Shown here: in pieces, positions 1 to 64,000 of the stretch
How positions within the stretch are numbered: position 1 is the first letter of the stretch
Layout of the letters: each line of letters opens with the position of its first letter
Assembly (NCBI RefSeq): GCF_016863035.1
Contig: NZ_BOOC01000018.1
Location: forward strand, 1-64,000
Length of the DNA stretch: 64,000 bases
From: Microbispora corallina
Lineage (GTDB): Bacteria > Actinomycetota > Actinomycetes > Streptosporangiales > Streptosporangiaceae
Direction of reading: 5' to 3'
The notes under the pieces: model-generated
Databases searched by the model: none
What the model saw: only the letters and a program-made list of their open reading frames with translations
What the model was told of the DNA's origin: nothing
Made by a program: the position numbers and the translations under genes

Positions 1-1
1 G

Positions 2-259
2 GGCGCGAGCGCGTTCTCCTACCCGCTCATCTTCCTGCCGTTCCTCAGCTCGGCGTTCGTGCCCACCGCAACCATGCCCACCGTGGTGCGGGTGTTCGCC
101 GACAACCAGCCCGTGACCTCGATCGTCAACGCCATCCGCAACCTGTTCGCACAGCAGCCGGTCGGCACCGACATCTGGATCGCCCTCGCCTGGTGCATCG
201 GCATCCTCATCGTCGCCTACGTCTTCGCCATGAACACCTACCGCCGCAAGATCTCCTAG
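2..259 (+). CDS. ABC-2 type transporter permease, C-terminal part (truncated by window start)
   Basis: The reading frame is open from the window edge to TAG at 257-259 and gives 85 residues. It has two hydrophobic stretches: one near SYPLIFLPFLSSAFVP, and a final helix WIALAWCIGILIVAYVFAM followed by a short basic tail NTYRRKIS. The segment FVPTATMP and the tail resemble the end of DrrB-like export permeases of daunorubicin-type ABC systems (family knowledge). The ATPase gene would be expected just upstream, outside the window. PadR and two DUF1048 genes follow on the same strand, a common arrangement in which PadR controls the exporter. Confident as an ABC permease end; substrate unknown. 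Confidence 0.8.
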   Translation, partial: GASAFSYPLIFLPFLSSAFVPTATMPTVVRVFADNQPVTSIVNAIRNLFAQQPVGTDIWIALAWCIGILIVAYVFAMNTYRRKIS

Positions 260-316
260 GGAGCAGCACGGTCGCCCTGTAGAGAACAGCGCTTCCTCGA
301 CTCGCTACCGTATAAC

Positions 317-339
317 AGTACCTGGTGCCACTGAGTACT
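317..339. promoter_or_regulatory. Dyad operator upstream of padR-like gene
   Basis: Outer arms AGTAC and GTACT enclose inner arms GTG and CAC around a single central C, giving a 23-bp dyad with matching geometry on both sides. It lies 25 bp before the GTG start at 364, next to TATAAC (311-316), which could serve as a -10 box. PadR repressors commonly autoregulate through such dyads, so this is the likely PadR site. The dyad is seen; the binding is inferred. Confidence 0.6.
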
Positions 340-363
340 AAGGGGAATGGAAGAGGACTCATT

Positions 364-690
364 GTGGACAACCTGACGGAGATGCTGAAGGGCACGCTCG
401 AGGGTTGCGTGCTCGAAATCATCGGCAGCGAGGAGACCTACGGGTATGCCATCACGCGTCGGCTGAACGAACTCGGCTTCGCCGACGTCGTCGAGGGGAC
501 GGTTTACACCATCCTGCTGCGGCTGGAGAAGAACGGGCTCGTCCAGGTGACGAAACGACCGTCCGAACAGGGCCCGCCGCGCAAGTTCTACGCCCTGAAC
601 GACGCGGGGCGCAAAGAACTCGCGACATTCTGGGCGAAATGGGAGTACATCACATCGCGGATCGACAAGCTCAAGGAGGGCGGGAGATGA
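364..690 (+). CDS. PadR family transcriptional regulator
   Basis: A 108-aa protein with a PadR winged helix: an N-terminal segment around LKGTLEGCVLEII, a recognition region with YGYAITRRLNELGF, and the wing around EGTVYTILLRLEKNGLV followed by PPRKFYALNDAGR. Length fits compact PadR repressors (about 105-115 aa). I chose GTG at 364 because GAGGA sits about 8 nt upstream and homology starts there. An upstream GTG at 325 lies inside the dyad operator and has no ribosome binding site. Its stop overlaps the next ATG (ATGA), so it is translationally coupled to the DUF1048 genes. Probable repressor of the exporter operon, released by a small ligand. Confidence 0.88.
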   Translation: MDNLTEMLKGTLEGCVLEIIGSEETYGYAITRRLNELGFADVVEGTVYTILLRLEKNGLVQVTKRPSEQGPPRKFYALNDAGRKELATFWAKWEYITSRIDKLKEGGR

Positions 691-1043
691 ACTTCTGGGA
701 GACCATTACCGGCAGCGATCTCACCAGGGATTGGAAGGCGTTCGAAGCCCGTGCCGAGGCGTTGCCGGGCGACTACCGGGCGGCGTGGGGACAGATCATC
801 GCCCACCTCTTTCCCTATGGGGACTTCACCGGCCGCAACCTGATGCCGATTCTCGATGGTGCTCTGGGGCTGCTCGAAGAGACGGCGTCCGATGGGCAGA
901 GCATTCACGAGGTGCTGGGTGACGACATCCCCGGCTTCTGCGCGGCACTGGCCGGCGGGCAAGGGGCTCGGACCTATCGCGACCGGTGGCGCGAGCAGCT
1001 GAACAGGAACGTCGCTCGGAAACTGGGCCGGTTGGGAGGCTGA
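687..1043 (+). CDS. DUF1048 family protein (first copy)
   Basis: A 118-aa, mostly helical soluble protein starting at the ATG that overlaps the PadR stop. The layout WKAFEARAEALPGDYRAAWGQI, then a helix through the middle, and DIPGFCAALAGG matches the DUF1048 family (ferritin-like helical proteins often found beside PadR). It is paralogous to the next gene: both carry the LPxDYxxxxxxI block and a C-terminal FCxxL motif. The role is unknown in the family; proximity to PadR and an ABC exporter suggests a partner in the same response. No signal peptide or membrane helix is visible. Confidence 0.8.
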   Translation: MNFWETITGSDLTRDWKAFEARAEALPGDYRAAWGQIIAHLFPYGDFTGRNLMPILDGALGLLEETASDGQSIHEVLGDDIPGFCAALAGGQGARTYRDRWREQLNRNVARKLGRLGG

Positions 1044-1044
1044 G

Positions 1045-1371
1045 GTGGGCATTCACGACATCATCGAGGGCAAGAAGCAGTGGCGGGCGCACATGGCGCG
1101 GTTCAAGGCGCTTCCGTCGGACTACCAGATCGTCTACAAGGAGATTCAGCGGTACTTCTTCAAGGTCGGGCCGGTCGGACTGGCTGACGGGTCCCTGCTC
1201 TCGGGGATCGTCGACTTCTTCGAGGAGGGCGTCGCCGCAGGCAAGGGAGTCCTGGAACTCATCGGCAACGACGTCGCCGCCTTCTGCGACGACCTGATCA
1301 AGGACTCGCGTACCTACTCGGACGTCTATCAGGAGTCCATCAGCGGGAAACCCGGTACGGCCGAGCAGTAA
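1045..1371 (+). CDS. DUF1048 family protein (second copy)
   Basis: A 108-aa helical protein beginning at GTG 1045, one base after the previous stop, with GGGAGGCTGAG upstream acting as ribosome binding site. It keeps the DUF1048 landmarks: WRAHMARFKALPSDYQIVY near the N-terminus and DVAAFCDDLIKDSRTY near the C-terminus. Tandem DUF1048 genes after padR are a recurrent actinobacterial arrangement (family knowledge), so the pair may form a heterodimer (inference). The operon appears to end here; the next gene is about 450 nt away. Confidence 0.82.
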   Translation: MGIHDIIEGKKQWRAHMARFKALPSDYQIVYKEIQRYFFKVGPVGLADGSLLSGIVDFFEEGVAAGKGVLELIGNDVAAFCDDLIKDSRTYSDVYQESISGKPGTAEQ

Positions 1372-1827
1372 CCCTTTCACCCCAAAACACCGGCGGACGC
1401 CTTGACCACTGGGATGTCGTTGTCGTGCCAGTACACGCTGCCCGACAGCCCTGACCTCACCCCCGGGCATCAGTCGACCCCGCCGGTCTCAAGGTCCACG
1501 CCGTGGCCTACACCAAGCAGCAGGCCGGCGTGAAGGATGGACGATCACGTTCCGGCCAGTCGTCGACGTGCCGGCGGGACATCACCTCGGCCCCGTGGCG
1601 GGCGAAGCACCTCGACATCCCGTGAAACACGTAGCCATCCCATGCGGCTGATCACAGGCGTTCGCACGTGCACGTCGCCCAGATCGGGTGTTTGTTCGCG
1701 AGCGTAGGCGCCGTCTGGTGCGTGGGGTCGCAGCCGGACTATGAGGTTCACATGATTCCCGGCATCAGTGCTCAGGTTTAGCGTCTGCCGCGGACGAATC
1801 CGAAGCCGCGTGAGATGGAGAACCACC
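1372..1827. other. Intergenic stretch without a supported gene
   Basis: This 456-nt stretch shows no reading frame with a credible start, ribosome binding site and actinomycete codon bias. A short coding-like phrase (KVHAVAYTKQQAGVKDG, near 1491-1541) may be a gene remnant but is interrupted soon after. No convincing hairpin terminator was found behind the DUF1048 operon. Confidence 0.4.
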
Positions 1828-2658
1828 ATGCCCTACGTGAACGTAGGCACGGAGAACTCACTACCGATCGACATCTATTACGAGGACCACGGCGCGGGGA
1901 CACCCGTGGTACTGAGCCACGGTTACCCGTTGAGCGGGAAGGCGTGGGAGAAGCAGGTTTCCGCGCTGATCAGCGCCGGGCACCGTGTGATCACCTATGA
2001 CCGCCGGGGCTGGGGGAACTCGAGCCAGCCGGCCACCGGCTACGACTACGACACCTTCGCCGCCGACCTGAACGCCCTGATGGAGAAGCTGGACCTGCAC
2101 CACGCCGTGCTCGTCGGCCACTCGATGGGCACGGGCGACGTGACCCACTACTTGGGCGTCTACGGCAGTGCCCGCGTGCGCAAGGCCGTACTGGTCTCGC
2201 CGATCCCGCCCTTCCTGCTGCAGACCGACGACAACCCCGAGGGCGCTCCGCAGGGCCTGTTCGACGGTTTCATCGAGACGGCCAAGGCCGACCGGCCACT
2301 GTGGCTGAAGCAGTTCCTCCAGAACTTCTACAACTACGACGTCTACGGCGGCACCCTCGTCAGCGAGCAGGAGTTCCAGTCGAGCTGGAACATCGCGGTC
2401 GCGGGCTCGCCGATCGCCGCGGTGGCGTGCATCCCGACCTGGCTGACCGACTTCAGGCCCGACGTGGCCAAGCTCGACGTGCCGATCCTGGTGATCACAG
2501 GTGACCAGGACCGGATCCTGCCCAAGGAGGTCGCCGGCGAGCGGCTGCGCGAGCTCGTCGACGGCCTCGAATACATCGTGATCGAAGGCGGGCCCCACGC
2601 GATCGCGTGGACCCACGCCGACCAGGTGAACACGGCCCTGCTCGACTTCCTCGCCTGA
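1828..2658 (+). CDS. Alpha/beta hydrolase, cofactor-free haloperoxidase-like
   Basis: A 276-aa cytosolic alpha/beta hydrolase. The oxyanion segment VVLSHGYPLSGKAWEKQ (about 27-43), the strand ITYDRRGWGNSSQP (55-68) and the nucleophile elbow GHSMGTG with Ser99 are all present. The acid is in ITGDQDRILP and the histidine in GGPHAIAWTH near the C-terminus. The pattern fits bacterial non-haem chloroperoxidase-like esterases (family knowledge); real substrates are probably esters or lactones. ATG 1828 has GGAG 7 nt upstream and fits homologue starts; the frame stays open upstream to 1768 but lacks a ribosome site there. A second, secreted hydrolase follows 41 nt downstream on the same strand. Confidence 0.87.
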   Translation: MPYVNVGTENSLPIDIYYEDHGAGTPVVLSHGYPLSGKAWEKQVSALISAGHRVITYDRRGWGNSSQPATGYDYDTFAADLNALMEKLDLHHAVLVGHSMGTGDVTHYLGVYGSARVRKAVLVSPIPPFLLQTDDNPEGAPQGLFDGFIETAKADRPLWLKQFLQNFYNYDVYGGTLVSEQEFQSSWNIAVAGSPIAAVACIPTWLTDFRPDVAKLDVPILVITGDQDRILPKEVAGERLRELVDGLEYIVIEGGPHAIAWTHADQVNTALLDFLA

Positions 2659-2699
2659 TCACGTCTCATCCTCACACCGCATTGAAGAAAGGCAAGTCC

Positions 2700-3551
2700 A
2701 TGCTCGTGCACCGGATCCGCTACGCCACGGCCGTCACGGCCGCGGCGGCGGCCACAGCGGTCCTGCTTCCCCTCGGACTGACGTCGGCGACCGCTGCGAC
2801 CGCCACGACCACGGCCACCCACCGCGCGGCGAAACCCACGATCGTCCTCGTCCACGGCGCCTGGGCCGACGGATCGAGCTGGTCCGGCGAGGTCAGCCGC
2901 CTCCAGCACGACGGCTACACCGTCGCCGTCGCACCCAACCCGCTGCGGGGCCTGTCCAGCGACGCCGATTACCTGCGCGACTACCTGGCGGGCATCGACG
3001 GGCCGATCGTGCTCGTCGGCCACTCGTACGGCGGCGCCGTCATCACCAACGCCGCGACGGGCAACGCCAACGTCAAGGCCCTGGTCTACATCGACGCCTA
3101 CCTCCCGGACGCGACCCAGACCGTCGCCGACCTCAGCGGCAAGGACTCCGCGCTCGCACCGGCGGTCACCAGCCCGACATCGGTCTTCACGCTCGTGAAC
3201 TACCCGGGCGCACCGAAGGGCGTGTACGACACGTACGTACTGCCGGACGTGTTCGTCCGGGGCTTCGCCGGCGACCTGTCCCCCGCGACCGGCGCCCAGC
3301 TCGCGGCCTCCCAGCCCCCCACGTCCCTCATCGCACTCGGCGAGCCCTCCGGGACTCCGGCCTGGGAGACCATCCCCTCATGGGACCTGATCGGCACCAA
3401 AGACAAGATCATCCCGGAGGCGCAGCAGGTCGCCATGGCCAAGCACGCCGGCGCACGCACCCAGAAGTTCAACGCCTCCCACCTGGGCATCATCTCCCAG
3501 CCTGGCACCGTCACGAGCTTCATCGAGAAGGCGGCCTCCACCGAGGGCTGA
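2700..3551 (+). CDS. Secreted alpha/beta hydrolase
   Basis: A 283-aa protein with an N-terminal signal peptide: basic MLVHRIRYA, then an Ala/Leu-rich core ending near an Ala-x-Ala site at about residue 32. The mature domain has TIVLVHGAWADGSSW (47-61), the nucleophile elbow GHSYGG with Ser109, a LIGTKDKIIP acid segment and NASHLGIISQP supplying the catalytic His. This is the common 'alpha/beta fold hydrolase' of actinomycetes, probably an extracytoplasmic esterase; substrate unknown. Start ATG 2700 has GAAAGG 7 nt upstream. It follows the previous hydrolase by 41 nt and may be co-transcribed with it. It converges with the LuxR gene on the other strand. Confidence 0.85.
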   Translation: MLVHRIRYATAVTAAAAATAVLLPLGLTSATAATATTTATHRAAKPTIVLVHGAWADGSSWSGEVSRLQHDGYTVAVAPNPLRGLSSDADYLRDYLAGIDGPIVLVGHSYGGAVITNAATGNANVKALVYIDAYLPDATQTVADLSGKDSALAPAVTSPTSVFTLVNYPGAPKGVYDTYVLPDVFVRGFAGDLSPATGAQLAASQPPTSLIALGEPSGTPAWETIPSWDLIGTKDKIIPEAQQVAMAKHAGARTQKFNASHLGIISQPGTVTSFIEKAASTEG

Positions 3552-3589
3552 GCGCCGGGCGGTGCGGGCACTCGACCGCACCGCCCCCC

Positions 3590-6031
3590 TCACGACTTCC
3601 TCAGCTTGAGCTGGCGGCGCGAGGTGACTCCGAGCTTCCTGAACACCTTCTTGAGGTGGTAGTCGACGGTGCTCGGGCTGATGAACAGCTGCGCGGCGAT
3701 CTCCTGGTTCGTCGCGCGGCCGGCCGCCAGTGTGGCGATCTGCCTCTCCTGCGGCGTGAGGTCATCGGACGCGTTCGCGGACGCGCCGCGGCGCGTGCCG
3801 GCCGCGACCAGCTCGATCCGGCATCGATCCGCGAACGCCGCCGCGCCCATCCCTACGAACATGTCGTAGGCCATGCTCAGCCGCGCGCGGGCGTCGTTCC
3901 TGCGCCTGTGCCGGCGCAGCCACTCGCCGTAGAGCAGGTACGCGCGGGCCAGATCGGCCGTCATGCGCGTGCGCTCCAGGTGCTCCACCGCCAGCAGGTA
4001 GAAACGCTCCGCGTCGGCCGGCTCCGCCAAGAGCGCCTCCGACCTCGCGAGCAGCCCGAGCGCCCAGGGAGTGCCGGCCACCTCGGCCCTCGCCCTGAGA
4101 CGCGACAACGCCGACTGCGCCTGGTCGCGCTCACCGCACCGGACACCGGCTTCGATGAGGTCGGGCAGGCGCTGATGAGCCAGATTCACCATGTCCAGCT
4201 CGCACAGGTGCCGGGCCGCCTCGAACGCGTCGCGGTAACGGCCACGCCCGAGCGCCTCGGAAGGGCCCGCGACCAACGGGACCCGCTCGTCGGCGGACTC
4301 GTCGGCGAAGCGGTCATCCCACACGGCCTGCGCGGCCGCGACCGCGAGCGTGCCGGGCGCCCGCTGGTCCGCGTGATCGGGCAGGGCGGCCAGGGCGGCA
4401 TGGAGCACGGGCACGGCCTCGGCGTAGCCGATCGCGATGAGCGTGGCACAGCCTTCCAGCAACAGGTCGTCGGGCGTCGCCTCACCCTCCGGCGGCGGCG
4501 CGAGCGTGAGCGCCTCCTTCGCGATCTCGAGCGAAGTGACCTGGAGAGCGCCCTGCCGGACCGTGAAGACCATGTCCATGGCCTCAAGGAGTTTTTCCCG
4601 GCGACGCCGTACGTCGACGTGCTCGTAGGCGCGCGCGGTCGTCAGCAACAGCTCGGGAAGCCGGGCCGCCGAGCCGTCCGCCCGCATCTGGATCTTGCCG
4701 CGTATCTCCGCCGCGAGCGCGCGTGTGAGCGGATCCACCAGGGCCGACTCGGCCGAGTCGACCAGTGACCCCGCCTGGGAGAAGGCGCCGGCGGTCAGAG
4801 CCGCCTGCGCGGCGGCGACCAGGCGCCCTGCCCGGCGAGCGGGCTCGGGGGTCAGCTCGGCCGCGCGCATCCGAATGATGACCTCGGCGTCGCACCCGTC
4901 GCGTGACCTGGCCGTGCCGGCGGCGTCCTCAAGCGCCACGGCCAGCACCTCGTCCGGCCCCGTGGCCGCCTCGGCGAGATGCCAGGCGCGCCGGTCGGGG
5001 TCCCGGTCGGGATCGATGACGGCCGCGAGCACCTGGTGGACCCTCTGACGCTCACCACTGGACGCGCCGTAATAGACCGCCGAGCGGATCAGCGGGTGAC
5101 GGAACCTCACCCGTGTGCCCGGCTCCAGGAGCTGTCGCGCCTCCGCGACCGCGCCCGCGTCCCACCCGAAGCCGAGCTCGGCCCCGGCGCGCCACAACAC
5201 CGCGGGGTCGCCCGTCTGCTCGGCGGCGACCGTCAGCAACATCGTCTGCGTGCTCGCCGGCAGGTCGCGGATCTCGCGGACGAACCGCGCCCCGAGCCTC
5301 TGGCCGATCGGAAGCGGGTCAGGCAACCGGGCCGCACCGGTCAGGTGCCCGGGATCCAGCTCATGGGCGAGCTCGATGAGGGCCAGCGGGTTGCCGCCTG
5401 TCTCGGCGACGATTCTCTCGCTGATCCGGTCGTCCGGCCTGCCGGGCGTCGCCGAGGCCAGCAGTTCGGCCGCCGCGTGCGGCGCGAGCCCCCGGACCTC
5501 GCGGTCGGGAAGCCCGGTCAGCGGCAGGATCCGGGTGGTGGGCTCGCGGACCGCGAACAGCATGGTGAGACGCTCGGTCTGGAGACGGCGTGCCACGAAC
5601 GCCAGCACCTGCGCCGACTCCTGATCGAGCCACTGCGCGTCGTCGACGACGCACAGCAGGGGCTCCCCGGCGGCGTCGGCCAGCAAGCTCAGTGCGCCCA
5701 GCCCGACGAGGAAGCGCTCGGGCTCCTCGCTCTGACGAAGGCCGAAGACAGCGGCCAGGGCCGATCGTTGCGGGGGCGGCAGGTCCGGCAGGCGGCCGAG
5801 GAAGGGCAGCAGGAGCTGGTGCAGTGCCGCGAAGCCGATCTCCGTCTCCGATTCGATGCCCGCGACCCGCACCACCCGGGCGCCGCGCGCCTCCCGTACG
5901 GCGTGGTCAAGGAGCGCCGTCTTCCCGATCCCCGCCTGCCCCCTGAGCACGAGGGCGCCGCCGGCCCCTTCACGGGCGGCCGTGAGCAGGCCCTCCACCT
6001 GCGCGCGTTCCTCCTCACGACCCAGGAGCAA
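3590..6031 (-). CDS. Large ATP-binding LuxR (LAL) family regulator
   Basis: An 813-aa LAL-type regulator. Walker A is GQAGIGKTALL (about 31-41) and Walker B is LLCVVDDAQWLD (about 125-136). A long helical, TPR-like middle follows, then a C-terminal LuxR helix-turn-helix with LTPQERQIATLAAGRATN and SPSTVDYHLKKVFRKLGV. LAL proteins are ATP-dependent activators (MalT-like) of pathway or catabolic genes. The start is TTG 6031, because GCGAGG lies 5 nt upstream and an in-frame stop occurs at 6056-6058. It diverges from a paralogous LAL gene at 6234, so the roughly 200-nt spacer probably holds both promoters. Target genes are not evident. Confidence 0.9.
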   Translation of the reverse strand: MLLGREEERAQVEGLLTAAREGAGGALVLRGQAGIGKTALLDHAVREARGARVVRVAGIESETEIGFAALHQLLLPFLGRLPDLPPPQRSALAAVFGLRQSEEPERFLVGLGALSLLADAAGEPLLCVVDDAQWLDQESAQVLAFVARRLQTERLTMLFAVREPTTRILPLTGLPDREVRGLAPHAAAELLASATPGRPDDRISERIVAETGGNPLALIELAHELDPGHLTGAARLPDPLPIGQRLGARFVREIRDLPASTQTMLLTVAAEQTGDPAVLWRAGAELGFGWDAGAVAEARQLLEPGTRVRFRHPLIRSAVYYGASSGERQRVHQVLAAVIDPDRDPDRRAWHLAEAATGPDEVLAVALEDAAGTARSRDGCDAEVIIRMRAAELTPEPARRAGRLVAAAQAALTAGAFSQAGSLVDSAESALVDPLTRALAAEIRGKIQMRADGSAARLPELLLTTARAYEHVDVRRRREKLLEAMDMVFTVRQGALQVTSLEIAKEALTLAPPPEGEATPDDLLLEGCATLIAIGYAEAVPVLHAALAALPDHADQRAPGTLAVAAAQAVWDDRFADESADERVPLVAGPSEALGRGRYRDAFEAARHLCELDMVNLAHQRLPDLIEAGVRCGERDQAQSALSRLRARAEVAGTPWALGLLARSEALLAEPADAERFYLLAVEHLERTRMTADLARAYLLYGEWLRRHRRRNDARARLSMAYDMFVGMGAAAFADRCRIELVAAGTRRGASANASDDLTPQERQIATLAAGRATNQEIAAQLFISPSTVDYHLKKVFRKLGVTSRRQLKLRKS

Positions 6032-6233
6032 GGCTGCCTCGCTGAGTTCGGGTGCTCATGGACGGACATCCGCTCCTTTCACAGGACCAGGCTGCGTGGC
6101 CTGACCAGTCTCCCGAGCGGGGTCCGCGAGCGGTATCCGAAGCATGACTGCACCCCCGGCCAGGCCCCCCTCCCGTGCCGGGTTACAGTCCAATTTGTCC
6201 TGTCCGCAGACCCGAACGGAAAGCCCAGCCAGC

Positions 6234-9077
6234 ATGTCCGTACGCACGTCGTCGCTGCTCATCGGCCGGGATACCGAACTTCACCGGCTCATCGGCCTGC
6301 TCGACTCGCCATCGAGCCAGGCGCTGGCGCTCCTCGGCGAAGCAGGCATCGGCAAGACCAGCCTCCTGTCGCGGTTCGTCGAACAGGCCCGGGAGAAGAA
6401 GGTGAACGTCCTGTCGGTCGTGGGCGACCAGTCCGAGACCCAGCTCGCGTTCGCCGGACTCCACCAACTGCTGAACCCGATCCTCAGCTCGTCCGGCTCC
6501 CCCGTGGCCGACCTGACGCCACCTCATCGGAACGCGCTGCTGGCCGCCTTCGGCCTGGCGCAGGAGTTCACGGCTCCCGACCGCCTGTTGATCGGCATAG
6601 CGACTGTGACGTTGCTCATCAAGGTCGCGGAGCGGTCCCCGCTGCTCCTCGTCGTCGACGACGCCCAGTGGCTCGACTACAACTCACGCGAGGTTCTCGC
6701 CTTCGTCGGGAGACGCCTGAGGAACGAGCGGATCGTGATGGTGGTGAGCACCCGGGAACAGACACCGCCATCGCCGTTCGGCCACGACGTCGCCCATTTG
6801 CGGCTGGAGCCGCTCACCGAAACAGACGCCAACCGGTTGCTCGACGCGCAGCCGCACCCCCCTCGCGGCCTGGCTCGGTCGACCGTCCTCGCCCAGGCGC
6901 AGGGCAACCCGATGGCCTTGGTCGAGCTGAGCAGGGCGATCGCGACGGACAGAACATGGGGCGGATACCGGCTCGAAGACCCGCTTCCGCTGAGTGAGCG
7001 CCTGGAGCGTCTGTTCGGTGAACGGGTGAGCGCCCTGCCGCAGGCCTGCCGTACGGCCTTGTTGATCGCCGCGGCGGCCGGCCCGTCCGAGCTGCCGGAG
7101 GCGGCCGGCGCCGGCCTTCCCGGCCTGGAGGCGCAGATCTGGCAACCCGCCGAGGACGCCGGCCTGATCACGGTGAGCGCCGCCGGAGTGGCCTTCTCAC
7201 ACCCTCTGGTGCGCTCGGCCGTCTACCACGCCGCGTCGTTCGCCGATCGCGCGGACGCCCATCGCCGGCTGGCCGGCGTCCTGACACGGCAGCCGGATCG
7301 CCGGGCCTGGCATCTGGCGAGGGCGACACTCCATCCCGACGAGAGTGTGGCCTTGCTCCTGGAGGAGACAGCGGCCGAGGCTCTGCGACGCGGCGGCTGC
7401 GTGTCCGCCGCCCTAGCCATGGAACGGGCGGCGGAGCTCAGTCCGGACCCCGAGGACCGGTCACGACGGCTCGTCATCGCGGCCGACTACGCCACAACCA
7501 CGGGACAGGCCACATGGGTGCGTGACCTCGCGACCCGGGCATCGGCCGCCACGTCCGACCCCACGTTGAGGGCGCAGGCGAACCGGGCGATCGGGTGGGC
7601 GCTTGCCTGGACCAAACATCAGGCCGAGGCGCTCAGAACGCTCGTCACGCTCGGCGAGGGGACGGCGGCGTGGGCCCCGCTCATAGCCTGGAGCACCCTG
7701 GGGCCGGCGGCGAGCGTCGCCTACCACTTGGGAGCGCCCGCCGGACGGACCGCGGTGCGTCAGGTGGTGGACCGGCTCTCCCCGCGGGAGGCCGCGATCC
7801 ACCCCGGTGCCCCGGACTGGGCGGACGCCGTCAGGCTGTTCACGCACACGGCGACCAGCCCCTACCAGGGACGGGCGGCGGCCTTGGCCGACATTCGCCG
7901 GATCACCGAGCGCGAGCTCGACATCCTCGGCCTGTCGACGGCAGGCCCGGCTGCCTGGGTGCTCGACGAGTCGGATCTGGCGGTGCGCATTCTCCGGGTG
8001 GCGCGTGAGAGGCTCCGCAAACTCGGCATCCAGGGTGCCGGCGGCACCATGGTCATGGGGCTCTCGGAGGCGCGCGAGAGGCTCCACAAGTCCGGTATCC
8101 AGGGGGCCAGCGGCGCCATGATGATGGGGCTCGCCTGGGCCTGCCTCGACACCGCCCGATGGGACGAGGCACTGGACGCGTGTGCGGAGGCGTCCGAACT
8201 GGCCGCGGCCTACGGGATGGAGATCGTCACCGCGGGGGTCAGCCTCACCGCCGCCACGCTGGCGGCCCTTCGCGGCGACACGCTCCGCGCGCGCGACCTC
8301 GTCGCCACGGCGGTCGCCGCCGTGGACCCGGCCGACGTCCCGTTCATCGCGGCGCGAGAACGCCGGGTGACGGGGCTGATCGCTCTGGTCGAGGGACGCT
8401 TCGAGGCGGCCTGCACCATCCTCCGCCAGGCCCTCGGCGACGACGGCGTCCCGCTCCACTACCACGCCTCATATTTCGCGCTCGTGGACTTCGCCTCCGC
8501 CGCGGTCCGTACGGACCAGGTCGACGAGTGCAGAGCGATCGCGGAACACGCGGTGAGCCAGGTGGACGGGGACATGTCGCCACGTCTCGAGCAGTTGGTC
8601 GCGCACACGCGCGCGTTGTTGTCCGGGCGCGACCAGGCCGAAGAGCACTACACCCGCGCGCTCGCCGACCCCGCGGGTGAGCAGTGGCCTTTCGAACGAG
8701 CTTCCCTGCGGCTGGACTACGCCGAATGGCTGCGGCGACGGCGGCGGATCAACGAGGCCAAACCTCTGCTGATCTCAGCCGTGGAGGTGTTCCGGCGCAT
8801 CGGAGCGAAGCCCTACGCCCAACGGGCCGAAACCGAGCTCCGCGCCTCCGGAGTCACCCTCCCCGGAGCCGCCACGTCAGACGGCCTGGCGCAGCTCACC
8901 CCGCAACAACGCGAGATCGTCCGCCTCGCCGCCCAGGGACTGACCAACCGCGAGATCGCCGAACGGCTCAGTCTCTCGCCCCGGACCGTCGGCTCCCACC
9001 TCTACCGGTCCTTCCCCCTCCTCGGGGTCACCGCCCGCCACCAGATCCGGGACGTCCTTGGCTCCGACGCCGGGTAA
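6234..9077 (+). CDS. Large ATP-binding LuxR (LAL) family regulator with internal duplication
   Basis: A 947-aa LAL regulator, paralogous to the divergent gene. Walker A is GEAGIGKTSLL (about 35-45); Walker B is LLLVVDDAQWLD. The middle is a helical repeat region. The C-terminal LuxR domain has LTPQQREIVRLAAQGLTNRE and SPRTVGSHLYRSFPLLGV. ATG 6234 is chosen over the open frame upstream because LAL homology starts at SLLIGRDTELHRL; the candidate ribosome site GGAAAG is 10 nt upstream and weak. Within the helical region, residues near 590-635 are an exact-length tandem duplication (see 8001-8138). The pair may cross-regulate through their shared spacer (inference). Confidence 0.9.
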   Translation: MSVRTSSLLIGRDTELHRLIGLLDSPSSQALALLGEAGIGKTSLLSRFVEQAREKKVNVLSVVGDQSETQLAFAGLHQLLNPILSSSGSPVADLTPPHRNALLAAFGLAQEFTAPDRLLIGIATVTLLIKVAERSPLLLVVDDAQWLDYNSREVLAFVGRRLRNERIVMVVSTREQTPPSPFGHDVAHLRLEPLTETDANRLLDAQPHPPRGLARSTVLAQAQGNPMALVELSRAIATDRTWGGYRLEDPLPLSERLERLFGERVSALPQACRTALLIAAAAGPSELPEAAGAGLPGLEAQIWQPAEDAGLITVSAAGVAFSHPLVRSAVYHAASFADRADAHRRLAGVLTRQPDRRAWHLARATLHPDESVALLLEETAAEALRRGGCVSAALAMERAAELSPDPEDRSRRLVIAADYATTTGQATWVRDLATRASAATSDPTLRAQANRAIGWALAWTKHQAEALRTLVTLGEGTAAWAPLIAWSTLGPAASVAYHLGAPAGRTAVRQVVDRLSPREAAIHPGAPDWADAVRLFTHTATSPYQGRAAALADIRRITERELDILGLSTAGPAAWVLDESDLAVRILRVARERLRKLGIQGAGGTMVMGLSEARERLHKSGIQGASGAMMMGLAWACLDTARWDEALDACAEASELAAAYGMEIVTAGVSLTAATLAALRGDTLRARDLVATAVAAVDPADVPFIAARERRVTGLIALVEGRFEAACTILRQALGDDGVPLHYHASYFALVDFASAAVRTDQVDECRAIAEHAVSQVDGDMSPRLEQLVAHTRALLSGRDQAEEHYTRALADPAGEQWPFERASLRLDYAEWLRRRRRINEAKPLLISAVEVFRRIGAKPYAQRAETELRASGVTLPGAATSDGLAQLTPQQREIVRLAAQGLTNREIAERLSLSPRTVGSHLYRSFPLLGVTARHQIRDVLGSDAG
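8001..8138 (+). repeat. 69-nt in-frame tandem duplication inside LAL gene
   Basis: Copies 8001-8069 and 8070-8138 are each 69 nt (23 codons). Both encode ARERLxKxGIQGAxGxMxMGL with few substitutions. The unit length keeps the frame, adding one helical segment to the TPR-like region. Divergence between copies shows it is not an assembly error of identical sequence. Confidence 0.85.
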
Positions 9078-9103
9078 CCGCCGTGGAGGAGCTGGATCAC
9101 AAG

Positions 9104-9523
9104 TCAGCCCTTCCGGATGTCGTGTCTCCTGAGCGGGGATCTGTCGCCGACAAGCCACAGATGGCCGAACGGGTCGATGAAGCCGCCCTGGCGGTGAACG
9201 CCCCATGGCGCCTCGTGATCGCGGATCTCGTCGACACCGCCGTCCGCTCCCGCCGCGACGGCGCGCTCGATGAAGCTGTCGGGATCATCCACGAAGACCT
9301 CGACGCGTACCGTTCTGGAGCCAAGGACGGCAGGGGTGTCCCATTTGTTGTTCGCAGGTTCACCGAGAAAGAACGGGGCGCCCTCGACGGTAAGTCCCAC
9401 CACGCCGCCAAGGTTCCACAGCTCGTCGGCCCCGAGCGCCTGGGCGTACCATCGCGCCGCGGCTGAGGCGTCAGGCACGGCGAGCATCAGCGAAATCACG
9501 GGAGGGTGGGCGTCGGCTGCCAT
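9104..9523 (-). CDS. VOC superfamily (glyoxalase/bleomycin-resistance-like) protein
   Basis: A 139-aa protein with the paired beta-alpha-beta-beta-beta fold of vicinal oxygen chelate proteins: PVISLMLAVPDASAAARWYAQALGADEL at the front and FVDDPDSFIERAVAAGADG plus GGFIDPFGHLWLVGDR at the end. The terminal DPFGHxW motif is typical of the PhnB-like VOC branch. No strongly basic antibiotic-binding surface can be judged from sequence, so function is open (resistance protein or small-molecule enzyme). ATG 9523 has AGGAAA about 7 nt upstream. It converges with the LAL gene, which ends 27 nt away. Confidence 0.85.
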   Translation of the reverse strand: MAADAHPPVISLMLAVPDASAAARWYAQALGADELWNLGGVVGLTVEGAPFFLGEPANNKWDTPAVLGSRTVRVEVFVDDPDSFIERAVAAGADGGVDEIRDHEAPWGVHRQGGFIDPFGHLWLVGDRSPLRRHDIRKG

Positions 9524-9619
9524 CGGGTTTCCTGCCTTTTGTCGGGGAAGGCGCCCTGATCGCGCCCGTTGAGTCTGACACGGTTCCGACTCCCCCGAGC
9601 GCCTTTCGCTCCGCTGGCG

Positions 9620-10090
9620 TCAGGTGTCGTAGGAGCCATCCCAGGGCTCGTAGAACCCGATGTGGTTGGGGTAGTACTCGACGTGGCCGTCGCCGTCTTC
9701 GGCTTTGTCCGTCTCGTCTACGAGACCGAAGATGCAGTCGTGGGCGTCGACGCGGAAGAGACGAACGGCGATGTCCCGGTACTCGACGTCCTGCAAGCGG
9801 GCCAGCATCCGTTGCAACGCCTGTTCTGCCTCGGCACCGTCCACGAACGGACTGATCTCAGAGCCGAGGTGCCGGCCATCGCGGTCGAACAGGTGAAGGA
9901 TCGCGAACCATGGCCCCGGCATCGGCTCACCATTCTCATCACGCCAGGGCCACTCGCCCACCTCTTCGTGAACCCCGACCGGCCATCCCCTGCACACCCC
10001 TCCGAAGAACAAGCCTCCAGCGTGAGCGCCGATGGTGTCGGTGTGGTAGTCGGGCTCGTACGAGATGGGGATCAGCTCAGGTACCGGCAT
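9620..10090 (-). CDS. Conserved hypothetical protein
   Basis: A 156-aa soluble acidic protein. It starts MPVPELIPISYEPDYHTD, contains WPWRDENGEPMPGPWFAILHL and ends HIGFYEPWDGSYDT. The even composition and absence of low complexity suggest a folded domain, which I do not recognise. The frame extends upstream to 10180 but the residues there look non-coding, so I chose ATG 10090. No signal peptide or membrane helix. It diverges from the small gene at 10145. The product could be an immunity-like or SMI1-type accessory protein, but nothing visible proves that. Confidence 0.6.
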   Translation of the reverse strand: MPVPELIPISYEPDYHTDTIGAHAGGLFFGGVCRGWPVGVHEEVGEWPWRDENGEPMPGPWFAILHLFDRDGRHLGSEISPFVDGAEAEQALQRMLARLQDVEYRDIAVRLFRVDAHDCIFGLVDETDKAEDGDGHVEYYPNHIGFYEPWDGSYDT

Positions 10091-10144
10091 GGCAGCGACA
10101 GTAACCCCAGCCGATGACATTTCCCGGCAGGACGCGCGCCCGAC

Positions 10145-10618
10145 GTGCTGACGGCGACTGACGGCTACGTCGCCGAACACGGCCGGACGCGACTGGACTC
10201 GAGTTCAAGCGAAAATGTCCTCGCGTCCAATCAGTTGGTGTACCGGCTTCGTCCAACTCGAAGGCAACTGTTCTGGGAACTGGTGACGCCCCCCGTCACC
10301 ATGCTTGCCGCTGCCGGCTTGATCAGGCTGTTTGGTGTGCCGCTAGACCTCAGAATGGCGATCCCGCTCAGCCTGACCTACACCTCACACTCGATGCCGC
10401 GTATCGCAGCACGTCGCCATGCGGCCCACCTCGTCGAACTCCACGAGGGGCGTATCGTCGTATCGGTCCGCGACAAGACATACGAAATCCCATTTGGGAC
10501 TCTGCGCTCCGTCCGTATCAAGCGATTGACCCGCAACCGCAGCTTGCGTCCCGCCAACCGCTCAACCGACAAGACCCTTCGGCGTTACGGAGCGCAACTT
10601 GCCGAATCGAACTCATAG
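10145..10618 (+). CDS. Hypothetical membrane protein with PH-like tail
   Basis: About 157 aa from GTG 10145. A hydrophobic hairpin covers FWELVTPPVTMLAAAGLIRLFGVPLDLRMAIPL (roughly 45-78). A basic, strand-rich segment follows (LVELHEGRIVVSVRDKTYEIPFGTLRSVRIK), like bacterial PH-type domains attached to a two-helix anchor. No good ribosome binding site precedes GTG 10145, so the start is uncertain. Codon bias is weaker than in flanking genes, suggesting recent acquisition. Function unknown. Confidence 0.5.
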   Translation: MLTATDGYVAEHGRTRLDSSSSENVLASNQLVYRLRPTRRQLFWELVTPPVTMLAAAGLIRLFGVPLDLRMAIPLSLTYTSHSMPRIAARRHAAHLVELHEGRIVVSVRDKTYEIPFGTLRSVRIKRLTRNRSLRPANRSTDKTLRRYGAQLAESNS

Positions 10619-10784
10619 AAATCACGGGGGTGGCACCGCGGGACGCCGTCCGGGCGAGCGGGCTGGGGATCGGTTCCGGCCGCCATCAGCTCGCGCCAAC
10701 GCCGAGCCCTCTTGACCCAAATCTGGTTCACCGGATTAACATCCGACCCCATCATTCCGCCCCGAAGGCGGCCGCGGAGCGTCC

Positions 10785-11027
10785 AATACCCTGCTGTTCA
10801 TCGGATGGGCACTCGTACTTTATGGAGGAGGTAGTGCCTGCGCCCTTCCCCGCCTTCCGCACGGATTTCAGGGGCTTGGGATCGGTCTCATCGGCTTGGG
10901 CTTTATGGCCTCGGGTGTGCTCCTAAGACTTCATCAGCTCATCGACCGTCTTTCACCAGGTATCCCACCGCCGCCGACCGCTCCACCACCCGGACGTACG
11001 GTCCCCGGCCCGGGCCCTTCTCAGTGA
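10785..11027 (+). pseudogene. Remnant or unusual-start small membrane protein
   Basis: The frame is open from 10740 to TGA at 11025-11027 but has no ATG, GTG or TTG before the coding-like part. From 10788 it reads TLLFIGWALVLYGGG, a short linker, then GLGIGLIGLGFMASGVLLRL, followed by a Pro-rich tail. These are two clear hydrophobic helices with a sensible loop, unlikely by chance. It may begin at CTG 10791/10794, or be the 3' end of a gene that lost its 5' part. Weak codon bias matches the neighbouring 10145 gene. Confidence 0.4.
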
Positions 11028-11305
11028 CCGACAACGCCACTATCTCGGGGTAGTGCTCGACTCCGAGACCGAGGGCGCCTACGGCGTCGCTTCCCGCTCA
11101 GCTTCACGACCCTCTACACGGGTGTTGGCGTGGCCTGCCCGTCGGTCAGCTGGATACGACACAAACGGGGCGAGCCGGTTTCGACGAGTGTGGACCCGCA
11201 TGTCACGGCGCGGAGCGTGGCTTCCTCGCCGCCCTTCTGGCTCGCTGTCCGTGTTCCGGCCGGGACGTCACACTTCCTCTCCGAAGGTTCTCTTAGGAGG
11301 CATGA

Positions 11306-11333
11306 CCGTTCCCGTTCCCGTTCCCGTTCCCGT
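11306..11333 (+). repeat. CCGTTC hexamer repeat
   Basis: Four tandem CCGTTC units plus CCGT, just after TAGGAGGCATGA. Hexamers keep frame: a short frame from ATG 11302 reads MTV(PV)n and ends at 11382. It ends before the DoxX start and is in another frame. Possibly a short leader peptide or a replication-slippage tract. Confidence 0.7.
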
Positions 11334-11389
11334 ACGCGTACAGCGAGCGAGCCGTCGTCCAGCGGCTCGTCTCCGCGGTTGAGCCCTCG

Positions 11390-11794
11390 ATGCCGACCGC
11401 CTATGTCGTCACCGCTCTGGTGACCATCGCCTTCAACACGTTCTCCGGATTCGCGGCCATGACCCGGTTCGCGCCGATCATGCGTACCCTCGGTCCCGCG
11501 CTCGCCCGAGCCGGCGTGCCCGAATCGTGGCTGGTTTGGCCGATCGGCGCGCTGAAGGCCCTGGGCGCGCTGGGACTCACGCTGGGGCTGCTCGGCGTGC
11601 CCCTCCTCGGGACCGCCGCCGCCGCGGGCCTCGTCTTCTACTTCGTCTGCGCCCTCTACACCCATCTGCGCGTCGGCGACTTCTCACCCCAGTTCTACCT
11701 GGCGATCGTGTTCCTCGGCCTGGCGGTCGCCACACTGGCGCTCGATCCCGCCCTCGTGCTGCGCGAGTATCCGTACCGGCAAGGAGTCGCATGA
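11390..11794 (+). CDS. DoxX-like family membrane protein
   Basis: A 134-aa integral membrane protein with four predicted helices: TAYVVTALVTIAFNTFSGFA, WPIGALKALGALGLTLGLL, GTAAAAGLVFYFVCALYTHL and FYLAIVFLGLAVATLAL. The order, the GVPESWL segment and the LRVGDF loop fit the DoxX-like branch common in actinobacteria; the reaction is not established. The start ATG 11390 has only a weak TTGAG upstream. Its stop touches the ATG of the sigma factor (ATGATG), so the two genes are coupled. That suggests DoxX is the redox or membrane partner controlled together with the ECF sigma factor. Confidence 0.8.
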   Translation: MPTAYVVTALVTIAFNTFSGFAAMTRFAPIMRTLGPALARAGVPESWLVWPIGALKALGALGLTLGLLGVPLLGTAAAAGLVFYFVCALYTHLRVGDFSPQFYLAIVFLGLAVATLALDPALVLREYPYRQGVA

Positions 11795-12681
11795 TGTGTG
11801 AAACCCCCGCCGCCGACGCCTCCGAGGTGTTCGCCGGCCACCGCGAGTTGTTGTTCTCCATCGTCTACAACATGCTCGGCACCGTCGGCGACACCGAGGA
11901 CGTGCTTCAGGAGACCTGGCTGGCGTGGGCGGCACGAGATGTGGCCGGCATCGGCAACCCCCGTGCGTACCTGGTGCGCGTCGCCGTCAATCAGGCCCTC
12001 GCCCACCAGAGCGCGTTGCGCCGGCGCAAGGAGACCTACCTCGGCCCGTGGCTGCCGGAACCGCTGGTCGCCGACCCCGACGCCGCGGAGCCCGCCGTAC
12101 GGGCGGAGTCGGTGTCGATCGCGCTGCTGGTGGTCCTGGAGACGCTCACCCCGCTGGAGCGGGCCGTGTTCGTCCTGCACGAGGTGTTCGCCTACCAGCA
12201 CACCGAGATCGCCGCCATGCTGGACCGCAGCCCGGCCGCGATCCGGCAGATCGCCCACCGGGCACGCGAACACGTACAGGCGCGGCGCCCGCGCGCCCGG
12301 GTCGACCGGCGTACGCACCGGGAGGTGACGGAGCGCTTCGTCGAGGCGGCGTTCGGCGGCGACCTGCCCGCGCTGATGGAGATGCTCGCGCCCGACGTCG
12401 TCCTGTGGCCCGACGGCGGAGGCAAATCGGCGGCGGGTGGACCGCGTCCGATCCGCGGCCGCGACAAGGTCGCCCGGTTGGTCGCGGCCAACGCACGCGG
12501 CGGCGTGGACGTCCGGTACCACCACGTCAACGGCGACCCCTCGGTGCTGATCTTCACAGAGGGCGCACCCCTCGCGGTGATGGTGCTCGACCTTGATGCC
12601 GGCGGGGAGCAGGTACGCAACATCTACGTGGTCAGCAATCCCGACAAGCTCGGATCCGTCCCCGGCCACGCCGCGGGATGA
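11794..12681 (+). CDS. ECF41-group RNA polymerase sigma factor
   Basis: A 295-aa extracytoplasmic-function sigma factor with region 2 (GHRELLFSIVYNMLG, DTEDVLQETWLAWA), region 4 (LTPLERAVFVLHEVF, RSPAAIRQIAHRARE) and a SnoaL-like C-terminal extension. The three ECF41 signatures are all present: WLPEP at 86-90, DGGGK at 207-211 and NPDKL at 282-286. In ECF41 the extension replaces a separate anti-sigma factor and both activates and restrains the protein (family knowledge). ATG 11794 is preferred to 11791 because AAGGAG then sits 7 nt away. ECF41 genes usually neighbour a carboxymuconolactone decarboxylase, oxidoreductase or epimerase; here the partner is DoxX-like. Confidence 0.92.
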   Translation: MCETPAADASEVFAGHRELLFSIVYNMLGTVGDTEDVLQETWLAWAARDVAGIGNPRAYLVRVAVNQALAHQSALRRRKETYLGPWLPEPLVADPDAAEPAVRAESVSIALLVVLETLTPLERAVFVLHEVFAYQHTEIAAMLDRSPAAIRQIAHRAREHVQARRPRARVDRRTHREVTERFVEAAFGGDLPALMEMLAPDVVLWPDGGGKSAAGGPRPIRGRDKVARLVAANARGGVDVRYHHVNGDPSVLIFTEGAPLAVMVLDLDAGGEQVRNIYVVSNPDKLGSVPGHAAG

Positions 12682-12777
12682 GGTCCGGAGACCCGAGCAG
12701 CGGCCCGCGTCGCAAGGCCGCCACCCCCCGAATTCACCACGGCACTCGCCATCGCCGGCGATGACCAGATCCGAGCC

Positions 12778-12921
12778 GTGGCACACCCCTGGTCGCAGAC
12801 AGAGGAGTTCTGGGGCAACGCAGACCCGGCGGAACTCAGCGAGGTACTTCACGAGTTGCGTGACCTGGCGGTGCGAGCCAGGCAGCACGAACATCACCTG
12901 TACTGCTGGATGTCTCTCTGA
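12778..12921 (+). CDS. Small hypothetical protein or C-terminal remnant
   Basis: From GTG 12778 the frame reads AHPWSQTEEFWGNADP, then AELSEVLHELRDLAVRARQ, and ends LYCWMSL before TGA 12919-12921: 47 aa with an amphipathic helix and good codon bias. The same frame is open back to the sigma stop at 12681 without a better start, and the part before 12778 (ALAIAGDDQIRAV) also looks coding. It may be the 3' end of a truncated gene. Function unknown. Confidence 0.4.
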   Translation: MAHPWSQTEEFWGNADPAELSEVLHELRDLAVRARQHEHHLYCWMSL

Positions 12922-13184
12922 ACACCACAGCAGACCTGAGTTACGAGCAGGCCTCCGGCGGGAGCGCTCCGGCTCCGGGTGATCGTCAAGAGCTGCTCAT
13001 CGTCGCCGGTCTATAGATAGGTGAGGTACGACCTGATCAGGTCGGTGGCGGTGTGCCCGGTCGCGCAGGGATGTCACCTGCGGCTACCTGCGTAGCCCAG
13101 GAACGCAGCCAATCGATCGCCGTGGACAGGCGGGCATCGTCACGCCCAACCCCATACCGTTCCGGCCGCGCCGCTCGGGGCTGT

Positions 13185-13568
13185 TCAGCCGACGCCGACG
13201 GTCTGGCGCTCGGGCTCGATCACGATCACGATCCGCTCCTGCCCTCGGGGGTAGGGCACACCGGCGTACTTCATGGCGAGCTGGTCGATGATCTCCCAGG
13301 CCGCGTCGCCCTCGATCCATTCGACGGCCTTCCCGCGGACGACAACGGGCTCGAACGGGTTGTCCACGGGCGCGATGGACAGCGCCAGCCGGGGGTCGCG
13401 GCGCAGGTTGCGAGCTTTGCGCACATCCGGGCCGGTGAAGAACACGATCCGGTCGCCCAGGGTGCCGATGTAGACGGGAGCCGAGTGGGGCGAGCCGTCC
13501 GGGAGGACGGTGGCGAGGTGCGCGATCGACGTGCCGTCGAGGACGCGGCGTACGGCGGGGTCGAGCAT
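13185..13568 (-). CDS. PPOX-class (F420/FMN split-barrel) oxidoreductase
   Basis: A 127-aa pyridoxamine-5'-phosphate-oxidase-like split barrel. Landmarks: AHLATVLPDGSPHSAPVYIG (16-35), RIVFFTGPDVRKARNLRRDPRLALSI with the typical KxRNLxRDPR phosphate-binding motif, and a C-terminal YAGVPYPRGQERIVIVIEPER. Actinobacterial members usually bind F420 and reduce small molecules (family knowledge). ATG 13568 has AAGGAG 8 nt upstream. It sits 98 nt downstream of the DHFR-like gene on the same strand and may share its transcript. Confidence 0.88.
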   Translation of the reverse strand: MLDPAVRRVLDGTSIAHLATVLPDGSPHSAPVYIGTLGDRIVFFTGPDVRKARNLRRDPRLALSIAPVDNPFEPVVVRGKAVEWIEGDAAWEIIDQLAMKYAGVPYPRGQERIVIVIEPERQTVGVG

Positions 13569-13666
13569 GGGTGTACTCCTTCAGCGGGGGGTGTCAGCGG
13601 GCGGTACTCCGAGGTCCATGCGGGTGGTGTGGGCGCCGATCATGCCCAGCCCTCCGGTGACGAGGG

Positions 13667-14260
13667 TCACCGGGCCACCTCGTAGTGGAGGTGGGTCACG
13701 CCGGGGGCCGGGACGGCCTCCAGCAGACGGAGGCGCACGTGCTTCGGGAGCTCCTGGAAGAACCTGCGACCGCCGCCCAGCAGAACGGGCACCTGGTGGA
13801 GGACCACCTCGTCGACGAGGCCCGCGTGCAGCGCGGACGTCACCACGCCGCCGCCCATGAGGGCGACGTCCTTGCCCCCCGCGGCCTCGCGTGCCGCGGA
13901 GATCGCGTCCTCGATGCCGGTGGTGATCAGGGTCTGCGTCGCGCTGATCTCGGGCGCCGGACGATGGCTGACGACGAACAGCGGGGCCGCCGGGTGCGGG
14001 CTGCCGCCTGCGAAACGGTCGGAGTCCTCGTATGTGTTGCGCCCTGCCACGACCGCGCCCACCCGGGCGGCGAGGGTGTCGAAGACTCGGGCACTGGGGC
14101 CGCTCAGCCTGAATCCGCCGGACACCCGGCTGGGCGTGTCGCCGTCGAAGTACCAGTCGAACAGCGTCGTTCCGTCGCCCAGGCCACGCCCGGCGCCCGG
14201 GTCGCGCCCGGTGATGTATCCGTCCACCGACACCGCGAGGGCGCTGAAGACCTTGCTCAT
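13667..14260 (-). CDS. DHFR/RibD-C-like reductase
   Basis: A 197-aa protein of the RibD C-terminal/dihydrofolate reductase-like family: MSKVFSALAVSVDGYITG at the start, VVAGRNTYEDSDRF in the middle, and VALMGGGVVTSALHAGLVDEVVLHQVPVLLGGGRRFF near the end. These match the NADPH-binding GGG and the VDEvxLhxxPvxLGxGxRlF signature. ATG 14260 has AGGAG 8 nt upstream; the frame upstream to 14335 lacks one. Divergent from the HxlR gene with a dyad between them, so HxlR probably controls it. Substrate unknown; a nitro- or riboflavin-like reduction is possible. Confidence 0.87.
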   Translation of the reverse strand: MSKVFSALAVSVDGYITGRDPGAGRGLGDGTTLFDWYFDGDTPSRVSGGFRLSGPSARVFDTLAARVGAVVAGRNTYEDSDRFAGGSPHPAAPLFVVSHRPAPEISATQTLITTGIEDAISAAREAAGGKDVALMGGGVVTSALHAGLVDEVVLHQVPVLLGGGRRFFQELPKHVRLRLLEAVPAPGVTHLHYEVAR

Positions 14261-14315
14261 CGTGCCGACTCCTTTTGGGGTTCCTTGAAGAGACTCTGTG
14301 ACCATAACAGTCGGA

Positions 14316-14330
14316 GTTCCCTGAGGGAAC
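14316..14330. promoter_or_regulatory. Perfect dyad between hxlR-like gene and divergent reductase
   Basis: Arms GTTCCCT and AGGGAAC flank a single central G. The site lies 22 nt before the HxlR ATG, next to TAGACT (14340-14345), a likely -10 box that implies a very short leader. A half-like GGTTCC lies at 14278-14283 beside the ribosome site of the reductase gene. The position suits an HxlR operator that controls both genes (inference). Confidence 0.6.
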
Positions 14331-14351
14331 CCCAATTGCTAGACTGCTCTC

Positions 14352-14804
14352 ATGCAACGCACGAAGTTCGGGGAGATGGCCTGCTCGATCGCGCGCACCC
14401 TCGACGTGATCGGGGAGCCGTGGTCACCGCTGATCCTGCGTGACGTGTGGGTCGGCATGCGCCGGTTCGACCAGCTCCAGGCCGACCTCGGGATCTCGCG
14501 CAAGGTGCTGACCGAGCGGCTCAGCCACCTCGTGGACCAGGGCGTGCTCGAGCGCCGCCCCTACGACCAGCGGCCGCGCTACGAGTACCACCTGACGGCC
14601 AAGGGCACCGAGCTGGTCGACCTGCTCATGGTCATGGCCGCCTGGGGGGACCGGTGGCTCGCGGGAGAGGCCGGGCCGCCCGTGCTCTACCGCCATCACG
14701 CGTGCGGGGAGATCAGTCATGTCGACCTGCGCTGCGCCCACTGCGGTGAGCCGATGCACGCGGGCGACGTCGACCCGCTGCCAGGCCCCGGCGCGGCCGT
14801 CTGA
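14352..14804 (+). CDS. HxlR family winged-helix regulator
   Basis: A 150-aa protein with the HxlR fold: SIARTLDVIGEPWSPLILRD (residues 12-31), FDQLQADLGISRKVLTERL (recognition region), LVDQGVLERRPY and the YEYHLTAKGTEL wing. The C-terminal extension has paired motifs HHACG and RCAHCGE, so four potential metal ligands (His/Cys) that could act as a zinc or redox sensor. HxlR members often respond to aldehydes, quinones or redox stress (family knowledge). Divergent from the DHFR-like reductase and separated by the dyad at 14316. Confidence 0.9.
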   Translation: MQRTKFGEMACSIARTLDVIGEPWSPLILRDVWVGMRRFDQLQADLGISRKVLTERLSHLVDQGVLERRPYDQRPRYEYHLTAKGTELVDLLMVMAAWGDRWLAGEAGPPVLYRHHACGEISHVDLRCAHCGEPMHAGDVDPLPGPGAAV

Positions 14805-14836
14805 CCAAACCCGCCCAGACCCACACGGGATCGGCG

Positions 14837-15721
14837 CTACGACGGACCCTCGGCCGGTTCCGTCCGGTAGATGTCGGCCGCGTCGGGCACCGTGGACACG
14901 CCCAGTTCCTCCGCCAGACTCGACAACGCCGAAGCCGCGACGCGCGGATCATGGCGACCGTCGATGGTGAAGTACGGTGCGACGTAGCGCTCGTAGTGCC
15001 GGCGGGCCTCCGTCTCGCTGAGGCTCGGTATGAGGGCGTTGACGTACCGCACAGCGAGATCCGGCTCGTCGCGGATGGTGCGCAGGGCCCGGCGGTTGGC
15101 CCGTACGAGGGCCTGGACCGCCGGGTCGTCCACCGGTGTGTGGGTGGGGTCCACGGCGATCCCCACGGTGGGCGTCCTGAAGTGGTCCCCGACGAAGGCC
15201 ATCAGCCGCAGCCCGTTCTCCCGGACCGTGACCTCGGGGGCCAGGGTGCTGCCGACGAAGGCCGCGTCCAGGGAGCCCTCGGCGAGCCGGCGGAGGTGGC
15301 GGCCGTAGTCGCCGGGTGTCATGACGACCGGCCGGACGTCACGGTCCGGATCGAGCCCGTGTTTCCTGAGCACGATCCGGGAGAGGCACCCGGGTGCGGT
15401 CCCCGGCGGGTGGATGCCGATCCTTCGGCCCCTCAGCTCCTCGACCGACGCGTAGACGTCCCGGGCGAGCAGCCAGAACAGCGGGCGGTGGGTGTTCACG
15501 CACAGGACCGTCCACGGGACGCCGTCGGTGATGCGCGACAGCACCGCCCGGGCCAGGCCGATCGTGGCGGTCCGCCGGACCCGTTCGCCGTCCCAGGCGC
15601 ATCCGTCGCGCAGGGCGACGTGGACCCCCTCCTGCTCGTAGTAGTTCTGCTGGTCGGCGACATAGGCGACCAGTTCCTCGTGGATTCCCCGCCCGACGAA
15701 GGTCAGGTCGATGATGTGCAC
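14837..15721 (-). CDS. ABC transporter substrate-binding-like protein (NMT1/phthalate decarboxylase-like)
   Basis: A 294-aa type-2 periplasmic-binding-fold protein: GGxxxx-type front, VLCVNTHRPLFWLLARD, LRGRRIGIHPPGTAPGC (hinge strand with ligand loop), SLDAAFVGSTLAPEV and an SLSETEARRHYERYVAPYF tail. GTG 15721 has GGAGGGAG 8 nt upstream. No signal peptide or lipobox is present from this start, so it may be cytoplasmic, like 4,5-dihydroxyphthalate decarboxylase-type homologues. No permease or ATPase gene is adjacent. Substrate unknown; aromatic or pyrimidine-like compounds are guesses. Confidence 0.72.
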   Translation of the reverse strand: MHIIDLTFVGRGIHEELVAYVADQQNYYEQEGVHVALRDGCAWDGERVRRTATIGLARAVLSRITDGVPWTVLCVNTHRPLFWLLARDVYASVEELRGRRIGIHPPGTAPGCLSRIVLRKHGLDPDRDVRPVVMTPGDYGRHLRRLAEGSLDAAFVGSTLAPEVTVRENGLRLMAFVGDHFRTPTVGIAVDPTHTPVDDPAVQALVRANRRALRTIRDEPDLAVRYVNALIPSLSETEARRHYERYVAPYFTIDGRHDPRVAASALSSLAEELGVSTVPDAADIYRTEPAEGPS

Positions 15722-16073
15722 TGCGAGGACTCCCTCCGGGGCTACGTCAGTCCATCCGCCTGGGCACAGCAGCAGGATAGGAAACCGCAGCTCAACGCCG
15801 CCCGGCGCATCCCGCCGGCCCCTGATCGACGGCCTTCGCACCACGACCGACGGGAGGCCCCCGTGCGCCCGTCGCGTCGATCTCGATCCCGGGGTGGCGG
15901 AACACCTCTTTCCCCGAGCCTTGTCAAGATTTTGCCCGCACCATTCGTACGGCCCCCATGGGCGGGCGTTGACGCGGACGGGCAGGGAAGACATCAACGA
16001 TGTCGCCGGCCCGCATTCGGCTTTCCGCCGAGAGCGCTCGAGAGCGCGGAGAGCCGCCGGGAGGTCGAGCCCG
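15722..16073. other. Divergent promoter region
   Basis: About 350 nt between the divergent binding-protein gene and the 656-aa gene. It must hold both promoters. A GAGCGCTC palindrome followed by CTCGAG lies near 16032-16042; no clear -35/-10 pair was identified. Confidence 0.35.
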
Positions 16074-18044
16074 ATGCTGGATCTGACGTTGGACGAGAAC
16101 GAGGACATTTACAAACGCGTGCTCTTCTTCCTGATGGACAACCCCGGCGAGTGGCGTCAGCGCTCGATCGAGCACATAGAGCTGTCCAGCGCTCTGTGGT
16201 CCGAGCGGGAGCGGGAAATCGACGTGAAGCCGCTGAAAGCCGTGCTGGCCGATTTCGGGGTGACCGGCGACGATTCGGTGCGACTGGTGCTCCCGATTAC
16301 CCTTCTGCCCAAGATCCCGCTGATCGATCTCTCGATCACCGTCGCCGGGACACCGGTGTACCGCGTTTCCGGCGGTCTGGCCGGTGAGCTGCAGGCCGAG
16401 TACATCCTTCATCTCGTCGAGGAGGCGGGCGTCGCGCCGGGCCGTACGTCCGAGGGGCGCGACGCGGAGGCGGAGCTCGGAGAGCTGCGGGAGTTCCTCG
16501 CGGAGATGTTCGGGCTCGCCCCGGGCCCGTGGATAGGCTTCCTCGCCCGGACCGGGAAATACGGCCAACGACGGATCAGAAAATACCGGCACAAGCTCGG
16601 GAACGCGTGCGCGTACTTCTTCACCGAGTGGCCGCGGCTGTACAGATACCTGTTGGACGGCCTCAAGGACTGCGAACTGCACTGGTACCTGACGTACGAC
16701 ATGTACCGGACCTGGTGCGGAAAGGCGGCGGACATTCGCAGGATCGTCAGGACGGAGGTCGCGCCGCACAATGAGAGCGTCGCGGAGAATCCGCTCATCG
16801 CATTGCCGAGTTTCGTCAAGCACGGCGGCCTGTCACGTGCGGTGAAGACCGCCGCGGATCCGGGCAAGACCTTCGAGGAGAAGTGCCGGAGCCTGGAAGA
16901 CGAGGTGAACGTCCTGCTCGAAAACCTTCGCACGGTGCTGGACGAGGCGGTGCGGAAGGCGGCGGACATCGAGACGACCACCTTCTGGTCACGCAGGCGC
17001 GCCCAGTGGAGCCTCGTCGAACGGCGGCTGCGGGCGAGACCCCGGCAGCCACGATGTGAGGAGCCGCACGTCTCCGCGTCGCCCCCCGGCGAGAGGCCCT
17101 CGGCGCGCACCGCCGACGGCGAAGCGCGTGGCGCCGACCGGAGAGCGCGCACCGCCGACCCCGGAGCGCGTGGCGCCTGCCGCGGAACGCGTGCCGCCGA
17201 CCGGAGAGCGTGCACCGCCGACCCCGGAGCGCGTGCCGCGGCCCGCAGGCTCGTCGCCACCTACGCGGGGTACGGACGTCGCTGGGAGCTGTTCGCGGAG
17301 TGTGTCGTGCCCCTCGACGACTCGTTCATCATCACGATGTCCGATCGGCGGGCGATCTACTTCTCGCACCCGCGCAAGGGCGGACGGGAGCTGCAGAAAC
17401 CGTGGTTCAGCAGCTCCACCGCCTGGGAGTGGGTGATGTTCAAGGACGCCGTGTCGAGCCACCTCAACATCAGGGTCACCGACACCAGCGTCGAGCTCGG
17501 CAAGTGCGAACTCCACGGGGAAAGCCGCAACCTCACAGAACGCGCGGTCGTCGACCATCTCTACAACACCGACGAGCTGTTCTCGGCCTACTCCGGCAGC
17601 AGGAGACGCCCCGAGCGCGTCTGGGTCAAATGCCCGCTCCGGCCCGCGCACTTCATCCGCCGGGCACACTGGCTGGTCATCGCGGGAACGGCGGCGGCGC
17701 TGCTCACCCTCCTCCGGCTCGTGGACCTGTCGTGGTCGTGGCCGGCGCCGGCCGTCTGGTGGTGGCCGCCGTCATGGTGGCCTCCACTCGTGGTGCGGCG
17801 GGACATTCCCGGGCAGTTCCTGTCCCTGCTCCTGTTGCCGACGACCTTCGCTGTGTCGCTGCTTCTCGTCCGGGAGTCCTCGACGTTGAGCGGCCACGCC
17901 ACGAGGCGGAGGAAGGTGCTCCTCCTGCTGTTCTTCGCCGTTCTGTGGGGTCTGGCGCTCTGGCTGCTGGCCACGGGACATGTCGTGCATCCACACGAAC
18001 CGGGGGCACTGGTCAGCCCACGAGGCGCAGCGCCTCAGGCGTGA
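16074..18044 (+). CDS. Unknown two-domain membrane protein with repeat linker
   Basis: A 656-aa protein. An N-terminal soluble helical domain (1-325) includes LFFLMDNPGEWRQRSIEHI and FFTEWPRLYRYLLDGLKDCELHWYLTYDMYRTWC. An Arg/Ala-rich linker (about 345-395) carries a 63-nt duplication. A C-terminal domain starts LVATYAGYGRRWELFAECVV and contains FSHPRKGGRELQKPWFSS; two or three membrane helices close the protein (LVIAGTAAALLTLLRLV, FLSLLLLPTTFAVSLLLV, LLLLFFAVLWGLALWLL). ATG 16074 has GAGG 9 nt upstream. I do not recognise the family. Its end overlaps the convergent oxidase gene by 32 nt. Confidence 0.7.
   Translation: MLDLTLDENEDIYKRVLFFLMDNPGEWRQRSIEHIELSSALWSEREREIDVKPLKAVLADFGVTGDDSVRLVLPITLLPKIPLIDLSITVAGTPVYRVSGGLAGELQAEYILHLVEEAGVAPGRTSEGRDAEAELGELREFLAEMFGLAPGPWIGFLARTGKYGQRRIRKYRHKLGNACAYFFTEWPRLYRYLLDGLKDCELHWYLTYDMYRTWCGKAADIRRIVRTEVAPHNESVAENPLIALPSFVKHGGLSRAVKTAADPGKTFEEKCRSLEDEVNVLLENLRTVLDEAVRKAADIETTTFWSRRRAQWSLVERRLRARPRQPRCEEPHVSASPPGERPSARTADGEARGADRRARTADPGARGACRGTRAADRRACTADPGARAAARRLVATYAGYGRRWELFAECVVPLDDSFIITMSDRRAIYFSHPRKGGRELQKPWFSSSTAWEWVMFKDAVSSHLNIRVTDTSVELGKCELHGESRNLTERAVVDHLYNTDELFSAYSGSRRRPERVWVKCPLRPAHFIRRAHWLVIAGTAAALLTLLRLVDLSWSWPAPAVWWWPPSWWPPLVVRRDIPGQFLSLLLLPTTFAVSLLLVRESSTLSGHATRRRKVLLLLFFAVLWGLALWLLATGHVVHPHEPGALVSPRGAAPQA
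17122..17247 (+). repeat. 63-nt tandem duplication in linker, with a more regular second frame
   Basis: Two 63-nt copies (17122-17184, 17185-17247). In the annotated frame they give Arg/Ala/Asp-rich sequence. In the +1 frame they read as regular Pro-rich units (ERVAPTGERAPPTPERV), which look more protein-like. Both flanks clearly use the annotated frame. Confidence 0.75.
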
Positions 18045-19167
18045 GGTCCTTGAGAGCGGGGTACCCGTCGACCGCCATGATGAGCTCCGCTTCGGCCAGC
18101 ATGGAGCGCAGCACGTGCACGACGCCCTCCACCCCGCCCAACGCCAGCCCGTACGCGTACGGGCGGCCGACGCCCACCGCGGTGGCGCCCATCGCCAGCG
18201 CCTTGATGACGTCGGCCCCGCTGCGCACACCCGAGTCGAACAGGACCGGCAGCCCGTCGGCGGCCTCGATCACGTCCGGCAGGCACTCCAAGGTGGGCAG
18301 TCCCCCGTTGGCCTGCCGTCCGCCGTGGTTGGAGCAGTAGATGGCGTCGGCGCCGTGGTCCTTGGCGCGGCGGACGTCGTCGGGGTGGCAGATGCCCTTG
18401 AGCATCAGCGGCAGCCTGGTCTGCGACCTCAGCCAGTCGAGGTCGTCCCACCTGAACGGTCCTCCGAAGATGGGCAGCTCGCGCACGGCCGCCTCGGTGG
18501 CGTCCTCGCCGGGTCGCAGTCCCCGGCGGAACACGGGGTCGCTGGTGTAGTTGCTGAGGCATCCGCTCGGCACCTGCGGGTAGTTCGAGCCGCGCAGGTC
18601 CCGCGGCCGCCAGCCGGTGACCCAGGTGTCGAGGGTGACGGCGATGCCCCTGAAACCCGCCGCCTCGGCGCGGTGCACCAGGCTCGCGGCCAGGTCGCGG
18701 TCGGACGGCGTGTAGAGCTGGAAGAAGGCGGGAGTGCCGCCGAGCGCCGCGGCCACGTCCTCCATCGGATCGGCCGACAGGGTCCCCGCGAAGAACGGGA
18801 CGCCCGTACGGACGGAGGCCCGCGCGCACGCGAGGTCGCCGTGTCCGTCCTGGGCGCACACCCCGATCACCCCGATGGGCGCCATGAACACCGGCGCGGG
18901 CAGCGTCATCCCGAACAGCTCGATCGACATGTCGCGCGTGGCCGGAGCGACGAGCATGCGCGGATACAGGCCCCACCGCCTGAACGCCTCGCAGTTGGCC
19001 CGCTGGGTGTGCTCGTCGCCGGCGCCGCCGGCCACATACCCCCAGACCTTCGGCGGCATCGCGGCCGACGCCCTCTCCTCCAGCTCCGCGAACGTCATCG
19101 GGTACTGCGGCTGATGGCCGGTCTGCCCCTGGGCGTACAGCTCATTCTGGTACTCCGCGAAACTCAC
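18013..19167 (-). CDS. FMN-dependent alpha-hydroxy acid oxidase, lactate 2-monooxygenase-like
   Basis: A 384-aa TIM-barrel flavoenzyme: ERASAAMPPKVWGYVAGGAG at the front, PVFMAPIGVIGVCAQDGHGD, FFQLYTPSDRDL, TLDTWVTGWRPRDL (substrate loop), and the catalytic His in YCSNHGGRQANGG, with Arg following in the same motif. FMN phosphate is held by LFDSGVRSGADVIKALAMGA. The insertions (GWRPRDL, NYTSDPVF) match lactate 2-monooxygenase-type members, which oxidise L-2-hydroxy acids. GTG 19167 is a family-based start; no good ribosome site is seen, so it may be leaderless or coupled to the small gene upstream. Confidence 0.9.
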   Translation of the reverse strand: MSFAEYQNELYAQGQTGHQPQYPMTFAELEERASAAMPPKVWGYVAGGAGDEHTQRANCEAFRRWGLYPRMLVAPATRDMSIELFGMTLPAPVFMAPIGVIGVCAQDGHGDLACARASVRTGVPFFAGTLSADPMEDVAAALGGTPAFFQLYTPSDRDLAASLVHRAEAAGFRGIAVTLDTWVTGWRPRDLRGSNYPQVPSGCLSNYTSDPVFRRGLRPGEDATEAAVRELPIFGGPFRWDDLDWLRSQTRLPLMLKGICHPDDVRRAKDHGADAIYCSNHGGRQANGGLPTLECLPDVIEAADGLPVLFDSGVRSGADVIKALAMGATAVGVGRPYAYGLALGGVEGVVHVLRSMLAEAELIMAVDGYPALKDLTPEALRLVG

Positions 19168-19264
19168 ACGTGCGCAGTACCCGCTCGGGCGATGCGCCAC
19201 CGAGTCCCGCGGCCAAGCGACGGCCACGTACGCGGAAAGGCCCGGCGTGACAGGGACGCCGGCG

Positions 19265-19429
19265 CTAACCGGGAAGCCACATCGGGCCCTCACCCCAGAT
19301 GGCGTGCCACAGCAGCGCCAGCGCCCACCAGACGCCGGCGCCGATCGCGGCGCCCAGGACGAGCGTCACCACGACCAGCCGCAGCAGGGAGACCCACCGG
19401 GGCGGGATCGGGCGTGGGGAGGCCGCCAT
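19265..19429 (-). CDS. Small single-pass membrane protein
   Basis: A 54-aa protein, MAASPRPIPPRWVSLLRL, followed by one strong membrane helix (VVVTLVLGAAIGAGVWWALALL) and a short tail WGEGPMWLPG. ATG 19429 has AAGGA 8 nt upstream. It precedes the lactate-oxidase-like gene by 97 nt on the same strand and may share its transcript. No known family recognised. Confidence 0.62.
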   Translation of the reverse strand: MAASPRPIPPRWVSLLRLVVVTLVLGAAIGAGVWWALALLWHAIWGEGPMWLPG

Positions 19430-19618
19430 GAGCCGATCCTTGGCCGCCCGCCGCTCGTCGGTCAAGGCATCGCTCCCCGCCAGGTGCGGACGTACCGCGC
19501 GCGGAGTAGCGCCGCCCCCGCCGGGGTCTCCCGATGGCGTACGGCAGAACCGGCCCTGCGGGGGATCCGCGCGAGCCCCCTGCCGGAGATCGTGGAGGAC
19601 ATGGACAGGGAGGCGGGC

Positions 19619-20377
19619 ATGACGATGCGCTATCCGGACCTTCTGGGCAAGGTCGCTGTGGTCACCGGCGGATCCGGCGGCATCGGGAGTGAGACCGCCC
19701 GGGTCCTGGCCGCGCAGGGCATGGGGGTGGTGGTCAACGGGCGGGACTCCGGCGCCGTCGACGCCGTCGTGAAGAGCGTCGAGGGTACGGCGATCGGCCT
19801 GGCCGCGGACACCACCGACTTCGCGGCCGCCGAGGCGATGCGGATGGAGACGGAACGGCAGCTGGGCCCGGTCGACGTACTGGCGATCTTCGCCGGGGGC
19901 GGCACCGGGCGGCCGCGACCGATCGACGAGACGAGCGAGGAGGAATGGCATGCCACCCTGGACGCCAACCTGACCTCGGCGTTCCTCGTCGTCAAGAGCT
20001 TCCTGCCCGGCATGCGGGAGCGCGGCCGCGGCTCCGTCATCACGATGTCGTCGCTCGCCGCCCGCACGCCGACCCCCGCCTCGGCGGCCTACACGGCGGC
20101 CAAGGCCGGGGTCGTCGCGCTGACGCGGCAACTGGCGCACGAGCTCGGCCCGTACGGCATCCGGGTCAACTGCGTCGCCCCGTCGACGATCATGACGGAT
20201 CGTCTCGAGGGGCGGATGCCGGAGGAGTTCAGGAATCGGGTGCTCGCCGAACATCCGCTCGGCCGTCTCGGAACCCCGCTCGATGTGGCCGAGGTGACGG
20301 CCTTCCTCGCCTCCGACGCGTCCTCCTGGCTGACGGGCCTCACGATCGACGTCGCCGGCGGCAGATGGACGCCGTGA
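19619..20377 (+). CDS. Short-chain dehydrogenase/reductase
   Basis: A 252-aa classical SDR. Cofactor loop TGGSGGIG (about 16-23), NGRDSG strand end, AGGG instead of NNAG at the substrate strand, catalytic Ser in MSSLAA, YTAAK with the Tyr/Lys pair, and VAGGRWTP at the C-terminus as in 3-oxoacyl-ACP reductase-like enzymes. The acidic/neutral end of the second strand (NGRD with Arg) suggests NADP preference. ATG 19619 follows GGGAGG by 5 nt. It diverges from the small membrane gene. Substrate unknown. Confidence 0.9.
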   Translation: MTMRYPDLLGKVAVVTGGSGGIGSETARVLAAQGMGVVVNGRDSGAVDAVVKSVEGTAIGLAADTTDFAAAEAMRMETERQLGPVDVLAIFAGGGTGRPRPIDETSEEEWHATLDANLTSAFLVVKSFLPGMRERGRGSVITMSSLAARTPTPASAAYTAAKAGVVALTRQLAHELGPYGIRVNCVAPSTIMTDRLEGRMPEEFRNRVLAEHPLGRLGTPLDVAEVTAFLASDASSWLTGLTIDVAGGRWTP

Positions 20378-20407
20378 CCGGGCGACGGCCCGTCGGCCAT
20401 GCGGGAG

Positions 20408-20851
20408 TCAGCGGGCCGGATGCGTGACGAGGATCTTCTCGAGTCTGCTCACCACGGGCTTCCAGGTCGCGGGCAGGGTGTAGCGGACGGCCCGGTGGCC
20501 CTTGTAGGACAGGCCGTACCGGATGAAGTCGGCCCCCGGCGGCCGGGCCTCGGAACGGCCGAGGCGCAGGTGCTTCAGCGAGCCGCGCAGGCCGCGCCAC
20601 TCCGCGGCGGTCAGGCAGGTGCGGACGGTCGGGCCGGTACGGCGGCTCAGGGCGGCGCAGCCGTCGGTGTAGACGGTCACGCGGTTGTCGAGCCCGGCGA
20701 AGCCGCCCTCCTCCCGCAACGCGACGAGCGGCTTCCTGGGCGCGGCCGCCGCCCCGGCGGGAGCCATGACCGTCAGGACGGCCAGCAGGGGCAGAACGGC
20801 CAGGACGGGCAGGGCCGCCGGCGGCGGCAGCGCGATCCGCGAGATCCTCAT
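20408..20851 (-). CDS. Secreted emfourin-like protein (possible protease inhibitor)
   Basis: A 147-aa protein with a signal peptide: MRISRIALPPP followed by a Leu/Val/Ala core and a likely Ala-x-Ala cleavage around residues 34-38. The mature part begins LVALREEGGFAGLDNRVTV. That GGFAG-plus-strand pattern resembles emfourin (protealysin inhibitor) domains, followed by TLPATWKPVVSRLEKIL at the end. It has a Cys pair (DGCAAL, RTCLTAA) probably joined by a disulphide. If the match holds it would inhibit M4-type proteases; none is encoded nearby. ATG 20851 has GGAGG very close. It converges with the SDR gene. Confidence 0.65.
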   Translation of the reverse strand: MRISRIALPPPAALPVLAVLPLLAVLTVMAPAGAAAAPRKPLVALREEGGFAGLDNRVTVYTDGCAALSRRTGPTVRTCLTAAEWRGLRGSLKHLRLGRSEARPPGADFIRYGLSYKGHRAVRYTLPATWKPVVSRLEKILVTHPAR

Positions 20852-21056
20852 GCCCTCCACCTTGCACCGCGACGCCCGGCGGTTCACCGTAAACGGCATT
20901 TCAGGTGCTGCGTTTATGGGACGCACGCCCGAGGGGAGCCCATCACGCGGGCGCGTCGTCCATTTCACGAGGCCCGGCTTCATCCCAGAGGCCGGAGATC
21001 CGCACGGAACGCGCAAAGATCTGGGTTTTGACGGAGGCTTCGGGCAAACTTCTGCC

Positions 21057-21491
21057 ATGAGTTCCCCCGAGCAGGCGCAGCCGATCACGATATGGGTGAT
21101 GAGCGACGACCCCGGCGAGAAGGAACGGCTCGACGAGAGCCTCCAGCAACTCGCCGCGGAGTTGCGCGAGGCCAACGGGGTGGTCCGCGTGCAGCGGGTG
21201 ACGAAGGAGCCGCCGCCGGGCACCCGGGTCGGCGCCGTGATCGCCGACGGGGCCATGGTGATCCTGCTGTACGCCTACGGCGTGCGGCCGGTGGCCTCCA
21301 TCATCCGCGACTGGCTGCGCAGGCACGACAAGAAGAAGGTGAGCATCGAGGAGCACGAGGACGGCAGGTTCCAGGCCGCCATCGTCGGCTACGACGATAA
21401 GACCAGTCTCCAGCTCGCCGAACGCATCATGATCCGCACCGAGCCCCGCCGGGCACAGGAGAACAACGGCGCCGATGACGCCCGAGAATGA
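21057..21491 (+). CDS. EACC1 (effector-associated constant component 1) protein
   Basis: A 144-aa protein beginning ITIWVMSDDPGEKERLDESL, with RVQRVTKEPPPGTRVGAVIADG and a hydrophobic helix MVILLYAYGVRPVASIIRDWLRR, then basic HDKKKVSIEEH. This is the pattern of EACC1, a small subunit always encoded beside caspase, trypsin or other effector genes in bacterial NTP-dependent conflict systems (family knowledge). ATG 21057 is chosen by family length. It overlaps the downstream caspase gene by 17 nt, so the two are translated together, as expected of an EACC1-effector pair. Confidence 0.85.
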   Translation: MSSPEQAQPITIWVMSDDPGEKERLDESLQQLAAELREANGVVRVQRVTKEPPPGTRVGAVIADGAMVILLYAYGVRPVASIIRDWLRRHDKKKVSIEEHEDGRFQAAIVGYDDKTSLQLAERIMIRTEPRRAQENNGADDARE

Positions 21492-24078
21492 CCTGCGCGG
21501 GAGGCACGGCGCCCGTCGTGCGATAGCGGTCGCGGTCGGCCGTTATCGCGATCCCGCCTTTCCCGCCCTCGCCTCGCCCGTCGAGGACGCGAAAGCGATG
21601 GAGCGGGTGCTCACCGACGAGGATCTCGGCGGCTTCGATTCGGTGCGGCTTCTCCTGGATCCCTCCCGGGCGGAAGCCGAAGTAAGCATCTACGAGTTCT
21701 TCGCCAACGCGGATCCGGACGACTTCCTTTTCGCCTATTTCTCCGGCCACGGATTCGTCGACGAGCACAATCGCTATTTCCTCGTCATGGCCGACTCCGA
21801 TCCCCGGCGCGCGCCGCTGACCGCGATCTCCGCCGAGTGGCTCGCCGACTGCCTGCACGGGTGCCCGGCCGGCAGGGTCGTCGTGGTGCTCGACTGCTGC
21901 TACGCCGGGCGCTTCCTCGCGAGCATCCGCCCGCGGGGAGACGTCGAGCGGGTGGTCATCGTCTCCACCAGCGCCGTCCAGCTCGCGCACGAGGGCGCGC
22001 CGGGCCCGGCCGGGCCCAAGCCGTCGGTGTTCGGCGCCGCCTTCTTCGACGGCATCGCGTCGGGCGCGGCCGACTTCGACGGCAACGGCTGGACCAGCGT
22101 CCGCGAGGCCTTCGACCACGCGGTGGAGAAGGTCAGGACGAGCGGCCACGAGCAGACGCCCAAGATGGCCGGAACGGTGACGGGCGACTTCTGGCTGTCC
22201 CGCTCACCCCGCAGGACGAGCGGGCTCCCGCAGGAGGTCGCCAACCTGGTCAACAGCCCGAACCCGCGGGCGCGGCTGGCCGTCGTCGACGAGCTCGTCG
22301 CGCTGCTGACCGAGGGGGGCGGCGTCGAGACGGCGGCGGCCGAGGCCGCCCTGGTCGCCCTCCGCGCCGACCAGGACGAACAGGTCCGGCTCGCCTCCCG
22401 GCGTGCGCTCGCCGGGCGGAGCGTCGCGGCAAGCCTCGAACCGGTCAGCACGGCGTCGGCCGACCCCTACTGGTACCGCAAGGCCGTGTTCTACGAGATC
22501 CGCGTCCGGTCGTTCGCGGACGGCGACGGCGACGGGGTCGGCGACCTGCGCGGGCTCACCCGCAGACTGGACTACCTGCAGTGGACCGGCGTCGACTGCC
22601 TGGTCCTGTCCTCGATCTTCGACTCTCCGCTCAGGGACGACGGGTACGACGTCAGCGACTTCACCGCGATCCACCCAGGCCTGGGGACCATCGGCGACCT
22701 CGTCGAACTCGTCGACGAGGCCCATCGGCGGCGCATGCGCGTGGTCCTCGACCTCGTGGTGAACCACACCAGCGACCACCACCGGTGGTTCCAGGAGTCG
22801 CGGGCCGGCCGTGAGGGGCCGTACGCCGACTTCTACGTCTGGCGGGACACGGCGGAAAGCGACGACCTGAACCTCCCGGCGAGCGAGACGGCCTCCGCTC
22901 AGTGGCGCTACGACCCGAGACGCCGGCAGTACTACTGGCACCGTTTCCAGCCGCACAGCCCGGACCTCAACTTCGACAACCCGGCCGTCCAGGAGAGCAT
23001 GCTCAAGGTCGTCCGCTACTGGCTGGAGCTCGGCGTCGACGGCTTCCGCCTGGTCGCGGCGCCCTTCCTGTACGAGCGCGAGGGCGACGGAGAAGGCCTC
23101 AGCGAGACCCACGACTACATCCGGCGGATCCGCGAGGAGATCGACAAGGTCTATCCGGGCCGCATCCTGATAACGGAGGTCGGCTCGGAGCCCCGGGGAG
23201 CGGCCGGCTACTTCGGCGGGCCGGACGAGGGCAGGGAATGCCACGTCGTCCAGTACGACTCCCTCGTTCCCCGTCTGCTGCTGGCAATGAGCCAGGAGAA
23301 CCACACGCCTCTGTCGGAGGTGCTGCGGCAGGCCCCGCCGCTCCGGCCCGACTGCCAGTGGGGCCTGTTCCTGCGCAACGGCAACGAACTGTCGCTGACC
23401 GGGATCGACCAGGAGGCGCGCGACCGCCTGCTCAGGGCGTACGCGCCGAGCCCCGGCATGAGGACGTCCCTGGGCATCCGCCGGCGGCTGGCGGCGCTGC
23501 TGGACAACGACCGCGCGCACCTCGAGCTGGCCTTCTCGCTGCTGCTGTCGATGCCGGGCGCGCCCTTCATCTACTACGGCGACGAGATCGCCATGGGAGA
23601 CAACCTGGCGCTGTCAGGGAACCAGAGCGTGCGAACCCCCATGCAGTGGACGCCCGACAGGAACGCCGGCTTCTCCGCGAGCGAGCCCGAACGCCTCGCC
23701 CTGCCGGTCATCATGGACTCCGTCTACGGCTACCAGGCGACCAACGTCGAGGCGCAGCGCCGCAGCAGGTCGCTGCTGCGCTTCCTCCGCCGGCTCATCG
23801 AGGTGCGGCGGCTCAACCCGGCCTTCGCCGAAGGCGAGTTCCGGCTGGTGACGACGACCAACGCGGCCGTCCTCGCGTTCGTCCGGGTGCACGAGGGCGC
23901 GCACGTCCTGTGCGTCACCAACTTCTCCCGGCATCCGCAGGCCGCGCGCCTCGACCTGCGCGGCTATCTGGGCAGCATCCCGACGGAGCTCCTGGGGGGA
24001 GGACGCTTCCTGCGGGTGGAGGAGGCCATGTATCCGCTCACGCTGTCCGGCCACGGCTACTACTGGCTCTCGCTCTGA
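21475..24078 (+). CDS. Caspase-HEAT-GH13 fusion with catalytically broken trehalose-synthase-like domain
   Basis: An 867-aa protein. Residues 15-240: EACC1-type caspase (C14) with catalytic His92 in FSGHG and Cys142 in DCCYAG. Residues 255-315: HEAT-like helices (PRARLAVVDELVALL, EQVRLASRRALAG). Residues 330-867: full-length GH13 domain, closest in layout to trehalose synthase (YWYRKAVFYEIRVRSFAD, VVNHTSDHH, APFIYYGDEI, RTPMQWTPDRNAGFS) plus a C-terminal beta domain. The GH13 nucleophile Asp is Val527 (GFRLV for GFRxD), and region IV HD is Gly636-Asn637 (NGNE); only Glu568 remains. So glycoside chemistry is very unlikely, while the fold and caspase dyad are intact. Inference: a protease effector gated by a sugar-binding pseudo-enzyme. 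Confidence 0.88.
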   Translation: MTPENDLRGRHGARRAIAVAVGRYRDPAFPALASPVEDAKAMERVLTDEDLGGFDSVRLLLDPSRAEAEVSIYEFFANADPDDFLFAYFSGHGFVDEHNRYFLVMADSDPRRAPLTAISAEWLADCLHGCPAGRVVVVLDCCYAGRFLASIRPRGDVERVVIVSTSAVQLAHEGAPGPAGPKPSVFGAAFFDGIASGAADFDGNGWTSVREAFDHAVEKVRTSGHEQTPKMAGTVTGDFWLSRSPRRTSGLPQEVANLVNSPNPRARLAVVDELVALLTEGGGVETAAAEAALVALRADQDEQVRLASRRALAGRSVAASLEPVSTASADPYWYRKAVFYEIRVRSFADGDGDGVGDLRGLTRRLDYLQWTGVDCLVLSSIFDSPLRDDGYDVSDFTAIHPGLGTIGDLVELVDEAHRRRMRVVLDLVVNHTSDHHRWFQESRAGREGPYADFYVWRDTAESDDLNLPASETASAQWRYDPRRRQYYWHRFQPHSPDLNFDNPAVQESMLKVVRYWLELGVDGFRLVAAPFLYEREGDGEGLSETHDYIRRIREEIDKVYPGRILITEVGSEPRGAAGYFGGPDEGRECHVVQYDSLVPRLLLAMSQENHTPLSEVLRQAPPLRPDCQWGLFLRNGNELSLTGIDQEARDRLLRAYAPSPGMRTSLGIRRRLAALLDNDRAHLELAFSLLLSMPGAPFIYYGDEIAMGDNLALSGNQSVRTPMQWTPDRNAGFSASEPERLALPVIMDSVYGYQATNVEAQRRSRSLLRFLRRLIEVRRLNPAFAEGEFRLVTTTNAAVLAFVRVHEGAHVLCVTNFSRHPQAARLDLRGYLGSIPTELLGGGRFLRVEEAMYPLTLSGHGYYWLSL

Positions 24079-24099
24079 CACGGCCGCGCCCGGACGGCC

Positions 24100-24552
24100 T
24101 CAGCGCGGGCGCAGGGTCTTCTCGAAGCACAGCGACTCCGGGTCGCGGTCGTGCGGGGGGTAGCTGGGGATCCTCCGGTAGCCCGCCCTCTCGTACAGGC
24201 GGACGGCCGCCGGTTGCCGGATCCCGGTCTCCAGCCGCATCCGCTCCGCCTCGAGGTCCAGCGCGGTCCGCTCCGCCCGCTCCAGGAGCCGTACGGCCAG
24301 CCCCTTCCCCCGCTTGGCGGGGTCGACGTACATCCGCTTCAGCTCGCACACGCCCTGGCCCAGCGGCTGGACCGCGCAGCAGCCGACCGCCTTCCCGCCG
24401 TCGATCGCGAGGAGGTGGCGGGCGTCCGGGGCCAGGGGCGCGGGCTCAGCGTCGGGAGGCAGGCCGTACAGCGGGACGAGCTCGGCCGTCATGGCGTCGA
24501 CGAGGGCGAGCAGGCCGGGGTCGTCCGGGGGGCACACGCTGATCACGATCAC
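24100..24552 (-). CDS. GNAT family N-acetyltransferase
   Basis: A 150-aa GCN5-type acetyltransferase. The N-terminal part has LVDAMTAELVPLYGL; the core has CELKRMYVDPAKRGKGLAVRLLERAE with the R/Q-x-x-G-x-G/A acetyl-CoA loop in the form KRGKGLA, followed by RLETGIRQPAAVRLYERAGYRRI. GTG 24552 is chosen over GTG 24546 because GAGG sits 8 nt upstream. Substrate unknown. It converges with the caspase fusion and diverges from the aldo/keto reductase. Confidence 0.87.
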   Translation of the reverse strand: MIVISVCPPDDPGLLALVDAMTAELVPLYGLPPDAEPAPLAPDARHLLAIDGGKAVGCCAVQPLGQGVCELKRMYVDPAKRGKGLAVRLLERAERTALDLEAERMRLETGIRQPAAVRLYERAGYRRIPSYPPHDRDPESLCFEKTLRPR

Positions 24553-24678
24553 GCCGACATCCTCACAGAGACGATCGCGGCCGCCGACGCCGCTCGGCGA
24601 GGGGCGATCGCGCGCGGCCGTCCACAGGGCGCCTCCGGAGGGGACGTCGGGGCCGGGGCGTCGTGGCACACTTCCCCG

Positions 24679-25581
24679 GTGACTTCGCAGAGCATCACCG
24701 CCGCGGCGGCGGGCACCTGGACGCTGGGCGACCTGACGGTCAACCGGATGGGATTCGGCGCGATGCGGCTGACGGGGGGCCGCCCCTTCCACCGCGATCC
24801 CCCGAGCGACCGCGACCGCGTCATCGCTGTGCTCCGGCGCGCGGTCGACCTGGGGGTCGACCACATCGACACGGCCTCCTTCTACTTCTCCCCGCTGCGC
24901 TCGGCCAACGAGCTCATCACCAGCGCGCTGGCGCCGTACCCGGACGGTCTCGTCATCGCCACGAAGGTGGGCCCCGGGCGCGACCCGTCCGGCGCGTGGC
25001 TGCCCATGGCACGCCCCGACCAGCTGCGCGGCCAGGTCGAGGAGAACCTCCGGCAGCTCGGCCGTGACCACCTCGACCTGGTCAACCTCCGCGTCATGCG
25101 GCTCGACTCGGTGGCCGAGCACTTCGGCGCCCTGGCCGAGCTGCGGGAGGCCGGCCTCATCCGGCACCTCGGCCTCTCCGGCGTCCGGCCCGGGCACCTC
25201 GCCGAGGCGCAGGCCATCGCGCCCGTCGTCTGCGTGCAGAACCGGTTCGGCATCGGGGCGGCGGAGGAGGACCACGCGTTCGTGCGCCTGTGCGGCGAGC
25301 GGGGCGTCGCGTTCACGCCGTTCTTCGCCGTCGCGGGGCAGGGGCGCGTGTCGGGCGCGAGCGGGGACGACGCCGAGGAGGTGCTCCACGTCGCCCGCGC
25401 GCACGGGGTGAGTGCCGCGCAGGTACGGCTGGCCTGGACGCTCCAGCTCGGGCCCCACATGCTGGCCATCCCGGGCACGGGCGACCCCGATCACCTGACG
25501 GAGAACGTCGCGGCGGGCGCGCTCCGGCTCACGGACGACGAGATGGCCCGCCTCACGTCCCTGCGGGATCCCGGAGCGTGA
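24679..25581 (+). CDS. Aldo/keto reductase
   Basis: A 300-aa NADPH-dependent (beta/alpha)8 oxidoreductase. WTLGDLTVNRMGFGAMRLTGG opens the barrel. DHIDTASFY carries the catalytic Asp and Tyr and ATKVG the catalytic Lys. LDLVNLRVM stands where many AKRs have a His, a replacement seen in this actinobacterial subgroup. The cofactor-binding end is AIPGTGDPDHLTENVAAG. GTG 24679 is chosen by homology; no ribosome site is visible. It converges with the acyltransferase gene and overlaps it by 29 nt. Substrate not predictable. Confidence 0.88.
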   Translation: MTSQSITAAAAGTWTLGDLTVNRMGFGAMRLTGGRPFHRDPPSDRDRVIAVLRRAVDLGVDHIDTASFYFSPLRSANELITSALAPYPDGLVIATKVGPGRDPSGAWLPMARPDQLRGQVEENLRQLGRDHLDLVNLRVMRLDSVAEHFGALAELREAGLIRHLGLSGVRPGHLAEAQAIAPVVCVQNRFGIGAAEEDHAFVRLCGERGVAFTPFFAVAGQGRVSGASGDDAEEVLHVARAHGVSAAQVRLAWTLQLGPHMLAIPGTGDPDHLTENVAAGALRLTDDEMARLTSLRDPGA

Positions 25582-26704
25582 CAGGCCGGGGGCTCCCGCG
25601 CCCCGACAGTCGCCGGCCGAGGCGCTGCGCGGGAGCCTCGATCAGCCGGTGGGTCAGGTAGCCGAGCGGCACCAGGATGAGGAAGAACAACGGGAGGTTG
25701 GGGCTCAGCCGCAGCAGGAGCGGGTGGAGGAGGTAGAGCGAGAAGCTGATCACCCCCAGATGGCTGAGCCAGCGGGGGAACGACCGGTGCCGCAGGGCGA
25801 ACGCCGCCGCGAAGAACGCCGTGGCCAGCACGAGCGCGGGCGCCCAGCCAGGATCGTCCTTGGCCGGGACGCCGCAGACCAGGACGGCGAGCACGGCGGC
25901 CACGGCCCAGCGCCACCGGATCGTCCCCTGCTCGGCCCGGTGCACGGCCGTGCCCGCGAACATCGCGGCGAGGATGACGAGGCCCTGCCAGGCGCCGATC
26001 CGGCTGCCCAGGACGACCAGGGCCAGCCCCAGCAGCCCGCCCGCGACGGCGACGGCAGCGCGCGTCCCACCCCGCGCCCGTGCCGTCGCGACCACGACCG
26101 CGGCCGCCGCCAGGGCGAGGAGCGCGGCGAGCAGGTCGGCCCGCCCGCTGATGACGGGCCGGGGCAGCAACGCCCCGAGGAGCACGCCGAGCACCGCCAG
26201 GACGACGGCGATCGGCGCCGACCGGTGCGCCTGCCGCGTGGCGTACAGGGCCACGGTCAGCAGGTAGAACGCCATCTCGTAGGAGAGCGTCCACATCACG
26301 TTGATGACCGCCGGGACGCCCAGCAGCTCCTGCAGCATCGTCACGTTGCCGAGCACGACGACGGACAGGGGTCGCCGGCCCAGGCCCGGGTGGAGGGCGA
26401 ACGCCCCGGCGTACCCGAGCAGGAGGGCCAGGGCGGCCGCGGTGAGCAGCAGCGGCAGCAGGCGGAACGCCCGGCCGATCCAGAACGCCCGCAGGTCTCC
26501 CCGCCGTTCCAGCGACGCGGGGATGATGTAGCCGCTGACCAGGAAGAACACGAACACGCCCCATGTGCCGACGTCGATCCTGCGGTCGACGGCCGCCCAT
26601 GCCCCGGGGATGAACGTCCACGCCGAGTGGTGGAGCGCGACGGCCAGGGCGGCCGGCCCCCGCAGGGCGTCGAGCCAGGCGAGCCGGGACGGATTCGGGG
26701 CCAT
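25553..26704 (-). CDS. Acyltransferase 3 family membrane protein
   Basis: A 383-aa multi-pass protein. The family signature is at the N-terminus: RLAWLDALRGPAALAVALHHSA with the catalytic His pair region, then FVFFLVSGYIIPASLERR. About ten membrane helices follow, ending in LGVISFSLYLLHPLLLRL and LGYLTHRLIEAPAQRLGRR. These enzymes O-acetylate sugars, lipids or antibiotics using acyl-CoA (family knowledge). ATG 26704 matches the family start; upstream bases lack a strong ribosome site. No glycan operon is adjacent, so the acceptor is unknown. Confidence 0.88.
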   Translation of the reverse strand: MAPNPSRLAWLDALRGPAALAVALHHSAWTFIPGAWAAVDRRIDVGTWGVFVFFLVSGYIIPASLERRGDLRAFWIGRAFRLLPLLLTAAALALLLGYAGAFALHPGLGRRPLSVVVLGNVTMLQELLGVPAVINVMWTLSYEMAFYLLTVALYATRQAHRSAPIAVVLAVLGVLLGALLPRPVISGRADLLAALLALAAAAVVVATARARGGTRAAVAVAGGLLGLALVVLGSRIGAWQGLVILAAMFAGTAVHRAEQGTIRWRWAVAAVLAVLVCGVPAKDDPGWAPALVLATAFFAAAFALRHRSFPRWLSHLGVISFSLYLLHPLLLRLSPNLPLFFLILVPLGYLTHRLIEAPAQRLGRRLSGRGSPRPVTLRDPAGT

Positions 26705-26884
26705 TCGCGTGACTTTAGGCGATAGACCCTGATTACCGCGCTCCTCCCCCTCATCGACCCAAGGTCCGCTTGCCAGGCGACCCCGCCCGCCCGTCAGGCG
26801 AACCGGGCGCTCATCCGCAAGCCGAGCCGCGCCGCCGGGCCGCACCGCCGGTCCTCAAGGCGATCTGGGCCGCCCGGCCGCCCG

Positions 26885-28285
26885 TCAGGCGAGCGGGATT
26901 CGCAGGACGAAGCGGGCTCCACCGCTGGGCGCGTCGCCGACCTCCAGCGTCCCGCCGTGGGCGTGGGCGATCTCCCTCGCGATCGCCAGGCCGAGCCCGG
27001 TGCCGCCGCGGTCCCGGCTGCGGGCGTCGTCGAGCCGGGCGAACCGCTCGAAGATCCGCTCCCGGTCCGCCACGGGGATCCCGGCTCCGTCGTCGGACAC
27101 GGAGAGCTCGGCGAACCCCCCGCACCGCCGCAGGTGGACCTCCACCGACGCCGCGGCGTGCCGCTGGGCGTTGTCCAGCAGGTTGGCGAGCACGCGGGCG
27201 ATCTGCGGACGTACCACGCGGACCAGGAGTCCCTCGTCGAGCCGCGTGCGCACCGGCCATCGGCCGACCGTAAGGGAGACCTCGTGCCGGACCAGCTCCG
27301 GCAGGTCCACCGGGGCCCGCCCGGCGCCGTCGGCGGCCTCGACCCGGGTCAGCAGGAGCAGGTCCGCGACGATGGCCTCCAGCCGGTCCACGTCGGACAG
27401 CGCACAGTCGATCATCGTGGGCACGTCCGTATCCTCGGGGTACAGCCGGCACTCCTCCAGCTCCGCCCGGAGTCCGGCGAGAGGGGTCCGCAGCTCGTGG
27501 GAGGCGTCGGCCGCGAACCGCCGCAGCTCGCGGAGCACATGGTCGCTGCGCCGTTTGACGTCCCCGATGCGGCTCAGCGCGCCGTTGACGCTGTGGGCGA
27601 GACGCGCGATCTCGTCGTCTCCGCCCGGCTCGGGCACCCGCGCGCCCGGTTCGTCCATGTCGATCGCGGCGAGCCGCCGGCGGATGTCCTCGACCGGTCT
27701 GAGGGCTCGCCCGGTGATCCACCAGGTCGACAGCGCGGCCAGGGTCGTCAGGAGAGCTTCCTGGAGGCCCAGGAACCTGGTGAAGACGAGGGCGGGGGTG
27801 AGCCGGGCGCCCAGCCGGCCCGCGTAGATCACGGCAGTGCGGGGCCCCGTCCCGACGCCCAGCGCGGCGAGCCGTACGCGTACCAGAGGCGCGCGTCCGT
27901 GGATCCGGACGTCCTGCTCGGGGCCGTCCCCCGGTGGCCGGACCGAGGCGGGGGGCGGGAGCCCCCGCGCGTCCCTCGCCGCGTCGAGCACCCGGTGACC
28001 CAGCGCCACCACCTGGACCAGGTCGACGCCCGCGACCTTCGGGACGATCGGGGTGGCGAGCGCCCCGGCCCGCAGCGCCGCGGCGACGAGGGCGTTCTGC
28101 CCCCGGTCGCTCAGCCGGAGCGTGCCGTGGAACGCCCGCTGCTCGGCTTCGCTCGCCATCGCGTTCGCGGGCAGCAGGAGGAGCATCGTCAGGACGGCGA
28201 CGAGGGCGGTGACCCGCCCGCGGATCGTGCCCGGCCATCTCGGACGACCCGGCGCACGCGCGTGACAACGGACTCGATCGACCAC
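26885..28285 (-). CDS. Orphan sensor histidine kinase
   Basis: About 466 aa. A first membrane helix (TALVAVLTMLLLLPANA), an extracytoplasmic sensor of about 120 aa, a second helix (LLTTLAALSTWWITG) and HAMP. HisKA has FAADASHELRTPLAGLRAE. HATPase has [28 protein letters not shown] and GGTGLGLAIA. GTG 28285 is preferred over ATG 28321 because GAGGGG lies 6 nt upstream, and TATACA beside 28321 looks like a -10 box. No response regulator gene is adjacent; the partner must be elsewhere. Signal unknown. Confidence 0.85.
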   Translation of the reverse strand: MVDRVRCHARAPGRPRWPGTIRGRVTALVAVLTMLLLLPANAMASEAEQRAFHGTLRLSDRGQNALVAAALRAGALATPIVPKVAGVDLVQVVALGHRVLDAARDARGLPPPASVRPPGDGPEQDVRIHGRAPLVRVRLAALGVGTGPRTAVIYAGRLGARLTPALVFTRFLGLQEALLTTLAALSTWWITGRALRPVEDIRRRLAAIDMDEPGARVPEPGGDDEIARLAHSVNGALSRIGDVKRRSDHVLRELRRFAADASHELRTPLAGLRAELEECRLYPEDTDVPTMIDCALSDVDRLEAIVADLLLLTRVEAADGAGRAPVDLPELVRHEVSLTVGRWPVRTRLDEGLLVRVVRPQIARVLANLLDNAQRHAAASVEVHLRRCGGFAELSVSDDGAGIPVADRERIFERFARLDDARSRDRGGTGLGLAIAREIAHAHGGTLEVGDAPSGGARFVLRIPLA

Positions 28286-28362
28286 GACGTCCCCCTCGCC
28301 TGTCGGCGCATCGCTCTCCATACTGTATACCGCATGCAGCGCGGAATTGTTCCCGCAGGGGT

Positions 28363-28827
28363 TCAGCCGCCGGCTGGGGGCTCAGGAGCCCGCGGCCCCC
28401 GATAGGGGAGCGTCGAGCTGTAGACGATATTGGTGGTCGTGCTGCCGAACTGGGCCAGTTCGTCCACGATCCGCTCCAGGTGAGCCATCGAGGTCGCCGC
28501 CACCTTGAGGGTGTAGCAGTCGTCCCCGGTCGTCCTGAGGCACTCCAGGATCTCGAACCGCTCGGCGAGCAGGCGGCGCAGGGGCTCGTGACGGCTGCCC
28601 GGATACTTGAGCCGCACGATCGCGAGGACGGCGAAGCCGGCCTTCTCCAGGTCGACCTCCGCGCGGTAGCCGATGACGACCCCGTTCGCCTCCAGCCGCC
28701 TGACCCGCTCCGTCGTGGCCGAGGGGCTCAGGTTCACCTGTCGCGCCAGCTCGGTGATCGTGATGCGGCCGTCCCGCTGGAGCTCGGCGAGGATCGCCCA
28801 GTCGATCGCGTCGAGATTCCCGGTCAT
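28363..28827 (-). CDS. Lrp/AsnC family regulator
   Basis: A 154-aa protein. The N-terminal helix-turn-helix is LDAIDWAILAELQRDGRITI, then ELARQVNLSPSATTERVRRL. The RAM ligand-binding domain follows (GFAVLAIVRLKYPG, CLRTTGDDCYTLKVAATSM, TTTNIVYSSTLPY). Lrp proteins sense amino acids as octamers. ATG 28827 matches the family start. It diverges from the LLM-deaminase operon, so that operon is a candidate target, along with itself. Confidence 0.9.
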   Translation of the reverse strand: MTGNLDAIDWAILAELQRDGRITITELARQVNLSPSATTERVRRLEANGVVIGYRAEVDLEKAGFAVLAIVRLKYPGSRHEPLRRLLAERFEILECLRTTGDDCYTLKVAATSMAHLERIVDELAQFGSTTTNIVYSSTLPYRGPRAPEPPAGG

Positions 28828-28920
28828 CGTGTCACCGTACCGGGATTTCCACGGCCGATCCCCGTCCATCCCGTGATATTTCCCTTCAGGCGGCCCGTAC
28901 CACCTGGATAGCCTGAACCG

Positions 28921-29790
28921 GTGCGGTTAGGCGTCAACGTCCCCAACTTCGGTCCCGGCACGGACCCGGGCGTGCTCCTCCGGTGGGCCCGGCTGGTGGA
29001 GTCCCTCGGCTTCGACCTGCTGATGGTCTCCGACCACGTGGTGATCACGCCGGACGTCGCCGAGCAGTATCCGCCGCCCTTCTTCGAGCCGTTCACGACC
29101 CTCGCCTGGCTCGCGGGCGTCACCGAGCGCGTCCGGCTCGGCACGACGGTCCTGATCGCACCGTACCGGCATCCCCTGCTGGTCGCCCGGATGGCCGCGA
29201 ACCTCGACCGGATCAGCGGAGGGCGGCTCGTCCTCGGCGTCGGCGTGGGGTGGGCGCGGCAGGAGTTCGCCGCCCTGGGGGCGCCGTTCCACCGGCGCGG
29301 GGAGCTGACGGACGACCTGGTCACCACGCTGCGCGCCGCCTGGGACGACCGCGACGACTACGGCGAGGGGCGGATACCGATCTGGATCGGCGGCAACAGC
29401 GACGCGGGCATCCGCCGGGCGGTACGGCTGGGCGACGCCTGGCATCCGCTGCGCACCACGCTCCCGTGGCTGGAGGAGGCCGTCGGCCGGATTCGGGCGA
29501 TGGCCGGAGAGGAGGGGCGGCCCGTGCCCGGTCTCGCCCCCCGGATCGCGCTGCGCCTCACCGACTCCCCCGTCACCTCCCCCGGCAGGCTCGCCGGCGA
29601 AGGCACGGTCGACCAGGTTTTGGACGACCTTCACCGCCTGCGCCGCCTCGGCGCCGGCACCGTCGTGCTCGACCCGTTCGACGACGACCCGCGCGAGACG
29701 TGCCACCCCGAGATCGCGTGGCGGCGGCTGGCGACCGTGCACGCGGCATGGACCGGCGCCCGGCGCCAATCGAGAACGGAGATTACGTGA
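28921..29790 (+). CDS. LLM-class (F420-dependent) oxidoreductase
   Basis: A 289-aa luciferase-like TIM barrel. VRLGVNVPNFGPGTDPGVLLRWARLVE starts the fold. LLMVSDHVVI, RVRLGTTVLIAPYRHPLLVAR and LDRISGGRLVLGVGVGWARQEF match the F420-binding subgroup. GTG 28921 probably begins a leaderless mRNA, since GATAGCCT lies about 7-14 nt upstream and no ribosome site is present. The stop overlaps the deaminase GTG (GTGA), so both are made together. Substrate unknown. Confidence 0.88.
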   Translation: MRLGVNVPNFGPGTDPGVLLRWARLVESLGFDLLMVSDHVVITPDVAEQYPPPFFEPFTTLAWLAGVTERVRLGTTVLIAPYRHPLLVARMAANLDRISGGRLVLGVGVGWARQEFAALGAPFHRRGELTDDLVTTLRAAWDDRDDYGEGRIPIWIGGNSDAGIRRAVRLGDAWHPLRTTLPWLEEAVGRIRAMAGEEGRPVPGLAPRIALRLTDSPVTSPGRLAGEGTVDQVLDDLHRLRRLGAGTVVLDPFDDDPRETCHPEIAWRRLATVHAAWTGARRQSRTEIT

Positions 29791-30209
29791 CCGACGACGA
29801 ACGCTTCCTCCGCAGGGCCATCGAGCTGGCGGCGTCCGCCCGGGAGGGCGGCGACCCGCCGTTCGGGTCGCTGCTGGTCGGCCCGGACGGCGACGTGCTC
29901 GCCGAGGAGCGCAACACGACGATCCGCGACGCCGACATCACGGCCCACCCGGAGCTGAAGCTGGCCAGGTGGGCCGCCCGGGAGCTCGACCCGGCCACGG
30001 CCGCGGCGACCACGATGTACACGAGCTGCCAGCCCTGCGGCATGTGCGCCGGGGCCATCGAGCGGTCGGGCCTCGGCCGGGTCGTGTTCGCCCTGTCGGC
30101 CGGGCAGCTCAGCGACCTCAAGCCGCCCGCCGGGCCGCCGGCCGTACGGCTGGAGGGCCCGGCGCTGTACGACGAGGCCCGCCGGCCGGTCGAGGGTTAC
30201 TACGTCTGA
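29787..30209 (+). CDS. Nucleoside deaminase (CDA fold)
   Basis: A 140-aa zinc deaminase: FLRRAIELAASAREGGDPPFGSLLV, then the metal/catalytic motif ITAHPELKLARWAA and the second motif SCQPCGMCAGAI (PCxxC). The first motif is HPE instead of the usual HAE, with the His ligand and the catalytic Glu kept. The length fits guanine/cytosine-type deaminases. GTG 29787 overlaps the LLM stop, so it belongs to a two-gene operon. Together they may modify a purine or pyrimidine-like compound, but no pathway gene proves this. Confidence 0.87.
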   Translation: MTDDERFLRRAIELAASAREGGDPPFGSLLVGPDGDVLAEERNTTIRDADITAHPELKLARWAARELDPATAAATTMYTSCQPCGMCAGAIERSGLGRVVFALSAGQLSDLKPPAGPPAVRLEGPALYDEARRPVEGYYV

Positions 30210-30272
30210 CCAGCGGACGACCGTGCCGGGTCGCCGGCGCGGCGAGATCGGGCCGCGAAGTACGATCGCGGG

Positions 30273-30809
30273 ATGACGGAAAAGACCGAAACCGTGCCCG
30301 GATGGCTCGCTCCGGACGAGCTGGAGTCGGTACGGGGACGCATGCCGATCCTGTACATCGACGCCGTGCCCGTGCGGGTCGACGACACCGGCACGGTGAC
30401 CCGGGTCGGTCTGCTGCTGCGGATCGGCTCCGACGGCACCGTCAGCCGCGCGCTCGTCTCCGGGCGCGTCCTCTACCACGAGCGGGTCCGCGACGCGCTG
30501 CTGCGGCATCTGGAGAAGGACCTCGGGCCGGTGGCGCTTCCCCACGTGCCGATCTCGCCCCAGCCGTTCACGATCGCCGAGTACTTCCCCACCCCGGGCG
30601 TCACGTCGTATCACGACCCGCGCCAGCACGCGGTCTCGCTGGCGTACATCGTCCCGGTCGCCGGCGACTGCCGTCCCCGCCAGGACGCGCTCGACCTCGT
30701 GTGGTTCACCCCCGAGGAGGCCGCCTCGCCGCTCGTCCAGCAGGAGATGACGGGCGGCCAGGGCGTGCTTCTCAAGCAGGCTCTCGCCCACGTCGGCCGC
30801 CTCACCTGA
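30273..30809 (+). CDS. DUF4916 (Nudix-like) protein
   Basis: A 178-aa protein: VPGWLAPDELESVRGRMPILYIDAVPVRV, GLLLRIGSDGTVSRALVSGRVLYHERVRDALLRHLEKDLG, and a C-terminal LVWFTPEEAASPLVQQEM. The fold order and length fit DUF4916, a Nudix-superfamily offshoot. The Nudix box is degenerate: GRVLYHERVRDALLRHLEKD lacks the REUxEE core, so pyrophosphatase activity is doubtful. It stands alone, 63 nt after the deaminase, and may be co-transcribed. Confidence 0.8.
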   Translation: MTEKTETVPGWLAPDELESVRGRMPILYIDAVPVRVDDTGTVTRVGLLLRIGSDGTVSRALVSGRVLYHERVRDALLRHLEKDLGPVALPHVPISPQPFTIAEYFPTPGVTSYHDPRQHAVSLAYIVPVAGDCRPRQDALDLVWFTPEEAASPLVQQEMTGGQGVLLKQALAHVGRLT

Positions 30810-30880
30810 CCCGTCGCGGGCACCGAGGCGCCTCATTCGGTAAAGCGTTCTTGACAGATTTCCGAGCGGGAAAAGCGCGT

Positions 30881-30902
30881 CGGGTGAGAGCGCTCTCACC
30901 CG
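30881..30902. promoter_or_regulatory. Perfect 22-bp palindrome, LacI-operator-like or terminator hairpin
   Basis: Each half is CGGGTGAGAGC and its complement; the core GAGAGCGCTCTC equals the centre of the operator in front of the GH16 gene. It lies between two converging genes, so it could be a second LacI-type site at the 3' end of the GH16 gene or an 11-bp terminator stem. TTGACA at 30851-30856 is nearby but has no matching -10 box. Confidence 0.55.
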
Positions 30903-30916
30903 ATCCGACGGCCAAA

Positions 30917-30944
30917 GGGTGCCGGGGCGGCCGCCCCGGCACCC
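30917..30944 (-). terminator. Terminator hairpin after GH16 gene
   Basis: A perfect 28-bp palindrome (14-bp GC stem, half GGGTGCCGGGGCGG) begins 9 nt after the GH16 stop codon. No T-tract, as usual in actinomycetes. It may also stop transcripts from the DUF4916 side. Confidence 0.75.
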
Positions 30945-30952
30945 CGATGGAG

Positions 30953-32743
30953 CTAGCTGCCGTAGACCTGGAACTCGTAGAGCGAGTAGCCGTAGGCCGT
31001 GGCCCGCTGCGTGCCGTACACCCGGACGTACCGCCCCGAGCCGGAGACCGTCAGGTTCTGGTTTCCTCCGGTACCCGAGGTCGTGGAGTAGACGGTCGTC
31101 CACGTGGTGCCGTCGCCGGACGTCTGGATCTGGAAGGCCCTGCCGTAGGCGGCCTCCCAGTTCAGCGCGACCCGGCTGATCGTGTGCGTGGCGCCGAGGT
31201 CGACCTGGAGCCACTGCGGGTCGCTGAACGCGCTGGACCAGCGGGTGCCGGTGTTGCCGTCGACGGCGGCCGAGGCCGGGGTGCCGGCGTTCTCGGTCGA
31301 CGACGCGGTGGCCGGGTGGCCCTGCGACAGCAGCGTGCCGCCGCCGCCCCCGCCGCCGGGCGTGCCGTTCACCGCGAACTCGTACAACGAGTAGCCGTAC
31401 GCGGTCGCCCGTTGGGTGCCGTACATCCGGATGTACCGGCCCGTGCCGGTCACCGCCAGGTCGTCGGTCCCTCCGTCACCCGTGGTGGTGGAGTAGATCG
31501 TCGTCCAGTTGGCGCCGTCCTGTGACGTCTGTATCTGGTACGCCCTGCCGTACGCGGCCTCCCAGTTCAGCGTCACGTGGCTGATGGTGTACGACTGGCC
31601 GAGGTCCACCTGGAGCCACTGCGGGTCGCTGAAGCCGCTCGCCCAGCGGGTCCCGGTGTTGCCGTCGGTGGCGTTGGCCGGGCCGAGGGTGCCGTTCTCG
31701 GACGAGGACGCCGTGGTCGTCTTGCCCTGGGCGATGTTGCTGCCATCGCCACCGCCACCGCCGCTGCCGGGGCCCTTGTTGTAGACGGCGACCCAGTCGA
31801 TGTTCATCTGGCCGCCGGAGACCGTGGAGGCGTTGGGGCCGCCCCCGAAGGCCGCGGGGAACCCGCCGCCCATGGCCAGGTCGTAGATGATGAAGAACGG
31901 GTGGTCGACCGCGTTGGCCCAGGTGGTGGCGTCCACGCGGTTGGCCGGCAGGGTGAAGTAGTTGGTCCCGTCGAGGTACCAGCGGATCTGCTCGGGCGAG
32001 ACGGACCGGTCGATCTCCACGGCGTAGGTGTGGTAGCCGGTCTGGCAGCCCGAGCAGGCGCGCTCGCCGCTGCCGATGCCGCTCGACTCGTTGCACGGCC
32101 CGCCGGGGTTGGTCCCGCAGTGAAGGGTGCCGAAGACCGAGCTGCGGCCGTTGATGTCCTCGAGGATGTCGATCTCACCGCTCGTCGGCCATGAGATGCC
32201 GGACCGCAGGGGCGCGCCGAGCATCCAGAACGCCGGCCAGTAGCCCGCGCCGTTCGCCGTCGTGACGTTGGGCTGCTGGATCGACGACTCCATGCGGACG
32301 ACGCCGCCGGCGGGAGCCCCGAACGTGGCCGCCTGGGTCTCGATGCGCCCGGACGTCCAGCCGGAGGACGGGTTGGTGCCGGAGTGCAGCGCCCGGAGGA
32401 CCAGGTGCCCGTTCCCGTCCTGGAAGACGTTCGCCGTGCTGTTGGTCATCGTCTCGATCTCACCGGTGCCGAAGCTGCTGCCCGGACCGGTGTCGTACTT
32501 CCAGGTGCCGGTGTCCACACCCGTGCCCGCGGCGCCGTTGAAGTCGTCGCTCCAGGTGAGCGTGAATCCGGCCGGGGGTGCGGGGACGGCGGCGTTGGCG
32601 GTTCCGGGGACGGCGACGGCCGTGGCCGTCGCGACTCCGAGAGTGCCGAGCGCCAGGACGACGGCAGAGGCACCTGCCTTGAGACGCAGGCCCAGACGAC
32701 GGGCGCTGCCTCCCACGTCCGCGCGTTCGCGCGTTCCTGACAT
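30953..32743 (-). CDS. Secreted GH16 beta-glucanase with two discoidin (CBM32-like) domains
   Basis: A 596-aa secreted enzyme. The signal peptide (1-51) ends near ANA-AVP. The GH16 domain (about 55-325) carries the catalytic motif GEIDILEDING, with nucleophile Glu190, Asp192 and acid/base Glu195, plus SGRIETQ and NGAGYWPAFWMLG as in laminarinase-type enzymes, so beta-1,3-glucan is the likely substrate. A Gly-rich linker leads to two near-duplicate F5/8-C domains (NIAQGKTTTASSS..., TLLSQGHPATASSTE...), each about 125 aa and ending YGYSLYEFxVxG. ATG 32743 has AAAGGGAG 6 nt upstream. A LacI-type operator lies about 150 bp upstream. Confidence 0.93.
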   Translation of the reverse strand: MSGTRERADVGGSARRLGLRLKAGASAVVLALGTLGVATATAVAVPGTANAAVPAPPAGFTLTWSDDFNGAAGTGVDTGTWKYDTGPGSSFGTGEIETMTNSTANVFQDGNGHLVLRALHSGTNPSSGWTSGRIETQAATFGAPAGGVVRMESSIQQPNVTTANGAGYWPAFWMLGAPLRSGISWPTSGEIDILEDINGRSSVFGTLHCGTNPGGPCNESSGIGSGERACSGCQTGYHTYAVEIDRSVSPEQIRWYLDGTNYFTLPANRVDATTWANAVDHPFFIIYDLAMGGGFPAAFGGGPNASTVSGGQMNIDWVAVYNKGPGSGGGGGDGSNIAQGKTTTASSSENGTLGPANATDGNTGTRWASGFSDPQWLQVDLGQSYTISHVTLNWEAAYGRAYQIQTSQDGANWTTIYSTTTGDGGTDDLAVTGTGRYIRMYGTQRATAYGYSLYEFAVNGTPGGGGGGGTLLSQGHPATASSTENAGTPASAAVDGNTGTRWSSAFSDPQWLQVDLGATHTISRVALNWEAAYGRAFQIQTSGDGTTWTTVYSTTSGTGGNQNLTVSGSGRYVRVYGTQRATAYGYSLYEFQVYGS

Positions 32744-32894
32744 GGGTTCTCCCTTTGATCGAGGACCGGTCCGCCGGGGGGGTGACGCGCGGGGCGCGCC
32801 GGCACGCCCTCCGGACCGCGGGAACAGGGAGGAGAAGGGGGCGCCGGACTGTGGCCCGCGCGGGCCACAGGGACGGATCGGTCGAACTCTGGTA

Positions 32895-32908
32895 AGAGAG
32901 CGCTCTCT
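32895..32908. promoter_or_regulatory. LacI-type operator upstream of GH16 gene
   Basis: A perfect 14-bp palindrome AGAGAGCGCTCTCT with the GAGAGCGCTCTC core typical of actinobacterial LacI/CebR-family repressors. It directly follows the predicted -10 on the minus strand, so bound repressor would block initiation. Confidence 0.72.
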
Positions 32909-32916
32909 CGGGCGAG

Positions 32917-32945
32917 AGTACCACCGGCTCTCCGCCAAGAGTCAA
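32917..32945 (-). promoter_or_regulatory. Probable promoter of GH16 gene
   Basis: On the minus strand TTGACT (32940-32945) is followed after 17 nt by GGTACT (32917-32922), with TACTCT as an overlapping alternative. The operator at 32895 sits just downstream. A leader of about 160 nt precedes the ATG. Confidence 0.5.
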
Positions 32946-32973
32946 CACCTTAGTAAAAGGCGTGAAATTAGAT

Positions 32974-33010
32974 CGGCGCCGGGCCGGGAGGTTCCACCGG
33001 CCCGGCGCCG
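32974..33010 (-). terminator. Terminator hairpin between xylanase and GH16 genes
   Basis: A perfect 14-bp stem (CGGCGCCGGGCCGG and complement) with a 9-nt loop, 135 nt after the xylanase stop. On the minus strand it is followed by the T/A-rich ATCTAATTT. It isolates the GH16 promoter from xylanase read-through. Confidence 0.7.
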
Positions 33011-33145
33011 CGAGCGGGGAGTGGCAGCCGCGGGGTCCCGGCGCCCCCACCGGGACAACCCCCGCGGATCCCCGCCGTCACAGGGAGGCGAAGGCGATCG
33101 GCCGCGGCGGAGGACGACCCTCCGGTCCCCCGCCGCGACCGCGGC

Positions 33146-34204
33146 CTACCGCCCCGCGGCCTTCAGCGCGTCCCTGATGGCGTAGTAGGCCGGCTTGGGC
33201 GCGAGGTTCTCGTCGTACGGCAGGGCGGCGCCCTCGCCGGTGAAGACGGCCGGGATCCAGGAGTACTTGTCGGTGTAGTCCCAGACCGTGATGCCGACGC
33301 ACCGGCGGACGGCGAGGCAGGCCTTCGTCACGTCGGCGTACCACTTGGCCTGGGTGGCCAGCTTCTCGGCGTCGGCGGGCAGGATCATGCGGACGTCCAG
33401 CTCCGTGATTGCCACGTCGAGCCCCAGGTCCGCGAAGCGCTGGAGGTTCTGCCGCAGGGTGTCCGGATACCCGTACTGCAGCGCGAGATGACCCTGGAAG
33501 CCGACGCCGTCGATCGGGACGTGCTGGGCCTTGAGAGACTTCACCAGCGCGTAGTAGGCGTCGCTCTTCGGGCCGACGGCCTCCAGGTTGTAGTCGTTCA
33601 GGTAGAGCTTGGCGTGGGGGTCGGCCTGGTGGGCCCACCGGAGCGCGTCGGCGATGTAGCCGGGGCCGAGGGTCCGGTAGAAGAGGGTGTCGCGGTAGGT
33701 GCCGTCCTCGTTGAACGCCTCGTTGACGACGTCCCACGAGTAGACCTTGCCCCTGTAGTGACGCGCCTCCTGGGTGATGTGGTTCTTGAGGATCGCCCGC
33801 AGCTGGTCGGCGGTCCAGGTGCCGCTGGTCAGCCAGTCGGGGAGCTGGTTGTGCCACACCAGTGTGTGGGCGCGGAACGACATGTTGTGCCTGCGCGCGA
33901 AGTCGAGGACCTGGTCGCCCTGGGTGAAGTCGAAGACGCCCTGCTGGGGCTCGGTCGCGTACCACTTCAGCGCGTTGCCGGCCGTGGTCGAGTCGAACTC
34001 GCGGCCGAGGATGTCGAGGTACGCCTGGTCGGTGAACTCGGGGTTGTCGGTGGCCGAGCCGAAGTAGCGGTGTGTGGCGGCGGCCAGCTCTCCGAGCGTC
34101 CTGCCGGGGCCGTGGCCGTCGGCCGTGGCGGCGGACGCCGGGACCGACGCCAGCACCAGGCCCGCGGCGGCGGTGAGCGCGGCGAGCGCGTGTCGATAGG
34201 ACAT
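33146..34204 (-). CDS. Secreted GH10 endo-beta-1,4-xylanase
   Basis: A 352-aa enzyme with a signal peptide (MSYRHALAALTAAAGLVLASVPASA, cleavage near 25) and a single GH10 TIM barrel, without a binding module. The acid/base is Glu162 in SWDVVNEAF and the nucleophile Glu268 in AITELDVRM; THTLVWH-type strand AHTLVWHNQLPDWL and WDYTDKYSWIP supply subsites. The usual PENxMKW motif is altered to AGNALKWYATEP. ATG 34204 has GGAGG 7 nt upstream. The gene diverges from GH87, and three CGAAAGT-type sites lie between them, suggesting common control by a xylan- or glucan-responsive repressor. Confidence 0.93.
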   Translation of the reverse strand: MSYRHALAALTAAAGLVLASVPASAATADGHGPGRTLGELAAATHRYFGSATDNPEFTDQAYLDILGREFDSTTAGNALKWYATEPQQGVFDFTQGDQVLDFARRHNMSFRAHTLVWHNQLPDWLTSGTWTADQLRAILKNHITQEARHYRGKVYSWDVVNEAFNEDGTYRDTLFYRTLGPGYIADALRWAHQADPHAKLYLNDYNLEAVGPKSDAYYALVKSLKAQHVPIDGVGFQGHLALQYGYPDTLRQNLQRFADLGLDVAITELDVRMILPADAEKLATQAKWYADVTKACLAVRRCVGITVWDYTDKYSWIPAVFTGEGAALPYDENLAPKPAYYAIRDALKAAGR

Positions 34205-34226
34205 CTCAGATCCTCCGGAGGGGGGC

Positions 34227-34238
34227 CGAAAGTTTTCG
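34227..34238. promoter_or_regulatory. CGAAAG/TTTTCG operator-like site before xylanase
   Basis: A 12-bp near-palindrome (5 of 6 positions), 23 bp upstream of the xylanase ATG. It resembles the CGAAASTTTCG element I recall from streptomycete xylanase promoters. Confidence 0.55.
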
Positions 34239-34248
34239 ATATCTTGCC

Positions 34249-34269
34249 CTAACTTTCGACGTACGTTAG
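34249..34269. promoter_or_regulatory. CTAAC...GTTAG inverted repeat in xylanase/GH87 spacer
   Basis: Arms CTAAC and GTTAG are 11 nt apart, containing ACTTTCG and the palindrome ACGTACGT. A second candidate operator in the divergent spacer. Confidence 0.4.
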
Positions 34270-34340
34270 AGGCGTACCAGTGCGCGGTCAATAGGCGTTT
34301 TCCTGGGATAAAGCCGACGGTCAGAACCGGTCCTGCGCCT

Positions 34341-34349
34341 GAAACTTTC
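34341..34349. promoter_or_regulatory. GAAACTTTC site in xylanase/GH87 spacer
   Basis: A perfect 9-bp dyad (GAAA-C-TTTC) followed by G, matching the same motif as 34227 and 40305. About 350 bp upstream of the GH87 ATG. No other gene is recognisable in the 485-nt spacer. Confidence 0.5.
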
Positions 34350-34689
34350 GACCCCCTGCGGCCTGCGGAGACTGCCCTGTCACCGGACCTGTCAGCCCCG
34401 TTGACGGTGGAGTGCTGCCTATGTAACATCTGAGCAACTCGATGTAAGGATCTTGCAACTTAACCATCAGATTTTTGCAGTTCCACGCAAGCTCCGGCAG
34501 GAATGCACTGCGTCCGTGCGCGCCCGCCACCGTCACCTTCTCCAGAGAGGTCAACGAGGTGATGTCGGCTACGGCATTGGGCAACCGGTCGCCGCCCTGA
34601 CCACGGCTTTTCCCCACCCCCCAGCGGAATGCGGAGTGAGACCCGCGGATCGGGGCCGTCGGTCGGATTCCGGAGACGAAGGAACGCAA

Positions 34690-37600
34690 ATGTCAGACAG
34701 GAAGTTCGTACGCTCGGTCGCGGCGGTGGCGGCGGCATGCCTCCTCGTCGTGGCCGGGCCGCTCTCCCCCGCGAAGGCGGCGGGCGGGCCCAATCTGGCG
34801 GCCGGGAAGACGGCCACCGCGAGCAGCTCCAACAGCCCCTACACCGCGGGCAACCTCAACGACGGCAACCAGGGCAGCTACTGGGAGAGCTCGGGCAGCT
34901 CGTTCCCGCAGTGGGCCCAGGTGGACCTCGGCAGCACCACCAGCGTCGACCAGGTCGTGCTCAAGCTCCCCTCCTCGTGGGAGGCCCGCAACGAGACCCT
35001 GTCCGTCCAGGGCAGCACCGACGGCTCCGGGTTCAGCACCGTCGTCGGCTCCACGTCGTACACGTTCGGCCCGGGCTCGGGCAACACGGTGACGATCAAC
35101 TTCGCGGCCACCAGCACCCGGTACGTCCGGGTGAACATCACCGCGAACACCGGCTGGGCGGCCGCCCAGCTGTCCGAGATCGAGGTCTACGGCGCCGCCT
35201 CGGCGTCGGGCAACCTCGCCCAGGGCAAGCCGACGAAGGAGAGCGGCCACTCCGACGTCTACGCCTCCTCCAACGCCACCGACGGCAACCAGGCCACCTA
35301 CTGGGAGAGCGTCAACAACGCGTTCCCGCAGTGGCTGCAGGTGGACCTCGGCGCCTCGGTGAGCGTCAACAAGGTCGTGCTGAAGCTGCCGAGCGGCTGG
35401 GGGGCCCGCACCCAGACCCTCTCGGTCCAGGGCGGCACCGACGGCACGAACTTCTCCACGCTCGTCGCGTCGGCCGGCTACAGCTTCACCCCCTCCTCCG
35501 GCAACACGGTGACGATCACCTTCACCGCCGCCACCGTCCGGTACGTCCGGGTGAACATCACGGCCAACACGGGCTGGCCCGCGGGCCAGGTGTCGGAGCT
35601 CGAGGTCTACGGCCCGTCGGGCACCGGTGACACGCAGCCGCCGAGCGCGCCGTCCAACCTGGCGTACACCCAGCCGGCCTCCGGCCAGATCAAGCTGACC
35701 TGGAGCGCCTCCACCGACAACGTCGGGGTCACCGGCTACGACGTCTACGCCGACAACCAGCTCCGCACGAGCGTGGCCGGCAACGTCCTCACCTACACCG
35801 ACACCCAGCCCGACAGCGCCACGGTGTCCTACTACGTGCGCGCCCGCGACGCCGCGGGCAACCAGTCGGGCAACAGCAACACCGTGACCCGGCAGGGCGC
35901 CACGGGCGACACGCAGGCGCCGACCGCGCCCGGGGACCTCGCCTACACCGAGCAGACGGCCGGGCAGATCAAGCTGACCTGGACGGCCTCCACCGACAAC
36001 GTCGGCGTCACCGGCTACGACGTCTACGCCAACAACGCCCTGCGGGGCAGCGTGGCGGGCAACGTCCTCACCTACACCGACACCCAGCCGACGACCGCGA
36101 CCGTGTCGTACTACGTGCGGGCCAAGGACGCGGCCGGGAACCAGTCGATCGCCAGCACCACCGTCACCCGCAACGGGACCGGGGGCGGCGGCTCCAACAT
36201 GGCCGTCGGCAAGCCCATCACGGCCTCGTCGTACACCTTCACGTACGTCGCCGCGAACGCCGACGACAACGACGTGACGACCTACTGGGAGGGCGCGGGC
36301 GGCAGCTACCCGAACACGCTCACCGTCCAGCTCGGCGCCAACGCGGTCGTCAACTCGATCGTGCTGAAGCTGAACCCCGACCCCGCCTGGAGCACCCGCA
36401 CCCAGACCATCCAGGTCCTGGGCCGCGAGCAGAGCGCGTCGTCGTTCACGAGCATCTCGGGCCCGGCGACGTACACCTTCAACCCGTCGTCCGGCAACAC
36501 GGTGACGATCCCGGTGTCCGCGACGGTGGCGGACGTCCGGCTCACGTTCACCGCCAACTCCGGCGCCCCCGCCGGCCAGGTGGCGGAGTTCCAGGTCATC
36601 GGCGTCCCGGCGCCCAACCCCGACCTCACCGTCACGGCGCTGTCGGCGTCGCCGGCCGCGCCCGTCGAGACCGACTCCGTCACGCTCTCGGCCACGGTCA
36701 AGAACGCGGGCACGGCGGCCTCCGGCGCCACCAACGTCGCCTTCTTCCTGGGCGGCAGCAAGGTCGGCAGCGCCGCCGTCGGCGCGCTGGCGGCCGGGGC
36801 GTCGGCCACCGTCTCCGCCGGCATCGGCCCCCGCGACGCGGGCAGCTACGCGCTGAGCGCCAAGGCCGACGAGTCCGGCGCCGTCATCGAGCAGAACGAG
36901 ACCAACAACGACTTCGCGGCCTCCTCGCCGCTGGTCGTCCGGCCGGTCGACAGCTCCGACCTGATCGCCTCACCGGTCAGCTGGTCGCCGGGCAACCCCG
37001 CGAACGGCAGCACGGTCACGTTCTCGGTGGCGATCAAGAACCAGGGCACGGTCGCCTCCGCGAGCGGCGCCCACGGCGTCACGCTCACGATCACCAACGA
37101 CTCGGGCACCGTCGTCAAGACGCTGACCGGCTCCTACAGCGGCGCCATCGCGGCGGGATCCACCACGAGCCCGATGAACCTGGGCACGTGGACGGCCGCG
37201 AACGGCAGGTACACGGTCAAGACCGTGATCGCCAACGACGCCAACGAACTCCCGGTCAAGCAGGCCAACAACACCACCAACCAGCCGTTCTTCGTGGGCC
37301 GCGGCGCCAACATGCCGTACGACACCTACGAGGCCGAGGACGGCGTGGTCGGCGGCGGGGCGACGGTCGTCGGCCCGAACCGGACCATCGGCGACCTCGC
37401 CGGCGAGGCGTCCGGCCGCAAGGCCGTGCGGCTCACCTCCACCGGCAACTACGTCGAGTGGACCACCAAGGCGCCGACGAACACGCTGGTCACCCGCTTC
37501 TCCATCCCCGACTCGGCGGGCGGCGGCGGCACCGACGCGACCCTGGACGTCTACGTCGACGGCACCTTCCTCAAGGCCGTCAACCTGACCTCGAAGTACG

Positions 37601-38982
37601 CGTGGCTGTACGGCAACGAGACCGGCCCGGGCAACTCCCCGAGCGCCGGCAGCCCGCGGCACATCTACGACGAGGCCAACGTGCTGCTCGGGACGACCGT
37701 CGCGGCCGGCCACAAGATCAGACTGCAGAAGGACGCGGCCAACACCTCCACCTACGCGATCGACTTCGTCAGCCTCGAGCAGGCGAACGTCATCGCCAAC
37801 CCCGATCCCGCGACGTACACGGTGCCCGCCGGCCTCACCCACCAGGACGTGCAGAACGCCCTGGACAAGGTCCGGATGGACACCACCGGCACGCTCGTCG
37901 GCGTCTACCTGCCGCCGGGCGACTACCAGACGTCGGGCAAGTTCCAGGTGTACGGCAAGCCGGTCAAGGTCGTCGGCGCCGGTCCCTGGTACACCCGGTT
38001 CTACGCGCCGTCCACGCAGGAGAACACGGACGTCGGGTTCCGGGCCGAGTCCTCGGCCAACGGGTCGACCTTCTCCGGCTTCGCCTACTTCGGGAACTAC
38101 ACCTCCCGAATCGACGGGCCGGGCAAGGTGTTCGACTTCTCCAACGTCGCGAACATCACGATCGACAACATCTGGGTCGAGCACCAGGTCTGCATGTACT
38201 GGGGCGCGAACACGGACAACATGACGATCACCAACTCGCGGATCCGCGACACGTTCGCCGACGGCGTCAACATGACGAACGGCAGCACCGACAACCTGGT
38301 CTCGAACAACGAGGCGAGGACGACGGGCGACGACAGCTTCGCGCTGTTCTCGGCCATCGACGCCGGCGGGGCCGACGAGAAGAACAACGTGTACCAGAAC
38401 CTGACCGCGATCCTCCCCTGGCGCGCGGCCGGCGTCGCGGTGTACGGCGGGTACGCCAACACGTTCAAGAACATCTACATCGCCGACACGCTCACCTACT
38501 CGGGCATCACGATCAGCTCGCTGGACTTCGGATACCCGATGAACGGCTTCGGCGCGAGCCCGCCCACGCAGTTCGACAACATCTCGATCGTCCGCGCGGG
38601 CGGTCACTTCTGGGGCGCCCAGACCTTCCCGGCCATCTGGCTCTTCTCGGCCTCGAAGGTGTTCCAGGGCATCCGGATCAGCAACGTCGACATCGTCGAC
38701 CCGACCTACTCCGGGATCATGTTCCAGACGAACTACGTCGGCGGTCAGCCGCAGAACCCGATCAAGGACACCGTCCTCACCAACATCTCGATCTCGGGCG
38801 CGCACAAGAGCGGTGACGCGTTCGACGCCAAGTCGGGCTTCGGCCTCTGGGCGAACGAGATGCCCGAGGCGGGCCAGGGCCCGGCGGTCGGCTCGGTCAC
38901 CTTCAACAACCTCAAGCTGAGCGACAACGCTCAGGACATCAGGAACACCACGTCGACCTTCACCATCACCGTCAACCCGTAG
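34690..38982 (+). CDS. Secreted multi-domain GH87 alpha-1,3-glucanase (mycodextranase-like)
   Basis: A 1430-aa secreted protein. Signal peptide 1-31; two discoidin domains (about 32-170, 175-310); two FN3 domains (313-405, 408-500, both with TASTDNVGVTGYDVYA-like strands); a third discoidin (503-640); two CARDB domains (644-755, 756-870); a CBM6-like module (877-1036); then a right-handed beta-helix (1038-1430). The helix carries Asp1191 (FADGVN) and Asp1214-Asp1215 (TGDDSF). The 23-residue spacing matches the three catalytic Asp residues of GH87 alpha-1,3-glucanases, so substrates are fungal-wall or bacterial alpha-1,3-glucans. ATG 34690 has AAGGA 6 nt upstream. A strong hairpin ends the gene. 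Confidence 0.9.
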   Translation: MSDRKFVRSVAAVAAACLLVVAGPLSPAKAAGGPNLAAGKTATASSSNSPYTAGNLNDGNQGSYWESSGSSFPQWAQVDLGSTTSVDQVVLKLPSSWEARNETLSVQGSTDGSGFSTVVGSTSYTFGPGSGNTVTINFAATSTRYVRVNITANTGWAAAQLSEIEVYGAASASGNLAQGKPTKESGHSDVYASSNATDGNQATYWESVNNAFPQWLQVDLGASVSVNKVVLKLPSGWGARTQTLSVQGGTDGTNFSTLVASAGYSFTPSSGNTVTITFTAATVRYVRVNITANTGWPAGQVSELEVYGPSGTGDTQPPSAPSNLAYTQPASGQIKLTWSASTDNVGVTGYDVYADNQLRTSVAGNVLTYTDTQPDSATVSYYVRARDAAGNQSGNSNTVTRQGATGDTQAPTAPGDLAYTEQTAGQIKLTWTASTDNVGVTGYDVYANNALRGSVAGNVLTYTDTQPTTATVSYYVRAKDAAGNQSIASTTVTRNGTGGGGSNMAVGKPITASSYTFTYVAANADDNDVTTYWEGAGGSYPNTLTVQLGANAVVNSIVLKLNPDPAWSTRTQTIQVLGREQSASSFTSISGPATYTFNPSSGNTVTIPVSATVADVRLTFTANSGAPAGQVAEFQVIGVPAPNPDLTVTALSASPAAPVETDSVTLSATVKNAGTAASGATNVAFFLGGSKVGSAAVGALAAGASATVSAGIGPRDAGSYALSAKADESGAVIEQNETNNDFAASSPLVVRPVDSSDLIASPVSWSPGNPANGSTVTFSVAIKNQGTVASASGAHGVTLTITNDSGTVVKTLTGSYSGAIAAGSTTSPMNLGTWTAANGRYTVKTVIANDANELPVKQANNTTNQPFFVGRGANMPYDTYEAEDGVVGGGATVVGPNRTIGDLAGEASGRKAVRLTSTGNYVEWTTKAPTNTLVTRFSIPDSAGGGGTDATLDVYVDGTFLKAVNLTSKYAWLYGNETGPGNSPSAGSPRHIYDEANVLLGTTVAAGHKIRLQKDAANTSTYAIDFVSLEQANVIANPDPATYTVPAGLTHQDVQNALDKVRMDTTGTLVGVYLPPGDYQTSGKFQVYGKPVKVVGAGPWYTRFYAPSTQENTDVGFRAESSANGSTFSGFAYFGNYTSRIDGPGKVFDFSNVANITIDNIWVEHQVCMYWGANTDNMTITNSRIRDTFADGVNMTNGSTDNLVSNNEARTTGDDSFALFSAIDAGGADEKNNVYQNLTAILPWRAAGVAVYGGYANTFKNIYIADTLTYSGITISSLDFGYPMNGFGASPPTQFDNISIVRAGGHFWGAQTFPAIWLFSASKVFQGIRISNVDIVDPTYSGIMFQTNYVGGQPQNPIKDTVLTNISISGAHKSGDAFDAKSGFGLWANEMPEAGQGPAVGSVTFNNLKLSDNAQDIRNTTSTFTITVNP

Positions 38983-39000
38983 GAGGCGAGGAACGCCTGA

Positions 39001-39033
39001 GGCGCCGCCGGAGGTTCGTCCTCCGGCGGCGCC
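39001..39033. terminator. Bidirectional terminator between GH87 and GH12 genes
   Basis: A perfect 14-bp stem (GGCGCCGCCGGAGG and complement) with loop TTCGT, 18 nt after the GH87 stop and 24 nt after the convergent GH12 stop. It can serve both genes. Confidence 0.85.
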
Positions 39034-39057
39034 TTCCGCCGTCTACTGGAAGCCCGG

Positions 39058-40209
39058 TCAGCCGACCGAGCAGGCGGTGCCGTTCAGGTTGAAGCTCGAC
39101 GGGGTGCCGTTCGAGCCGTTCCAGGTGCCCTGGAAGCCGAAGGAGGTGTTCCCCCCGGCGGGGATCGACCCGTTGTACGACAGGTTCTTCGCCGTGACGG
39201 ACGATCCGCTCTGGTTCACGGTGGCGTTCCAGGCGCTGGTGATCTGCTGGCCGTTCGGGAACGTGAAGCCGAGCGTCCAGCCGTTGACCGCGCTCGACGA
39301 GGTGTTGGTGACGGTGACGTTGGCCGTGAAGCCGCCCTGCCACTCCTGCTTGCTGTAGGAGACCCGGCAGGCGCCGCCGCCGCCCGGCGTCGGGGTCGGC
39401 GTGGGGGTCGGGCGAGGCGTGGGCGTCGGGGTCGGCGTGGGGCTGGGAACCGTGCCGCCGACGCTGTAGGAGAAGTTGTTGACCGCGAGCCCGGCGCCGC
39501 CCACCCAGGGCTCGAACCCGGCCTGGACGCTGGTCAGGTACCACGACCGCTGGGCGTAGCCGCGGCTCACGGCGTCGTCGTAGAAGGTGCGCACGGGGAA
39601 GCTGATCGAGTTCGTCGGCGAGGTCCGCACGTAGGAGATGACGTTCCAGCCGATGTTGCCCTCCCACACGTCCCACGTGCCGCCGGCCAGGCTGGCCGTA
39701 CCGACGCGCGAGCCGACCGGCTGGACGGATCCGGTGTGGTTGAGCCAGACCATGATCTCGGCGCCGGTGTTCTGGCCGTCGGTTCGTGGGGTCGGGTCGA
39801 ACCAGATGTCGTACGCCGCGTCGTAGACGCCCGAGCCGGGGTAGCTCATGCTGACGCTCGTCTGCACCGAGTTGAACTGGCTGTTCGACGCCTGCATCGG
39901 CAGCCCGCTACCGGAGGAGCAGTTGGCGTAGTGACAGCCGGCGTAGATCGCGGGGTACGCCGCCGGGGCGCCGCCCGTGTTGTTGTGGTTCGCCTGCGTC
40001 ACCGTGAACCCGGTGTTCGTGACGTTGATGCACTGCGTCGTGGAGGCTCCCCACACGTTGTTCATGACGACGTACTTGCCGCCCTGGATGGTGGTCGAGC
40101 CGTACTTCTCGCAGATCGTCGTGTCCGCCCGGGCCGTCTGACCGACGACGAGCGAGGCGGCGACGGAGCCGAGCATGACCAGGCCCGCCGTGATCATTCG
40201 CATCTTCAT
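39058..40209 (-). CDS. Secreted GH12 endoglucanase with CBM2
   Basis: A 383-aa enzyme. Signal peptide 1-29 (ending QTARA-DTT); GH12 beta-jelly-roll (about 30-250) with nucleophile Glu151 in [10 protein letters not shown] and acid/base Glu233 in [10 protein letters not shown]; a (PT)n linker with RP inserts (255-276); and a C-terminal CBM2 cellulose-binding domain (280-383) with [21 protein letters not shown] and [13 protein letters not shown]. Expected to cut cellulose or beta-glucan. ATG 40209 is chosen from the signal peptide; a second ATG lies at 40203. A perfect GAAAGTTTC dyad about 100 bp upstream suggests shared control with the xylanase. Confidence 0.93.
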
Positions 40210-40304
40210 ATCCGGACGATAGGCAGGGCGTCTCCCGGGGCGACACGACGCCGTCGGGCCGCCCGGCCGAAAGGCCCTCTGGCCTGGCCGGACGTCCCTC
40301 CCTG

Positions 40305-40321
40305 AGGTGAAAGTTTCACCT
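40305..40321. promoter_or_regulatory. GAAAGTTTC-type perfect operator upstream of GH12 gene
   Basis: A 17-bp perfect dyad: AGGTGAAA, central G, TTTCACCT. Same GAAAnTTTC core as the sites in the xylanase/GH87 spacer. About 96 bp before the GH12 ATG; also 111 bp before the small gene at 40432. Confidence 0.7.
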
Positions 40322-40431
40322 GGACGATCATGCCGAGCACGGGGTGTGACCGTTCCTGGCGGGCCATTTCTTTGGATATTTATGGTGATATGTAGCTGCT
40401 TGTCGGTTTTAGGGGTGGGTACGGGCGGGGC

Positions 40432-40656
40432 ATGGCCGAACGACACAAGGACGAGCCGGCCGTGGGTGACGAGGTCACGTGGCGCAGCCATGGCTCGACC
40501 GCCTCGGGCGAGGTCAAGAAGAAGATCACCAAGAGGACCGAGGAGGCCGGGCGCACGGTGGACGCCTCGCCCGACGACCCCCAGTTCCTCGTCGAGAGTG
40601 AGAAGAGCGGCAGGCAGGCCGTGCACAAGCCCTCCGCGTTGAAGCCGAAGGACTGA
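40432..40656 (+). CDS. HVA1/TUDOR-like (DUF2945) small protein
   Basis: A 74-aa basic, hydrophilic protein. [23 protein letters not shown] and [22 protein letters not shown] match the DUF2945 (hypervirulence-associated TUDOR-like) family. The strands form a small SH3-like barrel; function is not settled. ATG 40432 is the only sensible start. The kinase gene follows 25 nt later on the same strand. Confidence 0.85.
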
Positions 40657-40681
40657 CTCCGGGGCGTCCGGCGACCGGGAG

Positions 40682-42091
40682 ATGGGCGGCAGGCGGAGGC
40701 TGTCGGTCACCAGGCGCATCACCCTGTTCACCGGCGTCCTGGTGACGGTGCTCTGCGCGCTGCTGGCGGTGGTGATCCTGGCGGCCGTCCAGTTCCTGAC
40801 CAACGGCTACGTCAAGGACGAGCTCGTCGGCGTCGGCGGGCGGGTCGTGGCGGAGGTCGAGTCGGGCCGGCTGGTGCGGCCGATCACCCCGGGTCCGGTC
40901 GGCGACATCCAGGTCGTCGACCAGAACGGCCGGGTCGTCGCCGCCACCGCCGCCCTGCGGGGCAGGCCGGCGATGGCGTCGCTCCGGCCAGCCGGCTACC
41001 ACGGGATCGCGGACGGCACCGTCTGCGGGGACGCCTTCGCGCGGCGTGGCTGCCACATCGTGGTCGCGCAGTGGGCCCGGGGGCCCGACGGGCCGCGCGT
41101 CGTCTACGCCGCCGCGCCGCGGGTCCCGTTCTGGACCCACCCCGCGCTCGCCGCCCTGGTCGTGGGCGGGTCCGCCCTGCTGGTCGGCGTGACGCAGTGG
41201 CTGGCCGTACGCGGCGCGCGCACGGCCATGGCACCGGTACGGGCGATCCGGGCCGAGCTCGACGAGATCAACGCGACGTGCCCGCAGCGGCGGGTGCCGG
41301 TCCCGCCGGGCGGCGACGACATCCACGATCTGGCGGTGGGCGTGAACCGCACGCTGGCGCGGCTGGAGGCCGCGCTGGAGCAGCAGCGGCGGTTCGCCAC
41401 GGACGCGTCGCACGACCTGCGGACTCCCATCACGGCCATGCGGGCGGAGGCCGAGGACGCCCTCCTCTCGCCGGAGAGCACGACCGTTCCCGTGCTGGCC
41501 CGCGTGATGCTGCGGAGCCTCGACCGGCTGCAGGCCCTCGTCGGCGACCTGCTGACCCTCGCCCGCCTCGACGCGGACCTGCGGGGGGCCGAGGACCGGG
41601 TCGACCTGGCGGACCTCGTCGAGGCGGAGCTGCGGCACCGGCCGCCCCCGGACGAGCGCCTGACGTGCTCGCTCCAGGCCGGGGTGGTGGTCGTCGGCGA
41701 CCGGCTGCGGCTCGGCCGCCTGCTCGCCAACCTCCTCGACAACGCCGAACGGCACGCCGCGAACGCGATCTCGGTCATCGTCCGGCTCGACGCCGCAACC
41801 CCCGCCTTCCCGGACGGCACGGCCGTCCTCGAGGTGAACGACGACGGGGCCGGTGTCGCACCGGACAAGCGCGAACTGGTCTTCCAGCGCTTCACCCGGC
41901 TCGACGCCGCGCGCAGCAGAGACGCCGGGGGGAGCGGGCTCGGCCTGCCGATCGCCCGCCAGATCGCCGAGGCGAGCGGCGGGACGCTCCGCATCGAGGA
42001 CAGCGAGCTCGGGGCCCGGTTCGTCGTGCGCCTCCCGGCCGCGCCCCCGGACGGCGGCGGGTTGGGACGGCCTGACGCGGGGCACCGGTGA
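40682..42091 (+). CDS. Orphan sensor histidine kinase
   Basis: A 469-aa kinase: helix 1 ([22 protein letters not shown]), an extracytoplasmic sensor of about 110 aa with a Cys pair ([14 protein letters not shown]), helix 2 ([18 protein letters not shown]), HAMP, HisKA with [19 protein letters not shown], and HATPase with [28 protein letters not shown] and [10 protein letters not shown]. The layout is like the kinase at 26885. No response regulator is encoded nearby on either strand. ATG 40682 has GGGAG adjacent, closer than usual. Confidence 0.88.
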
Positions 42092-42111
42092 GACGATCGG
42101 AGGGAGCACGC

Positions 42112-42471
42112 ATGCGATCGGTGACGGTACGCCGGGTGTACGACCCCCCGTCCCCCGACGACGGGACGCGGGTGCTGGTCGACCGGGTGTGGCCCCGCGG
42201 GCTGACGAAGGACGCCGCGCATCTCGACGAGTGGCTCAAGGACGTGGCGCCCTCCACCGACCTGCGCCGGTGGTACGGCCACGAGCCCGCGAAGTACGGC
42301 GAGTTCCACGGCCGCTACCTGGCGGAACTCGACGAGCCCGGACGCCGCGAGGCCCTGGAACGACTGCGCCGCCTCCGGGCGGACGGCCAGGTCACCCTGC
42401 TCACCGCGACGAGGGACGCCGGCCACAGCCACGCGGCCGTGCTCGCCGAGGTCCTGAACGAGCCGTCCTGA
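42112..42471 (+). CDS. DUF488 family protein
   Basis: A 119-aa protein of the DUF488 family: VTVRRVYDPPSPDDGTRVLVDRVWPRGLTKD, WLKDVAPSTDLRRWYGHEP, YLAELDEPGRREALERL and VTLLTATRDAGHSHAAVLAEVL. RVWPRGL and the C-terminal TLLxAxRD motif are diagnostic; function unknown. ATG 42112 is preferred over GTG 42088 because GGAGGGAG lies 7-8 nt upstream; the earlier start would overlap the kinase gene. It converges with the AmaP gene. Confidence 0.85.
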   Translation: MRSVTVRRVYDPPSPDDGTRVLVDRVWPRGLTKDAAHLDEWLKDVAPSTDLRRWYGHEPAKYGEFHGRYLAELDEPGRREALERLRRLRADGQVTLLTATRDAGHSHAAVLAEVLNEPS

Positions 42472-42494
42472 GAAGAGACGTCCTGAGAAGAGAC
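42465..42494 (+). repeat. 15-nt tandem duplication across the DUF488 stop codon
   Basis: GTCCTGAGAAGAGAC occurs at 42465-42479 and 42480-42494; the first copy contains the stop TGA. CTGAGAA in the second copy pairs with TTCTCAG at 42508-42514 and may form a weak terminator between the convergent genes. Confidence 0.75.
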
Positions 42495-42510
42495 GGGGGC
42501 GGCCGTGTTC

Positions 42511-43077
42511 TCAGTGGACCGCGCGGGTGCGCTTGCCGGGCACGATGCTCAGCCGGACGAGCGTGGGGAGACGGCGCAGGCCGAGCGTGGTGCGCAGATC
42601 GGGCACGGCCTCGTCGTGCAGCCGGGTCACCAGGGCGCCGAGGTCGGCCGGCTCCCGCGCCGACACGCCGAGGTCCAGGCGCGGCGCGTCGGGCCGGCCG
42701 CGTAGCACCGCGCGCGCCCGGCGGACGGCCGGATAGCCCATCACCTGGCCCGCCACGGCGTGGCTCGCGGGCCCGCCGTCGACCTCGGTGACCCCGGACA
42801 TGCCCGACTCCAGGCGCAGCCGCCGCAGCCGGTCCAGGCGCAGCAGCGAGACGAGCCAGGCGAGCCCGATGATCGCGAGCACCACCCCCGCCGCCGCGAC
42901 CGCGGGCCAGAACCACGGCCGGGTGGCCGCGAGCGCGGCCGCGCCCGGCTCCAGCAGTGGGCGGCGGGCGGCCGACGCTCCGAACGCGCCCAGTCCACGC
43001 GCGAGCGCCAGCCCGCCCACCACGAGCAGGACGAGCCCGACGAGGGCGAGGCCCGTCCGGTTGCCGCTTCGCTTCAC
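42511..43077 (-). CDS. amaP: AmaP, Asp23 membrane anchor protein
   Basis: A 188-aa protein with two membrane helices (LALVGLVLLVVGGLALARGL; FWPAVAAAGVVLAIIGLAWLVSLL) and a cytoplasmic Asp23-like tail (VMGYPAVRRARAVLRGR, LDLGVSAREPADLG). This two-helix hairpin with a Gls24-like end is the AmaP arrangement, which tethers Asp23 to the membrane (family knowledge). GTG 43077 has AAGGAG 8 nt upstream. It is the last gene of a six-gene minus-strand operon that starts at 45128. Confidence 0.82.
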   Translation of the reverse strand: MKRSGNRTGLALVGLVLLVVGGLALARGLGAFGASAARRPLLEPGAAALAATRPWFWPAVAAAGVVLAIIGLAWLVSLLRLDRLRRLRLESGMSGVTEVDGGPASHAVAGQVMGYPAVRRARAVLRGRPDAPRLDLGVSAREPADLGALVTRLHDEAVPDLRTTLGLRRLPTLVRLSIVPGKRTRAVH

Positions 43078-43104
43078 GGCGGTTCTCCTTCGTACGTCCG
43101 CGTC

Positions 43105-43713
43105 TCAGGACGGCCCGTGCGTCCGCACCCGCACGGACATGGGGTGGGCCGGGGCGAGCCGGTCGAGTTCCCGCTCGACGGCGGCCCGGACGCGCTCCCC
43201 CACGCCGGCCGTGTCGCGCAGGTCGGTGTCCGCCCGCACGTCGGCCCGCCACCCGTGCACGCGGGCCCGCGCGTGCCGCACGCCGTCCACGTGGGAGGCG
43301 GCCGCGGTCAGCACGGCGGACAGCGTCCGGCGCGGGACGCCCACCGCCAGATCGGGGTCGCCGGTGGTCAGCGTGACCATCCGTCCCCGGCCCGGGACCA
43401 GCGCGATCAGCAGGAGGAGCAGGCCGAGCAGAACGAGCGCGCTCGCCACCGCGAGCGCCCGGCCGTCGTCCCACGTCGTGGTCCGCAGCCACCGCGCCAC
43501 CTGGTCGTACGGCACGATGCGGACCGGGTTGCCCAGGAGCGTCGTGATGACCTGCACGGCGGTCACGACCCCGAGGGCCAGCAGCACGAGCGCCACGATG
43601 CCGGCCGGGCCCGCGCGGGTGGGCCGGAAGGCCCGGGCCACCCCCCGCGACTCGGGGCGGCGGGCCGGGACGAAGAACCGCGGGCCCTCCGACGGGCCGT
43701 GACCGGGCGTCAT
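43105..43713 (-). CDS. DUF6286-like membrane protein of the Asp23 cluster
   Basis: A 202-aa protein: a Pro/Arg-rich start, one helix GPAGIVALVLLALGVVTAVQVI, a short linker, a second helix LAVASALVLLGLLLLLIALVPG and a C-terminal Asp23-related domain (TVTTGDPDLAVGVPRRTLSAVL, DGVRHARARVHGWRADV). It resembles DUF6286 proteins that sit beside Asp23 and AmaP in actinomycetes. ATG 43713 overlaps the Asp23 stop by 4 nt (ATGA), so expression is coupled. Probably a second membrane anchor or scaffold. Confidence 0.8.
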   Translation of the reverse strand: MTPGHGPSEGPRFFVPARRPESRGVARAFRPTRAGPAGIVALVLLALGVVTAVQVITTLLGNPVRIVPYDQVARWLRTTTWDDGRALAVASALVLLGLLLLLIALVPGRGRMVTLTTGDPDLAVGVPRRTLSAVLTAAASHVDGVRHARARVHGWRADVRADTDLRDTAGVGERVRAAVERELDRLAPAHPMSVRVRTHGPS

Positions 43714-44039
43714 GGCCGATCCTCCTCGCGGGTCCGGGGCGCGGGACGCTGCGCCGGCACGAGCTCCACCACGTCGATGTCGACGTTCTCCACCGAGACG
43801 CCGGTGAGCTCGCGCACCCGCTCCCGCACGTGCTCCCGGATGTGCGCGGCGATCCCGCGCACGGGAGCCGGGTAGCGGACGGTCAGGTCGAACCGCACCG
43901 CGGCGACGGACCCGCTGAGCGAGCCGGAGGCGTGCGGCCTGCCGGCGACCTGGTCGTCCTCCCTGGCCACCTCTTCGGCGATCTTCATGAACGCGCGGTC
44001 CGAGATCGACGTCGTCCCGCGCGTCCCGGGCACGGTCAT
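43710..44039 (-). CDS. Asp23/Gls24 family protein (short copy)
   Basis: A 109-aa Asp23/Gls24 protein: ISDRAFMKIAEEVARED at the front, SVAAVRFDLTVRYPAPVRGIAAHIREHVRERVRELTG and VSVENVDIDVVELV. The final strand VxNVDIxV is the family's hallmark. ATG 44039 overlaps the DUF2273 stop (ATGA). It likely assembles with the other Asp23 copies on AmaP. The function of Asp23 in actinobacteria is envelope-stress homeostasis by analogy with Staphylococcus. Confidence 0.85.
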   Translation of the reverse strand: MTVPGTRGTTSISDRAFMKIAEEVAREDDQVAGRPHASGSLSGSVAAVRFDLTVRYPAPVRGIAAHIREHVRERVRELTGVSVENVDIDVVELVPAQRPAPRTREEDRP

Positions 44040-44224
44040 TGCCGCCGCGGATGCATCGTCGTCGGCATGTGGACGCCGCCTTCGAGGATCAGGCCGACGA
44101 AGAAGCCGACGATTCCGAGGACCAGCACGATGAGGAACGCGTTGAGCCCGCCGAACGCGCCCACGACTCCGAGCACCGTGCCGAACAGGAGCCCGGCCAG
44201 GGCCCATACGGGAAACTCCTCCAT
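44036..44224 (-). CDS. DUF2273-like small membrane protein
   Basis: A 62-aa protein, almost all membrane: MEEFPVWALAGLLFGTVLGVV, GLNAFLIVLVLGIVGFFVGLILEGG, then a short tail. DUF2273 proteins with this two-helix design sit between Asp23 genes in many Gram-positives. ATG 44224 has GAGGAAGG 7 nt upstream. Coupled to both neighbours (2-4 nt spacing or overlap). Confidence 0.85.
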   Translation of the reverse strand: MEEFPVWALAGLLFGTVLGVVGAFGGLNAFLIVLVLGIVGFFVGLILEGGVHMPTTMHPRRQ

Positions 44225-44226
44225 GA

Positions 44227-44628
44227 TCAACCTTCCTCTCGCGTGCCGCCGGCGCTCTCCACGTCGGCGACGATCACGTCGACAGGCCGGCCGTCCGCCA
44301 GGTCGGCGACGGCGTCCCGTACGGCTTCGGCGATCTCCGGCAGCGGCCGTCCGTACCGCGCCACGATGTGGATCTCGATCCGGTCGTCCCTGACGACCAC
44401 GCCGGGGACGAGCCCTCCCGGCAGGTACGTGGCCACCGCCCCGAACGGCCCGCGCGACAGGCGGACCACGTCGGGGCACGACTCCACCCGCGCGGCCACG
44501 TCCGCCGCGGAGACGTCCTTCGGGCGTCCGGTCGTCGTCCCGGTGGCGGTCTCCCCGTGCGTCGCCCCCTCGGCGGGGGCTCCGGGCGCCTCTGCGCGCC
44601 GGCTCGTCTCGGCCGGACCCGTGCTCAT
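44227..44628 (-). CDS. Asp23-like protein with low-complexity N-terminus
   Basis: A 133-aa protein. The first 50 residues are disordered (Ala/Thr/Glu-rich); the rest is Asp23-like: AADVAARVESCPDVVRL, GLVPGVVVRDDRIEIHIVARYGRPLPEIAEAVRDAVAD and VDVIVADVESA. The core has the length and strand order of the family but lacks the usual IA-x-x-V start. ATG 44628 overlaps the previous stop (ATGA). Confidence 0.8.
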   Translation of the reverse strand: MSTGPAETSRRAEAPGAPAEGATHGETATGTTTGRPKDVSAADVAARVESCPDVVRLSRGPFGAVATYLPGGLVPGVVVRDDRIEIHIVARYGRPLPEIAEAVRDAVADLADGRPVDVIVADVESAGGTREEG

Positions 44629-45128
44629 TGGACTCGCGGCTCCCCGTCCGTTCCGGACGGCTCCTCCTGCCGGGGCAGGTGCACGTCGTCGACGGCGATG
44701 TTGACCTCGGTGACCTCCAGCCCGCACATGCGCTCGACGGCGTCGATGACGTGGCGGCGGACGGCCTCCGCGAGATCGGGGATGGCCAGGCCGTACTCGA
44801 CCACGAGGTGGATGTCCACGGCGGCCTGCCGCTCGCCGACCTCGACGTCGATGCCGCGCGTCACCCCGTCCTCCGCGCCCAGCCGGCCCTTGAGGGCGCC
44901 GATGGCGCGGGCCGTGCCCGTGCCGAAGTCGTGCACGCCCTCGATCTCGCGGGCGGCCATGCCGCCGATCTTCGCCACGACCTCGTCCGCGATGACCGTG
45001 CGGCCCCGCTCGGTGGCCAGGCCCTTTCCCGTTTGCGACGGCGACGCGTGCGAACCGCCGAACCCCGGCCGGTCGCGCTTCTCCTGGACAGTCACGCCCC
45101 CCGCGGTTGGCGTGTTGGTCTCCGTCAT
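44625..45128 (-). CDS. Asp23/Gls24 family envelope stress protein (long copy)
   Basis: A 167-aa Asp23 protein. A disordered N-terminus is followed by RGRTVIADEVVAKIGGMAAREIEGVHDFG, the defining IAxxVVxKIAGxAAxExxGV motif, then VTRGIDVEVGERQAAVDIHLVVEYGLAIPDLAEAVRR and VTEVNIAVDDVHL. ATG 45128 has GGGGAG 5 nt upstream and is the first gene of the minus-strand operon. A sigma-B-like promoter (45189-45212) sits 61 bp upstream. The gas vesicle cluster starts on the other side. Confidence 0.9.
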   Translation of the reverse strand: MTETNTPTAGGVTVQEKRDRPGFGGSHASPSQTGKGLATERGRTVIADEVVAKIGGMAAREIEGVHDFGTGTARAIGALKGRLGAEDGVTRGIDVEVGERQAAVDIHLVVEYGLAIPDLAEAVRRHVIDAVERMCGLEVTEVNIAVDDVHLPRQEEPSGTDGEPRVQ

Positions 45129-45188
45129 GTGACTCCCCCGCTCCGACCCTGCGGTTGAGGAGGCGCTTCCCCTCGATTCACGCCCGTG

Positions 45189-45212
45189 ATACCCGGTTTG
45201 CGTAGAGTAATC
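45189..45212 (-). promoter_or_regulatory. Sigma-B-like promoter of the Asp23 operon
   Basis: On the minus strand GATT (45209-45212), a 14-nt spacer and GGGTAT (45189-45194) fit the GnnT-N14-16-GGGTA(T/C) consensus of actinobacterial stress sigma factors. It lies 61 nt upstream of the ATG at 45128. Matches are seen by eye only. Confidence 0.5.
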
Positions 45213-45369
45213 ATTCCTGTTCGGGCGAGGTTGGGTCACCGGAGACCCTCGAAACCCTCAAGCCTGACGAAGGACGGCACGGACCCGCGATCTCGGCGAT
45301 TCCGCCGAACAGATGGCCCTAAATCACTGCTTAGCCCGCCCCAAATCTGTCCGTTATGGGCGTGTATGA

Positions 45370-45394
45370 GTTTTTATGTCCACCTCTAGGGCAT
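45370..45394 (+). promoter_or_regulatory. Sigma-B-like promoter candidate of the gas vesicle operon
   Basis: GTTT (45370-45373), a 15-nt spacer and GGGCAT (45389-45394) fit the stress sigma consensus except for C in place of T at one -10 position. About 94 nt before the ATG at 45488. The 359-nt spacer shows no gene. Confidence 0.4.
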
Positions 45395-45487
45395 GCATAC
45401 CGTTCGATCGGGAGCGCACCGTCACAGCGGCGCCGCCCCCGCGGCCTGACCGGCGCTAACAGGGCGACCCGGCGAGGAGGGGCGATC

Positions 45488-46039
45488 ATGAAAGACGGAC
45501 TGAAGGTGGCCCTGGCAGTCATCGCAGGCTATTACCTCGGTCGGCATCACAAGCTGCGCTTCGCCTTCATGCTGGCGCTGGCGATCCTGGCCGGGCGGCT
45601 GAAGGGCGAGGGAGCCGTCGGGACCATCCTGGAGCAGGGCACCAAGATCCTGGGCAGCTCCCCCGAGCTGGGCAAGATCACCGAACGTGTGCGCGGCGAC
45701 CTGCTCGATATCGGCAAGGCGGCGGCCATGCGCGCCACGAGCAAGCAGATCGACTCCCTCAGCGACAGGCTGCACGAGCGGGCCGAGGCGCTGCGGCAGC
45801 CGAAGTCCCGCCGTGCCGAGGAGGAGGAAGAGGAGCCGCAGGAGGGCCGCCGGCGGGTCCCCCGGCCCGGCGCCCGCCGTCCCGCCCCCCGCGAGCCGGA
45901 GCCCGCCGAGGAGTACGACGAGGACGAGGAGTACGAGGAGCCGTACGACGAGGGCGAGGAGGAAGAGGAGCCGGAGCCTGAGGAGCGGCCCCGTCCCCGT
46001 CCGCGGCCGACCCGACCGGTGACCCGCTCGCGGAGGTGA
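45488..46039 (+). CDS. GvpY-like gas vesicle cluster protein
   Basis: A 183-aa protein: a hydrophobic N-terminus (LKVALAVIAGYYLGRHHKLRFAFMLALAILAGRL), a helical middle (KITERVRGDLLDIGKAAAMRA, QIDSLSDRLHERAEALRQ) and a Glu/Pro/Arg-rich tail (about 115-183) with E-runs and PRPRPRP. It resembles the membrane-associated protein called GvpY in streptomycete gas vesicle clusters (by context and N-terminus). ATG 45488 has GAGGAGG 8 nt upstream. It is the first gene of the gvp operon, and its stop lies 5 nt before the next ATG. Role unknown; perhaps attachment to the membrane. Confidence 0.7.
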   Translation: MKDGLKVALAVIAGYYLGRHHKLRFAFMLALAILAGRLKGEGAVGTILEQGTKILGSSPELGKITERVRGDLLDIGKAAAMRATSKQIDSLSDRLHERAEALRQPKSRRAEEEEEEPQEGRRRVPRPGARRPAPREPEPAEEYDEDEEYEEPYDEGEEEEEPEPEERPRPRPRPTRPVTRSRR

Positions 46040-46044
46040 GTCCG

Positions 46045-47553
46045 ATGACGGAGGAACGGCGGCAGGCACCGGGACCGGAGGGCGCGGCGCTGCCCACGCA
46101 CCGGCTCACTCAGGAGTTCCAGAACCTCGCGACGGCGGTGGCCGAGCGGGCGCTCGCGTCGGTCACCGACCGGGTGGACGCCCTGGCAGGACGGCTGACC
46201 GACTACGTGGAGCACGGCGGCACCGACCTGCTGAGCGCGGTGACCGGCAAGGAGGGCGGCGGCGGCCGGCTCAGGGCCGCGGCCGGCCGGCTGGCCGGCG
46301 GCGGCGCCCAGGGCGGCGGCCTGCTCGGCACGCTCGCCGGCCGTTTGACCGGCGGCGACGGGGGCGGCGTGCTCAAGGGCCTCGCGGAGCGGCTCACGGG
46401 CGGGGACGAGGGCGGCATCCTCGGGGCCCTGACGGGCGGCGACGGCGGCGGGAGCCATCCGGTCCGGGCGGCCCTCATGGCCTTCACCAAGGAGAAGATC
46501 AAGGGCGTCTTCGGCGGCGGAGGAGGAAAGGGCGCCAAGGGGGGCCGGGGCAAGAAGCTCAAGCTCACCAACATCGTCGAGTCGCTCGACATCGGCGCCC
46601 CCCTGCGCCTCGTCTACAACCAGTGGACCCAGTTCGAGGACTGGCCGGGCTTCATGAAGAAGGTCGAGACCGTCGAGCAGAAGTCCGACGAGAAGCTCGG
46701 ATGGCGGGCCCAGGTGTTCCTGTCCCACCGGAACTGGGAGTCCACGATCATCGAGCAGGTCCCGGACAGCCGCATCATCTGGCGGTCGCAGGGGCCCAAG
46801 GGGTACGTCAACGGGGCAGTGACGTTCCACGAGCTGTCGCCCGAGATGACCCGTGTGCTGCTCGTGCTCGAGTACTACCCGCATGGCCTGTTCGAGCACA
46901 CCGGGAACCTGTGGCGGGCTCAGGGCCGGCGGGCGCGGCTGGAGTTCAAGCACTTCCGGCGGCACGTGATGACGAACGCCCTGCTGCACCCGGACGAGAT
47001 CGAGGGCTGGCGGGGCGAGATCCGCGACAGCCAGGTCGTGAAGGACCACGAGACCGCCCTGCGCGAGGAGCGGGAGCGCGAGGAACGGGAGGCGCGCGAG
47101 CGCGGCGAGGAACCCGGGGAGGAGAGGCCGGAGGAGGCCGCCGAAGAGGAGATCCCGGAGGGGGAGGCCGCCGAAGAGGAGCCGTACGAGGAGGAAGAGG
47201 AAGAGGAAGAGGAGCCCGCCGAGGAGGAGGCCGAAGGCGAGGAGGAGCCCGAGGAAGAGCCCGAGGAAGAGCCCGCCCGGGCCCGGCCGCGCGAGTACGC
47301 CACGGCCGGAGCGGGGAGCCGAACCCGGACGGCGAGCGGGACGGCGCGCAGGAGTCCTCCGGCCCGCCGGGCGGAGGAGCCCCGCGCGGAGGAGCCGCGG
47401 ACCGGCCGCGCGGAGGAGCGGGGCGGCGCCCGCGAGAGCGGCGGCGAGGAGGACGAGGGCGGCGAGCGCCCGCGCGGCCCGGTGCGGCGGCGCAGGCCGC
47501 CGGCCGAGGAGCCGGCGCGGCCCGTCCGCCGCAGACGGCCGCCGGAGGAATGA
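46045..47553 (+). CDS. GvpZ-like SRPBCC domain protein
   Basis: A 502-aa protein. A helical N-terminus (1-55), Gly-rich linkers with GGDGGG repeats (about 70-165), an SRPBCC/cyclase-type lipid-binding domain (about 175-330: ESLDIGAPLRLVYNQWTQFEDWPGFMKKV, then WESTIIEQVPDSRIIWRSQG), then a very long charged tail (Glu-rich, about 345-430) and an Arg/Pro-rich end. The streptomycete GvpZ protein has the same SRPBCC centre. ATG 46045 has GGAGGTGA 5 nt upstream; a GTG at 46036 overlaps the previous stop but is less likely. Probably a gas vesicle accessory factor. Confidence 0.78.
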   Translation: MTEERRQAPGPEGAALPTHRLTQEFQNLATAVAERALASVTDRVDALAGRLTDYVEHGGTDLLSAVTGKEGGGGRLRAAAGRLAGGGAQGGGLLGTLAGRLTGGDGGGVLKGLAERLTGGDEGGILGALTGGDGGGSHPVRAALMAFTKEKIKGVFGGGGGKGAKGGRGKKLKLTNIVESLDIGAPLRLVYNQWTQFEDWPGFMKKVETVEQKSDEKLGWRAQVFLSHRNWESTIIEQVPDSRIIWRSQGPKGYVNGAVTFHELSPEMTRVLLVLEYYPHGLFEHTGNLWRAQGRRARLEFKHFRRHVMTNALLHPDEIEGWRGEIRDSQVVKDHETALREEREREEREARERGEEPGEERPEEAAEEEIPEGEAAEEEPYEEEEEEEEEPAEEEAEGEEEPEEEPEEEPARARPREYATAGAGSRTRTASGTARRSPPARRAEEPRAEEPRTGRAEERGGARESGGEEDEGGERPRGPVRRRRPPAEEPARPVRRRRPPEE

Positions 47554-47743
47554 CGGCAGCCGCCGCGCGCGCCTCGTGCGCCGCGGACGGCAGCGGACGC
47601 CGCCGGAGGAGTGACGCAGCCCGCGGACGGCCGCCGGACGAGTGGCGGCAGCCGCCGCGCGGCCCGTCCGCCTCAGCCGGCAGCCGGACGAGTGGCGGAA
47701 CCGAGACGAAGTCCACCGTGAGTGGCAGGAGGAGGAGAAGCGA
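47554..47743 (+). repeat. Decayed copies of the GvpZ 3' end
   Basis: The 190-nt spacer before gvpA repeats the last codons of the previous gene: GACGGCCGCCGGA occurs at the gene end and again near 47623-47635, each followed by a close match to GGCAGCCGCCGCGCG. Partial copies also occur around 47595-47610. It looks like unequal duplication of the 3' end, now interrupted by stops. Confidence 0.6.
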
Positions 47744-48148
47744 ATGACCGTAGCCGTACCATCGGGGGGCGGCGGGCTGCCCGGCCGCTCCACCGGTTCG
47801 GGCCTGGCGGACGTCATCGACACGATCCTGGACAAGGGTCTGGTCATCGACGCCTACGTCCGGGTCTCTCTCGTCGGCATCGAGGTCCTCACCATCGACG
47901 CGCGCGTCGTGGTGGCCAGCGTCGACACCTATCTCCGGTTCGCGGAGGCGGTGAACCGCCTCGACCTGTCGCAGACCCAGGAGGGCCTGCCCGAGCTGAT
48001 CGGCGACATGACGCAGGGGGTCGCGCACAACAAGTCGAAGGGCGTGGCCAAGGGCGTCCTGGAGGCGGCCGGGGAGAAGCTGCAGGACCTCATGTCGGGG
48101 TACGCGGAAGAGCCCGCTCCCCGTTCGCGGCGGCGGCGGGAGGACTGA
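47744..48148 (+). CDS. gvpA: GvpA major gas vesicle structural protein
   Basis: A 134-aa protein with the GvpA core at about 20-75: [44 protein letters not shown], the most conserved segment of the gas vesicle shell. A C-terminal extension ([20 protein letters not shown]) is typical of streptomycete-type GvpA proteins. The core beta-hairpin and flanking helices polymerise into the gas-permeable cylinder. ATG 47744 has GGAGGAG about 6 nt upstream. Two further GvpA-family genes (gvpJ, gvpS) follow. Confidence 0.93.
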
Positions 48149-48150
48149 CC

Positions 48151-48945
48151 ATGTCGAGCTTCACCGAGGCGTCCGGAGCCACCGGAGCGGCGGGCCCCGG
48201 CGGGACGACGGCCTGCTACGTGTACGGCATCGTCCCGGAGGACGTGGAGATCAGTGAGGACGCGGTGGGGGTCGGCGAGCCGCCCGGGCGGATCAAGCTG
48301 GTCCGGCACGGCGAGATCGCCGCGCTGATCAGCGACGTCGACGTGGACCGCCCGCTCGGCCGGGCGCAGGACCTGGTGGCCCACGAGCAGTTGCTCGACG
48401 CGGCGGCCGCGGAGGTCCCGGTGCTGCCTTTGCGCTTCGGGGCGGTCGTGACGACGGCGGACGCGGTCGTCGAGGAGTTGCTGGCCCCCCACCACGACCA
48501 GTTCGCGGCGGCGCTGAAGGAGATCGAGGGCCGCACGCAGTACGTCCTCAAGGCCCGCTACCTCGAACGGCCCGTCCTGATGGAGGTCCTGTCGGAGAAC
48601 CCGGAGGCCGGGCATCTGCGCGACCGCATCAGGGACCTGCCGGAGGACGCCACGCGCAACGAGCGGATCCGGCTCGGCGAGATCATCACGTACGCCATCT
48701 CGGCGAAACGGGAGGCCGACAGTCAGGACGTGGTCGACCGGTTCGCCTCCTGCACGGCGGCCGCCGTCGTCCGGGAGCCCACCCACGAGCGGGACGCCGC
48801 CCACGTCGCGTTCCTCGTGGAGGACGAGCGTCAGGCCGACTTCGACCGCTGCGTGGAGGACCTGCGCCGCGACTGGGCCGACCGGGCCGAGATCCGGCTG
48901 CTCGGGCCGATGGCGCCGTACGACTTCGTGGTGACCCAGCGCTAG
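48151..48945 (+). CDS. gvpF: GvpF/L family gas vesicle protein (GvpF)
   Basis: A 264-aa protein with two alpha/beta subdomains. The start, CYVYGIVPEDVEI, leads to VRHGEIAALISDVDVDRPLGR, EVPVLPLRFGAVVTTADAV and, near the end, EDERQADFDRCVEDLRRDWADRAEIRLLGPMAPYDFV. All are GvpF/L landmarks. GvpF binds GvpA and assists shell assembly (family knowledge). ATG 48151 is 2 nt after the gvpA stop. Its paralogue GvpL is at 50065. Confidence 0.9.
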   Translation: MSSFTEASGATGAAGPGGTTACYVYGIVPEDVEISEDAVGVGEPPGRIKLVRHGEIAALISDVDVDRPLGRAQDLVAHEQLLDAAAAEVPVLPLRFGAVVTTADAVVEELLAPHHDQFAAALKEIEGRTQYVLKARYLERPVLMEVLSENPEAGHLRDRIRDLPEDATRNERIRLGEIITYAISAKREADSQDVVDRFASCTAAAVVREPTHERDAAHVAFLVEDERQADFDRCVEDLRRDWADRAEIRLLGPMAPYDFVVTQR

Positions 48946-48954
48946 GGAGGTGCC

Positions 48955-49188
48955 GTGGGACTGCTGAGCCTGCTCTTCGGCTGGCCGCTCGCCCCCGTCA
49001 AGGGCGTCATCCGGCTCGGCGAGCTCATCCAGGAGCAGGTCGAGCGCGAGATGCGCGACCCCGCGGCCGTACGGCGCCGGTTGGAGGCGATCGAGGAGGC
49101 GAGGCGCTCGGGCCGGATCTCCGAAGAGGAGGAGGCCCGGGCGGTCGAGGAGGTCCTCCGGACGATGACCGGCACACGGAGAGGGTGA
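48955..49188 (+). CDS. gvpG: GvpG gas vesicle protein
   Basis: A 77-aa protein: MGLLSLLFGWPLAPVKGVIRLGELIQEQVEREMRDP, then a charged helix (RRRLEAIEEARRSGRISEEEE). The FGWPLAPVKGV motif and the coiled-coil tail are typical of GvpG, an assembly factor. GTG 48955 is 9 nt after the gvpF stop with AGGGAGG upstream. Confidence 0.9.
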   Translation: MGLLSLLFGWPLAPVKGVIRLGELIQEQVEREMRDPAAVRRRLEAIEEARRSGRISEEEEARAVEEVLRTMTGTRRG

Positions 49189-49194
49189 CGACGG

Positions 49195-49659
49195 GTGCCT
49201 CCCAGGCGACGGGACCGCCCGGACGAGGGCGACGACCGTTATTACGAGGAGGAGTACGACGAGGAGCGGTACGCCGGGGACGACGGCGACGAGGGGGCTC
49301 CTGTCCAGGGGCGCCCCGTCGCCGGACGGCGGCCGCGCCGGGACTCGGTCGTCGTCCAGGCCGAGCCGCAGCGGCCCCGCCGGCGTCCGCTCACCGCGAC
49401 CTCGGCGGGCCGGGCCGGCCTGCGGCACATCGCCGACCTCACGGCGCGGGAGCCGGAGGCCGTCACGCTGGTCCAGCCCGTGGAGAACGGCTGGGTCGTC
49501 GACGTGGAAGTCGTCGAGGACCACCGCATCCCCTCATCGAGCGACATCATCGCGCTCTACGAGGCGCAGATGGACGAGGAGGGCAACCTGCTGTCGTACC
49601 GCCGCACGCGCCGCTACCGGCGCGGCGCGGGCGACCTCGGCGGAGGGTACGGACGATGA
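49195..49659 (+). CDS. gvpO: GvpO gas vesicle protein
   Basis: A 154-aa protein. The first 65 residues are disordered and charged (D/E/R-rich, RYYEEEYDEERYAGDD). The folded part is GvpO: GLRHIADLTAREPEAVTLVQPVENGWVVDVEVVEDHRIPSSSDII, LYEAQMDEEGNLLSYRRTRRY. GvpO is needed for vesicle formation in haloarchaea and actinomycetes. GTG 49195 is 6 nt after gvpG with GGAGAGGG upstream. In Streptomyces gvpO lies at the operon front; here it is internal. Confidence 0.88.
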   Translation: MPPRRRDRPDEGDDRYYEEEYDEERYAGDDGDEGAPVQGRPVAGRRPRRDSVVVQAEPQRPRRRPLTATSAGRAGLRHIADLTAREPEAVTLVQPVENGWVVDVEVVEDHRIPSSSDIIALYEAQMDEEGNLLSYRRTRRYRRGAGDLGGGYGR

Positions 49660-50072
49660 CCGATCCCCGATCGCGCCCGGTGATGCGCGAGTCGTACGCC
49701 CCTCCGGCCCCCATGGGCGGCAGGGAGTCGACGAACCTCGGCGACATCCTCGAACGCGTCCTCGACCGGGGCGTGGTCATCGCCGGGGACATCCGGGTCA
49801 ACCTGCTCGACATCGAGCTCCTCACGATCAAGCTTCGGCTCGTCATCGCGTCGGTCGACACGGCCCGCGAGCTCGGGATCGACTGGTGGGAGCACGACCC
49901 GTGGCTCAGCGGCCGGGACAGGGAGCTCAAGGACGAGAACCGCAGGCTGCGCGAGCGCCTGGCCGCCGTCGAGGAGCGGCTGGTCGAGCGCGAGGCCGTC
50001 GAGGCGGGCGACCACGCCCCCGACGAGGCGGCCGCGCAGCGGCGGCGCGGAACGGAGAGGCGCCGTGAGTGA
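49656..50072 (+). CDS. gvpJ: GvpJ gas vesicle protein (GvpA family)
   Basis: A 138-aa GvpA-family protein. The core is NLGDILERVLDRGVVIAGDIRVNLLDIELLTIKLRLVIASVDTARE (about 27-72), and then WWEHDPWLSGRDRELKDENRRLRERL with a coiled-coil tail. GvpJ is a minor shell/tip component. ATG 49656 overlaps the gvpO stop (ATGA). Confidence 0.9.
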   Translation: MTDPRSRPVMRESYAPPAPMGGRESTNLGDILERVLDRGVVIAGDIRVNLLDIELLTIKLRLVIASVDTARELGIDWWEHDPWLSGRDRELKDENRRLRERLAAVEERLVEREAVEAGDHAPDEAAAQRRRGTERRRE

Positions 50073-50988
50073 GTACGGCATCTACCTGTACGCGGTGACC
50101 CCGGACGTCAGCGGGAACGCGACCGCAGGCACGACCCCCGACGAGGCCACAGGCACGACCGCGGGCGCCGGGCCCGGCACGCGCCCGGAGAGGGCCGCGG
50201 ACGTCAGCCGGGACACGAGGCGGGGCACCGGCCCCGGTCCCGGTGGCGGCACGGCCCGGCTGCACGGCGTGCTCGGCGGGCCGGTCCGCCCGATCCGTCA
50301 CGCCGGGCTGGTGGCCCACGTCGGCGAGGTCCCGCTCGACCAGTTCGGCGAGGGGCCGCTGCGCCGGCTGCTGGAGGACCTCGACTGGGTGGAGGGGGTG
50401 GCCCGGGCTCATCACCACGTGGTCGAGGCCCTCGCGGCGGCCGGCCCCGTCGCCCCCGTCCGGCTGGTGACGGTCTACACCGGCGAGGACCAGATCCGCG
50501 ACCTGCTCGACCGGCGCCGCGACGACTTCGCCGACCTGCTGGCGCGGGTGGCCGGGCGGCACGAATGGGGCGTCAAGGCGTACGTCACCCGGGCTGCCCC
50601 GCCGGCGCCCCCGGCCGTCCCCGCGTCCGGCCGCGGCTCGGCCAGCCCCGGCACGGCGTACCTCCAGCGTCGCAAGGCCAGCCTGCGCAGCAGGGAGGAC
50701 GTGTGGCGCGCGGCGGCCGAGCGTGCCGAGCGCCTGCACGCGGCGCTCGGCGAGATCGCCGTGGCCGGGCGGCGGCACCGGCCCCAGGACCCCCAGCTGT
50801 CCGGCCGGAGCGATGTCATGGTGCTGAACGGCGCGTACCTGGTCGACCCGGACCGGGACGGGGAGTTCGCCGCGGCCCTCGACGCGTTCCGGGGCGAGGG
50901 CATGGACGTGGAGCTGACCGGGCCGTGGGCGCCCTACTCGTTCACCTCCCTCGATCTGGGCTCCGACCGCGGAGGGGGCACGCGGTGA
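50065..50988 (+). CDS. gvpL: GvpF/L family gas vesicle protein (GvpL)
   Basis: A 307-aa GvpL: EYGIYLYAVTPDVSGNATAG, a long disordered Thr/Gly/Pro insert (about 20-65), then RPIRHAGLVAHVGEVPLDQFGEGPLRRLL, VVEALAAAGPVAPVRLVTVY and VMVLNGAYLVDPDR, GPWAPYSF. The insert is unusual compared with GvpF in the same operon. GTG 50065 overlaps gvpJ by 8 nt. Assembly chaperone by family. Confidence 0.88.
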   Translation: MSEYGIYLYAVTPDVSGNATAGTTPDEATGTTAGAGPGTRPERAADVSRDTRRGTGPGPGGGTARLHGVLGGPVRPIRHAGLVAHVGEVPLDQFGEGPLRRLLEDLDWVEGVARAHHHVVEALAAAGPVAPVRLVTVYTGEDQIRDLLDRRRDDFADLLARVAGRHEWGVKAYVTRAAPPAPPAVPASGRGSASPGTAYLQRRKASLRSREDVWRAAAERAERLHAALGEIAVAGRRHRPQDPQLSGRSDVMVLNGAYLVDPDRDGEFAAALDAFRGEGMDVELTGPWAPYSFTSLDLGSDRGGGTR

Positions 50989-51221
50989 CGATCGACGGCT
51001 CCAGGGGCAGGGCGCTCGCCGCCGAGGGACGCCTGCCGGCCGAGCGGGTGGCCCTGGTCGACCTGCTCGACCGGCTGCTCGCGGGCGGCGTGGTCGTGAC
51101 CGGCGAGCTGGTTCTGTCCATCGCCGACATCGAACTGGTCCGCATCTCGCTGCGAGCGCTGCTGGCCTCGGTGCGGGACGCCGACGAGGAGGAGGGCGAC
51201 GATGAGCCGTCCTGGCCCTGA
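50985..51221 (+). CDS. gvpS: GvpS gas vesicle protein (GvpA family)
   Basis: A 78-aa short GvpA-family protein: RVALVDLLDRLLAGGVVVTGELVLSIADIELVRISLRALLASV (about 23-65) and an acidic tail. It matches GvpS/GvpM-type minor components. GTG 50985 overlaps the gvpL stop (GTGA). Confidence 0.87.
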   Translation: MTIDGSRGRALAAEGRLPAERVALVDLLDRLLAGGVVVTGELVLSIADIELVRISLRALLASVRDADEEEGDDEPSWP

Positions 51222-51573
51222 CGAGGTCCGGGCGCCCGAAGGGCCCGAGGAGGAGGCGCGCGAGGGGATCGGCCTGCGTCTCGACCCCGCGAGATCGGGC
51301 CAGTGGCGCCTCAACACCGACCCCGAGACCGTCCAGCGCGACCTCAGCCGCCTGGTGCTGACGCTCGTCGAGCTCCTGCGGCAGCTCGTGGAACGGCAGT
51401 CCATCCGCAGGATGGAGCAGGGCGACCTGTCCGACGAGCAGATCGAGACGCTCGGCCTGACGCTGATGCGGCTGGAGGAGGCGATGACCGACCTCTGCGA
51501 CCGGTTCGGCCTGTCTCCCAGCGATCTGAACCTCGATCTCGGCCCGCTCGGGACCCTACTGCCGACGGACTGA
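51202..51573 (+). CDS. gvpK: GvpK gas vesicle protein
   Basis: A 123-aa helical protein: RLDPARSGQWRLNTDPETVQRDLSRLVLTLVELLRQLVERQSIRRMEQG and IETLGLTLMRLEEAMTDLCDRFGLSPSDLNLDLGPLGTLL. RQAIRRME- and LNLDLGPLGxLL-type motifs define GvpK. ATG 51202 overlaps gvpS by 20 nt. It is the last recognisable gvp gene in the operon. Confidence 0.92.
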   Translation: MSRPGPDEVRAPEGPEEEAREGIGLRLDPARSGQWRLNTDPETVQRDLSRLVLTLVELLRQLVERQSIRRMEQGDLSDEQIETLGLTLMRLEEAMTDLCDRFGLSPSDLNLDLGPLGTLLPTD

Positions 51574-51639
51574 CCCGTGTGTACGGCCGAACGAGACGGG
51601 TAGGGCAAAACCACCTATTCGACGCGCTGGGGAGTATTC

Positions 51640-51876
51640 ATGGCAGTAGTCGAGAGAGACGATGTCCGGAGGCTCCTGGAGTCCCCCGTCCCCGACGCGA
51701 CTCTGGTTGTGGTCGAAGGCCGGTGCGAGGTCGTGCCGGGCGACGCCGCCGACGGCCTGGTGATCGCCAGCCGCCGCGACCTGGAGGACGAGGTGGGCGG
51801 CGAGGACCTGGACGACGGACAGCTCGGCCGGCTCGCGGACCGGCTCGACAGCGTGGTCAGGGACCTCGGCGCGTGA
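51640..51876 (+). CDS. Small acidic protein after gvpK
   Basis: A 78-aa acidic soluble protein, MAVVERDDVRRLLESPVPDA, with DGLVIASRRDLEDEVGG and LGRLADRLDSVVRDLGA. ATG 51640 has GGGGAG 5 nt upstream. Small acidic proteins of this type are common at the end of actinobacterial gvp operons; the function is unknown. It is followed by a GTGA overlap. Confidence 0.7.
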   Translation: MAVVERDDVRRLLESPVPDATLVVVEGRCEVVPGDAADGLVIASRRDLEDEVGGEDLDDGQLGRLADRLDSVVRDLGA

Positions 51877-52073
51877 CCGTGCCCCCGGTGCCCCCGGGCG
51901 TCCCGGCGCTCGGAGAGAATCCCGCCGTACCGGCTCCGATCACGGAGGCCACCTGCCTCCCGGACGCGCGTACGGCCTCGGCCGTGCGGGCGAGTGCGAG
52001 GGCGCGACCGGACGCTCGGACGGCCTCGGCCGCGCGGGCGGTTGTGGGGGCGCGGACGGGGGCGCGCGGATGA
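51873..52073 (+). CDS. Possible small repeat peptide coupled to its neighbours
   Basis: GTG 51873 overlaps the previous stop (GTGA), and the TGA at 52071-52073 overlaps the next ATG. It gives 66 aa: VTVPPVPPGVPALGENPAV, PAPITEATCLPDARTASAV, then Arg/Ala-rich repeats from a 48-nt duplication. The perfect coupling suggests a gene or a translational linker, but the repeat composition is poor evidence for a fold. Confidence 0.3.
   Translation: MTVPPVPPGVPALGENPAVPAPITEATCLPDARTASAVRASARARPDARTASAARAVVGARTGARG
51961..52056 (+). repeat. 48-nt tandem duplication
   Basis: Copies at 51961-52008 and 52009-52056 begin CGGACGC and share ACGGCCTCGGCCG and GGGCG blocks; 48 nt is 16 codons. A partial third copy follows. 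Confidence 0.7.
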
Positions 52074-52801
52074 CCGGGTTCGACCCGTCCGCGTACGGGC
52101 GCGCCATCGCCGACATCTACGACCTGACGGTCGAGGACAGGCCGCCCGGGCCCGCGGTCGCGCTCATCCGGGAGCTGGCCGGGGACGGCCCGGTGCTGGA
52201 GTTCGGCATCGGCACCGGCAGGCTGGCCCTCCCCCTGGCCGAGGACGGGCTGTCCGTCGCCGGGATCGACGGCTCGCCCGAGATGGTCGAGGTGCTGCAC
52301 GGCAAGCGCGGCGGCCACCGGATCCCGGTCAGCGTGGGCGACTTCTCGCACCTGCGGGTCGCGGGGACGTTCACGCTCGTCCTCATCGCGTACAACACGA
52401 TCTTCGCGCTGCCCTCGCAGGACGCGCAGGTGGACTGCTTCCGCAACGCGGCCGCGCACCTGGCGCCGGGAGGGCGGTTCGTGGTCGAGGCGTGGGTGCC
52501 CGACCCGGGGGCGTTCCGCGACCGCTCGGCGCTGCGGCTGGTGGCCCTCGCGGAGGACCGCGTCGTCGTCGAGGCGGGACGGCTGTTCCCCGCGACGCAG
52601 ATGATGCGCACGACCAAGCTTCGGATGACCCCGGAGGGCGTCCGCCTGCTGCCCGCCAACCACCGGTACGCCTGGCCGTCCGAGCTGGATCTCATGGCCC
52701 GCCTGGCGGAGCTGGAGCTGGAGCACCGCTGGGCCGACTGGTCGTGCTCCCCGTTCACGGACGACAGCCGCGGCCACGTCTCCGTCTACCGCCGGCCGTG
52801 A
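52070..52801 (+). CDS. Class I SAM-dependent methyltransferase
   Basis: A 243-aa Rossmann-fold methyltransferase: motif I VLEFGIGTGRLALPLAEDG (about 42-60), IDGSPEMVEVLHGKRG (motif II), LVLIAYNTIFALPSQ and LAPGGRFVVEAWVPD. Substrate unknown. ATG 52070 overlaps the preceding small frame (ATGA). In this operon it precedes a diiron redox protein and a glycosyltransferase, so it may act on the same surface glycan or metabolite. Confidence 0.88.
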   Translation: MTGFDPSAYGRAIADIYDLTVEDRPPGPAVALIRELAGDGPVLEFGIGTGRLALPLAEDGLSVAGIDGSPEMVEVLHGKRGGHRIPVSVGDFSHLRVAGTFTLVLIAYNTIFALPSQDAQVDCFRNAAAHLAPGGRFVVEAWVPDPGAFRDRSALRLVALAEDRVVVEAGRLFPATQMMRTTKLRMTPEGVRLLPANHRYAWPSELDLMARLAELELEHRWADWSCSPFTDDSRGHVSVYRRP

Positions 52802-52827
52802 TCCGCAGTGCCGTGAGGGAGAGTCCG

Positions 52828-53865
52828 ATGCAGTTGCCCGAACCCAGGGGGCCGGTCACCGCCCGGCTCGTCGAGGAGCTCGTCCGGCCGCCGCATCCGC
52901 TGGACGCGCCGCCCCCGTGGTCCGGCGAGCCGGCGATCGACGACGAGGACCTGCAACTGGCCCTGTTCGTCTGTTACGAGCTGCACTACCAGGGCTTCGA
53001 CGGGGTGGACGACGGCTGGGAGTGGGAGCCCTCGCTGCTCGCCCTGCGGGCACGTCTCGAAGAGCGGCTGGAGCGCGCGCTGGCGCGGATGGTCCCCCGG
53101 CCGCCGGTCCCGGCGCCGCGCGACGTCCCCCGGGCGCTCGCCGCCCTGGTCGAGGAGTACGACGACGGGCCCTCGCTGTCGGCCTTCCTGCGGAGCCGGG
53201 CCGACCTCGGGCGCTTCCGCGAGTTCGTGGTGCACCGGTCGATCTACCAGCTCAAGGAGGCCGACCCGCACACCTGGGCGATCCCCCGCCTGCTCGGCCG
53301 GCCGAAGGCCGCGCTCGTGGAGATCCAGGCCGACGAGTACGGCGGGGGCCGTCCTGGACGCATGCACGCGGAGCTGTTCCGGGCCACCATGCGCGGGCTC
53401 GGCCTCGACGACTCGTACGGCGCCCACCTCGACCGGGTTCCCGCCGTCACACTCGCCATCAGCACCACGATGTCGCTGTTCGGCCTGCACCGCCGCCGCC
53501 GCGGGGCGCTGGCCGGCCACCTCGCGGCGTTCGAGATGACCTCCTCGCGGCCCAACCTCCGCTACAGCCAGGGCCTGCGCCGCCTCGGCGGCGACGCCGC
53601 CGCCCGCCGGTACTACGACGAGCACGTGCAGGCCGACGCCGTCCACGAGCAGATCGCCGCCCACGACCTGTGCGGCGGGCTGGCCGCCGGGCAGCCCCAC
53701 CTGACCGGGGACATCCTGTACGGCGCGGCCTGCGCGCTCGCCCTCGACCGGCTCTTCGCCCGGCACGTGCTCGACCGCTGGCGGCAGGGCCTGTCGTCCC
53801 TCCGGTCGCCGCTGCCGGACGCCGTCGCGGCGGCGGCGTCCGGGGCCGGGGCGGGGCGCGGGTGA
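52828..53865 (+). CDS. Iron-containing redox enzyme (haem-oxygenase-like diiron fold)
   Basis: A 345-aa protein of the haem-oxygenase-like diiron family (annotated as 'iron-containing redox enzyme'). Candidate ligands: YELHYQG (Glu/His), EFVVHRSIYQLKEADPHTWAIPRL (His/Glu), EIQADEYGGGRPGRMHAELF, and DEHVQADAVHEQIAAHDL (Glu/His). ATG 52828 has GGGAG 6 nt upstream; an upstream GTG at 52798 lacks one. It probably performs O2 activation; it sits with CDGSH and methyltransferase genes in other actinomycetes (recalled, not checked). Confidence 0.82.
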   Translation: MQLPEPRGPVTARLVEELVRPPHPLDAPPPWSGEPAIDDEDLQLALFVCYELHYQGFDGVDDGWEWEPSLLALRARLEERLERALARMVPRPPVPAPRDVPRALAALVEEYDDGPSLSAFLRSRADLGRFREFVVHRSIYQLKEADPHTWAIPRLLGRPKAALVEIQADEYGGGRPGRMHAELFRATMRGLGLDDSYGAHLDRVPAVTLAISTTMSLFGLHRRRRGALAGHLAAFEMTSSRPNLRYSQGLRRLGGDAAARRYYDEHVQADAVHEQIAAHDLCGGLAAGQPHLTGDILYGAACALALDRLFARHVLDRWRQGLSSLRSPLPDAVAAAASGAGAGRG

Positions 53866-54863
53866 GCGGGCTCGACTACGTCCTCCCGCTGCGGTGGGAC
53901 GACGACGAGGATCTCGACGAGCTGACCGCCTACCTGCGCGAACTCGCCAGGCACGCCCGAGTCGTGGTCGTGGACGGGTCTGCGGAGCCGCTGTTCGCGG
54001 GGCACGCCCGCCGCTGGGCGGGGATCGTCACACACCTGCCGCCCGACCCCGACGTGGACGCCGCCAACGGCAAGGTCGCCGGCGTCCTCACCGGCATGCG
54101 GCGGGCCGCCGCCGAGCACGTGGTCATCGCCGACGACGACGTCCGCTACGACGCCGAGGGGCTGGCGCGGATGCGTGCCTGGCTGGGCCGCGCCGACCTG
54201 GTCCGGCCGCAGAACTACTTCGACCCGATGCCCTGGCACGCCCGCTGGGACACCGCCCGCACGCTGCTCAACCGGAGCGTGGGCGCCGACTATCCGGGGA
54301 CCTTCGGCGTCCGCCGCGAGGTGTTCGCGAGGACGGGCGGCTACGACGGCGACGTCCTGTTCGAGAACCTGGAGCTGATCCGTACGGTCCGGGCCCACGG
54401 CGGCCGTGAGGCCCGCCCGCTCGACCTCTACGTGCGGCGTCTGCCGCCCCGGCCGCGCCGCTTCTGGAACCAGCGCGTACGGCAGGCCTACGACGACCTG
54501 GCCCAGCCGCCGCGCATGGCCGCGTTCCTGGCCGTGCTGCCCGGCGTCGGGGTGGCCCTCCTGCGGCGGCGTCCGGCCGTCGTCGCGGCCGGCGCGGCAG
54601 CCGTGGCCGCTCTCGCGGAGGCGGGACGCCGCCGGGCCGGGGGCCGCCGGGTGTTCCCGTTCACGGCGACCCTGTTCGCCCCGGTCTGGGTGCTCGAACG
54701 GGCCGTCTGCAGTTGGGCGGCCCTGGCGGCACGGCTGAGCGGCGGTGTCCCGTACGCCGGGCGGCGTCTGCGGGTGGCCGCCCACTCCGTCCGATGGCTG
54801 CGGGAGCGCCGTCAGGCCGGCGGGTCCGGCTCGCTCGCCGCCCGGAACCCGACGAGCTTGTGA
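53862..54863 (+). CDS. Glycosyltransferase family 2-like protein
   Basis: A 333-aa protein: LDYVLPLRWDDDEDLDELTAYLRELARHARVVVVDGS, HVVIADDDVRYDAEGL (the DxD/DDD metal motif), DYPGTFGVRREVFARTGGYDGDVLFENLELIRTV, and a C-terminal pair of membrane helices (MAAFLAVLPGVGVALL, VVAAGAAAVAALAEA). GT2-like, membrane anchored. GTG 53862 overlaps the redox protein stop (GTGA). It overlaps the convergent CDGSH gene by 52 nt. Confidence 0.85.
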   Translation: MSGLDYVLPLRWDDDEDLDELTAYLRELARHARVVVVDGSAEPLFAGHARRWAGIVTHLPPDPDVDAANGKVAGVLTGMRRAAAEHVVIADDDVRYDAEGLARMRAWLGRADLVRPQNYFDPMPWHARWDTARTLLNRSVGADYPGTFGVRREVFARTGGYDGDVLFENLELIRTVRAHGGREARPLDLYVRRLPPRPRRFWNQRVRQAYDDLAQPPRMAAFLAVLPGVGVALLRRRPAVVAAGAAAVAALAEAGRRRAGGRRVFPFTATLFAPVWVLERAVCSWAALAARLSGGVPYAGRRLRVAAHSVRWLRERRQAGGSGSLAARNPTSL

Positions 54864-55039
54864 GAGCCGTCGCAGAACGGCTTGGTCCCCGACCGGCCGC
54901 ACCGGCACAGCGCCACCGTGGCGCGGCCCGGGTCGATCGTCCGCCCGTCCTGCGTGACCAGCGTGAACGGCCCCCTCAGCAGCAGGGGGCCGTCCTCGCA
55001 CGGGGTCACCGTCACCAGGTCATCCGGCTCGTCCCTCAT
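54812..55039 (-). CDS. CDGSH iron-sulfur domain protein
   Basis: A 75-aa protein with the complete 2Fe-2S signature CRCGRSGTKPFCDGSH (three Cys and His). GPLLLRGPFTLVTQDGR precedes it. Such small proteins carry a redox-active, pH-sensitive cluster. The start ATG 55039 has GACGAGCC only downstream; upstream ribosome site weak. It converges with the glycosyltransferase and may supply electrons to the diiron protein two genes away. Confidence 0.9.
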   Translation of the reverse strand: MRDEPDDLVTVTPCEDGPLLLRGPFTLVTQDGRTIDPGRATVALCRCGRSGTKPFCDGSHKLVGFRAASEPDPPA

Positions 55040-55087
55040 GGCAGCCGCATGCCCGGATTGTCCGTTACCTAACGAAGGCCGCCAAGG

Positions 55088-57499
55088 TCATTCCGTCCGG
55101 GCGCAGGGGGCGGTCGGGCCGAAGGCCCAGCAGCCGGCGCGGTCGGCGGCGGCGTGCCAGGCCGCCGAGCCCGTCGGGGTGACGAACACCCCAGGGGGGA
55201 CGAGCGCCGCGGCCGGCTTGGAGACCACTCCCGCGGGAGGCGCGAAGGCCCAGTGCGGCGACGCCGGCGGCGGGGCGGCGTACCCCGGGACGTGCGCTCC
55301 CGTCCCGTACGGGATCGCCGGTGAGCCCGGCGAGCCGACGGTCCGGCTACGCCAGGGGGCGAGGCTCCAGCAGCCGGGCCCGCCGTACCCGCAGGAGTCC
55401 GGGGACGACCCGGTCACCAGCGGCGGCAGCGGCAGGTAGTGCGGGATCACGAACGACGGCCGCGGTTCGGGCCGGGGGCCGTCGCCCACGGGCGGCGGCG
55501 CGATCTCGTTGGGGGGCGTCCACGAGGGTGTCCCGGAGGGCGTGAGACCGCCGGGGACGGCACTCGGGGCGGTGGTCGGGGTTTCCGTCGCACCTGTCGT
55601 GGGGCCTGGGGTCGGGCTCACGCCCGCGCCTGCGCTCGGCACCCCGGCCGGGGCGGTGGCCGTGGCGCTGGGGGCGGGCGGTCTCGGCGGGGCCGGCGGG
55701 CTCGGCCTGGGCGCCGGGGGTTTGTGGTCGGGCGGCCGGTGCTTGGCCGAGGGCGCGGGCGACGGCTTGGCGGACGGGCTCGGCTTCGCGGACGGGCTCG
55801 GTTTCGGTGAGGCGCTCGCGGACGGGCTCGGCTTGGGCGACGCGCTGCCCGTGGGGCTGGGCGTCGGCGAGGCGCCGGCGCTCGGGGTGGCCGACGCGCC
55901 GGCGGTCGGCGACGCGCTGGGTGACGTGCTGGGTGACGTGCTGGGCTTCGGCGATCCGCTGCCGCTCGGCACGGGCGCGACCGTCACGCCCGCCGTCGTC
56001 GAGGGTGTCACGGTGGGCGACGCGGACGCGGTGACGGTGGGGGTGGCGGCGGATGGGGACGCCGTCGGCGACGCGGACGCGCCGGCGCCGCCCGTGGGAG
56101 TGGGGCTCGCCGCCGTGGAACTCGCCGTAGGACTCGCCGTGGGGGCGGCGGTGGGCGTCACGGTGACGGTCGCCGTGGGCGCCGGCTGGGCGCTCGCGGT
56201 GCTCGTCGGCCATCCGTGACCCGTCGGCCGCGCCGTCGGACGCCACGGGGCGTGCCCCGGCGGACGCCAGCGCGGGTGACCGGGAACGGGCGGAATCCCG
56301 CGACCGGTGGGCGCTGCCGTCGGAGCCGGAGCACCGGTGGGCGCGGACCCCGACGACGTCGGGGAGGGCAGCGGGTACGGCGTGGGGGTGGGCGTCCCCT
56401 GCGCCGTCACTGTCGCGGTGACCGTGACGGTCGCCGTCGGGGAAGGAACCCCGGCCGGGTTGGCGGATGGAGTGTCGGTCGGTGGAGGCGGGACCGCCCC
56501 CCACGGCCAAGGAGCGCCGGTGGGCCGGAGATCGCCGGTGGGAACGGCGGAGGCGGTCGGGTGAGCCGTCGGGGTACCGGTGGGGCGGTGGTGGGGGCGG
56601 TGCAGCCGGGCCGTCCCGGGGGCCGCACTCGCCGAGGGGGTCACCGTGTGGGTCTGGTTCGCGGTCCCGCCGCCGGCGACCGCGCCTCCCGATGATCCGG
56701 ACAGGTGGGAGCCCGTCCTGGTGCCGCCTGCCGTGTCCCGAGCGGTGTCCTGAGCCGTGTCCCGGGCCGTGTCCTGAGCCGTGTCGGAGGCGGCTCCGCT
56801 CCCGGTGTCCGAGTCGCGCGACGCGCCGGCGCCGTCGGCCGTACCCCGCAAGCCGGAGCCGGACCCGGACCCAGAGTCGCGCGACGCGCTCGTACTGTCG
56901 GCCGTACCCCGCGAGCCCGAGCCGGACCCGGAGTCAGGGGCGGCGGCGTCGCGGGCCGGATCCGTCGCGGAGCCGTCTCCGGCGCCGGAATCGCCGGCCG
57001 ACCCCGAGCCCTGGCCGCCGGTGTCCGTTCCGGAGCCGCTCTCGGTGGCGGAATCCTCGGCGCCGGATCCGCCGCCCGGGTCCGGGCGGTCGGCGGATGA
57101 GCCGGACCCTCCGGACGCGGATCCCCGCGACCCGGTCTCGTCGGAAGCGGAGTCTCCGGACGAGCGGCCCGTGGCGGAGGACCCGGAACCGGACGCGTCC
57201 GAACGTGAGCCTGAATCGGAGCGCGAGCCGGAATCGGACCCGGCACCGGAGTCGGACCTGGAGCCGGAGCCGGAATCGGCCGCGGGGTCCGACCCGGCGG
57301 ACGAGGGCTCCTCGTCCGACGGGGCGGGGACGGGCTGGACGGCGTCGGAGGCGGCGGCGTCCAGGGGCGGGACGGTGTCGGCGCCGGGGTCGGCCATCGC
57401 CGTCCAGGGCTGGGACGCGACGGCCCCGGCGGTGGCGGAGACGGCGGCCAGGAGGAGGCCGGAGACCAGGGTGGCGCGCCGGGATGACATGCGTGTCAT
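55088..57499 (-). CDS. Secreted mucin-like Ser/Pro/Thr-rich surface protein
   Basis: An 803-aa protein with a signal peptide (MTRMSSRRATLVSGLLLAAVSATAGAVA, cleavage near 28). It then has long disordered tracts: Ser/Asp/Gly repeats (SGSGSRSDSGAGSDSGSR), Thr/Ala/Pro stretches and PSPSASPKPS-type tandem motifs. It ends in a small Cys-containing domain (SPDSCGYGGPGCWSLAPW, AGCWAFGPTAPCARTE) with four Cys. No sortase motif or C-terminal anchor is visible. Likely glycosylated surface or matrix protein. The plus-strand shadow frames over it come from its GC bias. Coding status is supported by the signal peptide and paired Cys. Confidence 0.75.
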   Translation of the reverse strand: MTRMSSRRATLVSGLLLAAVSATAGAVASQPWTAMADPGADTVPPLDAAASDAVQPVPAPSDEEPSSAGSDPAADSGSGSRSDSGAGSDSGSRSDSGSRSDASGSGSSATGRSSGDSASDETGSRGSASGGSGSSADRPDPGGGSGAEDSATESGSGTDTGGQGSGSAGDSGAGDGSATDPARDAAAPDSGSGSGSRGTADSTSASRDSGSGSGSGLRGTADGAGASRDSDTGSGAASDTAQDTARDTAQDTARDTAGGTRTGSHLSGSSGGAVAGGGTANQTHTVTPSASAAPGTARLHRPHHRPTGTPTAHPTASAVPTGDLRPTGAPWPWGAVPPPPTDTPSANPAGVPSPTATVTVTATVTAQGTPTPTPYPLPSPTSSGSAPTGAPAPTAAPTGRGIPPVPGHPRWRPPGHAPWRPTARPTGHGWPTSTASAQPAPTATVTVTPTAAPTASPTASSTAASPTPTGGAGASASPTASPSAATPTVTASASPTVTPSTTAGVTVAPVPSGSGSPKPSTSPSTSPSASPTAGASATPSAGASPTPSPTGSASPKPSPSASASPKPSPSAKPSPSAKPSPAPSAKHRPPDHKPPAPRPSPPAPPRPPAPSATATAPAGVPSAGAGVSPTPGPTTGATETPTTAPSAVPGGLTPSGTPSWTPPNEIAPPPVGDGPRPEPRPSFVIPHYLPLPPLVTGSSPDSCGYGGPGCWSLAPWRSRTVGSPGSPAIPYGTGAHVPGYAAPPPASPHWAFAPPAGVVSKPAAALVPPGVFVTPTGSAAWHAAADRAGCWAFGPTAPCARTE

Positions 57500-57518
57500 G
57501 AGGGGGCTCTTCCTTGAT

Positions 57519-58271
57519 CTATGGGGTGGGCCGGGGAGCGGTCAGGGACTTCCAGCCGGCGGCGGCGAACTCGGGTGTGCCGGGCAGCGCGGCGGGAGGC
57601 ACCGAGGGCGGCGTCGGGTCGGGGACGTTGACCCAGTCGCCCTTTCCCGCGCCCCGCATGTCGGGGGCCCAGGCCATGAGCAGGCTCATGGCGTACGGGC
57701 TGGAGTAGAGGGGGCCGGTCCCGCCGGCGCCCTTGGAGGCGGTCACCTGGACCAGCACCGACACCTGGATCTGGTCCTCCGACCGAGCCGTCCACTGGAT
57801 GCCGATCGTCTGCGTGCGCAGCGCGGCGCCGTCCGGCAGGTCGCCCTCCGCGGGGAGGCCGAGCGTCTCCCGCCAGCCCCGTACGGCCGCGCGGGCGCCG
57901 TCCCTGGCCGCCTGCCGCTGGTCCGGCGGCGCGTACAGGGCCGCGGCCTGCTCCGCCTGGGCGCTGTCGAGCGTCCACGCGGCCTCCAGCGCGGCCGCGG
58001 CCGCCGACGCGGCGCCCAGGTCCGTACGGGGGAAGCCGACGGGGTAGCCGCCCTCGCCCTCGTGGCCCGACGGGGCGGCCAGGGCGATCGCGGGCGCGGC
58101 GACCGGCTTCGGAACGGGTGCCGGGCCCGGCCCCCTGGTCTCCAGCACGATGACCGCGACCGCGACGACGGTGATCACCCCGACGACCACCAGCAGGAGG
58201 TGGCGGGGGTCCCACCGCCGGGGCGGCCCCAGGTCCCAGTCGAGGACCGGGTCCGGGATGATCGCCCCCAC
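57519..58271 (-). CDS. Membrane-anchored protein of unknown family
   Basis: A 250-aa protein. After a short cytoplasmic start (VGAIIPDPVLDWDLGPPRRWD), one membrane helix (LLLVVVGVITVVAVAVIVL) leads to an extracytoplasmic domain: GGYPVGFPRTDLGAASAAAAALEAAW, AAALYAPPDQRQAARDG, QTIGIQWTARSEDQIQVSVLVQV and WVNVPDPTPPSVPP. It looks like an anchored VirB8- or TcpC-like accessory, as found in conjugative or surface-protein loci, but I cannot name the family. GTG 58271 overlaps the ATPase stop by one base, so it is coupled to the EspI-like gene. Confidence 0.72.
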   Translation of the reverse strand: MGAIIPDPVLDWDLGPPRRWDPRHLLLVVVGVITVVAVAVIVLETRGPGPAPVPKPVAAPAIALAAPSGHEGEGGYPVGFPRTDLGAASAAAAALEAAWTLDSAQAEQAAALYAPPDQRQAARDGARAAVRGWRETLGLPAEGDLPDGAALRTQTIGIQWTARSEDQIQVSVLVQVTASKGAGGTGPLYSSPYAMSLLMAWAPDMRGAGKGDWVNVPDPTPPSVPPAALPGTPEFAAAGWKSLTAPRPTP

Positions 58272-59251
58272 TACTCGCTCCGGCCGGGGCGCTGCCCGAA
58301 GGCCTGGCCGGCCGCCGCCGCGAGACGCAGGTACGCGCCGCGGGTGGTGGGGCGCAGCCGGGTCAGGTCGACCTCGGCGCCCTCCTTCAGATGCGGGTCG
58401 AACGGCACCCGCACGACGGCGCGGCAGCGGTTGGAGAAGTGCCGTTCCAGCAGGTCGACGTCGACGTGCGACTTCGGCTCGACGGCGTTGAGCACGACGA
58501 TGGCGTTCTTCACGAGCTCGCCGTGGCCGTGGGCCGTCAGCCAGTCGAGGGTGGCCGCGGCGGAGCTCGCGCCGTCCACGGCGACGAGCGTGACCAGCAC
58601 GATCTGGTCGGCCATCTCCAGCGTCGCGCCCATGGCCCCGTGGAGCAGGCCGGTGCCGCAGTCGGTGATGCAGATCGAGTAGTACCGCTCGATCAGCCCG
58701 GCCACCGTACGGTAGTCCTCGGCGTCGAACGCCTCGCTCACCGCGGGATCGGTGTCGGAGGCCAGCACCTCCAGCCGGGCGGGCGACTGCGAGGTGAACG
58801 CCCGGGCGTCGGCGTACCGGACGACGTGCGGCGCCTCTGCCAGCAGCGTCCGTATCGTGGCGGCGGTCTCCGACTTCACCTTGATGCCGAGGGTCCCGCG
58901 GTCGGGGTTGGCGTCGATCGCGATCACACGGTCGCCGCGCAGCGACGCCAGCGTGTTCCCGAGCGCGGCGGTCGTCGTGGTCTTGCCGACGCCGCCCTTG
59001 AGGCTCATGACGGCGATCCGGTGATGGCCGCTCGCCACGGGGGTCTGGGCATGCGCGATCAGGGTACGCCGTTCCAGTTCGGCCGCCGACTCCGCGGGGA
59101 TGACGCGGCCGCCCGAGAGCTGGTAGACGAGCCGGCGCCAGCCGCCGGTGGGCTCGCTGCGCCGATTGGTCAGCAGGTGTTCCGCGGTCAGGGGCACCGA
59201 CTCCGGGTACTGCCCGGCGGGAACGGGCAGCGGAGTGTGCGTGTCGGTCAT
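58271..59251 (-). CDS. EspI-like MinD/ParA family ATPase
   Basis: A 326-aa P-loop ATPase with a deviant Walker A KGGVGKTTTTAAL (about 99-111), a switch region DANPDRGTLG and CITDCGTGL for Walker B. The N-terminal block WRRLVYQLSGGRVIPAESAAELERRTLIAH closely follows the ESX-1 EspI layout, and the C-terminal VRVPFDPHLKEGAEVDLTRLRPTTRGAYL also fits. EspI proteins couple ATP to type VII secretion or its regulation. ATG 59251 has AAAGGA about 8 nt upstream. No EccC, EsxA/B or other ESX core gene lies in the window. Confidence 0.83.
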   Translation of the reverse strand: MTDTHTPLPVPAGQYPESVPLTAEHLLTNRRSEPTGGWRRLVYQLSGGRVIPAESAAELERRTLIAHAQTPVASGHHRIAVMSLKGGVGKTTTTAALGNTLASLRGDRVIAIDANPDRGTLGIKVKSETAATIRTLLAEAPHVVRYADARAFTSQSPARLEVLASDTDPAVSEAFDAEDYRTVAGLIERYYSICITDCGTGLLHGAMGATLEMADQIVLVTLVAVDGASSAAATLDWLTAHGHGELVKNAIVVLNAVEPKSHVDVDLLERHFSNRCRAVVRVPFDPHLKEGAEVDLTRLRPTTRGAYLRLAAAAGQAFGQRPGRSE

Positions 59252-59292
59252 GGCCGTGGTCCTTTCACCGAGGGGGGATCGGGAGGGGACGG

Positions 59293-61263
59293 TCAGCAGG
59301 TGCGCCAGCGCACCGTCGTCGTGGCCGTGCCCTTCGGTCCGTGCAGTTCGAGGGGGGCTGTGACAGGGGCGGGGACGCCGCACCAATAGCGGACGCGGAG
59401 GGCGCGCACGCTGATCACACCGGTCTGGCCGGGTTTGAGCGTTCCGCTGGACGGCGTGACGGACAGGCCCGGCGCCGTTATCCGCCACCGCAGGGTGGCG
59501 CCGGATCCGGCGGTGAGTGTGAGACGGCCCCGGCCGAAGTCGTCGAGCGCGAGCGTGGCCGGCACCCCGATCCCGCCCGCCGACACCAGTTGGGGCGACG
59601 GGTCGACCGGGCCGGGCCCGGTGCCGGCGGCGGGAACGGCGGCGGCGTCCACCGTGGCCGTGGTCACGTCCGTCTGGAGCGAGCGCGCCGGGTCCTCGCC
59701 ATGGGTGGCGGGCGCCAGGAGGTTGATGCCCGTGACAGTTCCCGCCGCTCCGGCGACGACCACGATCACGATCCGCAACGCCGTGGCCCGCACGAGGGAG
59801 CCGACCCGGGTGAGCACGCGCACGATCCTGACCTGCGCCCCGGCGACGCGTCCCTCCACGGCGTCCGCGAGCAGGTCCTCCGGCACGTCGTCCTGTTCCG
59901 CTCCGGACGGCACGGCGGATCGCGCGCGGGCCGCCTCCCTCGCCTGGATCTGCGAGAGCAGGGCGTCGTAGAGCGGGGTGTCCTGCGCGGCGGATCTCTG
60001 CTCGTCCCCGCCGCCCCGGGCGACCGGGCCACGGGTTGCCGAGCCGCCGGTGACCGGCCCGGGGGCGGCCGGGTCGCGGGCGACCGAGCCGCGGGTGACT
60101 GGCCCGGGGATGACCGGCCCGGCCGGGGCGTCCGTACGCGGCAGGGCCGGGCCGCCGGGAGCGGCGCCGGGCCTGGTCTCGGGCCGCTGCGGCCGGGGCT
60201 CGACCGGCGCGTGCGGATGCCGGCGTCTGTCGAGCGGGGCGTGCGGATGCCTGCGCGTCTGCGGCGGCACGGCCGGGCTCGCCGGCCCGGCCGCGGCTGC
60301 GGGCGGCACCTGCCCGGGAACAGGCCCGGCGGGAGTGGACGGCACCTGCCCAGGGACGAGCCCGGCGGGAGCGGGCGACTGTGCGGCGGACACCGGCGGT
60401 CGAGCGGGACCCGCAGGCGTTCCGGCGGGAGCCGCCGGCGGTCGAGCGGAGGGCGCCGGGAGGTCGTGGTCCGTCGCCACGGGCGCCGCGAGCGGCAGGC
60501 CGAACGACGTCGGCGGCCGGTGAGCCGACGCGCCCGCGGGGGGCGCGGCCACGGTGACGGCCTCGACCAGGCGCCGCCGGGCGTCGGAGGTGAGCGGGGC
60601 CAGCGGAGGCCGCGACAGGATCTGCGGCACCGTGTAGCGGATGTTGATGGGCCGCTTGCACACCACGCACGTCACGATGTGCGTCAGCAGAGCCGTACGC
60701 GGGGCCCCGAAGTCGGCCGGCCCGCCCTCGGGGAAGACGGCCCCGGCCAGTGCGGCGATCTCGGGGCAGAGCGGGCGGCCGCGCGCCAGGCCGTCGAGCC
60801 CGCTCACCAGGATCTCCACCATGTCCTGTGTGCGGGCGACGAGCCGTGCGGCCTCCTTCACCGCCAGCGCCTGGACGTACGCGAGGTCCCTGAGCTGCAA
60901 CTCATGGCGGTACAGCAGCCGCAAGGTCTCCGCGCCGACGGGATCGACGAGCGACCAGGCGCGACGGACGGCCCGGTCGTCGGGCACGCCGGGGCCCGGC
61001 CCCGGGCGGAAGCCGTCACCCCGGACGGCGCCAGGGCCGCACTCCCGGCGCAGCGCGGACAGCAGCCACGCGCGGTCTGCAACGTTCCCGGGCTTCGCCT
61101 GGACGGCGCACGCCTCCAGGGCCGCACCGGCGGCCCCGAGCACGCGCGAGGGCTCCAGGTGAAAGGAGGCGTAGTCGACAAGGTGGGCGCCGTGCTCGTC
61201 GACCCATGCCATCCCCCGGCCGGGGTCGAGCTCGACGTCCCCGGTCCCGGTGGGCGGGGTCAT
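59293..61263 (-). CDS. Sigma-factor-like / zinc-finger / transmembrane / Ig-like chimeric protein
   Basis: A 656-aa protein. The N-terminus (1-170) is helical and sigma-region-like (VDYASFHLEPSRVLGAAGAALEACA; AETLRLLYRHELQLRDLAYVQALAV). A Cys-x2-Cys knuckle follows (HIVTCVVCKRPINI), like an anti-sigma zinc finger. Then a long Pro/Ala-rich linker (about 240-420), one membrane helix (LRIVIVVVAGAAGTVTGINLL) and a C-terminal Ig/BACON-like domain (LTAGSGATLRWRITAPGLSVTPSSG). The sigma-like region lacks a full recognition helix, so it may be a decoy or signalling domain. ATG 61263. The gene is upstream of and probably in operon with the EspI-like gene. Confidence 0.72.
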   Translation of the reverse strand: MTPPTGTGDVELDPGRGMAWVDEHGAHLVDYASFHLEPSRVLGAAGAALEACAVQAKPGNVADRAWLLSALRRECGPGAVRGDGFRPGPGPGVPDDRAVRRAWSLVDPVGAETLRLLYRHELQLRDLAYVQALAVKEAARLVARTQDMVEILVSGLDGLARGRPLCPEIAALAGAVFPEGGPADFGAPRTALLTHIVTCVVCKRPINIRYTVPQILSRPPLAPLTSDARRRLVEAVTVAAPPAGASAHRPPTSFGLPLAAPVATDHDLPAPSARPPAAPAGTPAGPARPPVSAAQSPAPAGLVPGQVPSTPAGPVPGQVPPAAAAGPASPAVPPQTRRHPHAPLDRRRHPHAPVEPRPQRPETRPGAAPGGPALPRTDAPAGPVIPGPVTRGSVARDPAAPGPVTGGSATRGPVARGGGDEQRSAAQDTPLYDALLSQIQAREAARARSAVPSGAEQDDVPEDLLADAVEGRVAGAQVRIVRVLTRVGSLVRATALRIVIVVVAGAAGTVTGINLLAPATHGEDPARSLQTDVTTATVDAAAVPAAGTGPGPVDPSPQLVSAGGIGVPATLALDDFGRGRLTLTAGSGATLRWRITAPGLSVTPSSGTLKPGQTGVISVRALRVRYWCGVPAPVTAPLELHGPKGTATTTVRWRTC

Positions 61264-61857
61264 GCGCGGGAAGGCGGGGCGAGGGTGGGATCGGCGTCAT
61301 GTTCGGACAGCGCATCACTGCGGCCAAGGGGTCGCCCTTGCCTAACTGGAAAATCTGATGCATACCGATACATAGAACGAGATCTTAGACTGACTCCGTT
61401 GTGTTGGGAAGGAAAAGAACCAGAGAAATCATGGGTTGATGATAAGCCGCAAATAACCGCTATCCGGTCAGCCGAAAGGGACCCAGACAGGGCGGCCGAT
61501 ACGGCGCCGAGTTCTCTGCAGAGGATGGCATTCACGGCCGCCATACGCATACTTACCTGCGGATACACGGATATCAGAAGATCGCCGGCGAGGGCGCCGT
61601 TTCCGTTCCGGACTTTGTCCGGCCACCTTGTGGGCACATCGAGGTGAATATCCTTCATATCTGGGAAAGACTCGGGCGGTGGGGCCATTTCCCATGCTTT
61701 CTCGGCATTACAGCACGCGCACAGCCGATGCCGAGACGCAGCGGCCGGCCGATCTCTCCCACGCACCCGGAGAGCCGTTCATCAGATAATCATTCTTTTC
61801 CGTTTCCACATCGGAAAGCGCGCAACCGCGCGGTGGGCGGCCACCGAAGAAACAGGC
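61264..61857. other. AT-richer divergent spacer
   Basis: A 594-nt region, clearly lower in GC than its flanks (for example around 61360-61470 and 61770-61810), between the 656-aa gene and the photolyase. A minus frame of about 168 aa and a plus frame of similar length are open, but both have mixed third positions and no ribosome site, so I do not call them. It must contain both promoters. Confidence 0.5.
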
Positions 61858-63150
61858 GTGGACACCATCGTCGTGCTGTTCAACAGGGACCTGCGGGTGC
61901 ACGATCATCCGGCGCTCGCGGAGGCCTGCGCGCGGGCGGGGCGGGTGGTGCCCCTGTTCGTGCTCGACCCGGCCATCGAGGCGCGGCATCGCCGGGACTT
62001 CCTGCACGAGACCCTCCACGACCTGCGGTCGTCTCTGCGAACCCGCGGCGGCGACCTCGTCGTACGGCGGGGGGATCCGGCGGAGGAGGCCGTCCGGGTG
62101 GCCGGCGAGACCTCCGCCACCCGGATCTGGGCCGGCGGCGACGTGAGCTCCCTCGCCCGGCGGCGGGAGGGCCGGCTGGCCGGGGCCTGCCGGGCCCGGC
62201 GGCTGGAGTTCCGCCTGTTCCCGGGGGTGACCGTGGTGCCGCCCGCCGCCCTGACCCCTTCGGGGGGCGACCACTACCGCGTGTTCACGCCGTACTGGCG
62301 GGCCTGGTCGGCGACGCCGAGGCGTCCGGTGCTCGGCCCGCCCGAGCGCGTACGGCTCCCGGACGGCCTGGACCCCGGCGACCTGCCCGAGCCGTCGTCC
62401 GAGCCGTTCGGCGTCGTCAGGGGCGGCGAGACCGAGGGGCGGCGGCGCATGGCGGAGTGGGTGGACGCCGGGCTGGCCCGGTACGCCGGCACCCGCGACC
62501 ACGTGGCCGGGCGCACGTCGATGCTCAGCGCGTACCTCCACTTCGGCTGCGTGTCCCCCACCGAGCTGGTCGAGCTGGCGTGCGCGCGGCCGGACGCGGA
62601 GGACTACGTCCGGCAGCTCTGCTGGCGGGACTTCTACTACCAGGTCGCCTACGCCTTCCCCGACCTCGGACGGCGCGACTACCGGCCGCGGGCCGACCTC
62701 GACTGGGCCGGGGACGGGGACGCGGCGGCGGCCTGGCGGGAGGGGGTGACCGGCGTGCCGATCGTGGACGCGGGCATGCGCCAGCTCCGGCGGGAGGGCT
62801 GGATGCACAACCGGGTCCGGCTGATCGTGGGCTCCTACCTGACGAAACGGCTCAGGATCGACTGGCGGGTGGGCGTCGACCACTTCGCCGAGCTCCTGCT
62901 CGACGGCGACATGCCGAACAACTGCGGCAACTGGCAGTGGGTGGCCGGCACGGGCAACGACACCCGCCCCTACCGCACGCTCAACCCGCTGCGGCAGGCC
63001 AGGAGGTTCGACCCGGACGGCGAATACGTCCGCCGGTACGTCCCCGAGCTGGCGTCCCTGCCGGACGACCTGGTCCACGAGCCGTGGCGGTCCCCGGCGC
63101 CGGTGCGGGGCTACCCGCCACGCCCGCTGGGCGGCGAGCTCAGGGCCTGA
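61858..63150 (+). CDS. Deoxyribodipyrimidine photolyase
   Basis: A 430-aa cryptochrome/photolyase. The N-terminal alpha/beta antenna domain begins VDTIVVLFNRDLRVHDHPALAEA. The FAD-binding helical domain has SAYLHFGCVSPTEL, QLCWRDFYYQVAYAF, RRMAEWVD and VDAGMRQLRREGWMHNRVRL, ending with NNCGNWQWVAGTGNDTRP and LNPLRQARRFD. It repairs UV pyrimidine dimers with blue light. GTG 61858 has weak upstream bases (AACAGGC). The end overlaps the TetR gene by 11 nt. Confidence 0.9.
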   Translation: MDTIVVLFNRDLRVHDHPALAEACARAGRVVPLFVLDPAIEARHRRDFLHETLHDLRSSLRTRGGDLVVRRGDPAEEAVRVAGETSATRIWAGGDVSSLARRREGRLAGACRARRLEFRLFPGVTVVPPAALTPSGGDHYRVFTPYWRAWSATPRRPVLGPPERVRLPDGLDPGDLPEPSSEPFGVVRGGETEGRRRMAEWVDAGLARYAGTRDHVAGRTSMLSAYLHFGCVSPTELVELACARPDAEDYVRQLCWRDFYYQVAYAFPDLGRRDYRPRADLDWAGDGDAAAAWREGVTGVPIVDAGMRQLRREGWMHNRVRLIVGSYLTKRLRIDWRVGVDHFAELLLDGDMPNNCGNWQWVAGTGNDTRPYRTLNPLRQARRFDPDGEYVRRYVPELASLPDDLVHEPWRSPAPVRGYPPRPLGGELRA

Positions 63151-63931
63151 CCGGCCGGGGGGCGGCCAGTTTGGCGAGCTGGCCGAGAACCCGGTCCCGG
63201 TACTCCCGCGACAGCGGGTCGACGCCGAAGACGTCCTCCACGACCCGGGGCAGGGCGATCGGCGCGAAGGTCAGCGCGTAGGCGAGCAGGAGCAGGAACT
63301 CGGCGTCCAGCTCGCCGGTGATCTCGCCGGCCTCCTGACGGCGTCGCGTCCGCTCGACGGCGTCCCTGAGCCGGGCCCGCCGGGCCTCCTCCCAGTCGTC
63401 CCCGCCGCCGGCCGCCCGCCCCTCCCCCTCGCCGGCCGCCGGCCCGTCCTCGTGAGCGGCCGCCGGCCCGTCCTCGTGAGCGGCCGCCGACCCGTCCGCA
63501 CCCTCGGCCGCCTGCCCGTCCGCGTCGCCGGTTGCCTGCCCGTCTCCGTCCGCGGGCGGCCGGCCGTCGCCGAGCGCCTGCCAGATCACCAGGCGGGCCC
63601 AGTCGGGCCGGTCGAGGGTCGCGTCGAGATGGGCGGCCACGCTCTCCACGTACGTCGCACCGGGAGCCGTGACGGCGGCCTGCTCGGCGGCCCACCTGCG
63701 GCGCAGCTCGTCGAGGAGCCCGCGCTTGCCGCCGAAGTAGTACGAGATGAGCTGCTGGTTCACCCCGGCCCGGGCGGCGATGCCCGCCGTCCGCGCCCCC
63801 GAGTAGCCCTTCGCGCCGAACTCCGCCACGGCCGCCCGCAGGATGCGCTCGCACGTCCGCTCGGCGGCTCTGCCGCGCTCCTCCCGTTCGGGCGCGCGAC
63901 GGGGCCGATCCGATGAGACCATGTCCGGCAC
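63140..63931 (-). CDS. TetR family regulator with repeat insertion
   Basis: A 263-aa TetR protein. The DNA-binding domain is ERTCERILRAAVAEFGAKGYSGARTAGIAARAGVNQQLISYYFGGKRGLLDEL. The C-terminal ligand domain is split by a low-complexity segment (about 127-178: ADGDGQATGDADGQAAEG; AAAHEDGP repeats). Normal TetR proteins are about 190-220 aa, so the insertion accounts for the excess length. GTG 63931 is 9 nt before ATG 63922, either of which may be the start. TetR-like dyads at 63963-63987 lie in the spacer to the divergent gene that starts at 63992, so it probably represses itself and that gene. Confidence 0.85.
   Translation of the reverse strand: MPDMVSSDRPRRAPEREERGRAAERTCERILRAAVAEFGAKGYSGARTAGIAARAGVNQQLISYYFGGKRGLLDELRRRWAAEQAAVTAPGATYVESVAAHLDATLDRPDWARLVIWQALGDGRPPADGDGQATGDADGQAAEGADGSAAAHEDGPAAAHEDGPAAGEGEGRAAGGGDDWEEARRARLRDAVERTRRRQEAGEITGELDAEFLLLLAYALTFAPIALPRVVEDVFGVDPLSREYRDRVLGQLAKLAAPRPVRP
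63434..63481 (-). repeat. 24-nt tandem repeat in TetR gene
   Basis: Two identical 24-nt units at 63434-63457 and 63458-63481, then a partial third copy. On the minus strand they encode the AAAHEDGP units of the TetR insertion. Copy number may vary between strains. Confidence 0.85.
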
Positions 63932-63962
63932 GCTAGCCCATCAATCAGTTGGGTGACAAATG

Positions 63963-63987
63963 TCAATCAGACGATTGAACCATCGTC
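63963..63987. promoter_or_regulatory. Overlapping TetR-type dyads
   Basis: TCAATC-N4-GATTGA (63963-63978) overlaps GACGAT-N6-ATCGTC (63970-63987). They lie 32-56 nt upstream of the TetR start and directly before the ATG at 63992. Typical placement for autorepression and control of a divergent gene. Confidence 0.6.
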
Positions 63988-63991
63988 TAGC

Positions 63992-64000
63992 ATGAGGGCA
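63992..64000 (+). CDS. Start of divergent gene (truncated by window end)
   Basis: ATG 63992 begins at the window edge (first residues Met-Arg-Ala), just after TCTAGC. It lies next to the TetR-type dyads, in the position expected for the target of that regulator. Nothing about its function can be seen. Confidence 0.3.

Follow-up and report, generated by a model that had tools for sequence, protein, structure and literature searches.

Back-to-back promoters of the SigB/SigF class probably place the Asp23/AmaP and gas vesicle (gvp) operons of Microbispora corallina in one co-inherited stress module, a reading drawn from sequence that we hold with somewhat more confidence than doubt. It is built on the gene content of the locus, promoter matches in excess of chance expectation, boxes and linkage that are both conserved, the apparent repeated origin of that linkage, and the presence of two SigBFG sigma factors beside HATPase_c_2 genes. 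The arrangement of these two operons, both already tied to stress, is new in genomic terms, and each half of it has precedent. For the gvp operon of Streptomyces coelicolor, regulation by SigB has been reported, as has induction by salt, by acid shock and by antibiotics that act on the cell envelope (PMC5733086, PMC6629963, PMC2631018, PMC3123327). Staphylococcal asp23 is a classical SigB gene, with transcription in Staphylococcus epidermidis depending almost exclusively on SigB (PMC6440968), and the staphylococcal protein is held under the membrane via AmaP (PMC6954212). A contrary datum is that an Asp23 gene of Streptomyces venezuelae goes down under ethanol shock (PMC9769785). No literature report pairing Asp23 with gas vesicles was found, an absence that is weak evidence as subscription papers lay outside the search.

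Within the window, the whole 64-kb stretch of DNA analysed, Asp23a and gvpY begin with ATG codons at 45128 on the reverse and 45488 on the forward strand, both with a Shine-Dalgarno sequence. The 359-nt divergent gap (45129-45487) reported from the sequence-only reading is exact, and its counts of six Asp23/AmaP-type genes and ten gvp genes agree with profile hits, conserved position and homology (Table 1). Most adjoining reading frames of the Asp23 operon touch or overlap, and the start of the short Asp23-like gene overlaps the end of Asp23a. Asp23a and Asp23b score above the Pfam cut-off for PF03780 and carry the Asp23 domain, whereas the two AmaP candidates, at 51.5 and 40.2 bits, fall below the 55 bits of NF033218 and are called AmaP-like rather than AmaP. 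As in the staphylococcal asp23-amaP system, Asp23 is combined with AmaP-type membrane proteins, and asp23 transcription starts there nearly only at SigB promoters (PMC6440968, PMC6954212); the actinobacterial set differs in adding the short Asp23-like gene, two AmaP-like genes below cut-off and the divergent gvp operon.

Table 1. Features of the divergent Asp23-gvp locus, with positions in the window
Feature	Position	Strand	Basis or remark
AmaP-like membrane anchor protein	42511..43077	-	NF033218 E 9e-14, 51.5 bits against a cut-off of 55
DUF6286 / AmaP-like membrane protein	43105..43713	-	PF19803 E 1e-27; NF033218 AmaP E 2.8e-10, below cut-off
Asp23b	43710..44039	-	PF03780 E 7.5e-8
Small hydrophobic membrane protein	44039..44224	-	sequence; position conserved; family search without hit
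Short Asp23-like protein	44227..44628	-	PF03780 E 0.002, weak, below curated cut-off; position conserved
Asp23a, Asp23/Gls24 family	44625..45128	-	PF03780 E 1.8e-28
Divergent intergenic region	45129..45487	.	length 297-382 nt in most linked loci
Asp23-facing SigB/F-type promoter (predicted)	45189..45212	-	-35 GATTAC 45212-45207, N12, -10 GGGTAT 45194-45189, 60 nt to ATG
Conserved GTGACCCAACCTCGCCC element	45223..45239	-	directly upstream of Asp23 -35; kept in linked clade (L052-L057)
Conserved TGTCCGTTAT element	45348..45357	+	starts 22 bp upstream of gvp -35; 12/15 positions of 45343-45357 invariant in Microbispora
gvp-facing SigB/F-type promoter (predicted)	45370..45394	+	-35 GTTTTT 45370-45375, N13, -10 GGGCAT 45389-45394, 93 nt to ATG
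gvpY homologue, gvp operon gene 1	45488..46039	+	tblastn to gvpY position (gvpG-gvpZ interval) in Streptomyces-type clusters
gvpZ homologue, Polyketide_cyc/START domain	46036..47553	+	PF03364 E 4e-16; position as SCO6504 gvpZ
gvpA	47744..48148	+	PF00741
gvpF	48151..48945	+	PF06386 E 5e-62
gvpG	48955..49188	+	PF05120
gvpO	49195..49659	+	PF05800
gvpJ, GvpA family	49656..50072	+	PF00741
gvpL	50065..50988	+	PF06386
gvpS, GvpA family	50985..51221	+	PF00741
gvpK	51202..51573	+	PF05121

The gvp operon is, by gene content, an actinobacterial gvp cluster with gvpA, F/L, G, O, J, S and K plus gvpY and gvpZ, the last two named by position and similarity to Streptomyces-type clusters, which have the order O-A-F-G-Y-Z-J-L-S-K (PMC5839063). 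The same ten families (O A F G Y Z J L S K) make up gvp1 of S. coelicolor (SCO6499-6508), for which SigB-class control has been reported (PMC5733086, PMC6629963, PMC3123327, PMC5839063), but the order in Microbispora is permuted, with gvpY-gvpZ first. The Streptomyces-type gvp clusters examined lack an adjacent Asp23 operon, save for one genome with an Asp23 gene after gvpK (L137).

The two boxes described earlier, GATT-N14-GGGTAT facing the Asp23 operon and GTTT-N15-GGGCAT facing the gvp operon, are both present in the gap as written. They were evaluated with a matrix based on the 23 SigB-family promoters mapped in S. coelicolor (PMC8346170), to which the Microbispora locus contributed nothing. 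Four sites of at least 13 bits occur in the window (128 kb of strand sequence) and two of these are the gap promoters, each facing its own operon. At the background rate from 1.93 Mb of strand sequence, 0.02 sites are expected in the gap and the probability of two or more is 1.9e-4, a conservative estimate because the background counts true sites too. The Asp23 box, GATT-N14-GGGTAT, has the SigB/SigF-class form (GNNT, 14-16 nt, GGGTAY), as does the gvp box (GTTT/GNNT, 14-16 nt, GGGYA), whose per-locus p is 0.015-0.055 in Microbispora. Both follow the S. coelicolor SigB-family promoters (GNNT-N14-16-GGGTAY) in -35/-10 sequence and spacing, although GATTAC, at the Asp23 -35, belongs to the less usual forms, the mapped set containing a single GATTCA; the mapped promoters SCO6014p and SCO2026p show that GGGCAT serves as a genuine -10 (PMC8346170). 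A single bidirectional promoter was ruled out, the two promoters lying about 157 bp apart (-35 to -35).

A pattern search of the whole 8.36-Mb genome gave a single GATT-N14-GGGTAT and nine matches to GTTT-N14/15-GGGYAT. Among the remaining eight gvp-type matches, two lie clearly before a plausible start with a Shine-Dalgarno sequence, preceding an alcohol-dehydrogenase-like gene and a phosphoribosyltransferase-like gene, and the others appear chance-like. In this genome, a phosphoribosyltransferase-like gene with a GTTT-N15-GGGTAT site 28 nt ahead of it (L134, 1501-1525) is a candidate further regulon member.

Across 11 Microbispora species the boxes rank with the best-conserved parts of the gap, 11/12 positions of the Asp23 box and 10/12 of the gvp box being invariant, compared with 11/96 in its middle. 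Both promoters are found, always paired, in 15/15 Microbispora genomes. The exact motifs lie divergently about 160 bp apart in 14 of these, the fifteenth having GGTTAC at the Asp23 -35, so that GRTTAC-N12-GGGTA is kept on the Asp23 side in all 15. Each motif has about one copy per genome in 15/15 Microbispora; since the count of GATTAC-N12-GGGTA is about what base composition predicts, this uniqueness alone is no evidence, but the fixed position is. The independent matrix and this footprint rule out a chance match of loose boxes, and the locus is a genuine divergent promoter pair.

Loci at which the two operons are apart allow each promoter to be viewed separately. Upstream of gvpY, GTT[TC]-N15-GGG[TC]A is present at 18 of 24 unlinked loci, with none antisense and 0.12 expected from shuffles; gvp loci without a gvpY hit upstream (L063, L078, L080 and L085) have a gvp-type match before gvpA instead, three at p <= 0.02 and the fourth, in L063, at p 0.015. 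The gvp promoter, being kept without linkage, is thus ancient in the family, and the assignment of its box to the SigB class, made at the outset by inspection, is well supported, also by the reported SigB dependence of S. coelicolor gvp (PMC5733086, PMC6629963). The same assignment of the Asp23 box is reasonably supported by its conservation throughout Microbispora and by the strict motif G[AGT]TT-N14-16-GGGTA[TC], found upstream of 5 of 20 unlinked Asp23 operons with none antisense and 0.07 expected; these five stem from two genera (g6, g5) and are few independent cases. At linked loci outside Microbispora, the Asp23 -10 GGGTA is mostly kept, g51 lacking even that, and the -35 scores poorly against the S. 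coelicolor matrix (p 0.15-0.8), while a good SigB-type site was looked for and not found at the adjacent loci L137 and L138. The Asp23 promoter thus appears solid in Microbispora and plausible elsewhere.

The family was sampled with 150 genomes, 77 of which carry gvpK. In at least 14 of these 77 gvp-bearing genomes (five Microbispora, four g23, one g40, one g62 and three g51), the opposite strand carries an Asp23 gene no more than about 7 kb away. For 27 further gvp loci, inspection of up to 16 kb showed no Asp23 gene alongside (L066 stops at a contig edge), and 20 Asp23 operons located elsewhere, mostly with the same gene order, are without gvp. Most family relatives hold both operons unlinked. 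The synteny proposed as a check in the sequence-only reading therefore holds in 15/15 Microbispora and four more genera, but is not general in the family. Outside the family, 2 of 51 gvp-bearing genomes are linked: an f19 genome has the Asp23 operon upstream of the gvp operon in tandem on the same strand (L138, 5048-9850), and in a Streptomyces-type genome an Asp23 gene follows gvpK by about 110 nt on the same strand (L137, 12722-13591).

One clade (99/97) of the Asp23a tree unites the copies from Microbispora, g23, g40 and g62, and those of g51, f19 and the Streptomyces-type genome lie elsewhere. Parsimony on this tree gives four changes in adjacency, two of them forced by well-supported branches alone, and a four-protein gvp tree separates the linked lineages in the same way; the L137 rows form long branches whose exact placement is unsure. 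With both trees separating the linked clade from three other linked lineages, adjacency apparently originated some four times, taking three arrangements (divergent, Asp23-then-gvp tandem, and gvp-then-Asp23). It might instead be neutral, going back to one ancestral chance landing, with the other cases arising by chance in genomes that hold several Asp23 and gvp loci. The restriction of linkage to the minority of gvp-bearing family genomes counted above would agree with this, as would the two cases outside the family, each singly compatible with chance. Adjacency has nevertheless been kept in every Microbispora genome and three same-clade genera despite divergence of Asp23a to about 60% identity, and four separate lineages with three arrangements and two concordant trees are hard to assign to chance, for which reasons we regard neutrality as rather improbable.

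Two genes in the M. corallina genome score above the TIGR02980 cut-off for SigBFG sigma factors (309.6 and 274 bits), and both adjoin a HATPase_c_2 gene, the fold of RsbW-type anti-sigmas. At one locus (L158, 6985-9620) the genes for a SigBFG sigma, an RsbW-like protein and a pyridine-nucleotide oxidoreductase stand in this order, and a strong SigB-type site, GTTTCC-N12-GGGTAG, directly precedes the last of them.

From the two SigB-class promoters we infer one shared sigma regulon as what would best explain the locus. General, osmotic or envelope stress would free a SigB/F-type sigma from an RsbW-type anti-sigma, and RNA polymerase would then initiate at two independent promoters, about 50 nt upstream of Asp23a and about 85 nt upstream of gvpY, so that the products of the gvp genes would be made together with the membrane-anchored Asp23/AmaP scaffold. 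Each operon would have possessed such a promoter already, or gained one, irrespective of linkage, and the divergent pairing would join both into one co-inherited module. This scheme presumes that a SigB-class sigma recognises the promoters, that induction is simultaneous and that the linkage is retained because the products are needed together. Counter-evidence to one regulon is that the promoter forms differ (GRTTRC-N12 against GTTT-N13) and that the strict motif is absent at 15 of the 20 unlinked Asp23 loci; the two promoters may be read by different SigB paralogues. Both would then be of the SigB/F type, each used by another paralogue or at another time, and the operons would be neighbours with no common regulon. 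The different -35 and spacer classes, a genome with two SigBFG sigmas, and the partly distinct promoter sets of the nine SigB homologues of S. coelicolor (PMC8346170) are in line with such a division. Many promoters are cross-recognised by those same homologues, however, and unconnected regulons leave adjacency in four lineages unexplained; we consider separate control unlikely, if still worth weighing.

Besides the boxes, the gap holds two more conserved elements (Table 1). Throughout Streptosporangiaceae (gvp loci L053-L086), a TGTCCGTTTT-like element begins about 22 bp ahead of the gvp -35 and is possibly an activator or UP-type site; no known regulator to match it was found. A shared activator acting through this element was not established, as only 2 of 20 unlinked Asp23 loci pass 0.05 with the TGTCCGTTTT matrix and controls do about equally (Fisher P 0.025 against 0.031 for a control set consisting partly of the heads of gvp operons). 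Housekeeping or ECF sigma factors, or an upstream activator, might still drive the operons and leave the boxes secondary, as the two additional elements and the wide occurrence of the gvp element could suggest. The most strongly conserved positions are, however, the SigB-type boxes themselves, and the gvp element keeps a fixed distance from the -35, as expected of an accessory site, which makes this explanation quite improbable compared with promoters read by a SigB-class sigma.

The role of gvp genes in soil actinobacteria is puzzling: their disruption in Streptomyces is reported to leave buoyancy unchanged (PMC5839063), and they are responsive to salt and to antibiotics against the cell wall; a non-buoyancy role has been proposed earlier in the literature for S. 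coelicolor. The pairing in every Microbispora genome checked, together with seemingly separate origins elsewhere, suggests that soil-actinobacterial gas vesicles belong with the cell-envelope stress response. The conserved and repeated association with an operon for envelope homeostasis, each side having a matching stress promoter, offers a concrete partner for this question, and the compact region is suited to reporter and deletion tests of the gvp role. It can be speculated, against our own expectation, that Gvp proteins and the Asp23/AmaP scaffold form one envelope-stress machine in soil actinobacteria whose genes selection has repeatedly united, for example with assemblies of Gvp proteins that dock at the membrane or buffer it during osmotic shock.

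Other genes in the window include, downstream of the gvp operon, those for a haem-oxygenase-like iron-containing redox enzyme (52825-53865, +) and a CDGSH iron-sulphur protein (54812-55039, -). Elsewhere in the window, the genes for an alpha-1,3-glucanase-type protein with F5/8 and CARDB domains (34453-38982, +) and a GH12 cellulase with CBM2 (39058-40803, -) adjoin one another.

What the first reader, a model, noticed from the sequence alone, without database searches (positions are those of the whole stretch)
57519..61263. Detached EspI-type locus with a sigma/zinc-finger/membrane chimera and a mucin-like protein
An EspI-like MinD ATPase is coupled to an anchored unknown protein and follows a chimeric protein that has sigma-like, zinc-knuckle, transmembrane and Ig-like parts. 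A mucin-like secreted protein is next. No ESX core gene is present. The set looks like a novel envelope-sensing or secretion-linked module.
Basis: partly seen in the sequence, partly recalled or inferred. Interest (0 to 1): 0.6.

Follow-up and report, generated by a model that had tools for sequence, protein, structure and literature searches.

The report
Conserved envelope operon with sigma-like receptor
A group of soil bacteria keeps a private, tightly packed set of envelope genes that ties a membrane-bound protein derived from a transcription factor to parts resembling two unrelated secretion machines, and what it builds or senses is still unknown.

Summary
On the minus strand of a Microbispora contig lie A (59293-61263), B (58271-59251), C (57519-58271) and D (55088-57499). 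A is a divergent ECF-sigma/zinc-anti-sigma (ZAS) fusion with one membrane helix and an Ig/PapD-like ectodomain. B is a MinD-type ATPase. C is VirB8-like (a type IV secretion subunit). D is a mucin-like exported protein. A-B-C keep order and strand in 38 of 38 named loci from nine Streptosporangiaceae genera. Many other loci add two anchored proteins upstream and a GH16-like protein downstream. A near-invariant promoter occurs once per genome, almost only where C occurs: 24 and 24 of 120 genomes, 23 shared. Microbispora lost the two upstream genes but kept the promoter and a 37-codon remnant overlapping A. No ESX or type IV core gene lies nearby. I read it as a family-specific envelope operon: a sigma-derived transmembrane receptor beside an ATPase/VirB8-like pair. 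No sigma model matches any of 28 A members, so transcriptional activity is doubtful. The function is inferred.

The parts
61371..61412 (-). Private, near-invariant promoter-like element: CCTTCCC (61406-61412), N11, GTCAGTC (61388-61394), -10-like TAAGAT (61382-61387), 8 nt, ATG (61371-61373); geometry of a leaderless mRNA (inferred)
   Evidence: found in window plus 32 of 38 loci; one copy per genome in 24 of 120 family genomes; 0 in the backward-pattern control
61260..61373 (-). 37-codon leader ORF (MYRYASDFP...), vestige of the N-terminus of lost gene U1; its stop overlaps the start of A (ATGA)
   Evidence: 36-37 codons in 13 sequences (window, Microbispora, Planotetraspora, Sphaerimonospora); similar to the MSRYASDFP/MSWRASDFP starts of full-length U1 in other genera
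59293..61263 (-). Gene A, 656 aa: sigma2-like + sigma4-like + ZAS zinc domain + Pro-rich linker + TM + Ig/PapD-like ectodomain
61039..61224 (-). A: sigma region 2-like helices (residues 14-75), region 2.2 signature lost
60784..60978 (-). A: sigma region 4-like helices (residues 96-160), invariant RTQD where the basic recognition helix is expected
60652..60768 (-). A: ZAS/zf-HC2-like zinc motif C-x28-HxxxCxxC (residues 166-204)
59836..60531 (-). A: Pro-rich, predicted disordered cytoplasmic linker (about residues 245-476)
59716..59772 (-). A: transmembrane helix (residues 498-516), R on the N-terminal side
59296..59589 (-). A: extracytoplasmic beta-sandwich (residues 559-656), MSP/PapD/ASH-like, two invariant Cys (628, 656)
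58271..59251 (-). Gene B, 326 aa: MinD/ParA-type ATPase, Walker A KGGVGKTTTT; 84-92% identical between relatives
57519..58271 (-). Gene C, 250 aa: single TM (22-45) + VirB8/NTF2-like domain (about 80-231); shares one base with the stop of B
55088..57499 (-). Gene D, 803 aa: exported mucin-like Ser/Thr/Pro-rich protein (45% STP) with a conserved C-terminal segment containing 4 Cys

Best explanation
A family-specific envelope operon. A is a transmembrane receptor/anchor made from an ECF-sigma/anti-sigma fusion: an outside Ig-like domain reads the state of the wall or binds D (or U1, U2, E in other genera), and an inside ZAS domain holds a decayed sigma domain. B (ATP-driven MinD-type switch) and C (VirB8-like envelope protein) form an inner-membrane pair that positions or assembles a wall-associated complex with the mucin-like D. 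I think the sigma part most likely works through protein contacts (a pseudo-sigma dock held by ZAS) rather than as a free promoter-selecting factor. Shown: gene order, domain make-up, predicted folds of C and of the ectodomain, private promoter-like element, absence of U1/U2 in Microbispora. Inferred: complex formation, sensing, positioning, inactivity of the sigma part.
For: A-B-C same order and strand in 38 of 38 loci. U2/A overlap by 4 bp in 19 of 23, B/C by 1-4 bp in 32 of 36. The other products except B look anchored or exported. C folds like VirB8/DotI/CagV/TcpC: the first 22 rows by Z are all T4SS proteins, Z 8.4-9.7; 10 of 12 distant C relatives fetched lie beside VirB4-, SCO6880- or VirD4-like genes. 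MinD + VirB8-like pairing recurs in the same genome: a TcpE::MinD fusion beside a TcpC. A joins sigma/ZAS paralogues by profile (98.4%, E 5e-15), and those match ECF sigma structures (SigW 4e-8). ZAS ligands invariant, while 0 of 28 A members match any Pfam sigma model, region 2.2 has lost its acidic/Gln pattern (pattern recalled) and the recognition-helix equivalent is neutral to acidic in most members.
Against: No interaction or phenotype data. A single-copy private promoter beside a sigma-derived gene is what an autoregulated ECF sigma would also show. Decay of sequence signatures is not proof of lost function. D and E were found in only 16 and 19 of 38 loci (gene calling was crude), so they may be peripheral. 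The fold search could not test the sigma/ZAS half of the A model, because the ectodomain filled the list.
Confidence: 0.45

Rival explanations
1. A is an active one-component ECF-type sigma factor: the ectodomain senses the wall, proteolysis frees sigma from ZAS, and it transcribes its own operon from the private promoter, as proposed for ECF48/52/53.
For: Same domain set as ECF52 SCO4117 (PMC5826349) and proteolysis model (PMC8999054); promoter-like element restricted to this operon, 23 of 24 genomes shared with C; helices of sigma2 and sigma4 kept in the model.
Against: No Pfam sigma match in 28 of 28; region 2.2 and recognition-helix features lost; the element has a -10 of the housekeeping TAnnnT kind (recalled) and no ECF-type -35 'AAC' conserved in all (recalled rule).
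Confidence: 0.3
2. A-B-C is a domesticated part of a conjugation/T4SS-like translocator: C and B work with an unlinked T4SS motor (for example the Tcp/VirB locus on C14) to export D or other substrates.
For: C is VirB8-like with T4SS-linked relatives; the window's genome has a TcpC, TcpE::MinD, VirB4, VirB6 locus.
Against: No T4SS gene other than C within about 7 kb in 38 loci; the Tcp locus has its own VirB8-like and MinD parts; D has an ordinary-looking N-terminal export signal.
Confidence: 0.15
3. One reading: a detached EspI-type, ESX-linked module.
For: B relatives at 49-51% identity sit in an ESX locus of a Mycolicibacterium plasmid.
Against: A is in 14 of 14 congeners, but an EccC over the cut-off in only 10 of 14 and not in the window's genome; no B near EccC in 6 relatives' loci examined; partner C is not ESX-like.
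Confidence: 0.04
4. An ordinary set of envelope genes that merely sit together by common descent, with no joint function.
For: D and E vary; Microbispora lacks U1/U2.
Against: Overlapping reading frames, order kept across nine genera, one private promoter-like element.
Confidence: 0.06

Closest known systems
ECF52 sigma factor SCO4117 of Streptomyces coelicolor (and ECF48/ECF53 fusions)
   Same: Sigma, zinc anti-sigma, TM, Pro-rich and extracytoplasmic domain in one chain; Actinobacteria only (PMC5826349 abstract and passages; PMC8999054 section 16).
   Different: In A the Pro-rich part is cytoplasmic, between ZAS and TM; the ectodomain is a short Ig/PapD-like fold, not the carbohydrate-binding module reported for SCO4117; the sigma signatures are lost; A sits in an operon with B and C, which the passages read do not describe for SCO4117.
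VirB8/TcpC/DotI/CagV subunits of T4SS
   Same: C: single N-terminal TM and NTF2-like ectodomain; distant relatives beside VirB4/SCO6880/VirD4-like genes.
   Different: No T4SS motor, VirB6 or coupling gene adjacent; paired with B and A instead.
EspI-like (ESX-locus) and TcpE-fused MinD ATPases
   Same: B: the same MinD-type ATPase domain.
   Different: No long N-terminal region in B, no ESX locus; B orthologues are 84-92% identical across the set, ESX-locus relatives 49-51%.
Sigma-SsdA/SipA of Actinoplanes missouriensis (PMC10733313, passages)
   Same: An unusual sigma/anti-sigma domain shuffle in spore-forming actinomycetes.
   Different: Different domains (anti-sigma antagonist), different partners; no B/C-like genes mentioned in the passages read.

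Membership tests
ECF sigma-ZAS-TM fusion (ECF48/52/53-like) | Sigma2 and sigma4 domains recognised by curated models | tested here: not met
   0 of 28 A members match a Pfam sigma model; only indirect kinship through paralogues
ECF sigma-ZAS-TM fusion (ECF48/52/53-like) | ZAS/zf-HC2 zinc ligands C..HxxxCxxC after sigma4 | tested here: met
   C166, H195, C199, C202 invariant in 28; my regex found the motif in 27 of 28, the one miss (L164) not traced; no Pfam zf-HC2 match in A itself
ECF sigma-ZAS-TM fusion (ECF48/52/53-like) | One or two TM helices and an extracytoplasmic domain | tested here: met
ECF sigma-ZAS-TM fusion (ECF48/52/53-like) | Transcription initiation by the sigma part | not testable with these tools
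   needs run-off transcription or RNA-seq
T4SS VirB8 family (gene C) | Single TM plus NTF2-like ectodomain | tested here: met
   CagV prob 1.00, E 8e-3; Z up to 9.7
T4SS VirB8 family (gene C) | Sequence relatives inside T4SS operons | tested here: met
   10 of 12 distant loci fetched, plus 2 plasmids; L103 had only the membrane protein, L104 none
Type IV secretion system (whole locus) | VirB4, VirB6 and VirD4-type genes in the locus | tested here: not met
   no hit within about 7 kb in 38 loci
ESX/EspI | MinD-type ATPase domain like those in ESX loci | tested here: met
   49-51% identity to two MinD genes in an ESX locus
ESX/EspI | Location beside eccA-E, mycP, WXG100 genes | tested here: not met
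   window neighbours named are not ESX; EccC loci of six relatives hold no B
ESX/EspI | Long Pro-rich N-terminal region before the ATPase (recalled) | tested here: not met
   B has about 80 residues before the P-loop domain; the paralogue in L137 has about 600

The most novel reading that the evidence does not exclude
A new kind of envelope machine specific to Streptosporangiaceae: a sigma factor turned into a transmembrane scaffold/receptor, energised and positioned by a MinD-type ATPase and a VirB8-like protein, that builds or monitors a mucin-like and glucan-trimmed wall layer during hyphal or spore morphogenesis, and is made from a leaderless promoter used nowhere else in the genome.
Probability: 0.25. 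Interest if true: 0.8.

Novelty: new variant of a known kind. Interest (0 to 1): 0.6.

Why it matters
It joins pieces of three systems normally kept apart (ECF sigma/anti-sigma signalling, MinD positioning, T4SS VirB8) in one conserved operon with a single private promoter. If A is a pseudo-sigma, it shows how a transcription factor becomes a membrane scaffold. If A is active, it is a one-component sigma factor whose only visible target is its own envelope operon, which makes it easy to test. It also gives a VirB8-like protein a home outside a secretion locus.

Tried and rejected
Pfam and NCBIfam on A, C and D, and PHROGs on A and C, gave no naming match. Sequence profiles of A, B and C against the PDB gave no useful match. 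Rfam found nothing around the promoter. The sigma-70 promoter scan found no consensus site in 54600-62000. Idea that the private element marks a wider regulon: rejected for this genome, one copy with up to 3 mismatches. Idea that U1/U2 moved elsewhere in Microbispora: no match to U1 or U2 in the window's genome and 14 congeners; for U2 no positive-control genome was in the set, so that absence is weaker. Fold search of A did not list sigma factors: the ectodomain filled the list, so this is no evidence either way. Gene calls in the box used a simple codon-bias script with start-site errors, so family and gap counts are approximate. Paper searches for the combination found nothing describing it; only the held open-access library was searched.
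Full report
What is there. Minus strand, in order: a promoter-like element at 61371-61412, a 37-codon leader ORF 61260-61373, A 59293-61263, B 58271-59251, C 57519-58271, D 55088-57499. The leader stop and the start of A overlap (ATGA). The stop of B and the start of C share one base.

Gene A. Pfam, NCBIfam and PHROGs give no naming match. A weaker relative in congeners (L047, L108) matches Sigma70_r4_2 (7.5e-9 and 1.2e-9) and, below the curated cut-offs, Sigma70_r2 (L047 only) and zf-HC2 in one chain. hhalign joins the A profile to that group over A 13-204 (probability 98.4%, E 5e-15), and the group's profile matches ECF sigma structures over both regions (SigW 4e-8). The AlphaFold model has helices for sigma2 (14-75), sigma4 (96-160) and ZAS, a disordered Pro-rich linker, a helix through the membrane and a beta-sandwich 559-655 (pLDDT about 90 in most of 20-240 and 560-656, low between). 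The sandwich matches MSP/PapD/ASH folds (Foldseek E about 1e-5; Z up to 12.0, rmsd 2.1, 89 aligned). Zinc ligands and two ectodomain cysteines are invariant. None of 28 members matches a Pfam sigma model. The region-2.2 equivalent is mostly Ala/Val, and the recognition-helix equivalent carries 1-4 K/R against 3-5 D/E with an invariant RTQD. So the anti-sigma half is kept and the sigma half has drifted; whether it still transcribes is open.

Gene B is a MinD/ParA ATPase (CbiA 6e-12), 84-92% identical between relatives. The window's genome holds two paralogues: one 64% identical with a long N-terminal region, beside genes that look like serS and pheA (recalled from their sequences), and one 37% identical, fused to TcpE in a TcpC/VirB4/VirB6 locus. 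Relatives at 49-51% lie in an ESX locus of a Mycolicibacterium plasmid.

Gene C. Outside this family set, C matches only distantly: class-wide, 9 genomes match strongly and 23 weakly, of 296. The 9 strong ones are the same 9 that match A strongly. Of 12 distant loci fetched, 10 have VirB4-, SCO6880- or VirD4-like genes, as have two plasmids. The model (pLDDT 83) matches CagV (probability 1.00, but E only 8e-3) and, by VIA-align, DotI, CagV, VirB8 and TcpC-type proteins fill the first 22 rows (Z 9.7 to 8.4). Unrelated NTF2-like folds follow at Z 8.3, so fold alone would be modest evidence; the neighbourhoods decide it.

Gene D is Ser/Thr/Pro-rich (45%) with a basic-hydrophobic N-terminus and a conserved C-terminal segment with four cysteines.

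Conservation. A was found in 18 of 60 relatives including all 14 congeners. One scan of named genomes with the C profile gave 38 loci in Microbispora, Streptosporangium, Microtetraspora, Planotetraspora, Sphaerimonospora, Planomonospora, Planobispora, Thermocatellispora and Thermoactinospora. All 38 have A-B-C on one strand in order, and none has a T4SS hit other than C nearby. U1 (22 loci) and U2 (23) precede A, and E (19), GH16-like by Pfam (6.7e-5 and 4.6e-7 in the two tested), follows D or C. In 14 of the 19 E proteins a GH16-type E-[IV]-D-F motif was found; in 5 of those 14 the last acid of the motif is Gly, so some E may not be catalytic. U1 and U2 were not found in 15 Microbispora genomes (the second without a positive control).

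Promoter. The element is in the window and in 32 of 38 loci. The misses are L148 and L162 (short contigs), L152 and L171 (stretch begins about where the element should be), L167 and L169 (really not found). In 33 sequences the distance from TAAKAT to the start codon is always 8 nt. In 13 the ORF so started is the 36-37-codon leader before A, in 20 it is full-length U1. L176 shows a diverged form. A family-wide pattern search with up to 2 mismatches found it once each in 24 of 120 genomes, with 0 in the backward control. C is in 24 of 120. Comparing the two lists by eye, 23 are shared and in 22 of those both are on one contig (the exception is G365); G362 has only the element and G023 only C. 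The window's genome has one copy of the inner part with up to 3 mismatches. The simple reading is that Microbispora lost U1 and U2 by an internal deletion that spared the promoter and left a leader coupled to A.

ESX. An EccC over the cut-off is in 10 of 14 congeners but not in the window's genome, G001, G004, G009 or G011, whereas A is in all. Six EccC loci of relatives show no B relative within about 10 kb. A SCO6880-type T4SS protein is not found in the window's genome.

Literature. ECF52 SCO4117 (PMC5826349; abstract and passages) and the ECF48/52/53 proteolysis model (PMC8999054; passages and section 16) are the nearest described architecture to A. PMC10733313 (passages) describes another odd sigma system in sporangium formers. 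Searches for the combination found no description (listings only).

Verdict. A real, conserved, family-specific envelope operon. I favour a sigma-derived receptor/scaffold with an ATPase/VirB8-like platform (0.45) over an active one-component sigma factor (0.30). The ESX reading is unlikely.

Noticed in passing
window 54812-55039 (-): Small CDGSH iron-sulphur protein (Pfam zf-CDGSH 3.6e-20) just downstream of D, also after D in several Microbispora loci.
   Followed up: partly
window 50065-51573 (+): Gas vesicle genes GvpL/F (6.5e-57) and GvpK (1.4e-36); also downstream of the operon in most Microbispora loci.
   Followed up: no
window 61858-63150 (+) and 63140-63931 (-): DNA photolyase and TetR regulator beside the operon; photolyase is the neighbour only in Microbispora and Planotetraspora loci.
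   Followed up: no
L138 (window's genome, contig C14), 5141-14538: Chromosomal TcpC / TcpE::MinD fusion / VirB4 / VirB6-like locus: a MinD ATPase physically fused to a conjugation protein.
   Followed up: partly
L137:9975-12599 (-): 874-aa orphan EspI-like MinD protein with no ESX hit within its 20-kb stretch, between genes that look metabolic.
   Followed up: partly
L151, L160, L161, L177, L178 downstream of C: GH16-like secreted proteins in which the last acid of the EIDF[LM]E motif is Gly, perhaps binding rather than cutting.
   Followed up: no
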